Shown here piece by piece: positions 1 through 64,000 of a DNA stretch of 64,000 nucleotides. Position numbers and translations under genes: made by a program. Each line of letters starts with the position of its first letter. Positions within the stretch are counted from its first letter, which is position 1. Below the pieces are notes generated by a model. The model had not been told where the DNA came from and did not search any database. It was given only the letters and a program-made list of their open reading frames with translations. This stretch comes from Stratiolaelaps scimitus (Eukaryota; Arthropoda; Arachnida; Mesostigmata; Laelapidae): NCBI GenBank assembly GCA_019614645.1, contig JABWDB010000002.1, forward strand, positions 21,627,501 to 21,691,500. The letters run 5' to 3'.

Positions 1-1835
1 TTATATATTATATATAATATTAAAGGGTATTCATTTAGTTGCTTGCTCGCTACCAAATTCCGGGTCCACTTTCCCAAAATCCTAACAGTTGCACTTTGTA
101 GCGGATTTTTAAAGACAGGTTCTCACTATGCGGTTTTCCTTAATTGGGAACACGTAGAAACCTACCGGCTGAGTCAAATCGGTCCAAGACGGACGCAAAA
201 TAGAAAATAGTACAATACCTTGTGTTGAGAGCACGCGTAACTGAACGATTGATTCTCTCACTATCGTCATCATCACTCGGTTCTCAAGGGTAGGCTAGGA
301 GCAATCGATTAACCGATAACCGATGTAGTTTGTATCCTGCAGCTGTTTTCGGTGTTTTTTGCGGTCGAATATCACAAATTCTGCTCGCAGTTCTCCTCAA
401 AACTATTCAGTAGCAAACCTCGACAGAGGAATACCCCAATCGGCCAACCTTTTAAACGACCACCCGGTTAAGCACGACGTTCCTTCCGATTGACCTTGAT
501 CTACACACTCGTCCATGCCAGATTCATTGCATAGACAATGACTCCTTGATGACCAATCCAGTCTGACCCTCACTAAGTAGTCGCAGAAGTTCTGAAGGAC
601 CCTTTGACCTTTCCTAGCAGCGTCACGCCCGCTCTCTACGCGACAAGTGTACTTGCAATTCTCGTTAGTTCTCGGAAAGTGAAGGTAGCATAGTTTATCG
701 GGTGACAGCAACTCGACAGGGTCATTAGCATAGCGTGAACCCGCCTAAGCAACACTCTCACGTAACAGGGAAAAAGGGTGATCGGCTACATGTATACGTT
801 TAGAGCAAAACGCATAATGCAGACAAAAACAATGTAGACCTTTCTAATTGGTAGTGGTTGACCTGCAATATTTGAAGACCATTGGTATTGTTTTCTAGGT
901 AGAACAGAGAAGCGTTCTGCTCAGAGGAAAGTTCACTCTCGAAGAGTGGAAGGTCCGCCTTCCTCGAAGGTCTGCCTCACTAGCCGCGCTTACGATGAGT
1001 TGGCCAGCCGTGCGTTGGTGTTCACCGAGGGTGTCGCGTATATAAATGAGTCTCCTATGGCGGTACTCCTCGAAAGAAATACATAATGCGATTTTGCTGC
1101 CATTTCTACCAAAGAATAAATGGAGGCTCATCTGTGAACAAAACTAAGCATGACAGTAACGGATAGAAAAAATTGGTAACCCATGTGCGAAGTATGTCAC
1201 CTTGCTATGTTTCGTCTTGTAGGAGCACTCAAATAACATAGGGCACATATATAGACAGTCTCACATGAGGCGGCACTGCGATGTAAACGAACTCATGTTC
1301 GCACTTTCGTTCTTGTATTGGAGCAGTTAACGAATCAACGACGGCTTGTGTATCCGAGAGTATATTCCTCGAAATATTAGAAGAACTTAAGAAATAGAAG
1401 AAGCAACATGATATGGGGAAAATCACGGGATCTGCCGTCTATCTGCTATAGGAAATTAGGAAGACTGATGAATAATCATCAGATAATGAGTGATGTTCGT
1501 TGTTGCGTAAACGCTCTCATTTACGCTCGATTTGAGCTCAATGCGCGGTTATTGTGTGGAAGATAGAATATAAATTAGTCGAAAATAGATAGTTCGTAGT
1601 GAATGACCAGCTGCCCCGATATTCACCAACTTTCAATCCATATATTGTTGCGAGCGAAGTTTGGTCGAGCGGTCATGTGGTTGAACTTATCGGTATCGTA
1701 CGTCGAAGGGATGTATAAATAATTTTGCACTACGCGACGACTTCTGCCAATTTATTTGGCAATTGCAGCCCGGGTCCTTCCTGCTCAGCGTCAAGCAGTA
1801 ATAACTGTTTTATCTACATCAGTAAGGCTCGAAGC

Positions 1836-1871
<36 letters not shown>

Positions 1872-3980
1872 ATACCTAGCAAGAATTAGCTAAGCGAATA
1901 ATGCTCATAATGTTTATTGTTTACATCCCAGGACCGTTTTGTTCTGTCGTTATATCTGGCCGAAGCGCGCAGTAGAGTTTCAGCAGACGGATATTGGATG
2001 AGGCCTATTGTGTTTCGACCTCGCCATATCCCTGTCTAAATCCTCGTTGAGTCAAACCGGAATCGGCGTGTCAAGTCAATAAGCCGATGCGGCGTTGGAA
2101 TATCGAAGGTCAATGTTTAAAAGAGTAACGTACGCATCACTGTACACAACTTGATTCGAGCGTATCAAACGGAAACGATATCAATCACCACTAAATAAGC
2201 TTTATCAGCAAAACACAAGCGGACTAAGATTGAGCCCCGTCAATCCTGTTGATGTTCGCGTCCACCGTGACGTTATTCGAGGCGGCGCGATGGGCTGTAT
2301 TCCGAAGCTCAATTTCTGAGTGAAAAGACACGCTAAGCCTAAGAAATACATTTCATTATTTATCAAATGTATTTCGATCACTTTATAATTAGCGAACACA
2401 CAAGAAAACAGACCAATCAAATGGCTGAAGGTAGCATCACCTCAGTCAATCGGAAGTAGATCAAAAACGAACAGAGTATCTAACGAATCGCTCATGGTCA
2501 TACGAAACATCGCTGTGTGTGAGACGATATGTAGCAATATCGTTAGTTTCAGCTGATATCAGGAACACCCCCTCGTCCAACAGGACGGCTTCCCTTCGAT
2601 TCAGCGACAACACGAGCGTAGCTTTACGTGACTGAATAAACGTGACAGAACTGAAGTTAATCAAATACACTCACACGTGGTGATAATTATGTGGTGTTTT
2701 TTTTAAGTGATTCACTCATCCTTGAAACAGACTTAGCTTCTTATTTTTGCTTCTGGTTGCTTTTTGTTCTGTCTTCTATTCAAATTGCGCACCCGAACGC
2801 TTTTTGTATGGAAGAAATTGACAGGAGATTTATGTCCACCAATCTCGCCGCGAGGTATCACACGAGTCTCATTCGATTGGCCTCGTTGCGCCTGATTGAG
2901 ATAAGTAAAAATACAAAACAATGTTGTGGGGTATCTACAATTTATTAATTATTTAATCTGGACTTTGGTGTTAATTACAAATGGACTCAATGTTAAGTGT
3001 AGAGTTAAATAGAGACATTATTCAGTTTTGTCAGATTACAGTACTACACTGCGCTACTGAGACCTGCCATTGAAAAGGCAGCTGAGGGCCAACTATGAAG
3101 CAAAGGTAACGGTTCCTTATAGCAGACTTGATACCGAAGAAAGATGACAATTCGTTGGTACATTCGCGATGTGGAACGTGCACCGCCAAAGGTCAGCCTC
3201 ATTGGAGCACGCAAATGCAACTCGAGTAAAGTGCAATAGTGCACGCATAACTACGACTGCAACTACATGAGGTCTTTGAAATTGGGTATTCCGATCAGTC
3301 TCGTGAGTGCGTACGGCACGTCAGGTCCAATTTCCCAACTCGACTGTGTGCGTTTGTTCCTTGTGGCGGTTGAGCCGATCTTCGGGCAATTCATTAGCTA
3401 AAAATGGAAAATGTGAGTTCAAACAATGGCCGTGAGCGTTACAGCGTTCCTTGCCGACCATAATTCGAAATAGCACTAAGAAGGAAGATTTTGCCTTGCA
3501 AACTGCTAGATCACTCTTGAGACTTGTAGAGAAAAATCAATCATATCGGTTGTGGCGCGTAATCACATCAATTCGCCGTAGAACCCCTTGGTTCAATCGC
3601 GAATCTATTTGGTAAGGTCCGACATTCTCTCGATCGCAAATCTGTTTGTCTGGCTCGCACCTGATGTTTGATGCTGCAGTCCATCTCCGGCCGTATATCC
3701 AATAGTATATATAACAGTATATTCGCCCCTGCTTCTTTATGGCGCCGGCATCTTTGATCGTTAAGAGTGATAGCTTTCATAAAATTTGTAGACAAAATAA
3801 AAACAAAGCTGTCGAAAGAAAAAGTTTAATAAAAAAGACAGACATTTCCTTGTGGTACTGAATTGCCTCGACAGTACCGCTATTAAAGCATATGGTCGCT
3901 CGTGTCAATAGCAACGCTTTTACGAAGTGCTACACTTAACACTCCATCGAACGTCCGAAAGATTGTCATGCGACCACTTG
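1..3980. other. Intergenic, no supported gene
   Basis: AT-rich sequence with only short open frames and no exon that I can tie to a family. It contains an (AT)n tract near 1838-1867. Open frames on the minus strand at 403-711 and 895-1131 lack recognisable motifs and convincing splice signals, so they are not called. The last few hundred bases lead into the degraded reverse-transcriptase remnant that starts near 3985. Confidence 0.6.
1838..1867. repeat. (AT)n microsatellite
   Basis: About 15 uninterrupted AT/TA units. It is one of many such tracts in the window. Confidence 0.95.
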
Positions 3981-3984
3981 CAGT

Positions 3985-4365
3985 TCCGCAGCCGACAACT
4001 TTAACATATCTATCAGGGAAGAAGCCTTTCCAGAAGCTCTGAACAGTGCAGAAGTGATTCCACTATATAAAGGTGAAGGCGTTCAATTATAGCCAAACTT
4101 GTTATGGACCCATTGCCCTTACAGACTAATTTGAGCAATACATGAAAATACAAGTGACCACACGCATGTCGAAACCATGCGTGCGTCCGCACTCAATGTA
4201 CGTTCCAAGCTGACTGGTCTACCGAACCTCTTTGAGCGACATCTTCGAGTTCATTCGACGCGGACACAATACTCGCATGGACAGGGATTATAGCCAATAA
4301 CCGGTGAATACAATGCCGGCGTTCAGCGATTCGAAAGCGGTGGCAGGTATTGAAGCTGGCTTATA
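3985..4365 (+). pseudogene. Non-LTR retrotransposon reverse transcriptase remnant (N-terminal part)
   Basis: The + strand translates, with several stops and frame changes, to a run reading F-N-I-S-I, then F-P-E-A-L-N-S-A-E-V-I-P-L-Y-K. This is the conserved N-terminal reverse-transcriptase motif of jockey/CR1/I-type elements (N-x-S-(x)n-F-P-x-x-L-K-x-A-x-V-x-P-x-x-K). A later stretch, near 4190-4230, resembles the Q-x-G-F-(x)n-S-T motif, and one near 4320-4340 resembles the F-x-D-x-x-K-A-F motif. No intact frame survives, so this is a dead fragment. The polymerase YADD region is not seen here. The more C-terminal piece at 23.7 kb could belong to the same element family, but the two do not overlap, so I cannot compare them. 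Confidence 0.7.
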
Positions 4366-5229
4366 TCTATTGAAATATTCGCCCCCATTCGTAACGAGCT
4401 TCATTACTATTTAGAGATATCGCAGGTCTCCTGTTAGGTGACCTCTGTAGTGCTCCCAAGCGGCTTAATTTCCAGATGGAGTCAATTTAGGGTAGACGAG
4501 ACTGATGGTCAGTCGTTGGTTGGAGAAACTCACACGAGCAAATGGTGTAGGCGTAGGATAGTTCTGGACGCGGCTAGAACGATTCAGAGGGCCCCAATAG
4601 TTTAGTAAAGACACTCGCTCGTCTAGGAATAAACAACCACCTTATCATTTGATTATGCTCATTTCTAGTGGGACGGAAACTTCGGGTAGGACTCACTCTA
4701 TGTAAGCAGGCAACCTCAAACGTAGGAGTATCTCACAGCTCCTTTCTTGGTCCCCAGCGTTTTCTCTGATACATAAACAAGGTAAAGATATATTCTTTTG
4801 CCACAAATAAAGCCTCCCCCAAGGCTCGCAGAAGTCTTTCAACCCTCGGTTCAAGCTTTCGGAGCAGTCTTCCCAGGACGACATTTCGAGATTATCACTT
4901 GCCCCTCCGCTATTTCACCATTGTGTCTGAGGTCACAAGAAACAGAGACGAGACTCCTTGTTTGATTTCAATCAATTTTGAGATTATTTCGGATGTTCGA
5001 ATTTGCTTTTTTATAGCATGGTGTGTGGAACCGGTTGTTTCGTTCCACATGTAAGGACTCCTAGTCAGAGAACCAAACCACGGTGATTTCTAATCACCAC
5101 TCCCTCGCCCTTGAACTTAAACCTCATGTACGGGAGGTTTGACGTCATCGTCCTTACACGTTCGTACCTCCACGCTGTATCGTTGGAGACACGTGATAAA
5201 TATAATGTCTGCGAATCGTCTATGGGCAG
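4366..5229. other. Intergenic; unknown 5' part of SH2-kinase copy A
   Basis: No exon is supported. By homology to Tec/Src-like kinases one might expect upstream exons (PH or SH3 domain, initiator Met) here, but I found none. The true 5' end of copy A is therefore unresolved. Confidence 0.4.
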
Positions 5230-8200
5230 ATCGACACGTGGAGCACTTCGCTGGGCGTTCGCTCGAACTCCTTCGCTGTCAGCTTCCTGTCTCGCAATGG
5301 AGCGTCAAACTGTTTGGAGAACTACAACCTCATCGGGGCCTTTGTCATTTACGGCACGAGCGACGGAACAATAGCTCTCTCACACTACACGAAAAGGTAG
5401 ATGACATGATGGACGATTTCCCGTTTTTCGCTAACTCTTTCCTTGATTATGAGAAAGCACTATTTGATATAGAGGATATATATCGTATATTGAATACGAG
5501 AATACTGCTTGCTAACCGTACGTTGACGTTTACATATCGACAGTTTGTCTGTAATATGTACCTGCAATATCGTACGTTCGGGATAGGCGACGAGAGGGGT
5601 GAATTCAATTACTCCTGAAACAAGCTTAACTCGAGGTTCGTTCATCGAACAAGTTATTATTATATTTATTCTCGCAAAACTGCGTTCCGAACGCTGTTGT
5701 TTTTTCGAGGTGCTGTGTCAAATCTGCTGAATCCAGTTCATATCTGGCTAACTGAGTAAAAAAAGCTAATTTTTCAGACTAAAATGTAATGATGATGAAA
5801 TATTTGCCGGCGAGTGTCACAATGACGTTATTAACACTAAACCTACCGATACTTCGCACATGTGACGAGCGGTCAGCAATCGACATAATTGAAAAAATAA
5901 TCCGTCCTTAAAAACAGTTTTTGTTAGGAGTCGGTACGATTCACACGCTTCAGGACCTTCGTGAGGTTGCTGCGAGCATACGACGTGCGTAACTTGCTTT
6001 GACGGTCATAGACTACATTCTCTCTTTATGACATGTTCGATCTCGAACCTGCGGGTCTCAGTGAAGAAACACTTGAGGCGGTAGAAATGTGCGAAAGAGT
6101 GATCTTGAGATGATGATGCATGGACATGATGGGATCGATGCCGAATGTTCTCGCTGTCGCGAACAGTTGCTAACTCGTCGAGCTCTTGTTCGGCTGGCGA
6201 GGATGGACAGAGAGTAATGACCAACCATGTGCCAATAATATAAATAGAGAATATAATTTATTCTATTTGGCTGTAGGCCAATCCATAACGGAACATAGAT
6301 ATATCTTAAGATAAATAGACACAGTTGCATTAGCTCAGTATGGAAGTGGACACTACAAGCTATGTATTATATATACATATATATATATACATATATACAT
6401 ACAAAGATGAGCTGTTTTACTGGGTTGTTGCACACGTCAGTGTTGCACATGTAAAATTTTATTTGTCCCATTCGATTTAGTTCTATATTCCGAGATGCGC
6501 GTATGCATCACCAGCTCAGCAAGTTCAGTATGTGCTTGGACAGTCGAATTCTAAAACAAAGTTGTCAAGCGACATAGTACATAATCTGTCTGTGGTTGAT
6601 TTTGATTTGTGTGCAGTCGTGAAGAGCCGGTGCAGCATTATAGGATACATGTGGCTCATAATGGCGATGTTTACCTGAACTCGGAAAACCCGTTCAGCAC
6701 CCTAGAAAAACTTATCGAGTACCACCGGAAGCATGCTGACGTTCTGGATATGCCGCTTGGGGAAGCCGTCGAAATTGGTAACATTCAATTCAGATCTAGC
6801 GTGTTAGATTCGCTGTCAAGGTTATTAGCAAGCTTGATATCGCACTAGAAAGTACTACATTCTATAATTCGGTTCCTACAACGCAGAGGGGCCAGGCATA
6901 TTTGACAACGTCGTGACAAAATTGCCTTGCTTTTTCTCAAGTAGTCGTGGTAGTGGGAGTACCAGTACGAGTGATAATGGCCGTGGCCCAGTGGCGTGGT
7001 GCATTCGTGTGCGCCTTGCCATCGGCGGAAACACGTAGGTGCGCGGGTTCGATTCCTGCCGTGGACGTTAAATGTTAGCCGAAAGTCAGCCCGAAAAAGT
7101 TGACAAAAGTTTCGTTAACGGCTTATGCCGATTACTGGCTAATTGCTTTGAACTGGCTGACGTGTGATTTAAATGCAGATAGCGCGCGACACCATCAACT
7201 GTGACGAAACAAAAATCAGTGAACTCAGTACGAAAAATAATCCTGTTCATGAAGACGTATGCGAATTTTGATTTACAGAAGGTCACGAGATCGATCCCTC
7301 CGAGTTGGAGATGTCTGGTACGATCGGGTGGGGAGTTTGTGGCGCAGTTAAGCTGGCCAAGTGGGGCGTCTACGATGTCGCTGTAAAAAAAAGCAACACC
7401 CCTAACTGGGATCACCACATCCTAAACGAGATTGAAGTCATGCGGTACGTTCTTGCCAGGGCATCTTCTTTCAGTTTAGAAGTCCAGCAAACCTTCGATA
7501 GACTTTCGCCAGCTGTTGCAAGAACGTCAGATGTTAGCTGAGAGTCTGCCCGGAAAACTTTACTGGACAAAACAAGAAATCGAAGCTGACCAGTAACAGA
7601 TAGTCATTCATTTTAATGTGTATTCTGTTCAGCCATATATTTACATAGGAAAGCATGCAGTAGATACCATATTTGGGAGTGATTTTTGCAACGCACATAC
7701 GTTTTCTTTGCCCCAAACGAAGTCCTCCGTCTTCAATGATCAGACGCTCTCATACTATCGACGTTATTCACAGTAAACTCAAGCACAAAAATATCGTCAC
7801 CTATTACGGACACTGCTATCAGCCCCTGCTTCTTGTAACGGAATACGTGCAGTATGGAGATCTAAAAGACCACCTCTATGGAAGGCAGAGCACTCTCACT
7901 GAGTTCGACCTCGTCAATATTTGCTATCAGGTAAAAGGGAAATTCATCGAATCGTATTAAAAGGAGCATTATATCCTCCTCGGAGACTGGCATAAAGGCA
8001 ATGTGATCAGAGACAACTCGGAGAACCTGTGCTTCTCAAGCTGTCCTTTACACGAATTACATAACACTGAATTTGAGAAGAAAACGTAGATTTCATTGAA
8101 TACTAGATAGTATTCTAGCATCGAGGGACGTGCTATAATATTCTATTATGAACTTGCTGAACGATGCCATTAACGACTAGAACTAACTCAGTTCACCTAA

Positions 8201-11200
8201 CACTTCACTCAGGTGTGTCGAGGATGTAAATATTTGGAAAGCGTTGATCTGGTCCACAAAGACATACATTTAAGAAACATCCTCGTCGGGGGAAGGGACC
8301 CTTTTATAATCGTTAAACTCGCAGACTTCGGCCATACCAAGTAAGTTTCCCTTCAGACGATACCTGCTCGTCCGTTTGATAATCCGAAATGCTAATCCCG
8401 AGGCTGGCGCTGAGAACTTCTTCTTCTATCATATTTGCATCCGTCCCGTGCGCTAGGTTAGCTTGGACGCACAAATATTGCTAGCTATTTGACCAGCTCT
8501 TTACGAATTTCATATTTGCAGCCGATATCGTCTACGGACGTTTACCGGTTTTCGTCATTAACCGATATACTGGCGAGTGGTGCGCCCGCCATTCATTGCG
8601 CATTACGTATTATCGACATTTGGTTCAAACATAGACATAATATTGTATAACTAGTCAATTATCGGATAGAACATGAGAGAACATGTGCGGAGCTGTGTGT
8701 GTTATGCCTTTCGTTCATCGAAGTAGGACTGCTTGCGTGGTGCGTGGCATGGCCTCAGTCGTGTCTAAATGTAGTACTCTAACTGGTGATGGTGCGTCAT
8801 TTTTGCTTGCAAAATTATACCCAGCCTCTTCGAAGGGACAATTCATTATGTTCAACGATCACAAATATCCGACAGCAATACCTGGCTGACACCCAGAAAG
8901 AAAAATATTTTTCCTTTAAATTTATTTATTATTTTAATATTAATTTTCTTCCTTTGTTTTTTTTTCAGAGGCCCCTTCGCCACTTATCATGAAAGGGAAA
9001 TGCAAAGCTATGTCCGCTTCCTATTGAACGTTAGTACACGTATCATTACCAAAACTTTAAATCGACGTTTGAATCTCACAATTATTAATAGAAAAACAAA
9101 GCAATGGCTTAAATTCCTAACACGAACGAAACAGGAGCACCACTATTGCTGATCACCGGTCCGGTCCCTAAAAATCGCCCGTTGCGGGCATATGGTCAAC
9201 AGCATCGTCCCGTCATAGGTCACAAAGCCCACATAAGTCCAGTGTAACTGACCGGCCGCCCGCATAAGGCCAAAAATAGGAGTAATGCAATGAATAAACC
9301 ATTCTCCTGGCCAGTCCTTATTTCGCCCTCGTAAGGACGCCCTCTCCTGACCGGCCCTTGAAGCAATGCTACACTGCAGTGCCGAGGCCTATAGAGGCCC
9401 ACAGAAACGGTCAGCTATGGAAAACATTTAGGCTAACGACATACGTTGAATGAAGCTTAAATCGTTCGAAATCACCAACGTGATATCTTATGATCACTCC
9501 CGAAAGACGATTGCTTCTATCATTCAGTTTGAAAATCCCCGTATTTACTATAATATATGCGACGCTTGATTTTGAAACAGGTGTTTGGAATAGCGGCTGA
9601 CCCCTGTTACCAAGAGCAACATTCAATGCCGCACGATACAGATCGCGAGAACTTCCCAGATTTTGTCGATGAAGTAGTCTATGCGTGTGTCCACCGGTAA
9701 TATATTTCAAATCTTCTAAAACACGCGAAATAATAATAATAATAATGTCTATGATCAATTAGCAGCTCGAGACATTTGATTACCACTCCATTAGCATAAG
9801 AATTACGTGAGGAAAATATTCGAAGTTAACGCGTAGATGGAACGAGTAGGCACGTGAATAGCATCTAAATTATATTATTATTATTATTATTGCCAATAGC
9901 GAAGGTCGTTCTGAGCTATTTTGTACATCGAGAAACGTTGATTATTTTTGAACAAATGGTTACCTATTTATATTGGTTATCGACAACTTTCCGAAGCAAA
10001 TCGACCACAAATGTCTCTTGTTAATCTATCTGTGAACAACCATAACAACAAGAGCTTTTATCTGAGGAAAATGAAGGTTAAATCTCTCGATGGCTGTGGT
10101 TGGCCTCCATCCAGTTCGTTATTATTGCAACCGTACGGTGAGATTTTGAGTAGTTATTGAGAAGCCGCACTGTGTGCTCTCGACCCCGCTTCCATTTGTC
10201 CATGAGTTTATTTAGGAACTCGAGACATCGGGTTAAATCCTTTTCTTTCATTTCTAGCCAGTAACGAATTACTGAACGAATTCCGTTAACATTCATAGGA
10301 CGTGCAAAGTATAGTCATCACTATGATATCAAACATATTTACCCAATAAATGTGATGTATTATTTGGCATCTTGAGTATGCCACGCGCGTTTATATCCGC
10401 GCCGGTGTCAACTAGTGGAGGATCTATTTTGAATTTTTTTTTCGTCGTTTTCAATTTTTATCGTTATAACTTCGTAATATTTAGTGCGCGGAATTCCCGA
10501 CCGGGCGCACGAAGTGGCTATAGGCCAATCTTTGATTTCCTCAAAGATTCGGTAATTATCGCAGCTCGTCCACTCGTGTGATATCCTGAAATGAAGTCAC
10601 CCTCTCTCTGTGGTCTTCACAAGTATGCTCATCCTTCGAAAATGGATTACATCATCAGTAAACGTTTGGCCGGTTTAAAGCCTCATTTCGAGCATTTTCA
10701 CGAATTTTAGATGAAATTCATTCGGACGCGTTCCTTCAAGAGACAAACATGTGATCTCAGAACTCTGTTCTTCAGCACTAAACGATGTTTTAGCTTGAAG
10801 CTTCATGAGTGTTCCAAAAGAAACTGAACCAAAGCAGAATTGCACGTAGACAAATTCAAGTGTCAACCGTTCGACATTTCACCTGGCTATGGCGCGTGGT
10901 TTAAATGTTATCAAACTTTTCCGATGTAGAAGTAGCTCCGAACGACTTAATACTTATAAGCTGTCTCTAGTACATTACAACATTATTGTCAGTACTAAAG
11001 CCCATTAGTATCAATAACTAAGCAAACTTGTCGAAAACACTTTATCATCATTATTATTATTATATAATTATTATTCTCATTATTATACTGAGTCTTGTTG
11101 ATCGAAATATTGGTATAATTAATACGTGGATGCTCATATACATAATGTTTTGATCTCACTTTTCAATGCCACACGATTCGTATATTCGATACAATCCACC

Positions 11201-11604
11201 GATGCACCAAACAACGGCGAGAAGCGTTCGTCAATTTTTACAGACAGGCAGTTTAGCAGAACCAATTCAAGTGACGGACATATTCTCATCATACGTTTTA
11301 CTTGATCTTCATTTAGATCTTAGGGTTTACTTATTAAGCTCGCAAAAGCGTGAACGCCTGTTAAACCGCATCGTTCATCAATGGTATGCGTTCTATTTGT
11401 ACTCATTAGTCATAGAACCGTAGCGGTTTCGGATTAATATTTCTACGAAAGTCTTAATTATTATATTCCAGCACATCTGATAGGCCGACAAGTTTCATGG
11501 TGTTAGAGAAACATTTACGTGATGGCTTCCTCTCATATCCGAATGGTTTGAAAATGTACAACTTGATCCGGGATGGTGAGGGTCATGAAATGCCGCCGAA
11601 TTGA
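5230..11604 (+). CDS. SH2-domain tyrosine-kinase-like protein, copy A (8 exons, 5' end unknown)
   Basis: Inferred exons: 5230-5396, 6617-6777, 7279-7444, 7774-7930, 8213-8340, 8969-9029, 9581-9696 and 11472-11604 (stop). Each is bounded by AG/GT and they join in one frame. Exons 1-2 encode an SH2 domain: S-R-x-x-A-x-x-x-L, then G-A-F-V-I-Y where F-L-V-R is expected, then Q-H-Y-R-I and F-S-T-L-E-K-L-I-E-Y. Exon 3 has G-W-G-V-x-G-A-V and V-A-V-K (ATP lysine), with N-E-I-E for alphaC. Exon 4 is the N-lobe/hinge (K-H-K-N-I-V, E-Y-V-Q-Y-G-D-L). Exon 5 has V-H-K-D-I-H-L-R-N and A-D-F-G. Exon 8 has R-P-T-S-F. The order and the V-C-x-G-x-x-Y-L-E helix are closest to Tec/Btk-type kinases. The activation-loop donor (gttagt) is weak, and no APE exon was found. 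Phosphotyrosine signalling at the membrane is expected for the family, but activity and specificity are uncertain. Copies B and C are its paralogues. Confidence 0.8.
6365..6405. repeat. (AT)n-rich microsatellite in an intron of copy A
   Basis: Imperfect ATATAT/ACATAT tract between the two SH2 exons of copy A. Confidence 0.85.
6978..7120 (+). mobile_element. tRNA-derived SINE (family 1)
   Basis: It has a perfect RNA polymerase III A box (TGGCCCAGTGG, 6984-6994) and B box (GGTTCGATTCC, 7046-7056), followed by a short tail. Related copies lie at 12830-13060, about 20978-21131 and 47470-47585, and a 3' fragment lies near 7525-7570. The A-to-B spacing is longer than in a functional tRNA and the cloverleaf arms do not pair, so this is a SINE and not a tRNA gene. 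It sits in the intron between the SH2 and kinase exons of copy A. Confidence 0.75.
7525..7570 (+). repeat. 3' fragment of SINE family 1
   Basis: The stretch ATGTTAGCTGAGAGTCTGCC matches the tail of the 6978-7120 element with a few changes. No A or B box is kept. Confidence 0.4.
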
Positions 11605-12500
11605 ACAACAAGGATCATCGACACAACGGACAACAATCGTATCGGCGCCTTACCCCTTGATGGTGCCGAATTGGATCATTGAATAGCCAGTGGTCGCAGT
11701 ACAACTTTTGCAAGGGGGTCGTAGATTTGTGTACAGTTTAAGCAGGGTCAATGTTGTTACACTGTTGAACTGGCTACTTCATTGTAAAATAATTGTTCGA
11801 GTTCCAGTGAAAATAATCTAAAACCCTTCACTCAACTCAAGTTTATATATATATGTATGTATATATATATATATATAGCTTCTGTACTTGGGAACCTTTA
11901 ACTGACTAAACAACAGACTTAAAGTCAAATGACGAAGTGACATCATGAAACAAAGACACAGTGTGAGCTTGTCATTTTAAATGCACACTTTTAACAATTT
12001 CCTAAACCACCCAATTAAGTTATCATTAATATATGTATATAAACATAGAGAGAGAGAGGAAACATGAACAAAACGGTTGTCACCAAAACGACCGCAAACA
12101 ATTTTTCCCTGTATATATATATATGTATACGCATGTATCATTTTTATTAAAACTTTGTTTGTTATAGTTTTTCTTTAACCCGAGTCGATCACGAACGTCA
12201 CTCGAAAATTCATGCTGTATATGACAACATTCCCAACGGTTCGGCTTCAACTTTTTACTGAAGTGCATTCCGTTGGGATGATTTTCTTACCTTAAAACAG
12301 AAGAGGATGAAGCGACGAAAATAAAGTCAACTAAAGATACCTCATGGGCTAAGTGGCATTTTGAATTATAAGTAGGTAGTTGTCCTTTTCACTGTTGGAA
12401 ACTGGTGGTTTACAGGAGAGATTTTGTCACTCAGCGTGGAAGTGTGAGAGCGTTACAGCTGCATATGCGACGAGACGGCAGATTGATTAAAATTGAGTAA
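11166..12500 (+). CDS. Low-confidence two-exon open frame overlapping the end of copy A
   Basis: An ATG at 11166 opens a frame that reaches a possible donor (ATG|gtatgcg) near 11383. A possible acceptor before 12417 opens a short frame ending at a TAA near 12500, and the phases fit. The product would be about 100 aa, rich in Leu, Arg and Gln, with no family resemblance. The last exon of kinase copy A lies inside the proposed intron on the same strand, which argues against it being a separate gene. It may be chance or an alternative 3' end. Confidence 0.15.
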
Positions 12501-12829
12501 GTCAGCTGCTTGTGGCCGCTATCTATTTTTGGTTTCTATTATTTTTAGGAGAACTTAGGCATCGTACAGCTGCTGTTCCGTCAATAAACCTGCCAACTGA
12601 ATGAATGAATTAATGAATCTAAAATGACACGGAACTGATTATATATGGTACTCACTCCAGCATGATTTTCTTCTCCAGTCGAAGTTTAGCATAAATGGCA
12701 CCGCTCTCGTTAGGGGCACGTACCAATCAACCACATTTCGCTGTCAGGGCTTGGTTATTCCTTAGAAATGCGTTGATGAACACTGAGTATATTTGAGTTC
12801 CCTATCTCATTCAAATCTATCCATAGCAC
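11605..12829. other. Region downstream of copy A
   Basis: AT-rich sequence with (AT)n tracts at about 11845-11878 and 12113-12128. Apart from the doubtful exon near 12417-12500, I see nothing coding. Confidence 0.5.
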
Positions 12830-13060
12830 TCCTTGATACTGTTCCACTGCATCGGCTAGATCGACGGCAAATTTCAGGGTTGGATGTTAAATTTAGGCAT
12901 GATGCGTCCACGCGTTCATGACACTGCTTTTGGCATTGCTTCATAAGACGGACCCCCATTTGAATGCGAATGTAGAACGAGGGTAATCGAACCCGTACAC
13001 CTACGTTGAGGCCGGTGGCATGGTGCATTCGTGTGCGCTTTGCAGTCGGAGGACCCTGTA
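12830..13060. mobile_element. Rearranged SINE (family 1), two pieces head to head
   Basis: The left piece (about 12830-13008) carries the B box on the - strand (reverse complement of GGTTCGATTACCC). The right piece (about 13012-13060) carries the A-box side (GGTGGCATGGTGCATTCGTG) on the + strand. The two parts of one SINE consensus are thus in opposite orientation. That suggests an internal inversion, or two insertions next to each other. Confidence 0.55.
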
Positions 13061-14184
13061 AAATCTGAAGCCGATTTGCCTTTGAGTTCTATTTAGGGGT
13101 AATATAGATGAGATACAAACTGAAGCAGGGCGAACTGAAGCTGGAACTTGCACGTAATGTAAAGTCATGAAACGGAACAAATCTTTAGGACTAGGAGACT
13201 CTTGTAGAGGTTAGTATAAATTCGGACATTGTCGTTGCCTGCGCACCACATAATTATATAGAGCCGAAACACCAGCTGAAGGTGAAAAACGGATCATAAG
13301 CATAATAAATGGAAACACGGCTTTACGCATTTTATAGGTAAAATTTTATTGATGTTAATTTCGCCAAGCTAATTTAGCGTATGTTTACAATATTCGTTAT
13401 CGTTGAAATGATTAAACGTCTTGAACAAAGTACAGCCTTCGACAGTACACTTCAAAAAAGTACAGACCAAGAACATCATCACACGTGTGCTAATTTACAA
13501 TCAAATAGCATTTTGCTAAATGGGAAATTTTTATAATCTCTCGGTCCTTTTTCGCTATCACAAAACGGAATGAAATACGTTCATATACTTAAATCATTTA
13601 CTAAACAATTAAAAGTACTCATCATCAGAACCACAACACAACAAATTCTGTATTACACGAAGAGCTGTTCGTGTTGTACCATTATTAAAGGTACGTTCCC
13701 CAAATATAATAAAATCTGTTGTTATCATTCAGTTACGACAAACTGCTCTTATCAGTACGACGTATCCGCAAGATATAATCCAATAGACTATTTGGATCGT
13801 TGGGAGAGAACATCAAATAAATCGTAAGGGGACAGAAACTTAGTGGTCGTATTCCCCTTGAGAAATAAGTTTCACCGAGTGCGAGTCTCTTAATTTAAAA
13901 GAGGATATTTCTGGTACTAACCGTCAAGCGCGTCGATTAAAAATGTACAATACGAGACATAAATATATTATGGCATCCTAGCAGACTTAAAATGGGATAG
14001 GATAGGCCCTGGTCAACTAGGGCCTTCTTGTAGAGCCTTCTTTCAGCATTTTGCTAGCAACATATACGAGATTTATACTATTCGTCAGACAGGCCCCTAT
14101 ATCGGAAAACGTAGATATCAACTCATCCATGGGCTCTATGATGTTCGGGGGTGAATTCCAATTCCTCTATTGTCAGCCACTTTG

Positions 14185-17100
14185 TCAGTCTTCATGTTCT
14201 CTCAACTTTTGGGATTGTGGTATCCAATCTTCATCATCTGACACGTCTCGGAAGAGTTTGTACATTTCTTGGGCCATTTCGTTTGTGAAGAAGATTGCCG
14301 CTAACTTCTTCTCCAATGTGATAAAACTCGGTAGGCCGTCTAACCAGTATCTGGAAGGGCTAACACCAAAAACAGCGCCAGATTCCTCGTAGCTTTTACG
14401 AAGTTGAAAGCGTTAAACGTCGTTATGTCAATTTGCTACAAATGTCGCCATCAAAGAAGTTAAAAGTATTTTCGTATAAGACAATTCCAATATTTTTTTA
14501 CAATTGAAGACCGAGACTATGGGGAGGTAGCTGAGAGTCAGCATGGCAACGCCTCCCCTTTAAAAAAACTGTTGTCATAGAGTAGTAGAATCGTAATATA
14601 CCTTCGACAAGCATTGAACACATGGCTGAGTACTGCGGGAATATTGCGAGCTCGTGCCAAGAAATCCTTCTTCGAACCATCATATTCGAAGACCTTGCCG
14701 GTCGCTAATGCAAACACCTATTCCAAGAAATGAGATCCACACACGGAACTTAATAGCACGGTCATTTTAGAAAATTAGAGAATTGTTGTCAACCATTCTG
14801 CGACTCCGTGTTCTGTTGTAACTACTTACGAGATGAAATATCTATATTAGGCTAAACATAAATATATGATATCTGGTGACTGAATTGTAGTAAAAATGCC
14901 TTGATGACGACTTGGTAGATTGAGTTTGACAGCATAGATCAGTCATGTTCCGTTGTATAATATTATAAGTCATTCACAAGACGTTAGCCATACATAATGG
15001 TAATTAATATAAAGTTTATATTAACTACTGTATTTTCAATTGTGATTTTGTGTGATTGATCATCCGGGTGAGATATATTCTGACGTTAACGAGTAGACGG
15101 CTGTATTGTTCGATATTCTCCACGAGACTATACCCAGCGTCCGTGGTCGCGTCCCTGCGAATAGACGAAAAATTAAAAAAACAAATATTACTTCTAAATG
15201 CATGTGAACTTGGGTGTTTTAATTTTCGAAAAAATATTTCGAGAAAATGTTCTCTCAGCAATCAATCAATCTTAAGAAATAAGCTAAGTCTACTCATTCA
15301 GATAACTCACACATCTATGATATGTGATTTGACAATGATCAATCAATCAATCAACTAACGCTTAGTAAAAGTAAGGTCCAAGCTCTATAAACCATATTTC
15401 CATGAAAAATCTTTCGGTTCGCGCAATTTAGAGAGTGATGAGCTCACGGCAAAATTAGATAACACGCGCAAGTGCTGAGTCTTCTGCCAATGGCCCCACC
15501 GGTAGTCGAATGCATCGAGGTCGGGCAGGACTTCGACAAAGGTGACCCGTTGATATCTAGTAGCGTATGCAGCTGAGTGTGCATAACAGATCCAAAAAAA
15601 AGCATGATTATTAATTATTAATAAGTAAAGGTACACATACCTAACGTGGCCGAAATCGGTGAGTTTAACTACTACACAAGGATGTTCGCCGTCGACAAGA
15701 AAGTTTGCCATATGGATGTCGTCATGGATGAGTTGCATATGTTCCATGTAGCTCAGGCCCCGACATACCTAAACGTAAACGTTCCCGTTGAAGTTAGCAC
15801 ACATAATAAATAGCAGGTGGTCGCGTCGGTTTATTCAGTGAAGGCGACGACTCGCGTTTTAGTCTAAGATGACCCATAAGTGTGACAAATGAATAGTTGT
15901 TGTCTTAAAGTATATCAGAATCACGAGACAGATATTTTATGATACGACAGACTGCCTGTGGAACGACTATATGTTTGGTATACCTGAGGCCAGCGACTAC
16001 GAACTGCAACTAAATCCCCGACACGTCTACATAGTAAAAATGTTGAAAAATTATAATTCATTAGAAAAAGATAGAAAATTGTAATTTTTGAAAATAACGA
16101 AATTTAAAAGCGCAACAGGGATAAACTTACCTGATAGCATATATTGATAAGATCAAACTCGGCTAATAAGCCTCTATTCTGTTTAATGTACTTTTTCAAA
16201 TCTCCGTTAGGCAGATATTCCAGTACCATCATTGCAGGCCGCCCTTTACTGCCCCCGAAGAAAGTCACGACATTTTTGTGATTGAGCTTCCTGTGATAAA
16301 TATAGTTAAGTTCATTCCGTAAGATAACTACCATCCAGCTTTTTCTATCGGGCATAAAATGAGCACTGAGTAAGTTAATGCTAAGCAACAGCTTGTATAT
16401 TTCATGCGATCTAGTGTGAAACTGGTACATTTCAACGGCGATCTTTGTGTTGTTTCAAATTTATTATCTTACGGGATATCAAGGAGAATTCATGTATACG
16501 CAGTTAATTATTACTGATTATTCATATAATATGGTCAACAATGTTTACGCCGAAGTCAAGACGTGTGCAAGCGTAGGAGATCGTAATTAAAAAGAAAACG
16601 TACAAAACCAATACACAAAGAAATAGATAACAACTCACTTTATGGAGTCCAACTCCGAGCGAAGGTAGAAATCCATGCTGCGGTTATGGCTTATTTTCAG
16701 TGCGACTTCGTAGGTACCCCACTTGCCTCGAAATACATTCGCAACACTCCCACTACCGATTTTCTGAAACCGTTCCACGTCGGCGCAAAGGATCTCCCAA
16801 TCGTCTGCAAGTTGAAATCGATGGAGGTTGTCTTGTAAAAATGACAAAATTGTTTGCAGGGTACAGGCACAACACGAAACACGCAGGGACCCTTTCTCTG
16901 CAGCGCTTTGCGATAGCGGTGAGTGCGGAGAGGCAATGCCAGCCATCGCCCCTTTTGGGGGCCGTGACAGCTTCGGCCTGAATCCCTGACCCTACTCCCC
17001 AAGCGGATAACATTGTGATGATAAATAAATTATAAATCAAAGCAATGGACAAAAAGTATACAGAATTAATGTGGTAGCCGTCTTGTGAGCACTAACAAGC

Positions 17101-17785
17101 TTTAGCTTTCGGAAGGAATCAGAGTGGATTCCTTTATGACAATATGTTGTGTACATACTATGTAACGACATACATGGTGATGTAAATTTGTATAAGACAT
17201 CTTATGGTATAATAATATTCAAATAAATAAAAATGTAATTATTATTAGTTCAACAATCGCAAATGACATAATGAACTTTACCAATTCCGGCGGCTTTCCC
17301 AAGCGGCATATACAGATCATCTGTCTCGTTCTTGTAATAGTCGATAAGTTCTCCGAAGTTTCCAAACGGCTGGTTAGCGTTTAAATACAGCTGGCCACAA
17401 TCGTTGATTCCAATATTGTGGTGCTGCACCGGTTGGCTGTCACTGTACAGGCAGACAAAGTATATGCTTGACATGTATTTCACTAGTATTTCCAAGGTGG
17501 AACATTCACTAACTCGTTTTATGTACACCTTGAGGTTTCGACGTAATTTTCATTATTTCTAAAGAAAACCGTAAATGCGGTCCGCAGGGTATTCGTCATC
17601 AAGCCCATTGATCACCTTTGAATGAAATGCGACAGGACCATGGTTCCATCGTTGGGTGCACAGAAGAGATAGGCACCGACGCGGCCCAATTCAATCAGAT
17701 GTTTTTCGGCTTTCTCCCGAGACATGTAGCCGGCGAAAGCATAATAGCGTGTCATTTCTCGTCGTCGTCGCCGCTTTGTCTCTAT
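14185..17785 (-). CDS. SH2-domain tyrosine-kinase-like protein, copy B (8 exons)
   Basis: Inferred exons, in transcript order: 17785-17616, 17442-17282, 16804-16639, 16290-16131, 15768-15641, 15154-15085, 14717-14602 and 14359-14185 (stop). They share splice phases with copies A and C, and every exon is open. The SH2 part has M-S-R-E-K-A-E-K-H-L and G-A-Y-L-F-C (Cys at the FLVR arginine position). The kinase part has G-S-G-S-V-A-N-V, V-A-L-K, S-E-L-D-S (alphaC Glu), L-E-Y-L-P-N-G-D-L, H-D-D-I-H-M-A-N-F and T-D-F-G. The last exon has L-P-S-F-I-T-L-E-K-K-L in place of the usual R-P-S-F. About 266 bp (near 15290-15556) is absent from copy C. Its divergence from C is concentrated in parts of the kinase domain, while the first SH2 exon is the same in protein. 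The start codon is not established; an ATG lies inside exon 1, about 28 nt from the acceptor. Confidence 0.8.
15290..15556 (-). other. Segment present in arm B, absent from arm C, with a possible APE/alphaF-like frame
   Basis: In arm C the sequence passes directly from ...GCATACGCTACTAG to ACTTAGCTTATTTC. Arm B has about 266 bp between these points. On the - strand the segment continues an open frame reading V-E-V-L-P-D-L-D-A-F-D-Y-R-W-G-H-W. This resembles the kinase P-E-V-L-(x)n-D-V-W-S-F-G region that is missing between exons 6 and 7, but it lies before exon 6 instead of after it. It also holds a TGAT/TTGA-rich stretch near 15340-15355. Whether it was lost in C or gained in B cannot be told here. 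Confidence 0.45.
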
Positions 17786-17994
17786 CTGGATGACATCAAA
17801 CACGAGACAGTGATCATCTGTTTGTTTTTATTCAATACTGAATACTTGCCATATATCACCTGATACGATATTTATTTATTGATTTTTTTAACAACGTTCG
17901 TTGGACAGGTGAAACATGTCCAATAACATGAAACATGCTACGTATAACAAACGCGCTTAGGTAACGATGTTTTTCAAATACGAAGTTCATTAAA

Positions 17995-18780
17995 TAATAG
18001 TAATAATATGACGAGCTATTACTCTTATTGTGACTATAGATGTTGCTTTGATATGCGAGAGGGGATTCCAGTATTATTGTTATTATAATAATAACAATAA
18101 TACTGGAATCCCCTCTCATTATTATTAATATTCTCACTAGGCATATGATAAACGAGGACTGTCTGCCGGCAACTCAAATCTGACGAGACTGTACTGACAA
18201 AACCAACTTTTAATCTGCTCACGTGTTGAAGCTCCATGATGTAGACGAGTTCTTCAAGCCGCGACCGACTGGTCTTACCGGCTATCTTCTTGACCACCGA
18301 AACAAATAAAGGTCCCGTTCTAAAGTGGCAATCTTTTCTTTTCTTGACTTGAGCTTCCTTCGACACAATGGTCTGTGCAGACGCCCTAATCTGTGCTACA
18401 GACCTGATTCGAGTAACGTGGACAAGCACTGCTACCACTAAGATAACATGACGGGTTCGAAATGCGTCAGATTTACCATATGAATCGCGCCGGCGTGTTC
18501 CACTTCAGATTCACTGTGCGCACTCGATCGTGTGTTTGTTTGTGCCTTTGTGCTGCCCGTGGCAATTGCTTGGGTCGCCGTTGGCTCAGTGATGCGTTTG
18601 TGAGTGGTAACTGCAAATATGACCTCAAACAGTGTTACGGTACGTTCCACCTTGGAATCGAATAGTAACCCTTCTTCGATGACTAGTCAACTAACGAAAG
18701 TGAAGCAATGATGAAGGGCAGTTGATAGGATTATAATAATAACAGCTATATATATATATATATATATGTTATAGATAATA
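17995..18780. other. Spacer between the inverted-duplication arms
   Basis: About 786 bp of unique sequence between the inner ends of arms B and C. It is the only possible shared upstream region for the two divergently transcribed kinase copies. It contains a perfect 61-nt palindrome and an (AT)n tract near 18749-18768. Minus-strand open frames at 18034-18438 and 18438-18650 show no known domain and are not called as genes. Confidence 0.7.
18057..18117. repeat. Perfect 61-nt palindrome (30-bp arms, 1-nt centre)
   Basis: The sequence from GAGAGGGGATTCCAG to CTGGAATCCCCTCTC is exactly its own reverse complement apart from the single central base. It can form a loopless cruciform or hairpin. It lies off-centre in the spacer of the large inverted duplication, so it is a separate palindrome and not the junction of the arms. 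Confidence 0.95.
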
Positions 18781-18989
18781 TTTAATGAACTTCGTATTTG
18801 AAAAACATCGTTACTTAAGCGCATTTATTACACGTAGCATGTTCTGTGTTATTGTACATGTCTCACCTGTCGAACGAACGTTGTTAAAAAAATCAATAAA
18901 TAAATATCGTATCAGGTGATATATGGCAAGTATTCAGTATTGAATAAAAACAAACAGATGATCACTGTCTCGTGTTTGATGTCATCCAG

Positions 18990-21900
18990 ATAGAGACAAA
19001 GCGGCGACGACGACGAGAAATGACACGCTATTATGCTTTCGCCGGCTACATGTCTCGGGAGAAAGCCGAAAAACATCTGATTGAATTGGGCCGCGTCGGT
19101 GCCTATCTCTTCTGTGCACCCAACGATGGAACCATGGTCCTGTCGCATTTCATTCAAAGGTGATCAAAGGCCTTGATGACGATTACCCTGCGGACCGCAT
19201 TTACGGTTTTCTTTTTAGAAATAATGATAAGAAATGAAAATATTCGTCGTCTTTTGCTCCATAATCTGGGTTGTGCGGCACTACATATTAGGCTAGGCAG
19301 GTTGGCAATTGACACGGCGTTATCCATCCGTGATGGTTCACACCTTGTGTCGGAAACACCTAGGGGCACAGCTTGCGTAAATAGACCGCTTATCGCTGGT
19401 TCAAATCCCCCAGTGACCTCCTGGAGCTGTGGCTTTTTCCATTTATTGACAGTTCTTGTACTAATACCTAAACGAATAAATTTTGATAATTGTCTAATGG
19501 GAGAAGTGCCTGACTGGCGGCCAGCCGGCCGCCAACGAAAGTACACAAGCTCATCCAACCATCACAGTTGGAAGCTGTTGTTCGTTGCAGATGTCAGTTA
19601 CAACGGTTGCAACACAGAATGTTGTTAAAACAAAGTGATTTCACAGCTCGGAATTACGTCGAAACCTCAAGGTGTACATAAAACGAGTTAGTGAATGCTC
19701 CACCTTGTAAATACTAGTGAAATACATGTCAAGCGTATACTTTGTCTGTCTGTACAGTGACAGCCAACCGGTGCAGCACTACAATATTGGAATCAACGAT
19801 TGTGGCCAGCTGTATTTAAATGCTAACCAGCCGTTTGGAAACTTCGGAGAACTTATCGACTATTACAAGAACGAGACAGATGATCTGTATATGCCGCTTG
19901 GGAAAGCCGCCGGAATTGGTAAAGTTCATTATGTCGTTTGCAATTGTTGAACTAATAATAATTACATTTCTGTTTATTTTAATATTAGCATAGGGTGTCT
20001 TATGCAAATTTATATTCACCATGTATGTCATTTCATATTAGTCATAAAGGAATCCACTTTGATTCTTTCCAAAAGCTAAAGGTTGTTAGTGTTCTCAATA
20101 CGGAAGCCACACTAATTAGATCAATGAGCAATAATAATGATATTTTATTTATTATAATTATTTATTATCAATATTATACTTATTTACTATAATTATTACA
20201 ATTATTTGCTATAATTAGTCGCCCGTGGTTATTGCATTATGTTGCGTTCCTGCACGGGATATTCAGTAGGTACTTTTTTATGCGACATTCATCTCACCAT
20301 TCCTTTCCATCTGCGGGTAGGCGATTGATAGAGCTGACCTGTCTAATTATAGAATATGCCATTTGCAACGATTGTCACCTAACAAAATATGTGCTGCATA
20401 TCATAAACACCAGTAAACGAGCTACAATTTTCCAAATCGTTGCACTCCTAGCTACTTTGGCTCCAGGTGGACAATATATGCGAAGGACATTATTATTGCT
20501 GTTGACATCGTATACTATTTGTCGATCGTTTTGTACTGTAATATATTTATAATCAGTTAGTTATCCTTTTGTGGTTGGTGGGGGTTGGGATTCAGGCTGA
20601 AGCGGTCATGGCCCCGAAGGCGGCTATGGCTGCCATTGTCTCTCTGCACACACCGCTAGGGAAAGACGCTGCAGAAACAAGGTCTCTGAGCGCTTGTCAC
20701 CCGTGCCGTGCTTTGTGTTGTATTTCTGCCCTGCAAAAAAGTGTGTCATTCTTACAAGAAAACCTCCATTCGTTTCAACTTACAGACGATTGGGAGATCG
20801 TTTTCACCGACGTGGAACGGTCTCAGAAAATCGGTCGTGGGAGTGTTGCGAATGTATTTCGAGGCAAGTGGGGTACCTACGAAGTCGCACTGAAAATAAG
20901 CCGCAGCAAGTGCATGGATTCTAACCTCTCGTCGGAACTGGACTCCATAAAGTGAGCTCTCATATTTTTCTAGGTGTGCTGTTGGTAGTCGATCGCGATG
21001 GCGTGGTGCTTTCGTGTGCGGTTGTACTCGGGTCCGATCCCCAACTATTGCACGTTAGCATTTAATGAGCCCGTTTTAAGAAGCAATATCGTGAACGTTG
21101 AATATTAGCTGAGCGTCACCGCACTTTTTAGGTGTTCTGTTTTTGTATTATGTTTTGTTTAATTGCGATCTTTCTCCGCCACACGTTTTGACTTCGGTAT
21201 AAACAGCTAGATGGATTTTAATTAATTATCGGTGATATCTCGGAAAAATACTAATTGTGTAACGAAACAAAGATCGCCGTTGAAATGTACCAGTTTCACA
21301 CTAGATCGCATGAAATATACAAGCTGTTGCTTAGCATTAACTTATTCAGTGCGCATTTTATGCCCGATAGAAAAAGCTGGATGGTAGTTATCTTACGGAA
21401 TGAACTGAACTATATTTATGACAGGAAGCTCAATCACAAAAATGTTGTGACTTTCTTCGGGGGCAGCAAAGGGCGGCCTGCAATGATGGTACTGGAATAT
21501 CTGCCTAACGGAGATTTGGAAGAGCACATTAAACAGAATAGAGGCTTCTTAGCCGAGTTTGATCTGATCAATATATGCTATCAGGTAAGTTTGTCCCTGT
21601 TGTGCTTTTAAATTTCGTTTTTTAATTGCAATTTTCGATTTTCTTTCTAAAAAAATACAATAAAATATCTGTCTCGTGATTCTGGTATACTTTAAGACAA
21701 CAACTATTCATTTTTCACACTTATGGGTCATCTTAGACTAAAACGCGAATCGTCGCCTTCACTGAATAAACCGACGCGACCACCTGCTATTTATTATGTG
21801 TGCTAACTTCAACGGGAACGTTTACGTTTAGGTATGTCGGGGCCTGAGCTACATGGAACATATGCAACTCATCCATGACGATATCCACATAGCAAACTTT

Positions 21901-23150
21901 CTTGTCGACGGCGAACATCCTTGTGTAGTAGTTAAACTCACCGATTTCGGCCACGTTAGGTACGTGTACCTTTACTTATCGTTAATTAATAATCATTGCT
22001 TTATTTTGGATTTGTTATGCACACTCAGCTGCATACGCTACTAGACTTAGCTTATTTCTTGAGATTGATTGATTGCTGAGAGAACATTTTCTCGAAATAT
22101 GTTTTCGAAAATTAAAACACCCAAGTTTACATGCATTTAGAAGTAATATTTGTTTTTGTAATTTTTCGTCTATTCGCAGGGACGCGACCACGGACGCTGG
22201 GTATAGTCTCGTGGAGAATATCGAACAATACAGCCGTCTACTCGTTAACGTCAGAATATATCTCACCCGGATGATCAATCACACAAAATCACAATTGAAA
22301 ATACAGTAGTTAATATAAACTTTATATTAATTACCATTATGTATGCAACGGAACATGACTGTCTTCTATGCTGTCAAATCCAATCTACCAAGTCGTCATC
22401 AAGGCATTTTTACTACGATTCACTCACCAGATATCATATGTTTAGCCTAATATAGATATTTCATCTCGTAAGTAGTCACAATAGAACACGGAGTCCCAGA
22501 ACGGTTGAGAACAATTCTCTAGTTTTCTAAAATGACTGTGCTGGCAATATTCCGTGTGTGGATCTCTTTTCTTAAAATAGGTGTTTACATTAGCGACCAG
22601 GAATGTGTTCAAATATGTTGGTTGGAAGGACGATGATACCTTGACACAATCTCGCAATATTCCCGCAGTACTCAGCCATGTGTTCAATGCTTGTCGAAGG
22701 TATATTACGATTCTACTACTCTATGACAACAGTTTTTTTTAAAGGGGAGGCGTTGCCATGCTGACTCTCAGCTACCTCCCCATAGTCTCGGTCTTCAATT
22801 GTAAAAAAATATTGGAATTGTCTTATACGAAAATACTTTTAACTTCTTTGATGGCGACATTTGTAGCAAATTGACATCACGACGTTTAGGAACTTCAACA
22901 TACTCGCATTTCTATTGGCAATCGCTTTCAACTTCGTAAAAACAACGAGGAATCTGGCGCTGTTTTTGGTTTTAGCCCTTCCAGATACTGGTTAGACGGC
23001 CTACCGAGTTTTATCACATTGGAGAAGAAGTTAGCGGCAATCTTCTTCACAAACGAAATGGCCCAAGAAATGTACAAACTCTTCCGAGACGTGTCAGATG
23101 ATGAAGATTGGATACCACAATCCCAAAAGTTGAGAGAACATGAAGACTGA
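18990..23150 (+). CDS. SH2-domain tyrosine-kinase-like protein, copy C (8 exons)
   Basis: Inferred exons: 18990-19159, 19758-19918, 20786-20951, 21425-21584, 21832-21959, 22180-22249, 22581-22699 and 22976-23150 (stop). Together they give about 382 codons in one frame. The SH2 domain has M-S-R-E-K-A-E-K-H-L, G-A-Y-L-F-C in place of F-L-V-R, and Q-H-Y-N-I. The kinase domain has D-D-W-E-I before the glycine loop G-R-G-S-V-A-N-V, F-R-G-K-W-G-T-Y-E-V-A-L-K, E-Y-L-P-N-G-D-L-E, V-C-R-G-L-S-Y-M-E, H-D-D-I-H-I-A-N-F and T-D-F-G-H-V-R. The G-K-W-x-x-Y-x-V-A-x-K and V-C-x-G-x-x-Y-x-E patterns resemble Tec/Btk kinases. The Arg of HRD and the A-A-R of tyrosine-kinase catalytic loops are both missing. Copy B is transcribed divergently from the same spacer. 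The mRNA 5' end and the initiator Met are unproven. Confidence 0.8.
19229..19648 (+). mobile_element. Insertion in arm C with a tRNA-derived SINE (family 2)
   Basis: About 420 bp is absent from the matching intron of copy B, where AGAAATAATGA joins directly to AATTACGTCG. It contains a B box (GGTTCAAATCC, 19398-19408) followed by AGTGACCTCCTGGAGCTGTG and TTTTTCC. The same arrangement occurs near 48725-48785, which supports a repeat family different from family 1. Open frames across it on both strands are not called as genes. Confidence 0.6.
20125..20560. other. AT-rich insertion in an intron of copy C
   Basis: The intron between the SH2 and glycine-loop exons is about 390 bp longer in C than in B. 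The extra sequence starts with a TTATTATAATTATT-rich stretch. No element family was recognised. Confidence 0.5.
20978..21131 (+). mobile_element. tRNA-derived SINE (family 1) in arm C only
   Basis: It has GATGGCGTGGTGCTTTCGTG and a decayed B box (GGGTCCGATCCCC), like the 6978-7120 element. Copy B lacks it at the matching place. The flanks TTTCTAGGTGTGCTG and TTTTTAGGTGTTCTG look like an imperfect target-site duplication. The insertion therefore postdates the B/C duplication. Confidence 0.7.
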
Positions 23151-23713
23151 CAAAGTGGCTGACAATAGAGGAATTGGAATTCACCCGCGAACATCATAGA
23201 GCCCATGGATGAGTTGACATCTACGAACGTACCTTTAATAATGGTAGAATACGAACACCTGTTCGTGTAATACAGAATTTGTTGTGTTGTCGTTCTGATG
23301 TTGAGTACTTTTAATTGTTTAGTAAATGATTTAAGTATATGAACGTATTTCATTCCGTTTTGTGATAGCGAAAAAGGATCGAGAGATTATAAAAATTTCC
23401 CATTTAGCAAAATGCTATTTTATTGTAAATTAGCACACGTGTGATGATATTCTTGGTCTGTACTTTCTTTGTAGTGTACTGTCAAAGGTTGTACTTTGTT
23501 CAAGATGTTTTATCATTTCAACGATAACGAATATTGTAAACATACGCCAAAATTAGCTTGGTGAAATTAACATCACTAAAATTTTACCTATAAAATGTGT
23601 AAAGCGGTGTTTTCATTTATTATGCTTATGATCCGTTTTTCACCTTCAGCTGGCGGTTTGGCTCTATATAATTATGTGATGGTTGGAAGGAGGATGATGC
23701 GCAGGCAACGACA

Positions 23714-24240
23714 ATGTCCGAATTTATATTAACTACTGGACCATCTCAAAGCTCGGTGCTTGGCCCCTTCATATTCATTGTTTATATGAACTTCGCTCTG
23801 CTCCAGATCTGTGAAAGCGATATGAATAAGACTATTGCATATGCAGACGAAACTATCCTATCTCGACTAGACCCCGCCAAGCTTAGCATATGGATTAAGA
23901 GAGCTCAAGATCACGTTGTAAAGGCTGTTCAAGATACTTGGGCAAGTTTCCAATGCTAGCAAAACTGAGCTGGTTTTATTCTCCTTTGTGATGCACTACC
24001 GGTCTGGGGAGGCGGCTATCGAATATCCTGTCAGGCTCAGATAATCCAGAACGATGCTTTTAGGGCTATGTACCGCTAATAGCCCGCCACTTCAATCGTC
24101 GCAAAACTATCGTTTGTAACACGTTTAGTTCTTTCGGGTACAACAAACACGCTCTAACCTACCGTTTGCTCTCAGTGTGGGGTTCCCTCCCTCGCAGTTC
24201 TGTTAATGTACCATCATTTGTAATGTATTATATTTCGAGT
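23714..24240 (+). pseudogene. Non-LTR retrotransposon reverse transcriptase remnant (C-terminal part)
   Basis: An open frame at 23714-23959 reads Q-S-S-V-L-G-P-F-I-F-I-V-Y-M-N, which matches the Q-G-S-V-L-G-P-x-L-F-x-x-Y-I-N-D motif. It then has Y-A-D-E-T-I-L where the polymerase YADD motif belongs, so the second catalytic Asp is Glu. Further on, in other frames, come V-W-G-G-G and Q-N-D-A-F-R-A, typical of the region downstream of the polymerase. Frameshifts and stops show it is inactive. Its start coincides with the outer end of arm C. Confidence 0.75.
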
Positions 24241-25161
24241 CTGGTGGTATGGAATACATACGCTATGTAAAACCATTCGTCAAAACGAAGTCCGCTGCGG
24301 ACAAATGACAGTGGATACAATCATTAAACTTTATTCAGATATTAGGAGAAAGCTTATCATCCGTCACAGGAGAGCGATGTGCAACCGAATTTTAATGCAA
24401 AGATTTTCTTTAGATATCTAAAGGGGCAACGCAATTTCTACTTTAGGCACCCAATTTTCGCTTGCTTTTATAATTAATCAAATAAACATAGAAGCTGATA
24501 ATAATGACAATCCCGCAAGAACAAAGTATCTAGATACTTAAAATCCATAAATAACTGCATATGAATTTCTTGGGGCCTACCTTCAGCGAATGTGATCTAC
24601 ATCCTACATTTTTTGAGATCCCATATTTAAATATATAAGCTGCTGAAACTTTGAACTGAACCGTTCTATTCGTTGGGTGAATGCTGAGGTCGGAATGTTC
24701 TAGATTTATATTACATCGTTGCGTTCTCATATGCTGCTTTGTCTCTTACAAAATTATTTATATACGCTACACAAAAAATCTGTATATTTTTGTTGTTTAG
24801 TAATTCATATTATTAATATATATATATATATATATACGGACTGGCAGCAGGCTGTAAAATGCCAGAAAAAGTAGGTTTAAAACCAGACATGACACATGCC
24901 TTCAAATATATCATCCATGAATGAATGACCATGATCAACTATGAATGATACTGTATGTTAAATACTACCCTCTCAAATACAACACCAGACTCCATAGTGG
25001 TTGCCCATTCAGCTTCTGTTTATTTCCTTTAACTCAAGCCAATGGTATCCGAGCAATTCTCTTTCATTTAGTTGCTCCCTGGGTATAGGCACACGGACAA
25101 ATGAACCCTAAATAATAAGTTACTTCTCGCTTATTGTTATTCTCTGGTGTCAGTGTTGTAA
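24241..25161. other. Intergenic between RT remnant and KIFBP 3' end
   Basis: AT-rich sequence with an (AT)n tract near 24815-24836. No coding feature is supported. It probably includes the 3' UTR of the minus-strand KIFBP gene. Confidence 0.5.
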
Positions 25162-26178
25162 TTAGTACATAGTGCTGCTAATCAGGTTCTGGATTGTCTG
25201 AGGCAGCAGCGCCATCAGTTCGCGCATCACATCCAGCTCTCCAGAAATGTAATGCTCGTGATCAGGGTACTTTCGAACGTACGCTTCCACCTAGAATAGA
25301 GTGGTCAAATTCAGTCACTGGTCATTAATAAGCGAACACAATAACTATAAATGAGATCGTTATGAACTCAACGATATTGAGCCACCGGTGAGAAGGCTCA
25401 TTTAGTGGTTTTAATATGATGCCCATGAGGTGGGGTTAATTGCACCAATTACACTGTTTATGGTAGCTGAATGAAAATGATGCGTTTAACAATATCGGGC
25501 GTTACCAGGGCAAAAAGGCCTGCTCCCTGAAAAGAATATTTGAGTCGAATATAATCAACGTTTATTATATATATATATCTTACTATATAATATTTATTAC
25601 ATTGTGCCGTGGTGCTAATCAGTATGCTGTAGGCAGTACTCCGTGTTTAAGAAATATGTCTTTTTAGCCATGTTACATATCAGCTCCAACATGAGCTCCT
25701 ACGTAAGACTTCGATAATAGGTTAACAGGTTAAAGTATATATGCACACAGCATTAACGTAGACCGGATTAATACTTCTTTGCAAATTCGCTCCAATGATT
25801 ACAGCCAATGACGACTTACCTGCTCGTAATGTTTTTTGCATTTCTCGAGGTTCTCGAGCTGTTCTCGAGGGTGGCCTACGATGCACTTTGATTGCAGGCG
25901 GCCAATGGAAAAGCGAGCTACCAGAGCAGGTCGCACATATGAGTCCTCCATCTTGGGAATACCGTCCGATCCCGCAGTTCCCTTCACGACGAAATTAGTT
26001 ATCAGGTCTAAGAATGCCTGATAATGCCTGCAAGATAGATAATGTAGCAACATGACAATAAAAAATGCACACACATGAGAAAATCGTTTGTTGTACAACA
26101 AATTACAATGGATCATACGAAGCGGTGTATATTTGTCGGTGTATAACGGCGTAGCACATTTACTTGTGCGTACGCAAT

Positions 26179-26219
<41 letters not shown>

Positions 26220-29200
26220 TTTAAGAGTACTTATCTAATTTCCATAAACGGCACATTTTGAATAAATTCTAATTGTACATTGAACGAAAGACGATCGCGA
26301 AGAGTCAGACTTACGCCATAGCTTTGTGGATGAGCATGTTGATTTTGTTGACGGGACCGTCGGTGGGTTTCAGCATACCTTTTGGCAATACTGAGTACTT
26401 CAGCTCCATCATCTCAGTATATACCTTCACGAACAAACAATTAACGGGTAAAATAAGCGAGTCAGGCAAAGTTAGACATTAATGCAATATGATTTAAGAG
26501 AAAATGAGGTGTAAAAAAATCGCCTGCTTGACATTTGGTATGAAAAACTCTTTGATGAATTTACAACAACGGTATAGGTCACTTTGCCGGTTCATGGATC
26601 TATATAACAGCTTGACCGTTGGCAAGTTCCCAGTGAACGGCGCAGCTCTTCCACATTTTGGTAGCAACGGTTAATGACCACGTACAGCAAAATTACTTAC
26701 CTCACCAAGCTCAAAGTGGATTTGCTGTAATTCGGCTGAATAGTATTTCGAATTCAAAATCTTGGCCATCTCATCCAGCATGTCGATACGCCTTATGGAA
26801 AACAGAACAAATAGTACGACCTTTCATTTCATGAGCTTCAAAAATCGCATTAGGGTGATCACGCACACTTGTGAAGAAGTACAAGATTTGATCGCATTGA
26901 CTAAATCATTTACATTTGAATGCAAATTGACGCAACGAATTCTTGCCAGTTTATTATCACACTCATCAAACCTATGCATAGATGTAATGTAAGATGAGAA
27001 CAGACATATCGATGTGATACAATGGTTATTAAACTTCAAACGAGAAACGCTTCGGGGCTAATGCAGCTCGACACAAATGTTTAAGCTGTTTGAAACAGTT
27101 ACCTCTTATGCATTTTACATTTGCGGTCAATGACAGGTTCCAGCGTGGCCAGATCGCGATAGAGCCTGGAGGAGTCCTGAATCACTAAAACGTAATCGGA
27201 TGCCCGATCATTTAAGCTGTAGTATGAAATCGCTTCGGTGATCTTCTTCTGGGCTGCGAGAAACACCTGCAATGTGATGACATACGGGTACCCTTCTACT
27301 TTAGCGAAAATATCGGGGTTATCTGAAAATAACAATAATAGCTGATCATATTTCGCCAATGATACGCAGTCTAAGATGTTCTATAAAGATCACTCGATCT
27401 AGTCGGCTGGTTCTCCAGCCGAACGTATCGGTCAAGTCTCATAATATCTAGCCAGCTGATGTTCTATACTAGGCATCCTTAGCCCTAGGTTTCAAAATAC
27501 GCTTTTGAACGAATACTCTATAACTGAATGATGTCGATTTCAAGGTCCACGTAAATTTGAGCTAACTCTCAGCTGTTCCCCTATATGATAGGCCTCGAAA
27601 TCACCTATTAGGCTTCAAGGTCCCGAAAGTATCAGTCATTGCTAATCCTCGTTACACCTACCTGTCTAGCTTCTTCGAACGTGTTGGCGGGATCAACTCT
27701 CCACTCGTTTTCTGCTGCCGTCACATCGTCGTGATCGATCAGCTTCATCGGAAGTGGTTGAGCGGGAGTAACCTGTACGGGCTTACCATCTTCGCGGTCT
27801 TGCTTCAGATTCTGTGATTTTGACCATCATCATCATCACATACAAACGACGAACACCATTAACGCATGCTCTTATTTACTCTGCATAATTATGTACCTAC
27901 CAACCTAGAAATTCCTTTTTTTTTGTTGGCTTTTCCCTGTTGTGGCAAATATCGATAGTGTATTGTAGCGCGTTAATATATCTAGTGAAACATTCAGTAG
28001 CCGTTGGCAATGATCAAATAGAAGAAAGTGTCTACAAACTTACCTTTGATGCCTCGAGGTAAATTACGCCATACTTGATCCAACAGCGGGCCACGTCGGC
28101 TCCACGCCAGGCAAGCTTTTCCGCATCGTCGGGTTGGGCCTTCGTACGCGTTTCAGCCAGCATATGGTCCGCACAGGCCAGCAAATGTACCGCTAGCCGG
28201 AAGTCGTCCCTGAGGAATACGTCCGAGTTTCACTTGCGACGGTTAGCTTTTAAGTGTTACTGCTTCAAATGGTATTATCATTGGGTCGATATGTTAAACC
28301 TGTTTTGAAATGATAGAGCTCAAAGATGAGCAGGTGGAGACAGAATATGAGGTGCGAGAATAAATTAACAATTGAAACATTTGAGAAAGATTTTGCTCAA
28401 ATCGATAATAACTAAAAAAAAATCGATAATACAAAGAGTGTGTTCTCTAGATTCTCTCACTTCTATATAAATAGCAAGCAATGAATACACAGGTGTCAAA
28501 CATTTACTACGATCATTGTCATCATACGATATCTACAGGGATATAATATACAATATACAACCGATAGAGGAAGAATTGACTAAGGGTTGCGGCATTGACC
28601 GCCCAGTCGACCGGATCGAAGAATGAAAGGAATTCTCGACACTTGAGTTGTTTCTTCAGAGTCAGATGACAGTACATAGCGGCGGACTCCTTGTCACCAA
28701 GATGTTGATAGCATTGAGCCAAGTAGTACTTGGTCTTCGTTCCTGACCATGATCAACAAATACCAAAGGATGAGTTGCATTTTAGAATGGTGTGCATAAG
28801 CGCACATATATTGTTGTAACTACACCACGTTTTTCCTGTGACCACCTACTATCCGGATCTACAATGATCGAGAATAACAAATAAATGGTATTCTTATTTC
28901 TTGTGATAATTATAATAGATGATACTACCATCTGTATATTTCAATACGTTGGCGAACACCTGTGCCAATAATCGTTGTTCAGATTCATCCATAATTAGGT
29001 GCCCACGTTGATGGCCATCGTCAATTTGACAACAATTACAGAATATTCGGTATACGAAGAGTGCTGCCTTTACTGGTAAATGTTCATCACTTGTGAGATC
29101 TAAAACACTGTAAAATTCCAATTCCGAGAATAAGCCACAATTCAAAATATTTCGAGTTAACTAATCCAATATGAAGCGATCAAGGGATACCTTCCTCCTC

Positions 29201-31354
29201 GATCCACAAAGAGTACTTGAGTTTCCGGGGGATGGAATCTTTTCCAAGCAGATATTCGAGGTGGTGAGTAGCTCCGTCCAGTTCGGCTTCAGTCTTGAAT
29301 CGTTCGTTCAGTGTGTTATAGATCTTCTCGGCAGCCTTGAGCTTTTGGAGGGCCTCCTCGAGATGGCTCCTAAATGAAGATTATGAAGAATATCAATGTA
29401 CGCAATTATTCACCTTCGATCATATGGACATTCGTCACTATATCAATTTATTCCCCTTACCCTGCAGAAAATATTTCGAGTATACGGAAATGTCCAGTAT
29501 GTGACACTGCAACGAATGCGGCGTCATTGTGCATTTATTGATATTTCCATCAGATAATCATGCCCCAATAATATTGTCCAAATTATCACCGATGCCATAC
29601 TCTATTACGTCATATGTGTGTATGTGGGTATATGATAGTTATAATTTCTCTTAATAATACGAAGTTATACTGCGTTTAGGGGTACAGATGTCACGCACAT
29701 GGCTGGTCTCCCTGTTCCATGATAGCGAATGCGAAGCTCACTGCAGGCTGCTGCTTACCTTGCTGAGTCGACGATAGCCAGTTGGTTTAGCACTGACATA
29801 TGAAGAATAGCTCTCGATGGAGAGGTCGGCGCACTATCCACAAGAGAAGGCAATGCTTCAATGGCCTCTTGAAGCTTTTTCACGCCACCACCAGCTTCTT
29901 CAGTATCAGCTTCGATGAGCCCTGCAAATGAAAATCCGAACGACCAGCGTTACAAGCTAAGCCTTCCAGCTAGACGCAGGTCAACACGGTGATTTACTAG
30001 AGCATTCCAATATGCATTCACATTAGTTATTTACCAACATTTAATATTTGGTCTTTGTTTAGCCAAGTCAATGGTGAATTTCTAACGAGTCCTGTTGACA
30101 CCCGAGGGTGGCCTTCACTCATACAGCGAAACCAAGCTGGACAACAGTGGCATACCCATTTCGTATAAGATTTGTGCCGTGGCAAGTTGCGCCTGCTCCG
30201 TCTTGTCGCCACGGTTCTTCAGGTTGTTAAGTGCATTGCCGAGGTGCTCATTAGCCGCGTACAAGCTTCGGAAGGGTTCACGAACGGGGTCAGAAGCGTG
30301 CTCTACGTCGATGCACGTACGAGCCTGTTATCATAAATACGTGAAAATGAATGCCCAAGAAATGATTAGCGTATCGAAAGAATCAGGCAACACGAGAGCG
30401 AAAAGCGATTGTGAAATGGGGTTTCATATTTTGAAATGTATCATTTCGGATGGCTAATTCCCCGCCGTTTATTTATTACTATGAGATATTATGATAAGTA
30501 TTGTAAACACACCTAGACACAACACAGCCACGTGATGCGGAAAAGCTCGTACAGTGTCCACCTATGTCTAGATATTTGTACACGTGTATTATATTGAATC
30601 TATTCGTGAAAATATGTAGAGATGCTCCAACCTTTCTGTAGAGGTCCTGAACGCTTTTCTCAGCCATCTTGACCGATGCTGCTGCCGTCTGCTTTGTGTA
30701 TTTAAACTGCCGCAAACGCGATCTGTGAAAAAGGTACAGCATGAACAGTTGATATCATGTCATCAAAAGAGTGACCATGAAAAATGTAATCGTTTAATCA
30801 ATATTTGCTATTTTCACAAGAAAACAATTTACATGGCATGTTTCATATCGTCTATAATATACACCCTGTACATTGCAAAGTAATGTGCCCTGACGACAAA
30901 AGACACCTAACTACAATAAAAGAATAGACAAATTACATATTCAGTCATCCTGTACGAGGCGGCCTCATAGTAGAATATATAATAAGTCACTGAATTAGGT
31001 GACAAGTGATCTATCGATTAAGAGAGGGTTATTGGTTACACCTTATTCATGTAATTGATAATAAATACTCATTGAAAGTACTGCAGCTTAAGCATGCGAC
31101 GCAAGACTTAGCGCTCACAATGACAGGTCGTCTATCATGCTTGAATTAGCACAAACAAAAGTCGAGATATCGCGTACAGAGATACAGCCGGGTGTTGAAG
31201 CCTATTCTTAAAAAAAATGCGTACAAAATGTTTGCTTGACAAAAAGCACACATATTTTGCTATTGTCTATTGGCGATGGTCAAACTTACCCGAGCTTAGC
31301 CAACCAGCCCCCGTTCTTGACACCGAACTGAAACCTTGACTTCAGTTTCGCCAT
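25162..31354 (-). CDS. KIFBP: KIF-binding protein (KIF1-binding protein / KBP), 13 exons
   Basis: Exons in transcript order: 31354-31290, 30722-30632, 30324-30156, 29921-29759, 29369-29191, 28742-28562, 28209-28044, 27811-27662, 27266-27103, 26791-26701, 26424-26315, 26027-25820 and 25290-25162 (TAA). All junctions are GT-AG, the phases are continuous, and the total is 621 codons, matching the vertebrate protein length. Diagnostic runs are Y-Y-L-A-Q-C-Y-Q-H-L, W-A-V-N-A-A-T-L-S-Q-F, E-E-A-R-Q, R-K-C-K-M-H-K-R-R-I-D-M-L, E-M-M-E-L-K and V-R-P-A-L-V-A-R-F. The family is an alpha-helical TPR-like protein that binds kinesin motor domains (KIF1/KIF18 types) and regulates their access to microtubules. 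The start is uncertain. The ATG at 31354 gives a basic 22-residue leader, while an in-frame ATG at 30667 (M-A-E-K-S-V-Q) would give a shorter product that begins nearer the conserved part. Confidence 0.93.
26183..26216. repeat. (AT)n microsatellite in a KIFBP intron
   Basis: About 17 AT units, between the exons at 25820-26027 and 26315-26424. Confidence 0.95.
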
Positions 31355-33621
31355 ACGCGCCAAGGTTCCCCCACAGCTAACAACTGGGTCAGTCAGCCAC
31401 TACCTGACCCCCAACTGTAATGTCTAAGCCAATTTCAGCTTATGACATGGATGTACACGATATACGCAGAGCGTATTAGTTGCGACTATAACTAATTGTT
31501 TTGCCGCAGAAAAAGTACTCACATCGAAATGGAATAGCCATCCATTTGATAATGAATGGCTACATTTCGATCCACAATTTGTTAGTTATTTAACGGCAAA
31601 CTCCAACGGATGAGTGTGATTTCACTGGCATTACGTGCTGTAGACTTATGCTCATTGTGTTTTGAAAATACCATTGGTGCATTTTACTTCTAATTACATA
31701 GAATGAAAGCGTCGCCGAGGCGAAGACAGAAGTTGGAACCCAAGTGATTCATAGGTGTCCATAAACATCTTACAGACTGACTATACGTTTCCCATATAGA
31801 AAAATGACCATTGCTTTTGGTTGGCGTAATACAGATCGAACAATTAAAAATGATCATGCTCACGTACGTAAAATGTTCGCCCATATGGCTGAGCATAATC
31901 TTTCGCTGACCGGACAACAGCGAGGCAAAATAGTTCAATCAAGATGACCAACGTAAGTTTTCGCCGTAGATAGCTGAACTTTTGGGGCACCAAGCACATC
32001 GCTGGTGATATATTGTAAGCTTTTAGGCATTTGACACATTCAGCTAAATATGGACCGATATGGTCTCTGTGAATCTCACGAGTATACTTCGAGCGACGTC
32101 CCCTTCAACACCGAAGCCTGGTGGACCTCTACGAATCACACTGCATATCACAGACAACCGATTCGACGACGGTTAAGGAACAAATCAGTAAAAATGCACG
32201 CACACACTACACGGATTGATGTCTTGACTCCCGGGGATTGCCTACGTGTTATCTTTCTAGGACAGATATCATCATTGTCAACAAACAACACATACCACTC
32301 AGCAGCGTCAAACCCTGCAATAAAATCAACTTCGATATGCGCACAGAGCAATCAGGTCAAAATGCAGGCGAGTGGGAGAATTTCAGAGAGTTTCAAACAA
32401 AAATTATCAAGCACCAGTCAGGTCTGTTTTGGATACTCTAAACACCGGTGTGGTCTAGCCGGCAGAGATCGAGGCTCCCAAAAATGGGTACTGGTTCGCT
32501 TCGACTCCTCAGGGCGAAGATACGATGCCAGCCGGAGGAGGCCGAGGAAGATTCTGGCCCTTTCTTTGGGGAGAGCAGATCTCGAACAGGCAAGAAAGAC
32601 GACGGGTCGGGAACGCCGGACCCAGAGAGCAGGCGGGTCCTTGATGGGCTACCAGTCTGGTTGAGAAATGCGGCCATGCTGCCTGTGGCACAGCTACGAT
32701 TTATCGAGATGAGTGTGCGTGTAGCACGTGCTTGCTAGTCGATAGTCGAGATTATCCCTGCATAACAAATATCTAAATACATCGTAACAAAATGCATGTG
32801 CCTGCCATTGGCGCCGTTGCTGTGCTAAGCATAGCAAGAGGCTGACGATCACTAGGGAGAATATTTCGCCCAAAAACGCATGTGAAGATATTCAATGAAG
32901 ACATCGAAGCGAATATTGCCTTAATACATGCACAGAGCACCCACATATCATAGTGGGTTTATCGGACGACTTCGTCAAATGATCTACACATAAACAGCCT
33001 TAAACAATTTAATGGTGATAACGAACTTTAAACGTTGTCAGAGTTGACCCTCAGCCGTCGTTTCGTGTGAGGTCTCGGTGTTAGTTCTAAATTGGTAATT
33101 AATTCTCATCTGTATCACAACGAAGTCCACTTTCGTGTATCCTACGAACAAAAACAACAGCTTAAATAACTACAAGTACACAATGGCGAGTTGGTATGAA
33201 CAGCTAGTGTTTATTAACGTCAACATAGTTCTTTTTTTGTCGGCACAATTTACGTAAAAGCTATTTAAAATGTTTTGTACAATTATCACTTCGTCGACAT
33301 TTATTGACTTGATCGTCAGATACAACCGCATATAAATATTTACGGTGCACAAAAATCATTCATGTTTCAGACAAACCATCATTCGGGGTTGATGCACTGC
33401 GAACAATCACATGGAAACCTAGCCTGACAACCACCTTACTAGGAGAACAATACATAGAATAGTGGATTGATACTTATAAAAAATTGATCAATGTTGTCCT
33501 TCTCTGTTTAATTTTGCGTTATTGAAACCAAGGATGTTTATCATCTGCACTCTGACACGCCCTGACGTCACGCATTCAAGGATCAGCTATTGCAGAGATA
33601 TATGTATCTGCACTTACAGAT
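31355..33621. other. Intergenic between KIFBP and TRAF-like gene 1
   Basis: It presumably contains the KIFBP 5' UTR and promoter, and the 3' UTR of the TRAF-like gene. A GC-richer block at about 32448-32740 stands out from the AT-rich surroundings and starts with a tRNA-like stretch. The longest open frame (32050-32664, +) crosses this block and shows no known domain, so it is not called. Confidence 0.5.
32448..32535 (+). repeat. Possible tRNA-derived SINE head
   Basis: GTGGTCTAGCCGGCAGAG resembles an A box, and TACTGGTTCGCTTCGACTCC resembles an expanded B box about 40 nt later. The sequence is GC-rich relative to its flanks. There is no second copy in the window that would confirm a family. 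Confidence 0.35.
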
Positions 33622-35629
33622 TTAGAGGGCTCTTACGGATGCGCTGTCTGCATCAGGAGCACCGACTGCGACAGACACACAGAATTTTCCATCCACAAGG
33701 CACGCCGTTGATCTTAAACTAGCTACCCCTACAAAACGGTTAAAGTCTTGGCTAGCATTTTCAGGGTGACTGGAACGTTTACCGTGTGAACTGTTTTCCC
33801 GCACTGAATTGAAAGTCTGACTCTCAACAACAACGCCATGCTTATCGTGAAATCGCAAGGTGATCTTCCGATGTATTGGCGAGGGCGCTATCGATCTTAT
33901 ATCATTCGTGGGGGACACATAGAGACCCAGACGTTCATCACCGTCAATCGTTTCCAGCGTCACGAATATCTTAAAAGGGAAACCCGCAATAATCTTGTAT
34001 TGCGGCGCGGATTCTAGATTTGATTGGCTTGTCCTGAATTCGGTATAGAGTGTGTCGAAATCGAACCACAAGATCGCCTCTTGCAAAGAAGCAACTCTAT
34101 CCATTAACGTACGAGCCTCAACTATCTCTCTTCGAAGGCTATTCGATTCATCATGCACATACTCTCGTAATGAATTCGTGTCGTTTTGGTAGCACAACTC
34201 ATTTTGTCTCGACCTTCGCAATGATCTTGTCTAATTTGTGCTGAAGCACTCCGATAGCATCGGTATCCTCGCCTTCACCAGTGATCTTCCTCGGTTCACT
34301 CCATCCATCTTCTATTATCTGTTGCCGAATCAGACTGCGAACTCTCTCTTCAGTCAGCTGTTCCCCTCGCTGAGTTAACGAGTTAGACAAGTTATTGACA
34401 CTTGTAAAAAGGGTAGCGATGTTGTAACCAAAAACGCCGGAATCAGCTTCTCGATCAGACTCATTTGAGATCGCCATCAGTTCGAGGTCAGCAAGCTTCT
34501 TCCGGAAGTCTGCGTGGTTCGCCTCAATCCTCATATCGTCCACCTGCTTCCTTAGTTTGTCGACTTCTTCGCGAGCCAGTCTACGGACATTATTCACATC
34601 GATCGCTTGCGCGAGGTTGATCGTGGACATTGTTTGGTCGACAGCGGTATTAATAATTGGAATCATTTCCGTGAAAACATATTCCTTGGCCGTTAGTTTA
34701 TCGGCGTCGATTTTCTTCTCTATCATATCAATTCGCTCATGTGTCTTTAATAGGCAGCTTTCCATTTTAGTCATCTGCTGCTTGTGCTGGTCGTCTATGA
34801 TGGCAGCTCCCCCCTCTCGAATATCCTGAATCGCATTCGTGATTCCATCATCTGGACTCGCTCTGCCCTTGGGCGTTGTCTGGGTTGATTCTTGGTTGGC
34901 AATGTCGCGTAACCCACTGTTATCAGTGTGGTGTCGTGCACCATCGATTGACGGAGTATCTGGCCGAAGAGCAGTCTTGGCGAGTGCGGTGATCTCCTTT
35001 AGAGGAATGTCCGCGTCCGCGGCCAGTTCATAGCCGACAACTTTGAAGAGTTGGATCATTTTTTCGGACATCTCCCGAACCTCCTTTATGACTGAAGTCA
35101 AGCCTAAATTGGCCTCTGTGACGACTTCATTATCAATTTGCGTCGTCTGCTTGGTTATCAATGACGAGATGGTTGAAACACTTTCCTTCAGATCTCGTTC
35201 TGCAGATGAGCGCAGACTTCGTCCGTTATTATTTTGTGTCGTGGACCCTGTATCCCTATGAAATCGAATATCGTCGGTCGCGACATGTGCGTGGTCTGTT
35301 ATGAGATGCTTCCTGACAGAAGCAAGGATACCCTCAAAGCCACATTCGCAACGAAACAGCACCTGGGCGAGTATATTGACAGGAACACCACGTTGCCGTA
35401 ACGGAACCATGCCACAGCATTGGGGGCACCATCCTAGCTCTCCGATACGTGGTGATGAAGGTACAGCACAGTTCGAGCAGATGACGTGATCCACGCTACA
35501 GATTAAGACCGACGGTCCCGCCGTACCGCAATTCAGGCACGTGCACTCATTGAGAATCGAGGTAGAATATACAGGCGTGAGGTTCAAATGACCCACATGA
35601 AGTTCCGGTGGTAGACCTTGAAATCGCAT
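33622..35629 (-). pseudogene. TRAF-like protein 1 with a single-base frameshift
   Basis: Frame 1 (35629-34199, 476 aa) starts M-R-F-Q-G-L-P like the neighbouring paralogue. It has the same N-terminal zinc-binding pattern (C29-x-C31-x2-C34-x9-C44-x3-H48-x2-C51-x2-C54, then C-x2-C), a TRAF-type zinc finger (F-R-C-E-C-G-F-E-G, R-K-H-L), and a long helical, Glu/Lys/Ile-rich coiled-coil region. It stops at 34199. The MATH/TRAF-C domain follows at once in another frame (34221-33622): W-F-D-F-D-T-L-Y, Y-K-I-I-A-G, L-G-L-Y-V-S, F-V-G-V-A-S-L. The two frames overlap by about 20 nt around a run of four A (ACAAAATGAG). TRAF proteins are cytoplasmic adaptors of TNF/Toll-type signalling. The break may be a recent real mutation, a sequence error in the A run, or recoding. 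Codon integrity on both sides argues for a recent change or an error. Confidence 0.8.
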
Positions 35630-37859
35630 CTTACTGAGGCTTCCCGTATTATGTCGTCCGAGTCGTTATTTTGGCCTCGTTGTGAGCTAATAAAGTATAA
35701 CGAGAAGGAGACCAACACATTTTAGAATTACAACAAATCTGACCAATGGCGTTGCTTGAGACGAACGGACCTAGTATGATATACATATATATATATATAT
35801 ATATAAACGCCTAATATATTCCTAAAACCGAGGCACTGGGTAGCCAATTCACCGGGCTGGAACATTTAGACTAGATATCAGAAGTCATACCGTAGCCTCA
35901 GGGCGGAGTGGAATCCTTCCCTCCAGACATTTCGACTTTATGAGCGTCACACGAGGTGGCAAGAGGCTGTTCTGTCACGCATGTCAATTACTCGAAACCC
36001 CCCATAAAAAAAAAGACATTCCGCCTAGTCATATCATATTCTTCGTCGTTATATGTGTGGCATATCTTCGCCTGGTCTGAAATACATGGCCCAATAGACG
36101 AATCGTAGATCTCAGAACAGGCGTTCATTTTATTCGAAATTCGGTTAAAATGCCAAAATACAGATAGGTGCCTGGAGTGTTTGATAGGGCTTGGAGGTGT
36201 CTGGAGTGTTTCAATGCCCCAGAGTCAGCAGCCAAGATAGAACCCACCCAGTTTCGTTTAGGGGCATAATAAATACATCTGCATAACGTGTATGACTCTT
36301 ACGAAATCGCATCTACGGCGACGTTGATCAATTCTCTAGGCAAAACTTTCGAGAAAAATAGATACGTACATTTCTAACACTTCACTGGTTGTTGTGTTGG
36401 CTCGCATACGAAACAAGCAGTGAATCCGTCTGTTACTTCCTTATATCAGCCTCGTTTTGAGCACCTCTTTCACTGAATAGTACCGCAAGTCGATAAAACA
36501 TGTCATTCGAACATATGCTCCATAGTGTTTTCACATTCACGGTCGGGCGGCTCGCGTTCAGTATAAGGGATGGTTGACATGTGTTGATCTCGATACGGCT
36601 GTGCTTGGCAGGGGCGCCGTGGATTAAACCGTCACAAGTGCACTAATATAATAACAATCATACTAATAACAACAACGGTATATTGACTAAAAATTAAGAT
36701 ATAGGCTGGGTATCGCCAAAGAAACAACGCAGACAGTAACAGGCAGAACATAATCATTTAATAGCGTTCGATTGCGGTAGTGCATGCTTCCGATTGGTCA
36801 GGATAATCTCTGCTCAATGGAGGATCTCAGATGTGAGAAATTCAAAACAGAACTACGTAGCGAGTGTACCATTTATCTTAATTGTGACAGTGTAATCGTA
36901 CACGTTCACACGCGATGAAGCAACAATTTGTTCATTTCAAATCGAATGCCAGACGAACAACAATCTTGTACCAATTTAATCCAACCAAATTGGCACAAGT
37001 CAAATACGCGGTTATATCATCTTAATATAGCGCATAATCTATGACCGCCTGTCTCATTATCTCTCAGAATGAAATATCATCCGGGTTCAATTTTTACTTT
37101 TCTAAATCGAATACGAAAATTTGCCATGCAATTTGATGAATCTCTCTTTGTAAGTCTCGAACGAGCAGAGCAGAGAACGTTTGCTGCATCTATTCCATAA
37201 CAGAACATGTCGACGGAACACGTAAAGAATGATTAATATTGTTTACTTAAGGGCGGAACGCATATTATATAAATTAAACCCTTATAATAATTATAATAAT
37301 AATCGTATCCTTCTATAAATGTTTCCACAAACATTTTCCAGTGGGGAATTAGTAGAGAAGTTTTAAGAAGACTAGAGAAGTAGATAATTAATATAGTAAA
37401 AAAATGGATTTTGGTAAACGTAAATCGCTATTAGTCGACAACTTTTATTTGAAAATACGATTTTCTATAGTTTCCATCAATCAATGATCACTGCTTCACT
37501 GCTTTAAGCTCCAGGCAAATGACTTTTGCGGAACGAGTTATATTAGCGTATCCATTACCCTACTCATTAAAAATTAACCTTAGAATATGAATATTACCCC
37601 CATAAAAAACAATTAAAATAAAAACACACGACATGTGCTACCCATAAGTCAAGCCACTCGCGTCTCTGCAGTGGCTAACTCAATTTAAAGACACTTCTCG
37701 ACAAATTTCACTAATGAGTAATCCAAGAAGTGACCTTGCATTGTTTTTTTTGCCTCCAATTTGAATTAAATCAGAATGAAGCGCATTATCTATAATAAAT
37801 AGGTAACTAAGCCAACGGCACTAACCTATTGTCATACAAATAAACATAATTGGAATCAA
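35630..37859. other. Intergenic between the two TRAF-like genes
   Basis: AT-rich sequence with an (AT)n tract at about 35782-35806. No coding feature was recognised. The upstream region of TRAF-like gene 1 and the 3' UTR of gene 2 must lie here. Confidence 0.5.
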
Positions 37860-39287
37860 CTAATACCAATCACCCAGACCCGTCGTTTCTTGGAGCTCCG
37901 GCGACACTTCGGCCACAGCTGAGCAACTGGTCTTTTTCATCGGCTCAACCGAGATGGAAACGCACAGTAGCCCCTTGATCAGGCAGTGATTCGAGCGAAG
38001 ACAGGATACCCGCACGAAGTTCTTGTAGCCGGCAGCACTTGAGTCGCTTGGAGAGGAATATCCCCCGCTGTATTTGTCGAACATAAATGAATTATACGAC
38101 TTACTCTTCATGATCGTTCCGTCACCGTCGTGAACGCTCAGAATGACCGTTCTACGGAGTGGCCAGGGCGCGTTGGTTTTAATGTACTCTTTGGGAGCCG
38201 CATAGAAACCTAGATAGGCTTCATTGTCGATCTTGTCTATCTCGATGTTAGCCCCGAAGCAGATTCCCGCTATTACGTTGTATTGCCATTCCGACTCCAC
38301 GAACGAGTCGTTTGTCTGGTAATGCTCGTAAAGCGCATGAAAGTCGAACCAGAAGAAAGCAACATTGGACGAGGCAATTTGATTGGGAAGTCTTGCACTG
38401 AGCACGGCAATCTCCTTTTGGATCTTCTCAGCTACAAATTCCTCTATGAACTTTCTGCTATCCTTAAGCAACCTCTGTTCAATGACACGCACCGCCTGTT
38501 GAACGTCTCCAATGTCAAGTATGGCCGTCTCATCGGAACAGTCTGTATTCTTATCAGTTTGTTGCCTCGGTGAGTCTAACTCAGTACGACTCGCAATGCT
38601 GCGAAACATTTCATCGAGTTGTTGCTCACGAGCGATTAACCAAGTCATAATATCGTTGACGCTCTTGGCCACTGCGGTGATCTCCTTCACGAAAAATATT
38701 CTGTCATTTGCCTGATCATCCACGGTCGGGATTGCAATTTCATCAATGTCTTCGATGAGCGCTAGGAGTTTCTGTTTGACTACGGTCACATCGACCTTGG
38801 AACTTCTAACAGCATCAGCTGTTGCTGACTTACCGACGCTCGCATCACCATTAATATCGTCCATCAATTGCAGTTGAGCTTCTGCTGTGGTGGCATCTTT
38901 CTGATAGCTCGTGCTTGGTGCACTTGTGTAATTCGGTGCTGGGGGGTGTGACCCCTCTGTCAGAAGGTGCTTTCTGAGGATGGCGAGTGTTCCCTCAAAC
39001 CCGCATCTACATCGAAACAGCATTTTAGCGAACACATTCAGGGGGATCCCGCCCGCGCTCAGGTGAACTGGTCGATCGCATTTCGGACACCATCCGGATG
39101 AGATCATCGATGGCTCAATAACTGCGCAAGTTTCGCAGACCACGTGGCTATCGTCGCAGATGAAAAATGATGGTCCTGCCCGGCCACAACCCGTACATAT
39201 GCACACCTTCAAAACGGAAGCGCTGTGAACCGGAGTGAGATCGGCCACTCCCACGTGAAGCTCTACGGGGAGTCCTTGAAACCGCAT
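37860..39287 (-). CDS. TRAF-like protein 2, intact, single exon
   Basis: A 475-aa open frame from ATG to stop without introns. The N-terminal RING-like zinc region has C29-x-C31-x2-C34-x9-C44-x3-H48-x2-C51-x2-C54-x12-C67-x2-C70. A TRAF-type zinc finger follows at about residues 91-107 (F-R-C-R-C-G-F-E-G, R-K-H-L). The middle (about 150-300) is helical and probably forms a short coiled coil. The C-terminal MATH/TRAF-C domain covers about 308-447 (F-F-W-F-D-F-H-A-L-Y, Y-N-V-I-A-G, Y-L-G-F-Y-A, W-P-L-R-R-T-V, N-F-V-R-V-S-C-L). A Ser/Glu-rich tail follows. TRAFs trimerise through the coiled coil and MATH domain and act as adaptors or E3 ligases in TNF/Toll pathways. The zinc-ligand spacing here is not that of a textbook RING, so ligase activity is unproven. 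Gene 1, about 2.2 kb downstream on the same strand, is its tandem paralogue. Confidence 0.85.
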   Translation of the reverse strand: MRFQGLPVELHVGVADLTPVHSASVLKVCICTGCGRAGPSFFICDDSHVVCETCAVIEPSMISSGWCPKCDRPVHLSAGGIPLNVFAKMLFRCRCGFEGTLAILRKHLLTEGSHPPAPNYTSAPSTSYQKDATTAEAQLQLMDDINGDASVGKSATADAVRSSKVDVTVVKQKLLALIEDIDEIAIPTVDDQANDRIFFVKEITAVAKSVNDIMTWLIAREQQLDEMFRSIASRTELDSPRQQTDKNTDCSDETAILDIGDVQQAVRVIEQRLLKDSRKFIEEFVAEKIQKEIAVLSARLPNQIASSNVAFFWFDFHALYEHYQTNDSFVESEWQYNVIAGICFGANIEIDKIDNEAYLGFYAAPKEYIKTNAPWPLRRTVILSVHDGDGTIMKSKSYNSFMFDKYSGGYSSPSDSSAAGYKNFVRVSCLRSNHCLIKGLLCVSISVEPMKKTSCSAVAEVSPELQETTGLGDWY

Positions 39288-40854
39288 CGTACTGCTGGGG
39301 TAAACGTCGTCTGTTAGCCGTTGTAAATTGACAACAGAAAGTAGAATTCGTGTAAAAAAAAGCGATCTCTATTAATCGACTTGCTTTAGTTCTACTCGCA
39401 AAAGAGCGCGAATACCCCGAATATGATGATCTGAGAATATCTATGGCACGTCTTTGAGCGCGTGTTTCTGCCCGTGTATGTTAGTGGGGGCGCCTCAAGG
39501 AGCATCTGAGGGTGTAAGCAAAAATGCAATATTAAAATTGCATGCTTGTTACCCAAAAGGCTTTTGAGCTAGATGGCCAGATTAATCTGAATCTGTAATG
39601 ATAGCAGGAATTAGCAATTACAGTTTCCAGCGGAATTCTAACTACGAAATATACATGTGACATATTCCGGTAGGCACGCACACCCCATTCTATCGCTGGT
39701 AGAGGTTTTGGCGGGGATGGTAAATCTCACGAGTCAGATACAATAGAGTGAAGACTTCTTCCTTCTGACAGTCAGGTATCCACAGCAAGCGCGTGAGAAC
39801 AAAATCGCACGAGACTGCGTGCGTCTGCATAAACGGCGAACCGCAGAAGAGAATAGAGATGGGTGGATAACTGATGAAAGACTGAGCACCATTATCAGCC
39901 TCCCACTTGCAAGCCTGGTTTAAAGTATACTAGTAACTCTGTGCCAAACCACGCCTCAGGAAGTCCATAAAAGGTTCAAGACTCTTAGTAAGAAGGCGTC
40001 GAAGATTACGACGTCGAAAACCTGCGAAGCAGCGAATCCCGATGTCTCTCCACGATGACCTTTCGCCTTCACCATCTCGCCCAAAAAGGAATCCCAATTA
40101 AACAAATTTTAAAGGTGCGAATTGCTAATAGGAAATCAAACACTTTGCCTACGATATTGCTTTAATGAACGTTGATCTTTTGATATTTACATTAGGTTCC
40201 GTGGGCTAGCCAAATCGACGAGTGGTTCCGATTAGGTATTGGCGAGGAAAACCGACTGAAATTTTATACACGTGCCTAGAATATCATACAAATTAAGAAG
40301 CTGCCATAAGAAATTTTAGGCATTATCAGGTTGACACAGGTTTACAAAATGTTCCCCGAATCGAGATCGATACATAGACGGAGAATAAGTCACTACCTGG
40401 AAAGTTGCACTGCACAGCCAATATCAGTTTTCAATTTCCAGACGACGTTGCCCGGTGACAATTTGGCAAAGGGAGGACTCGTACGACTTCAGGAAGATTG
40501 TATTTCACCATCTAGCCAGAGGTGTTCCCGACCCCCCGATTCTTGACAATTGCCGTTATAAGGAGTACACGCTTCGATGTGGCTGTGGTCAGTGGGAATG
40601 ACGAACAACAAGGGAATGACAAATTCAACGAACATCTGTTTGCTTGTGTGACCATGGAGAGGGGCTGTTTTGAGTGACATGGATGGCAGTTAACGTGCGG
40701 CAGTTGACGTTGTTATGAGCGGTGGCGGAAGAGGGCAGCAGGTACGTTTAGGAACGAAAGAACGAACAGCTTCAGCTAAATCTGAACATTGATTTATTGA
40801 TTTGAAGTAATTTCAAATTTTGCGAAATTGACACCATTTGTTCAGTTATGTAAC

Positions 40855-40856
<2 letters not shown>

Positions 40857-40887
<31 letters not shown>
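40857..40887. repeat. (AT)n microsatellite
   Basis: About 15 AT units. Confidence 0.95.
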
Positions 40888-40889
<2 letters not shown>

Positions 40890-41089
40890 GCTGGTGGACG
40901 AGCTCTCTTAGTTGTTACGGAACCCGAAAGCGACATACGAATATATAATAAATCGATCCGTCTCTAGGAGATGTTTACCTGAGCGTAGCACGTATCGACT
41001 CACGCTCACGTTCGCATAGGGAGCGTAATCCAGAAAACGCTCGAGAGCGATACTTACAGAATCTACGTGTACGCGCTGCTACACATCCG

Positions 41090-41150
41090 GGATATCATGC
41101 CGAGATAGGCATCGAACCTACACTGCGCAAGATACGCCAATGACATGGCC
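41090..41150 (-). repeat. Possible SINE remnant with B box
   Basis: On the - strand the sequence reads AGTGTAGGTTCGATGCCTA, close to the pol III B box, preceded by GGCCATGTCATTGGCGTA. No A box is clear. Confidence 0.35.
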
Positions 41151-43108
41151 GAAACAACAAATAGAGTTTGACGCTCACGCTCGGCCCCAACTCGAGCAAG
41201 TAAAACTACTCAAAATCAGACCAGATCCCATAGAAGCAAGTTCTGTAGAGCCTCAGAGCGTTCGGAGGATTCTTGGAGTGATATGAAGTTCGGTTGGCAG
41301 ACCTTGGGAACGCGCTTTGCTGAAAACCCTCGCGCAAGCGTGCGACGCTGACGACGTCGTAAACGGGATCCGCTAAAATCAATAACATAGTGTTTATGGT
41401 CTTGATGTCATGACAATCCAGCCACCAGAAAAAGCACTCTCTCAATATATATATATATATATATATAAATGAGATAACAATCGCCTGCACAAATTCTAGC
41501 AGTGGTTGAATGTATTTCCACCAGATAAAATTACGCGACGACACACCCTCCATCCAAGTACAACGGAGAGCGTACTCGGGCAACTACTATAACAATCGGC
41601 CAATAAATCTAGTCCATTACTTCTTCAGGGTTTTCGGCATCTCGAAACAGCTAGATTCCTCTCACCCAGTGGGTTCAGTTTAAGGGAATCACGCTCGGCT
41701 GAGTCAACATTAGCCCACCTTTGGTAGGAAATTACCGACGAGGTAGACAATAAGCACTTGTCTTACTTTGCCTCGGAGTATTTCTAGCCATTGCGGCTGC
41801 CCTCACTTGCTTACGAGACTCAATTTGCCTGCAAATGTTGTAATGTCTGGGGCGTGCGCCAATCGACCGGTTTAAGTCATACCCTTCCGGAAGAAGACAG
41901 GTGTGAACTAGGTACTCGGATTCGAATGCCACTTCTCAAAAGTGCGTACTTATGGAAATTGACGATATGTTCACCGATCCAGTTGGTAAGTGTTTAATGC
42001 TCTCATCAGTTGGGAACAGATTTCAGCACCACACTGAAATTGGAGCAAATAAATAGTTGACACTTTCCTCGCTCACAATCAGCACTTTGTATTTTTTTTG
42101 CCCATATATGCACGTAACCACTGCAACCGCATTTCGTTAAAGGCCGCCAGAATTCACTTGATTCCAAGCGGTTGTATCCGAAACACCCACGTCGATGAAA
42201 GTGATCGCTGTCACATCGCGCGAACGAGCATGGCCCGGTAGGTCCTAACCTTCCCGTTACAGAGCAAGAACTCGACCGCAGCTCAAGTACTTACACTCGT
42301 CGATTAAGACGCACCGTTTGATCGACTATTACATGTGGACGCTGTTCGCAAAATGACGGAAGTGTGTCTATGCCAGATAAGTTAGAAGACCCCTTACGAG
42401 TTGCGGCTCCCCCACTGAGAGATTCGGCAGAGAATTCCATAGCGCAGTATATATATATATATAGATTTTTCATTTCATTTGTGGTTTATTTTCGGAACTG
42501 CAGTTTCACAATGCTGGAAAATTGCAGATGTTGGAAAATTTGTGGAACCGGTTAGAGAGCTACATCAGAGATGAGCGAACAGTATCCACCAATCGCCAAT
42601 AAACAACACAAGCATTACTGTGCTGCTACTATATAAAATATCTGAATAAAGATAATGATACCACGGTCCGCACCATAAATTCAGGTTCATTATCTTCCTC
42701 TGGCCGTATCGCTGTTTCTCAGAACTTCTTCTACAGCACAGCCCTCTAATTATGTTATTTTTGTTTATTCCCTCTCGTTAAAGGTCGTATATGATCTGAC
42801 CAACACATAAATACATTATGCATTGTGTATTCTTCAAGGACTTCATCAACTGGCCGGATACTGCACCTACATCTCGTCGGCTTCGCCTTATTTACAAGGA
42901 GTAGTCTTCGTTAGATTTGTGTTATCCCTCCGAGTATACCAATTTATTGTACCAACCCCGTTTGGCTAATAATGGCACTACATTTGTCTTGAATATTGAC
43001 AAATAGCCTAGCTATTTGCATTTTCGTTACTATACCATGAGACGAAGGAGCGGCAGGCTGACCTGTTGGCGTTTAGCACTCACGTGCTACTGAACTCATG
43101 GGTCTCGT

Positions 43109-43432
43109 GTGGGGTCCCGCCTCTTCAATACTTTATCTACTTGGTGCCGTTGCGAGAAGAAGACCCTCTGGCGCATAGACAAAACTTGTACCGAACACAC
43201 CGAGAACGATCACTGTAGAAACTTCACAGTTCCAGCTGAGCTCCACCGCGCGGTCGCAGCAGATGGTCGTCTTGTAGGTGACGAATCAGCTGTATCAGTG
43301 TCGTGCAACAGCAATGATGAGCAGCTTCATGAATTCACAAACATTAGCAAAAACGACGACATAACACGATACTGTGTGTGTGCTATGGACACTGACCTAT
43401 GGATCGGCGGCGACGCGCCGTTTACCATGTAG
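43109..43432 (+). CDS. Cysteine-containing hypothetical open frame
   Basis: A 107-codon frame with eight cysteines (C-R-C, C-T-E-H, H-C-R-N, S-C-N, Y-C-V-C) and the run Y-C-V-C-A-M-D-T-D-L-W-I-G-G-D. This faintly recalls secreted Cys-rich modules. There is no signal peptide at its start. I saw no strong acceptor before it or donor after it, and no family could be named. It may be an exon of a secreted protein or a chance frame in a locally GC-richer stretch. Confidence 0.2.
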   Translation: MGSRLFNTLSTWCRCEKKTLWRIDKTCTEHTENDHCRNFTVPAELHRAVAADGRLVGDESAVSVSCNSNDEQLHEFTNISKNDDITRYCVCAMDTDLWIGGDAPFTM

Positions 43433-46400
43433 TGTCGGTACACCAGACAATCAGCTGTTTGCTTGTGCTAGTGTCGGCGTGAGCGGATGAACGCACAGTG
43501 TTCAGGAACTTCGTTGGCGGGCGGTTGTACGCTTGCGACGTCGATGCAGCTGCTGCTATTGATAGATACCAAGCAAAACTGAATACTAGTAGCAAGAAGA
43601 TAGGGGAACAGCAGAGGGTGAGCTCGAAAAACAATTATTTTAGTATACCGTTGTATGATCTGTTCTGATCTGATAGATATAAGATTACTCCGAGGCTTCT
43701 GAGGCCGTGTCGTTAGGCACACTCGTAGTAACAAGAGTGATATACCAGCCCATACCCCCCATAATCCCTAGAAATACTTCCTAACTACTGTATGTTTGAA
43801 TAAAACACTATATATTCGTTAAAAGAGTGATATTATTCTCTGATTAGAATACATAGGCTATATATGAACGTAACGTAAAGGTGTGTTCTCAAAGAAAAAA
43901 ACTTTAATGCCTTTACTGTGTCTCCCACCCAACCTGAGGCTGGATAAATAAATGGTTCGTAAAACTCATCCTATGGCTAGAATTAGTTAATCTCAAGTTT
44001 TTTTTAGCTTATCTCAACGTTACGGAACAGAAAATACGCCACCTTAGACTAAAAAGCTCATTCCACGGCCGATAAATTGCATGCTGGGTAATCTACCCAG
44101 CATATAGGCATGCTTCCTGTTCATTATGAGCATAGAAAAGAAAAGCAAAACCTTTCGTCGACTCTGAAGCACTTTTCTCTCGTGTATGACCTCAAGCGTT
44201 AGTTTAGGGTGCCAACTGCATAATTATTCTAAACGATGGAGCCTGAGCTCATGTTTAAACATTAATATTGAGTATGCTGTACATACACATGAACAGAAGC
44301 AATATCAGCTAACTTTACATGAAACAAAACATCTTCTGCTCTGACTCTGTGCTATTCCCCTGTATAGCTGGCCTTAATGTTTAGGGGTTGCTATGTAACG
44401 TGATTAAGGATTGCTATGAGGATCCACCTTTGCGTAGTTTTTGACCGGTCGTACCTGGCAGGAATCCACACACAAGGTAAGGTGGTAAGGAGGTAAGGAA
44501 ATTTCAAGGTTTTCCGCGTCTGATAGGCTAACTTTACAGGGTGTCACCTCAAATGGAAGAAGCTTCGTGCCGCCACCCAAATACCGCCACATCGAACCGA
44601 TAGCGATACACGAACGATATTATGGAACCGTGCATCGCTATGAACTTCTCGCGTAGTGTGGCCAGAAATCATCTTAGGAGAAATTGTCACCATGGTGTAA
44701 GGGATTACTGCAGATTGCTGCCAATGGTAGCTGTATTTCGATGGGACCACTGTGCAATAAGCCTCTATTTGTTTGCCTCCGCATTCCCGCACAAGGATAG
44801 AACTCATCCTGAATCATAAATAATGTTGTCTCAGGGTTCCGACTCACCGCGTTGATCAATACAATCAACGCGCATTGATCCAGTGTGTTGACAGCACTGG
44901 ATTTTCTTATCAATGCTCGATGTGAGTACAATGAATATTGTAACATAAAATGATCCTATTAGGGTGACTAAAGCTGTGTTATATCGTTACAAATCGTTGT
45001 AGCGACTGAGCTGGTTGTGTAGTGTAATCATTTTATCTGACAAAAGAATATCTCAATTGTATATATCTCGATATCGTATCGTGCTAAGTAATTATTATCG
45101 TCGCCTAGCTGAAACTCAAAGAACACCTTCGCCTCGAGTCGACAAGAGCTCATGGTGGAATTTCGATTTGTGGTACAGCCTTCTTTCTGAGTAGTCATTC
45201 AACGAGTTGAGCATTTATAGTATTATCTCTAAGATAAATCGATTTTTATAAAGATAAATCGAGGAGTGTGTCGACAATCGAACTATTCTTATTAGGGAGA
45301 GAATGCTGTAGTTCAAATGCACAAGGACTGCGATCATTCAACGCGATTCGTCAACGTTAACCTTTTTCATACAAGCTAAATGTAGAAAAATCAACAACTT
45401 TAGCTGAAACAGATTGCATGATCTGTTCCGCAGACTCTAGCAGATTCGTACAGATACAGGTCAGCAACGCACAACCTAACAACATTCTATGCAGTTCCTT
45501 TAATAAATAAATAAAGCCTTACCTTACCTTATAGTATCGTTTAGGTAAAAGTCGAACTTATTCAGTGCTGAATATTTCGCCTGATACCGCAAGCAAGGAA
45601 CGATCTAACTGATCTAAAATACTGACGACAACCAATGATTAGTTATTTGTTGTATTTTCTTTTGTTACTTTTCAAGCGACTACCCAACTCGCAATCGATG
45701 CGACGCCAGCTTCAAAAATCAGTTTAGAAGAGGTCCGTCCACCTTGCCACCGCTGCATCATCCCATCGATGATCAGCATTGTACTTATTTATTTGTCTCG
45801 GTGCGTTCATAGATAAGCGTCAAAGGATGCCTTGCCTATGGCGAGAAGCTGCAATATTCTCGGCTAGTATCCAATTGTCTACAATATTGCATCCAATTGA
45901 TGGAGACGAGTATTTATGTAATAGGATAGGATACGAGGACTAGACGACGACTCAGTTCAAATCTCTCTCGCAGAACAACTAATATAGGACATGAATGAAA
46001 CACGTACATACGTGTCGTCGTTCAAATGATTGACTAAATGACGGGCCGCTTGTGGCGTGCCGAGGCGAAACCACGTCGTGCCTCGGCGGCTGAACATCCA
46101 GCCGAATACCGACAAATAGGATCACAATAGAGATTGCGGTGGGGGCCTCGGCTGCGGCGACGGGCGGGAGTGCCACGTACCAACGTGCTCTGGTCTCGTC
46201 TTGCAGATGGCTGGCCCAAATGGATATCAGAGTGGACGGGTAGCGGCCTGGGACAGACTCGTGCTACGGTGCGAGACTCTGTACGCGTACGAGAATATTG
46301 AAAATTGCTTAGAATCCCATTCAGTGGTGGCAATCTTCCTTCGTTGCTGGCAGCCACTTGCTACCGTGTCACTGCTAGTTGCTAGGCGGGTGCAACGATG

Positions 46401-47469
46401 GTCGACGTGGTGGGTGCGTGGATTGTTGATTGTTGTATTTTGAATACGATGCTTCTTCAGTCGAAAACGAACGCGTTTAGCGTGAAATCGTCGATGGAAA
46501 TAATAGCCGGTTACGGTGTTTGAGGGTCATCTCATACCTCGCGTGATATCCAACGGGGCTCGTTTTTGTCTTCAATCAAGCGAATAAAATGTAACTGGCT
46601 GAAACATCACGTTGTTAAGTGAATGACGCACTGCTTTTGACGTTTCGTCGATTGTGAGTGCTGCCGAATTCCGTCCCCGTCACGATGGTGATTGGTATAA
46701 AAAACATAGACAGCCAACGCGAGCGTACCGCGACAATAACACACTCTAGGAAAATAGGAGATTCGTTCAAATATCAGTTGTGCAGAGGCGTTTCAAGGGA
46801 GATTATTATTCGTATCGTTCGTCTGAGTGCTTTCTATCCGATTTTAGATATTTTGAAGTATTTTTGAAAAAAATAATTCAAATTCGATTCACGATACGAT
46901 TCGATGTTTTCCTGTTCTATATTTTCCCCACTTAAAGGATTATATTAGGACGATAAAGTGGGCTAAATAATGCCTTGCGATGAGACGGCGGACGAGTTTT
47001 TATTCCTGTGATCGCTAGCACGGTTTTCCTTCGAGACAAAAACTGGCTGGATGTACAAAGTTCAACCGTTGGCCATATATCGCATACTTGAATTCGTGGC
47101 TAGAATTTTGCCTCTCTCGACAGTCATTATAGTAATGCCATGATACTGACAAGTGCTGAGAAGCGTTTAATGGAGGAAGAGCTGGGCGGCAGCCTTCAAA
47201 TGTTGTGTGATAATATGCACCACTGGGGATATACACATGACATCACCGCGACCGCCTCCTTTTTGGACCTGTTGACGATTCTGCCATGTGGACATACCCA
47301 CACACCATGAAGCCACAATATTCACCACCGTTAATCTCATACTGGTTCCTCCTCTAAGTTGGGCAAGCTTGACTCGCCCAAGTGAGCCGAGTCCATCACA
47401 GGGCTCAGATTTACAGGTGTTCTAGATTATGATAACAAAAATGTAACATATACCTTGTTTCTGTAATTA
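43433..47469. other. Gene-poor region
   Basis: No supported gene. A GC-richer patch lies at about 46040-46400, with overlapping frames on both strands and no recognisable domain. Otherwise it is AT-rich. Confidence 0.5.
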
Positions 47470-47585
47470 ATTTTCCGGGCTGACTCACAGCCAACATTTA
47501 ACGTCCATGGAAATGCTGTCAGCATTGCTTCATAAGAAAAACCCCTCGCAATGAAAATGTGCGACGGCGGGTCATCGACCTTGGT
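47470..47585 (-). mobile_element. tRNA-derived SINE (family 1), minus strand
   Basis: GGCTGACTCACAGCCAACAT and the following TTTAACGTCCATGG are the reverse complement of the tail of the 6978-7120 element. GCATTGCTTCATAAGA, also present in the 12830-13060 element, follows, and then a decayed B box (reverse of GGTCGATGACCC). Confidence 0.6.
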
Positions 47586-47859
47586 GCTATTCGATGTTTT
47601 CTATGAAAATGCATGAAATGCTAATGAATGAAAATGGAAAATGATCGATTCTAATTTCCATTAGTTAATCTAAATGACCGTAATCCCACTCTACTTCTGA
47701 ATCTTCATTCCATCCTAGGCAAAAGCTAGGTACACTCCAACAAACTGAATCCAATATACATCCACATATATGCCTAACCAGCGAATCCACGTAATGCCGA
47801 ATAGTAGAATGACTAAAACATGACAGCGTCACGACGCAAGTTTTGGGTTATTCCCCTGC

Positions 47860-48340
47860 CTCATCTCAGCGTACTGTCCTGTTCGGGGGATCGTCTGGGG
47901 ACCCGGGGGGCGCTCTCTGTCTAATCGACGACAGACTCCACCAAATTCAGGGACTCTTCGGGATTGAGCACTTTACCCTGCTCTCCTCACTGCCGATCCC
48001 ATCCGGCCGGATCCGATAGATGTGAGGGCGCCCGTGTCTGCGTAGTATATCCTATACTTGCTCGCCCCACATCCTTTCCTCTGCCGTAGCGGTGCTGCGT
48101 TCTGCTGCGCGCGAGGCCGAGTGCGTGGGGGATGTGTGACTCATTTTATTTTGTTATATCCTCCGATCGGCTTAGCCGGCGAGCCCGCCAGCTATCCTGC
48201 CCTCTCCTACCGTTATCCTTAAACTCCTCCGCTAGATATAGCGGGTATTGGCGGGTTATCCTGGGATAAGCCGCCACCTCGGCGGGGTAGCCCTCCGAGC
48301 TGAGTCGTCGACTGCCAACGACAGTCGCCAGACCGAGGTC
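47860..48340. other. GC-rich block, unidentified, possible repeat
   Basis: Clearly richer in G+C than its flanks (for example CCCGGGGGGCGCTC, CGGCGGGGTAGCCC). The minus-strand frame 48613-48146 (155 codons) covers part of it without any known motif. It may be a transposable element fragment. Confidence 0.3.
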
Positions 48341-48614
48341 GCGGCAGATCAGAAAACCACGTGTCAGTGTTGTCATCGAGCACGTGTTACGGTCGCCGAG
48401 TGCATCCTGCCGCAAAGCCACTGACGCAAACATACCGTATAGAATCTTGTAAACAGTAGACGGACAACGTTGAGGAAGAGAAGGCGTTGCGAAGGAATTA
48501 GAGAGCGGTAGGGAGAAATGGGAATAAACAATGAAGTAGTATATACGCTTGTTGTGATGAAGACCACGAAATTGATCTTGCGTATAGATTAACAACTCAT
48601 AATTAGAGTTCAAT

Positions 48615-48790
48615 GATCTCTGGCGTAAACGGCGTAGTCAATGAACGTTTCGGGGTAAGAGTTTCTCAAAGGCGATTTCAGATACTTACTGCGGATGATT
48701 CTACCGGGAATGTCTCAGGTGGCAGGTTCGTACCCTGGCGTGACCTCTGTGAGGTGTGGATTTTTCCTACAGGCATTTCTCGTAGTAATG
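48615..48790 (+). mobile_element. tRNA-derived SINE (family 2)
   Basis: It has a B box (GGTTCGTACCC, 48725-48735) followed by TGGCGTGACCTCTGTGAGGTG and TTTTTCC. This parallels 19398-19440 in the arm-C insertion. The two copies support a SINE family distinct from family 1. Confidence 0.5.
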
Positions 48791-51700
48791 CCATGCTACG
48801 GACGACTCTTGAGCATGGTCTGATGCAGGAACGGCCAAGGGCTTCGGCTCCAACAACAGCTACCTCTCCGCCCTGTACTCGTCAAGGGCTTGCCACTGGA
48901 ATCAAGAATACGGACCTTAAGATCATGTAAGACAGGTGTGTCACCACAAAGTGCAATAGCTTGCACATAAATGTTTGACCGTATTTCGTAAGGGGGTTAT
49001 CTGCAATTGTTAACACATTTGCCGTCACAGGTTCTTCCAGTTGAATGAAAAGGCAAACCAGGCAGCAGATGAGCTTCGAGGGGACTCCCAGCAAACTTTG
49101 TTCGCTCCCTCCTCCTCTATGACCCTTCCCCACCGTTGTCTACATCTAGGACGCCCTGATGCATCTGCTGTCGAAAACCCACGCGAGCCTCCTTCTTACC
49201 ACTCTACATGCGTAAAGGAAGCGGACCACTCGTTCAACCGTTATATCCGTATTGAGAGGGGTCCTATCGACATGCTACGGCGCTGCCGGAGCTCACTAAG
49301 ATGACTGCGCTGCAACCTGCACCTGCTAGTAACGAGATGAGTTGATCTTCGCTGAACAACGATGGTACTATATAGCGACGAGTGCATCATAAAAATAGGC
49401 CCCATCTTCCACAGGGTGAATAATATGAATGACCTCTAAGCGGTTGTCGTATCTGCACAACTTCTAGAAGTCTGTCGAGTCCGCCTTTTTTTAGTATCAT
49501 ATTAGGTCGATTCAAGTGAAGTCGCTGGACTCTTTTTAATAAAAAAAATAGGTATTCACATTCGTGAAATATGTTTGTGCATCATAAATGTGACAATGGA
49601 TATGGGAACCTATACGAAGTTTTATTTAGTAAGCAACGCAGCCATTACTGCAGGCGGTTTTTAGAGAACTCGTTGACTTTGCTTGAATCGGCGTAATACA
49701 CAATGTCTTTTTGTAGAACCTTTGACGCTTACCTCGCCGAGGCGCAGTTCGTCATGCCGACCGTAATCGGTGTTGTTTTCGCTATCCTTAATTGATTAGA
49801 CTAATAAATTTGAAACCGCACACAAGTGGGTATAAAGTTTCCAGGAACTTCAATATGACCGTAATACAAAATACACCCGAATCCTACGTTCTACGCGCTT
49901 CCATATCACTATAATTTTCATCACCGGCCCAAGCTAATCTTAGGGCATTTTTTTTTTGGTTCAATAAAGGGTCAAACACGAGGCAGCAGGTTTCGTGCGT
50001 CGCGCTAATTTTAGCGTGTGCTCACGTCAGCTACCTTGTCACGCACCTCCTTCTCGTCTTCTCTGTCTGGTAGAATCCCCTCGAACACAGAGATGCTGGA
50101 CTAGGATAGATGTCATCATTTTATCTCGTAGACAAATGATGGATAATTATCCATGTTAAAATAGTGTTTTTTTCTCGACTTTCGCCGCTTGTGCTCAAGC
50201 TTTACGTAGCGGGCTCGTTGACCGCAGCGGCCGCCGAAAAACATGAGCAATTTATCATACGCCTGGACACTGGCCGAGTAGTCTCTATGTGCTTGCGTGC
50301 CGTCGTTACCATTAGATGCCACAGATATTTAGATGCCGGGTCGGCGTTGTACTTATGCAGAAAGGAAGCTGTTGCTTTCATAGCTGATTTTCAACCGTAA
50401 TAGAATTTCTCTTTAATCAAGTATGCTTACGAACCAAGGTAGCCAGGACAATATTTACATAATATATGTACATAGATACAGTTCATGGTATCAATGTGCT
50501 TGCTAGCCTAGCCTATAGCAGGTCTACGGAGGGCCAATGTCCACTTTCACTATATTTATTGTCATTTCCCTCTGTCTGTGCGGTTGTGAGGCGTCTCTCT
50601 CTCGCTCTCCATTTCTTTGTCTCCTTTTGCGTAACCGTTGTTGCTGCTCAGCTGTTCTTGCGCTTGGCTTCGTGTGATATGATACAGTGGCTGGATTGTG
50701 TGTATGTGTGTGTGAACGTTTTTTTTTTAGCGCAGGCGGATTTATTCCTAGCAGTTCGGCTGTACCTGGATGACCGCGGACGCCACCTCAACAACTATCG
50801 CCAGACGAATCAGCCGGTTTTAGCGAGAGAGCCTTGATAGTCGTAGGATGTCACCATTCTATCTTTGACGTTGATTCTCCGCTCGAAACGGTGATCACCT
50901 CTTTGGCCAAGTCTCACATGCGAATGGTGGTAGCAAACAGGTGGATTAATATGATTTCGACAACGAAATTAGTAAGAAGGAAGCTGGTAGAAGTCGCAGC
51001 AAGTCAAACACACCGTGTATTAGGTAAATCTCTTGGCATTTGATTACCGCATGCCATAAGTCTAAACAATGATAAATGCGCAAAGAGCTCCCGAATATCG
51101 GAAGTAGCCAAAAGAGCTCAAGTGCGCACCATTCTGTTTTGGAGCTGGTTGGCTAAGTTTTGGTAATCTGGATGAAATGCAATCTCATTTCATATCGAAA
51201 TGCTGAACGAATGAACTGTTGTAATTACTGAACCTAGGTAGGTTTGATACCGCGATTCTCAACCCCGTCACCAAAACTCTTGTTTTTGTTAATGGAGACC
51301 GCAATTGTAAATATCACAAGCGACGCCTCTGAATGACGTATGCCACGAAGAATACAGCAGGTTCACCTCTGCTTTTGAAGAAAAGACATTTTGGATTCTA
51401 TTATTACAAATCTGTGCGATAACTCGAACTGGCGCATGTACCTCTCTCTCTCTCTTCCTGTATATATATATATATATATATATATTTGCCTCTGACTGTT
51501 TACATAAATGTAGCCAGTTTGATTCCAGCTGGTTCCACCGCCTAATCAGCTAGTGAACTCAAAATGGTAGCCTGGAATAGAGGTATAATAATGGCTGTAT
51601 TTTATCTGATGTTATGCTCGATTGTTTAGCCAATGCTTCACTATCAGTTCACAAATTCGCTGTAGCGGTAGCAATCTCACTCGCCCCGTGTCAAGCTGAT

Positions 51701-52334
51701 CCTATTCCGACTGTAATTAGTGTCACGGGTAGCTACTTGTACCGAATCTCAACCTCTGGATCTTGCGTACTCACGTAGCACCGTCCCGACACTCAATTGT
51801 GTCCGATTTTACTATTATATATATGTTAATATAAAGGAAGAATGAAATCGGCATGGCAACCTAGCGGTATTGGGCATCCTCGGCAAAAGAGATGGGAAAT
51901 TATTTGAATGCCGCTAATGGACGATAGTCAATGTGTTTCGATTCGATTTAAAAGCACACATGAGTATTGTGCCAATAATACAAGCTTTTAGTATTCACAT
52001 TTGAATTTTAACCAGTATTATGGTTTGACCTTGTTTGACCTTAATGAAACAAATCAGACATTATTTAAGGCTGTTTGTACATAAACTGTCGTTGTCGCTT
52101 GTATGAAAATGACCGGTGTCAGGCAGAGCTACCGGAAACTTAGTTAGGACACAGAGTATGTTTAGAAGAAAAAAGTATGGACATTCTCTTTGTTCAGTTT
52201 CTTGTTCACGAGGGTTCATCAGCATCTCAGCACAAATGCTAAAGGATTAGCTTTGTCATAGTTACTTCAAGACCGCAACTTCAATGCCAACCATTACAGG
52301 TACCATGACGGATTAAATAAATAAATATATACTT

Positions 52335-52374
<40 letters not shown>

Positions 52375-53820
52375 TTAGAGTTCGCCTTAAAAAGTCGTTG
52401 TACATACAGTCATTTAAGTTCCATATATATATAAATATAGATATACGACATTTTAAGACAAATCCTAATTTTAGAAAGGCATGTTAATTGCTTGCTTAAT
52501 TGCCACTAGAATAAGGGAGATTTACACACGCTCTAAAAACCTTCTGACAAAATGTGAATAATCGCCTAAATGCTTTTTCGTCACTTGTTAGTGTTCCCTT
52601 AGATTTCGATGTTTAGTAAAAGGCAGCCACCCTTCGCCAGATTTGTTTTCAAGGCGCGCATATGAAATTCACATGCCCATGAAAAGTAAACTCATGAAAA
52701 TAGACAGGTTTCATTCCCTATTCTACAAATGTAAATGTTTCTTTCTACCGGACGAGATTTCCTAAGTGGCCCTTGATTTTTGAAGAGGCTTAACGCCCAA
52801 TGCTGCTCTCACGATAACAATGATGATAAATGATGTTTATATATATATGTATATACATGCATCCTATTAACTCTAGTGCATATGGATATTTTCAACACAA
52901 CATTTGAATACATAGAACGAAGTCAAATAAGTTTTTTAGGGCTTCCAAACGTAATTCATAAATAACGCGGCTATTGAAATTAATCGATTATATAGATATA
53001 CATACTACTACCATTACTAGTAACGAGTGTTCCCGCAAACCGCTGCAAAGTACCGCGACTGCAGGGAATGTAAACAATACAGACAACATTAATATACAAC
53101 ACACGCACGCACACGCGAAGCTTGGGATTTCCACCCGGCATAACCCAAAACATTAACTGCTACCGGTGTGCATGTGTGCGCACCCACCACCTTACGAAAT
53201 AGGTCTACACCGAAAGCTGCACTCGAAATGAGCACACAACGAATTTCGTGCTGCCTAATTCATCAATAGTGACAAAGTAGAATAGCAAAAATAATTCGCT
53301 CCCAGTGACAATTTTGGGCACACTCGTTGACGAAGGTTTGAGCTGAGCTCGTACGCGTCTCTTGAGGTTGAGCTAAGCCTTGTACGCTGAAAAACGCCAA
53401 GCAAAGATGAGCTACAGGATGAAAGGCGAATTGATTTGTAGAATTGGTACGTTTCCGTCAAATGTGGACGATGTCTACCCTCAATTCAACATTGAATTGA
53501 GAATTTCCGACGTAATTCTGGCGGGTTACGTCCACAAAATACGATGATGGCAGTGAGAACCGCTTTTAATCGTATTCAATCCCTTTCCTGTCGATTCCGT
53601 GAATTTCTGCCCGTTGGTATTCGACCGTACGTTAGCGGAAAGCCAATCTCAGCATATTTCTGAGTAATGGTGGCCTGCCCTTCGGGAAGACACCTCTTCG
53701 ACAACGGTATGTGTATATTCAACTAATCTTCAATATATCGCTTCATTATCTGTTTACCAAATTAACGAATGGCTGTTGAACTTAGTTACCATAGCAAGCA
53801 TACTTTTATAATGATCTTCG
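48791..53820. other. Gene-poor region
   Basis: (AT)n tracts at about 51460-51485 and 52335-52371. A + strand frame ending near 50834 follows a T-rich stretch and an AG (about 50728-50730), so it could be a terminal exon, but it has no recognisable family. Nothing else is supported. Confidence 0.4.
52335..52371. repeat. (AT)n microsatellite
   Basis: About 17 AT units, followed by more interrupted AT repeats. Confidence 0.95.
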
Positions 53821-54204
53821 ATGAGTGCTAATTGGCCATCACATGCATCGCATCGGTTTATTCCATGTGTTATTGTTGTTATGTTGCTGTTACTATTAGT
53901 GCAGCTGCTGCTACGAGACACTTCGCTCGCACAGCATCTCACTAGATACTACTCAACCATGTACTCCAATTCGACGTCTTGCGCACGAGGTAAGAATCCT
54001 TAATGTGTTGCCTACGATCACAGCATCACTATCATTGGTATCATCCCCACTAACATCGGCATCATCAAGTACAACCTGTACTTTTATTCGCTCTCACCCA
54101 CGTCACCTTCAGGTTTCCGACGGGATCTCTCGCGGTTTCGAGGCGCGTTCGCTGCATCCGTTAATGGTATTATATCTACTACACTTGTGCCACAACAGAA
54201 CTAG
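53821..54204 (+). CDS. Candidate small membrane or secreted protein, two exons
   Basis: Exon 53821-53989 starts with ATG and ends in phase 1 at a good donor (GAG|gtaagaa). Exon 54113-54204 follows a pyrimidine-rich acceptor (tcaccttcag) and ends in TAG. The phases fit and the intron is 123 nt. The 86-aa product has a strongly hydrophobic stretch at residues about 13-31 (I-P-C-V-I-V-V-M-L-L-L-L-L-V-Q-L-L-L). That would be a signal anchor or signal peptide, followed by a basic Arg-rich tail. No family was recognised. The alternative is a first exon of a longer type II membrane protein whose other exons I missed, or chance. Confidence 0.3.
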
Positions 54205-56400
54205 AGCAGCTCCGAGTAGGTAGGCGGTGGGGTGTTATCCCCGCTAATCCGCTCACAGTTACTAGCTCAGCTGAGGTAGCTCGATCACCTTGTCGGTCTG
54301 CTTCAGCTGGGTCCACCGAAGTGGCTTATTGAGTTTACAGAAAAAGCAGAGCAGAGGCGATAACGGATATGTGGGGATGTGGGGTGGCGGGCGTTCGCAC
54401 GACCGCACTGACGATCCCGGTGGCAGACGTAATGGGTACCTCCCTTCTGGCCGGCCACTTCAACGTATCCGTCCGGATGAAGTACCCCTATCGAGAAAGG
54501 ATTGGGGCCTGAGTTCGCCAACAGCTGGATACCTATGATTAGAGATCTACCGTGTATCTCTACGATTCGGACCGAACCGCCATCCTTTCCGCCCCTGTCA
54601 GATAGCGCGCAACTCGCGAAATACTCATGTGCCACATCGGTCTATGCAGGTTCCATAGCACTCCCGACAGTGTCTGAATGAACGAATGGGTGTCTCTGTG
54701 ATACGGAGATGAAGACGAAGTGGCGCGGGATTCTCTTTGGGTCGTCCAATCCGGTATACGAACGGCGCAGGTTCTCCGAACACCTACAGAGCACAAGATC
54801 TTCTTCCGGACCACCAACATGGCCTTTGTGTTTCTATACGCTTGCACTCGATGATCGTTCTAGGATAAGACGCCCCTCCGGTCGAACGCAAGACCAATGG
54901 GAAAGTTTTGCTAACTTGAGCATACGCCGAATGCAAGGAACTCGGAACTTAGAAAGGGACAGGCTAATTGAGGATTACGGGTCAGTCCGATACCCGGGAT
55001 CAAGCAGTACCCAGACGTATATCAATACCCACAGTGCGATCGGGTTTCGAGTTAATTTCGATGGGTTTGCGTTTGTATGTGTGTGTTTGTTTGTGTATGT
55101 GATCACCTTTTGTTCTTATTTTGCTATGCAAAGACGCGTCGGACCCATCATTGTGGTGGCTCACAACTACAACAATAGCCACCTATCTATACTAACTGGC
55201 TTATACATTGTCATGATCGTTTTTATCTGCGATAAGCACGGCGATTTGCCCTGCTGCGATCCATCCGCAGTCTCGTGGAGCCATGCAGTCTACTGCCAAC
55301 TCTATTTGTAGTTCGCAGCAAGGATGCTCTCAAATTTCTGGCGACGTTTCGTGCGCCGTTCTCGGTGGCTCCGCCACACCAGAGCGGTCGCGAATGCGTG
55401 TTTGTTCCTCGCGGCAGCTGGTTAACGGACCGCGTCGTTGCACGGGGCCAAATGTGTGAGCTTGACGACAACGGTAACGACACCATTCATATTGTTCCAT
55501 GCACAACACCATGAATATTAACTGAATAATCGGTAAAAAATTGAGGGTGGGCATGAAATATGTAGCAGTCCAGTTAATGAGCGAAGGCTACCCTTAGGAA
55601 CGTCACAGTACAGTCGCCTCAGCAGAGTCATGGAGACATCTGGAGACCGACGCTAACCACTAATCAATCAATGAATCAATCAATACTAATGACTAGTTCG
55701 CATGCTCCGTGGTCGTATCTCCGTAAATCTGTAGATTATTCTAGCTAGTATTCAGTCCTTCATAGACCGGTTGATGCGATACTTCATCTATCAATTGGTT
55801 GTAATACCTTCATTAGAACATCGGTCTTCGGCCCTGAAAATAAAAGATCGACAAACCCTCTCGCTATATACTGACATAATGTTATTTTCCATTCTCTCTT
55901 CCTATTCCGAACGAAACGATATGTACGTTGAGACTACATCGTGAGAAAGCGGGTTAAGCTAGATCTGACCCAGCGAGTATCAAGAGTATATGCTTGCACC
56001 TTCTCGCTTCTATCGTGTGACGAGAAGTCATCGGTGTCGATGTCGGCCGTACGAAGCAGGAAACCAGAAAAAAAAAAACAAATGCTGCAATACGGCCGTC
56101 CCGATCCCACCGGGTGCCTAATCTACTGCCGCTGCCGGCGTGTCCACCGCTACGGGGTAGTTACCAGAGAGAGGAGGTGGAGTTGACGGCGGCTTGGTGT
56201 GTGTCTTAAGAGGATGGGGAGAGGTTGATGAGTGACTGTTGACGTAAATGAAATGTAAGTCGATCCCCGGCTGTTCGAGTCGAGGCTCGTCTTGCTTTTT
56301 ATCCATCCGCATTCCCGGTTACAGCGCGACAGCAATCGTAGGAGGCAGCAGCAGGCGCGCAAAACCCGGTTAGGCAGGCGAGGCCTGCTCTTCCGTCAGC
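54205..56400. other. Region with long but unassigned open frames
   Basis: Several overlapping frames occur (for example 54709-55311 on +, 54303-54635 on -) without recognisable domains. Base composition becomes more GC-rich towards the right. I do not call a gene. Confidence 0.35.
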
Positions 56401-57445
56401 GCCCACCCTTGCTCTGAATTGTGCCGTGCGAGACTTGCAGCAGCGTCAGCACCGCACGGTCATCAGCATTCTTGATGGACGGCGGCGGCGGCGGCGGCGG
56501 CATCAGCCGGTAGTCCCATCGTACATCGGCCTGAGCAGTTACGCGCGCACGCCGAGCTAGTGATCAAACTATAAGTACCTTTATCTATGTATATATCAGT
56601 CTGTCCGTAGGCAACTTGGACTTGTGGCCTGTCTCTTGGAGAGCAAGGGGGCAAATATAATGGCTGTACCAATAGATTACGTATCCGTTCATGCACTGCT
56701 ATGTACACATTTCGTACAGTGATGATTAGGCGGGTTTTCAGGCTGACTCGTTGGAACTCATTCGTCTGTGGATCTGTCCGTCATCAATCAGTCAATTGGT
56801 CTCATTCTCGCTGCATAGATTTCAACATCATGGTGTTTCAACTTCATGGATTTCACTTCCAGACCGAACTCGAGCTTTTGGCATTCGCTCGCATGGATGT
56901 GCTCGACCACCGGTGAGACGACCAACCCCGCCTAGGGGCGTAGTCTATATGCACGCTTGTATCCCGCCCCAGCCGTCCGCCATGGCAGGGCCACCCGAGT
57001 CCGTTGTGGTATACATGTAACTGCAGGCCGGGAGGCGGCATTAGCCATCATTTCTTCTGCTATAATTTCCAGCGACATGCTCTTCATCTTCATCTCCTGT
57101 TCTTCTCTAGCGGCTTCGTTCATCTCGTCTTCGCAAGTCAGATCGGCTCTAGTGTATGGTCAAAGTCACCTTGCCGGCCTCGATGACCAGTGGAGCAGCC
57201 ATCGAGCCGCGAAATCGACAAGCATCCGACCGATCTATGCCCCTGCACATGGAAACTACCATAAAAATCAACATAACGTTTTAACTGAGCCTAACATAGA
57301 GATGATTGCAGAAGTATCGGCGAGTAACCGTTGAAAGTACTGGATATAATCTATAATATTAACAGCGAACGTAGTTGCCGAACGCGAGCTAACTTCAGCG
57401 CGCCGTGCCGGTGGACTGTGTTGCGATCATGGGCGTGAAGTTCAG

Positions 57446-57490
57446 ATATATATATATATATATATATAGATATGTATATATATATATATA
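57446..57490. repeat. (AT)n microsatellite within the GC-rich zone
   Basis: Two AT runs separated by GATATG. Confidence 0.9.
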
Positions 57491-59043
57491 CATCGTACTG
57501 CGACAACCCTTGCCTCCGCAGCGGCGGCGGCGGCGCCGGCGACGTATAGCCGCTCACCGGACGCGCAGCAGCGTCGAGTAATGGAACTCTCGAAGCGGCA
57601 GCTGCAGCAGCTGCAGCAGCAGCGGCGGGCTAGCCCCATTGGCTTGCTTGATCAGTCAGTCGGCCGGGAGCGAAACGCGCTGGATAGCTGGTTCACCCGT
57701 GCGCCCGTGTGATCGCTGCTGTGTGGATGGAAGCGCGCTGCCGCTGTCGATGAGCGGTGTTTGTCCCTCTCCGCGCTGGGTGAGGGCTGCTCAGGAGGGG
57801 CGGAGCTTGGCGGGTTGTCCTCGACGCCGACTAGTTCGGCTCATACGGCTAGGACAGGAGCCGAGAACAAGCAAAGAGACAGACGGCTTGCTAGCTGACT
57901 AAAAACACGGGCTCGCTAGAACAGACAGACTTAGCCATCTATCTCTGCATACACATTCACCCTCACGGCGAATACGGAGCCACCAGCAGCAGTACTAGTT
58001 TGGTGAAGAGCGCGGACGGACTTTCAGGAGGCAGAACATTCGGAACGCGAAACTGCAAAGTGCGAAGTTGAGCTGCGGAGTTGTTACTGCTGCTGCTGCT
58101 GGCGCTGCCGCCACCGCCTCCGCCACCACCGTTGTCCTTACGAAGAAGTTGTTGTTGTTCTCCTTCGTGGAGGGGGGGGGGCAACAACGGACAGCGCTCG
58201 TCTCCTGGCTGGCGCCCGGCACTCGGAGCGAAGCCGAACCCGCCGTGGCGGAGAGTCGCGCTCGCTCAGGAGCCCGCTAGCCTAGCCGAAAGCCGACTTG
58301 ATCTAAGATCTAAGGCTCTCGGGCGTTGTTTAATACCGACCCGAGAGAAGGAGAGGAGAGTGGCAAAGGGAAACGCGCGTGAGCGTCCGAGAGCGATACA
58401 GAGGAAAAGAAAAGAAGAAATAGCGGAAAAGCGAATGAGAGAAAAAGAAGAAGATACCGCTGAGTGTGGATGTGAACGATAGGAACGCGGCCGAGTGCAC
58501 GAAGAGCCCACTGTTCGTCGTGATAGATAGAGATAGATAAATAGATATATCCAAAGAGAACGGACGAGAGAGAGAGAGAGAGTGCGAGAAACGCACGGCT
58601 GTTGGAGAGCGCCCGCCTAGAGTGAGTGAGAAGGCGCCGCGCTGGTGGAGGTGGGTAGCTGGCAACCAAGCGAGTTGTCACAGACCCCCTGTCCCCTATA
58701 GTCAAAGCGAACACACAGCCAGCGCCGTGAAATGTACGGAGAGAGCCTCGAATAGAGTCAGTCAGCCAGCCTGACTGGCAGGCAGGCGGTCAGCCAGTGA
58801 GTTGAAGTGAAGTTGTATCGCGCATTGTTGCACGGCGACGAAGTGTGTGTGTGTGTACGTGAATGAGAGTGTGTGTGTATATGTGAAGGGTATGTATAAT
58901 AGCGTGCAGTAGTACCGTGAGTGCAGCTGAGTATTCGTTCGTGTGTGCTCCTTACGGAGGGACCGATTGCCTGAACTGTAGGCCGACGTGTGACGCGCCT
59001 GAGCTGTGGCATGAGTGGCAGCTAGTGACCTGCGAGCGGCGGC

Positions 59044-59100
59044 ATGGAGCTGGCGACGGCAAGAAGTCCGGCCGCGCAGGAATCAACGCGCCAACGCGCG
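59044..59100 (+). CDS. Candidate first coding exon of a + strand gene (partial)
   Basis: ATG at 59044 (context GCGGCATGG) opens 19 codons (M-E-L-A-T-A-R-S-P-A-A-Q...). They end in phase 0 at a consensus donor, CGCG|gtgagtag. The long GC-rich leader upstream and the strong donor support a real 5' exon, and the following exons would lie far to the right, perhaps beyond the window. The peptide is too short to assign. An in-frame stop lies shortly after the donor. Confidence 0.4.
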
Positions 59101-62100
59101 GTGAGTAGTGACTGCAGTAGATGATCGATGACGAATTCAGATCGAGAACATCCAAATTCACATCTACAAACTAATATAGAAATAAACACACGCAGACAAA
59201 CAAACAGTCACTCACGCTGATACAGAGAAAGAAATCGAGAGAGGGAGGGAGAGAGAGAGAGATGTTGTGGGACCTGGTGAGTGCGTCGGGAGCCGGGATC
59301 AGCCGATCGGATGAGCCATGGCGGATGGCCAACACACAGCGCCGCCATCCTGGATTACCCTGGATCATCCCTATCCGAGGATTATCCGCCATCTTTCGCT
59401 GGCTCTGAGCACGCTTTTGCGTACACGCGAGCGAATATGTGAGTACGATTTGGAACGCGTTCTGATCGTGGTGGCCATTCGTTGATAGGGGGGATATTTG
59501 ACGTGTTTGTGCTACTGGGGTTTATCGGCAAAAATCGGAATTGCCGAGCCTGGCCCTAGCCTGAGAACGTTCGTCCGTAGTCGGGAGAGTGTACAGCCCA
59601 TGTGGACACAAAGGTCTGCGATTTCCGTTGACATTCGTCATAGGCGCAGCGTTTGGACGTCGTCGTCCTGGTCGGTCGACGTCGAATCGCGAAGCGTATG
59701 CGCCGGGTGGGCGACATCGCGTCGAGTTGACAGCGGGCGGCTGCCCATCGGGGTATGGCTTATCCTCGAATATAAACAAACGAAGCCATTGAGCCACCGA
59801 GAGGCTAAATCCGCACTACCCCACACCGTGACACTGGGAATTGCGAATGTCACCCAGGAAGCGTAGCAATGAACACTATTTTTGACTCGTGCTTTTTTCC
59901 CGTGTGCTTATCTGTGCCTGTGTGTTCGTCACATGTGAATCTGTTGTTGTGTTGCACTCGTTGAAATTGCTGCTTGGAAGGTCTTCCCCCCAAAGTGTGT
60001 TGTGAGCAGCTCGTTGTGCCGGGGAGAGGCGGCTGTGGGTCTGGGTGTTCGAATTCGAGGAGTTTGTTGTGGTCCGCTTTGCAGCGGTGGCGGTTGGTTA
60101 TCCAGCGAGCCAGGGTTCTAAGTAACGAGGGGATACCGCGAACGGCCGATGAGTCGACATAGCCGTGCGTGCACTCCGTGATTGGGGTGCCCGCGTACTG
60201 TATCGGCTGTAGTACTGTATTTGGAACCTTTTAAATAGCTCGGAGTTGCCTGTACACGACCTACCTAGCTGAGTCAGCGTCAGCTGCAGCCAGCGTTCAG
60301 TGGGGGGCAGCAAATCGAAGATCGGGAATGCGTTGGAAGGTTCGCTATGGCTCGGTGGCCGATAGCGAGGAATCGTCGGATTGGATCAGGCCGCTTTTCA
60401 CTAGTGACGGTGCGCATTGAACGGGCGGATCAATCGTTATGAAGTGCACACTGGACAAGGGAATGACTGTTGGCGAGGTAGGCTACGGCAAAATCTATAT
60501 ACTGAGCCATTAGGGAGCTAGATCGAACGATTTGGGGAACTATTCCAGGCCAACTTAGCAGTACCGTAGGTATGGCCTCGCCTATAGGATAATCGTGTCG
60601 TTTGCATCATCGTTAAGGTGGTTGATAATATTTTGAATCAAAGACACCACGCCGCTATCTAAACAATGTGAGCCTACGGAAGACAACGTACGCTGCTAGT
60701 GTCGAGGATAATACGACTATTTTGACGCATTGTGTGGTCCTCGTCATTGATAGTTGATTTACCCAGTTTGGGTTCGAGAGTTGTATCAAGATGAATCGAA
60801 AATCGTTTTGTCAATGATGTCGCATCCGTATAAACTTAAATGGCCTTTCACATGTGTCGATTCCAATTCATCTAAACGACATCAAAACACTGCTGTCGTG
60901 TGGCCAAAGCGTGCTTCCAATAACTTCCCCTTCGGATCGAGAAATACAAATGAATGTCGGGTGTGTTGTTTCGATATATTCAATATTCGTCATCAAAGGT
61001 GGCGACGGATAAATTTCGAACTGGACCGATTGTTTGTTTCTGGACGTTTAGATTGGAGGCGCATAGAGACAGGACGAGTGAAGTGGAAACTGGATTGGTG
61101 AAAAAAAAATTCTTGAATCGTTCATGAATCACCGGCGATTAGCATAACCGTCGCGGTGAGCAGTAAACACCAAAATCACTGTTGAACGAAAGTGTCATTA
61201 GTCGATGCTTGTTGGGTAGCAGTAATATCCAGTGCTTGCCGTCCGTCGCAAGTCGGTACCCGACGAGTACCGAGTCGTATCATTCCCGGAACAATATGGA
61301 TTCATTTCGTCTTTAATCTTCGGCTGTAGCGCCAGGCATGGACAGCCATCTTTAGCCAGAATGAATATGAGATGCCCGAAAGCCCCCCCCCCCGCCGAAA
61401 ATAGAATATTATAACACAGGTGATAATGTGTTCTCGTGATAGCTTCGAATCAAAGACCCGACATAATATTCAAGGCACACTAAATCAAATAAACTATCAC
61501 CACAACTAGCGCCGAACTACGATTACCATTCGTGAAACCGGTGAAAACAATGGACAATACACAGGGGAAGATTGGCAGATGCCAAATAGCGGATGCCTCT
61601 TGAGTGCTCCTCTTGAAATCCACTCACTTTCAAGGCACCTTTTCTTTGAAGGGTTTACCTAAAGGCCTGGCCTAATACTTACATTTGTCATCAGCGCTAG
61701 GAGCTGAGTATTGGATGAGTCCATCGTTTCGCTTTGGGTAATCTCGCTATCATGATTCCATGGATTGTGTGGCTGCTTGGCTTGGCAATATCTCATATGG
61801 CCACTATTATAGATACAAATTTTTTTGCACGTCCTGGTCTACACGTGTAATGCGTGTTCAACAGATTGAACGAGTGACGTCGCTGAGGAAATTCGTCCCA
61901 TAATCGAAATATGAATTCTTGTGTCATATTGCGCTATTAGTTCCCATGAAGTCAACTGATTTGACTCAGTATCATGAATTGGCTCACGAAAAAAAAACAA
62001 CTTGCCTTCCATCTACCGTGATAAGCGATCTGCATTCACCGTTTTCGTCGCGTTTATGGAGCTAATAGAGCGCCGCTTCAAGCTACACGAAATATGCAAC

Positions 62101-62174
62101 ATCACCTTCTGGACATTGATGTGGAGGTTTCCTCGAGGTTTAACTATTTGTCGTTTCGTTGAGGATCGTGGATT
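59101..62174. other. Presumed intron or intergenic sequence
   Basis: No exon was recognised with confidence apart from the candidate at 60439-60477. It contains purine-rich GAGA tracts (59230-59265) and a run of C near 61385-61394. Confidence 0.4.
60439..60477 (+). CDS. Candidate alternative first exon
   Basis: ATG at 60439 opens 13 codons (M-K-C-T-L-D-K-G-M-T-V-G-E) and ends in phase 0 at GAG|gtaggc. It has the same phase as the candidates at 59044 and 63689, so it could be an alternative start of one gene. Such a short exon easily arises by chance. Confidence 0.2.
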
Positions 62175-62440
62175 TCAAATAAGAGATGTCTTCTTGTTTG
62201 CCGAACACCAATGACGCGCGGTGACGTAAGGCCGGAGGACTGCCAATGCTATTTTCAGTGGATTCATGTGCTTTCTTTCACCATCTTCCGTAATGTATCC
62301 ACACGATTCAAAGCAGTGTCCGTTTTGGCTAACTCCTAAGCTGTGCCCAGAGCTGTCAAGTTGACTGCGCCCAACTGTGACGCAAGAGAGCCAACAGTGC
62401 TTATAGCTGTTCCGTTCGATCAGCCGTCTCAATCAGCTGG
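62175..62440 (-). pseudogene. Degenerate coiled-coil-like coding remnant
   Basis: On the - strand a frame after a possible acceptor (...AACCAG) reads L-I-E-T-A-D-R-T-E-Q-L, then a stop. After a one-base frame change it reads A-S-Q-L-G-A-V-N-L-T-A-L-G-T-A, a TAG, then E-L-A-K-T-D-T-A-L-N-R-V-D-T-L-R-K-M-V. This heptad-like pattern spread over two frames with stops looks like a decayed exon. It lies just downstream of the open exon at 62730-62867 and could belong to the same former gene. Family unknown. Confidence 0.3.
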
Positions 62441-62729
62441 TTCTGATCGAAATCTTCTAGCTTTAAAGCGTTAAAACCAGTTTTGACAAACTCTACACGA
62501 ATGCTTCGCCTTTAATCTCTTTCACAATTCTCGTGACCCTGGTTGCACTTTTGCCCAGCGCGGAACTAGCGCGATTGCCGCGTTCCACCGGGCGGAACGT
62601 TGGTAGCAACGAACCCAGGCGAAAACAACGACAGCGGCGGGGGCACAATAGTCGAGACAAGGGGGTGCGCCAAATTTCTAACTAATCAATCGTGTAAACA
62701 AAATATAGATAAAGCTTTGCCAAACTTAC

Positions 62730-62867
62730 CTCTTCCCCTTCCGTCGCCACCTGCTGACGATAATGGAGTTCTATTAATGCTGCTGCAAACAGCCTATAGA
62801 TCAGGTGGGCATAAGGGTCGAATGTTCGAACCAACTTCACGATGGACGAATAGTTCATTTTCGCCAT
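62730..62867 (-). CDS. Candidate first exon of an unidentified gene
   Basis: From ATG at 62867, 46 codons end in phase 0 at a strong donor (GAAGAG|gtaagt). The peptide (M-A-K-M-N-Y-S-S-I-V-K-L-V-R-T-F-D...) has a hydrophobic helix (L-I-Y-R-L-F-A-A-A-L-I-E-L) and an acidic end. Its composition is protein-like, but I do not recognise the family. Downstream on the same strand there is only the broken coiled-coil remnant, so the gene may be dead or its later exons may lie elsewhere. Confidence 0.35.
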
Positions 62868-63688
62868 CTTTTCACAAACCTTGTGATATGTGCCCGGATC
62901 GGTTCCCGGCTTACGTTCGACTCAGTTAAGCGTCAGTAAAGACAATGAAGATCCTAGAGACTTCCCATACGAGCAATGCCAGTTTGATTGAGCATCTTCT
63001 TGAGGTTCGACAAGGAACACCTGTTCAGTGACAAATGAAGCTGTCTACAAATGAAGCCAAAATAGTAATGCACAAGACCCGGTATAGTTTAGGCTCATGC
63101 AGGCCTTGACAGCGGTGTCCTTCACGTATTTGTCTTGTTCGTTCCCTGCAAAGTGTTCAGTCTGTTCTCTATGGCAGCGTAATTCCTTTGACACTTGCAA
63201 TGCTTCAAAAAACGCAGGCCTATCGACGGCTGAGAGACAGCCCAGCAATCCGATTCTCTAACACGGATACCAACTAGGCACATTGGCAGGAATAACATGT
63301 CGCAATCCGCCTTCGACATTTCTTGAGTCTTCCGAGTCCATGTAGATACGTTTAATATATATATATATATATTAGATGGTTGTACGTCAGTTGTTTCCAA
63401 TTCGGTAACAATTCTCCACGTTTCGGCCGGAAGGGGCGGGGCCGCTGCCGCTTTGAGGCAGCTGCAGCGTTGAGCGGTGCACGTTCCAGCGGCTGCGGCT
63501 GATGTGGCGGCGGTGGCGGCCGCAGCAGCAGCAGCATCCACCGGCATGTAAGGGAAAGGAAGTAGCAGCTAAAATAGAATACAACAACATTATAGGCGCC
63601 ACCAAGTGACGCACAGCAGCAGCAGCGGTGGCCGCGGCGGCGGCAGCAGCAGGAGCTGAAGGAGCATTTGCCGAGCACCAAATTCGCG
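62868..63688. other. Intergenic, with microsatellite and GC-rich triplet repeats
   Basis: (AT)n at 63354-63372, then a GC-rich stretch (63425-63660) of CAG/CAG-like and GGC triplets. This is probably the 5' leader of the exon at 63689. The long Ala/Cys-rich frames on the - strand are read-through of these triplets and are not called. Confidence 0.5.
63460..63660. repeat. CAG/GGC triplet-rich region
   Basis: Interrupted runs of CAG (63521-63536, 63614-63627, 63645-63652) and GGC/GCG triplets. Confidence 0.8.
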
Positions 63689-63802
63689 ATGGGCGCATCC
63701 CATTCGCTTCATCTTTCCACCCCTTCTGACGGTCTCGCTGACGAAGGTCACACGCTGCTCCGGCTGCTGCTCGCCGCGGAATTCGGATTTTTCCCCAAGA
63801 AG
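63689..63802 (+). CDS. Candidate first exon with N-myristoylation-type start (partial)
   Basis: ATG at 63689 opens 38 codons and ends in phase 0 at AAGAAG|gtgatc. The protein begins M-G-A-S-H-S, which fits the M-G-x-x-x-S/T pattern for N-myristoylation after Met removal. It continues with a leucine-rich helix (L-L-R-L-L-L-A-A-E-F) and ends F-F-P-K-K. A GC- and CAG-rich leader lies just upstream. The rest of the gene lies outside the window. No family is assigned. Confidence 0.35.
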
Positions 63803-64000
63803 GTGATCGGGCTCTTTCCAATGCTGCCTTTGACTGTTAAGCCTTTGTTCTAAATGATTATGATGATGTTGTTGTTCTTGTTACTTGAGCTGGCCGTTGT
63901 TGTTGTTGATACCAGCACGGGCAGGAAAAGATCCCATTCAAAATTGTAAATGACACGTATGTTTCTATGTTGCCTCATTGGCTGTTGATGTTCTTGTTAA
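63803..64000. other. Presumed intron to window end
   Basis: T- and GTT-rich sequence following the candidate donor at 63803. Nothing coding is recognised. Confidence 0.4.

Follow-up and report, generated by a model that had tools for sequence, protein, structure and literature searches.

A Tec-type SH2-kinase family in mites whose SH2 domains lack the FLVR arginine and whose activation segment is shortened

TYK2 is a kinase with the domain order FERM-SH2-pseudokinase-kinase. Pseudokinases are defined by the loss of the beta3 Lys, the HRD Asp or the DFG Asp, and in non-RD kinases, which have lost the HRD Arg, control through activation-loop phosphorylation is not expected. We know of no tyrosine kinase that lacks an activation segment yet keeps its catalytic residues. 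Few SH2 domains lack the FLVR arginine; the account in PMC7530234 gives three human proteins, TYK2 and RIN2 with His and SH2D5 with Trp at this position, and describes the TYK2 SH2 cleft as binding its partner without need for phosphotyrosine. In the description of PMC3415842, eukaryotic-like kinases such as choline kinase and aminoglycoside kinase have a short stretch between DFG and alphaF and no APE.

We analyzed a window of 64,000 nt from the mite Stratiolaelaps scimitus (GCA_019614645.1, contig JABWDB010000002.1, positions 21,627,501-21,691,500); all coordinates below are positions in this window. It contains three SH2-kinase genes (A, B and C) of eight open exons apiece, as follows.

5230-5396, + strand: copy A exon 1, SH2 first half (alphaA-betaC); betaB5 is Tyr (5350-5352)
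6617-6777, + strand: copy A exon 2, SH2 second half
7279-7444, + strand: copy A exon 3, kinase N-lobe with G-loop, beta3 Lys and alphaC Glu
7774-7930, + strand: copy A exon 4, kinase hinge to alphaE
8213-8340, + strand: copy A exon 5, catalytic loop HKD...N and DFG
8969-9029, + strand: copy A exon 6, shortened activation-segment exon, 61 nt
9581-9696, + strand: copy A exon 7, alphaF to alphaH
11472-11604, + strand: copy A exon 8, RPTSF..., family C-terminal helix, stop
13244-23681, no single strand: inverted duplication holding B (-) and C (+); 12 arm pairs, 84-99% complementarity
17616-17755, - strand: copy B exon 1, SH2 first half; betaB5 is Cys (17662-17660)
17282-17442, - strand: copy B exon 2, SH2 second half
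16639-16804, - strand: copy B exon 3, kinase N-lobe; 145/166 bases the same as C
16131-16290, - strand: copy B exon 4, hinge to alphaE
15641-15768, - strand: copy B exon 5, catalytic loop HDD...N and DFG
15085-15154, - strand: copy B exon 6, shortened activation-segment exon, 70 nt
14602-14717, - strand: copy B exon 7, in frame, 3 bases fewer than C exon 7
14185-14359, - strand: copy B exon 8, includes stop
19020-19159, + strand: copy C exon 1, SH2 first half; betaB5 is Cys (19113-19115); ATG at 19020
19758-19918, + strand: copy C exon 2, SH2 second half
20786-20951, + strand: copy C exon 3, kinase N-lobe
21425-21584, + strand: copy C exon 4, hinge to alphaE
21832-21959, + strand: copy C exon 5, catalytic loop HDD...N and DFG
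22180-22249, + strand: copy C exon 6, shortened activation-segment exon, 70 nt
22581-22699, + strand: copy C exon 7, alphaF to alphaH
22976-23150, + strand: copy C exon 8, family C-terminal tail, stop

The preliminary description of this DNA had reported open exons and conserved splice phases, and both were confirmed: all 24 exons are open, with the phases 2,1,2,0,2,0,2 in A, B and C alike. Copy A extends to 11604, further than previously described. The 5' border of its first exon is uncertain, with an acceptor-like AG ending at 5229 and a frame that is open from 5206 and contains no in-frame ATG. In copy C, the frame is also open upstream of the ATG at 19020, matching the N-terminus RRREMTR of a Varroa homologue. 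Pfam found no domain in four other ORFs. B and C stand head-to-head with 756 nt between the innermost arms, and their first exons are identical at 140/140 bases. They thus represent one recent inverted duplication, and the locus holds two lineages rather than three; the earlier count of three paralogous genes is right, but it overstated their independence.

The SH2 domain is real in all three copies, scoring 34.9 bits in copy A and 33.8 bits in copy C against a Pfam cut-off of 21 (both models scored without the last exon). The fold motifs described earlier were recovered in part, ELIDYY being present in B and C while A reads KLIEYH. The central observation, absence of the FLVR arginine from every copy, was borne out. 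In phmmer alignments, the FIVR arginine of BTK falls opposite Tyr in A and Cys in C, and the betaB5 codons are TAC in A and TGT in B and C. No Arg occurs anywhere in the betaB-betaC stretch of the three copies, and no second SH2 first-half exon was found in the window, so the counter-case foreseen in the preliminary description, an Arg placed elsewhere at betaB5, was not encountered. A search of the window with the corresponding exon of the mite's own Btk29A-type gene, as a source of an alternative SH2 exon or betaB5 Arg, gave other matches only at E values of 2.1 or worse. Across the same genome, betaB5 is Arg in 35 of the 36 SH2 domains that were readable by eye and Thr in the remaining one; these 36 come from 38 hits of an HMM that itself favors Arg, and A, B and C lie outside the 38.

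It is hardly credible that a missed exon carrying the FLVR arginine, or a fold-back assembly error generating B and C, underlies these observations. The uncertain 5' borders of the gene models and the head-to-head arrangement of B and C are what such an artefact might leave, but the Tyr or Cys lies within the SH2 first-half exon itself, whose donor phase is that of the own Btk29A, and no second exon of this kind was found in the window. The arms also diverge, with large indels and 69-100% identity per 150-base block over the genes, and the Cys is independently present in the Varroa protein.

The remainder of the phosphotyrosine pocket is partly retained. The alphaA2 Arg and betaD4 His are common to A, B, C and the Varroa homologue, and A has Arg at betaD6, so that some phosphate contact is possible. 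The SH2 domain might therefore still bind phosphotyrosine through alphaA2, betaD4 and betaD6, like the C-terminal SH2 domain of p120RasGAP, for which PMC7530234 describes binding via betaD4, betaD6 and the BC loop. We regard this as quite unlikely, since betaD6 is Asn in B and C and Asp in Varroa, betaD4 is His here but Arg in p120RasGAP, and the BC-loop Ser pair (NSS in the own Btk29A) is missing from B, C and Varroa, which read CAPxDG. Loss of canonical phosphotyrosine binding is the reading we prefer. TYK2 offers a likeness in that it also carries an SH2 domain without the FLVR Arg within a kinase (PMC7530234), but A, B and C are short SH2-kinases of Tec descent with Cys or Tyr at this position. 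Pfam detected SH2 and kinase in the models of A and C and in the precomputed annotation of the Varroa protein, but FERM in none of them.

Several lines of evidence connect the family to Tec kinases (BTK, Tec, Drosophila Btk29A), which share its SH2-kinase order and include BTK, the best match among solved structures. All seven internal introns of A, B and C match those of the own Btk29A-type gene (contig C43, about 1.075-1.088 Mb; end of exon 7 shifted one base by hand before the final comparison) in both position and phase, which identifies A, B and C as Tec-derived paralogues. A 12-row tree placed the family with the Tec rows, apart from Src-like and Abl-like rows (94/92, branch not starred), and fixes no position of the family relative to the own Btk29A; a clade of A+B+C without Varroa was not rejected (p 0.188). 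These comparisons indicate that A, B and C arose through duplication of a Tec-type (Btk29A) gene. Unlike Tec kinases, the three copies lack the betaB5 Arg, HRD Arg, activation-loop Tyr and APE, and have a shortened SH2-kinase linker, an insert before DFG and a new C-terminal tail. Queries made of the own SH3 and a fish PH-TH-SH3 gave no credible match in the window (best E value 0.073, a proline run), and the precomputed Pfam annotation of the Varroa protein likewise lists no PH, TH or SH3.

The kinase half combines a conserved core with extensive losses around it. A, B, C and the Varroa homologue agree at all 11 catalytic-motif positions, including the beta3 Lys, alphaC Glu, HxD Asp, Asn and DFG. 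The proteins are therefore not sequence-defined pseudokinases, from which they differ in retaining the catalytic Lys, Asp, Asn and DFG; no catalytic motif residue is lost in any of the four. HRD is replaced by HKD in A, HDD in B and C and HCD in Varroa, and in this lack of the HRD Arg the family resembles non-RD kinases. The activation-segment exon has shrunk in frame to 61 nt (A) or 70 nt (B and C) from the 136 nt of the own Btk29A-type gene. The regulatory activation-loop Tyr and the APE region are lost in A, B and C, and APE is absent from the Varroa protein too. We considered a missed exon holding the activation loop and APE and rejected it, as the borders and phases of exon 6 equal those of the own Btk29A, the exon is merely short, and Varroa is short there as well. 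Varroa retains the Arg between alphaH and alphaI that partners the APE Glu; A has it one residue earlier, and B and C have Leu instead. All four sequences share two additions, three residues inserted before DFG and a new helical tail at the C-terminus. New in the present analysis are the Tec parentage read from the introns, the in-frame shrunken activation-segment exon, and the loss of the HRD Arg with the catalytic positions kept.

PMC3415842 characterizes eukaryotic protein kinases by an extended segment and an APE Glu-Arg pair, and the absence of APE places all four sequences outside that description; in their short DFG-alphaF stretch without APE they resemble eukaryotic-like kinases, although A, B and C descend from a true tyrosine kinase. 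They could thus be active kinases with an unusual substrate, having lost the activation segment secondarily and converged on the short loop of eukaryotic-like kinases, a group with many members that use small molecules as substrates. The invariant Lys, Glu, HxD Asp, Asn and DFG of the four sequences would fit this, as would the short unregulated segment that PMC3415842 gives as typical of eukaryotic-like kinases. The atypical-kinase profile ABC1 matched copy C at 28.7 bits, above its cut-off of 22.9, and APH and Kdo gave C matches below threshold, but A reached only 16.3 bits with ABC1, and the tyrosine-kinase profile scored far higher for the two models (104.3 and 115.2 bits). The peptide-presenting P+1 and APE regions are gone, and the alphaF Asp, kept in Varroa, is Glu in A and Asn in B and C. 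We judge such an activity unlikely, and favor a kinase half that would serve mainly as an ATP-binding scaffold or modulator.

The homologue search with C gave one match, P0001 of Varroa jacobsoni, named 'Btk29A-like isoform X2' in its source and 44-45% identical to C over nearly its full length. P0001, the single sequence cluster recovered, has Cys at betaB5, HCD in place of HRD, a short activation segment and the tail motif of A, B and C; it differs in retaining both the alphaF Asp and the RPSF Arg and in details of the SH2-kinase linker and tail. Between C and Varroa, the Cys-pocket exon is the best conserved exon (65%). Between A and Varroa, the SH2 first half is 35% identical and the catalytic-loop exon 67%; the former is not specially conserved, and the SH2 constraint is therefore clear only for B and C with Varroa. 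In a model of P0001, the SH2 domain showed the helix-strands-helix order (SH2 pLDDT of 52-78 per ten-residue block), and the 50 matches listed in a fold search were tyrosine kinases, eukaryotic-like kinases not being compared as such. The alignment behind the model had 24 rows, of which 12 held one exon each, drawn from exons 1-5 of the three copies. Exons 6-8 of A and C (six pieces) were omitted, having been misplaced in an earlier 28-row alignment with 16 exon pieces. The earlier structure model had a mean pLDDT of 50.6, and the fold search from it was set aside.

Wider searches added no further member. A four-sequence profile search gave 24 matches, with P0001 the sole family member and the 15 other SH2 carriers (P0002-P0016) all from fish, and a search with P0001 gave nine matches, none of the other eight named as mite and four of them lacking an organism name. 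Because the homologue search detects only sequences that share 5-residue words, the lack of matches elsewhere carries little weight. When P0001 was compared with the S. scimitus genome, 16 of the 60 matches listed fell in the window, and none of those listed outside it covered the SH2 part. Literature searches on FLVR-less SH2 domains and on Varroa or mite Tec-type kinases returned nothing on this family among the titles and abstract starts listed.

These genes might alternatively be decaying Tec pseudogenes that have lost their function and whose frames are still open by chance. The B-C comparison leaves some room for this: dN/dS is 0.64-0.76, with 29 nonsynonymous and 10 synonymous codon differences, which is compatible with relaxed constraint, and 9% of 500 simulated neutral copies were still open at 0.06 changes per site, so that the openness of B and C alone proves little. 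Copy A exon 1 also lacks an in-frame ATG. Against decay, dN/dS between A and B/C is 0.33-0.38 at a dS of 1.3-1.7 (two of three methods), no simulated copy out of 500 was still open at either 0.3 or 0.75 changes per site, every exon is open with matching phases, the catalytic positions are invariant and the Varroa homologue is full-length. Pseudogene decay is thus very unlikely, and the earlier view of an established lineage-specific class is supported by the Cys in Varroa, the A-B/C dN/dS and the simulation.

We consider it probable, from the S. scimitus sequences and the one homologue found outside that genome (Varroa), that A, B and C form an intact mite SH2-kinase family that arose by Tec-type duplication, with an SH2 domain predicted not to bind phosphotyrosine canonically and a kinase domain that would act mainly as an ATP-binding scaffold or modulator. 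The loss of the phosphotyrosine-gripping residue of SH2 and of the switching loop, with the catalytic core kept, suggests a signaling protein that no longer reads phosphate. Neither half would then sense phosphate. The SH2 domain, without canonical phosphotyrosine capture, may bind, in the manner of TYK2, a partner that is non-phosphorylated or acidic, or else pack against its own kinase; a changed ligand or an autoregulatory role, as previously proposed, is plausible. The kinase would not be switched through activation-loop phosphorylation, would have little ordinary peptide-kinase activity, and may modulate perhaps the canonical Btk29A pathway. A bolder reading, which we consider rather unlikely, is that this mite tyrosine kinase lineage, missing every phosphate-reading element examined (FLVR Arg, HRD Arg, activation-loop Tyr and loop) with its core kept, became a phosphorylation-independent SH2-kinase and reverted to a short loop, its SH2 domain serving a new non-phosphorylated ligand and non-peptide or tethered substrates being possible. 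The analysis exposes a mite signaling gene family of which the one annotated member found is named simply 'Btk29A-like'. With both changes present in diverged natural sequences and an unchanged parent-type gene in the same genome, the family may represent an evolutionary experiment on an SH2-kinase without phosphate sensing.

Three SH2-kinase genes were modeled by reading GT-AG borders and then comparing the models with a homologue:

about 5230-11604, plus strand: gene A, 8-exon model
17755-14185, minus strand: gene B, 8-exon model
19020-23150, plus strand: gene C, 8-exon model

Every exon of the three models reads open, and the intron phases are alike (2,1,2,0,2,0,2). Pfam placed SH2 and protein-kinase domains above cut-off in the A and C models without their last exons, and BTK was the top solved relative by sequence, both for the A and C queries and for a four-sequence profile. 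A search of the window gave no credible match to PH, TH or SH3. The 5' ends of the models are provisional: exon 1 of A has no in-frame ATG, and the frame immediately upstream of the ATG of C resembles P0001, a Varroa jacobsoni homologue named Btk29A-like isoform X2.

The preliminary description had read Tyr (A) and Cys (B and C) at betaB5, the FLVR arginine position of SH2, and phmmer alignments with BTK and the codons bore this out. The arginine of BTK FIVR aligned with Tyr in A (GAFVIY) and Cys in C (GAYLFC); exon 1 of B is identical to that of C (140/140 bases), and B has the same Cys. The codons are TAC in A, TGT in B and C, and CGA in Btk29A, the canonical Tec-type gene of the same genome. 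No arginine was found elsewhere in betaB-betaC of A, B or C. In the predicted structure of the Varroa homologue, strand betaB spans residues 49-54, with Cys54 as its last residue. As a control, 36 of 38 genome matches to the Pfam SH2 profile, none of them the window copies, were readable by eye, with Arg at betaB5 in 35 and Thr in one; as the profile is biased towards Arg, the count gives an upper bound on its conservation.

The mite's own Btk29A lies on contig C43, with PH in locus L084 and the TH-like and SH3, SH2 (FVIR) and kinase parts in L077. All seven internal introns of its SH2-kinase part fall at the same positions and in the same phases as in A, B and C, and the Src-like and Abl-like genes of this genome (named by reading) are intronless at the N-lobe/hinge and hinge/catalytic-loop borders. 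In a 12-row tree, A, B, C and P0001 formed a clade (100/100). The intron match and the tree together indicate a set of derived Tec-type paralogues, whose placement among the Tec rows the tree does not fix. Within the clade, P0001 was closer to B/C than to A (86/84), which, if real, would make the A versus B/C split older than the split from Varroa; a clade of A, B and C without Varroa was not rejected (p 0.188). P0001 had at least 60 matches in the mite genome, 16 inside the window, and among the matches listed none outside the window covered the SH2 part. Searches with C, the four-sequence profile and P0001 found P0001 as the single homologue beyond this genome.

The dN/dS between A and B/C was 0.33-0.38 (dS 1.3-1.7, two methods), and that between B and C was 0.64-0.76 (three methods). 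In neutral simulations starting from C, none of the 500 copies kept an open frame at 0.3 changes per site; 9% did so at 0.06 and 27% at 0.03. Between C and Varroa, the first half of SH2 with the Cys pocket was the most conserved exon (30/46, versus 134/321 for the rest; P 0.004), and the activation exon (4/24) and alphaF-alphaH exon (8/38) were the least. The activation exon was the most conserved between own Btk29A and a fish Tec (35/46). Between A and Varroa, the catalytic-loop exon ranked highest (28/42) and the first half of SH2 was ordinary (15/43).

B and C form the two arms of an inverted duplication at 13244-23681. Their exons 1, 6 and 8 are identical, exons 3 (145/166) and 7 (101/116 aligned positions) are both 87% identical, and the introns are 82-98% identical. 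This patchy divergence suggests that the palindrome is a mosaic shaped by gene conversion between the arms.

A, B, C and P0001 share a three-residue insert ahead of DFG and a helical C-terminal tail (F......MY.L..D) after alphaI, carried by the final exon in the three window genes; neither was seen in the Tec rows compared. A further Tec-like gene, D (C43:1152845-1140841, minus strand, L078 and L080), lies some 55-70 kb from own Btk29A, with exon borders that resemble it by eye. Its SH2 has Thr at betaB5 (FLVT), making it a putative second Tec-type paralogue without the FLVR arginine, and the changes in its kinase (beta3 Lys to Arg, HRN for HRD, DVG for DFG) define it by sequence as a pseudokinase. 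Elsewhere in the window, two related minus-strand ORFs at 34199-35665 (488 aa) and 37860-39368 (502 aa) have similar Cys-rich starts (MRFQGLP.ELHVG...LTPV); Pfam matched neither, and the second matched TRAF5 at chance level only (E 0.66). Pieces resembling tRNA-derived repeats with a GGTTCRA box were seen by eye in introns of A (6980-7060) and C (19390-19430); an ARAGORN scan of the whole window gave no tRNA.

As read from their sequences, the family members have lost the activation segment together with the two arginines that read phosphate, and have kept the SH2 domain and the catalytic core. Recognition by their SH2 would be independent of phosphotyrosine, as in JAK kinases, where a Glu often sits in the SH2 cleft and, in TYK2, a His replaces the FLVR arginine (PMC7530234). 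Weak phosphate binding is possible because the alphaA2 Arg and betaD4 His are kept, above all in A, which has an Arg at betaD6. The kinase half would work without phospho-switching. C exceeded the cut-off of the Pfam profile for ABC1 atypical kinases, so the protein could instead be an active enzyme that uses a different substrate. The family protein would more probably bind ATP and serve as a scaffold or modulator, perhaps with Btk29A as its target.
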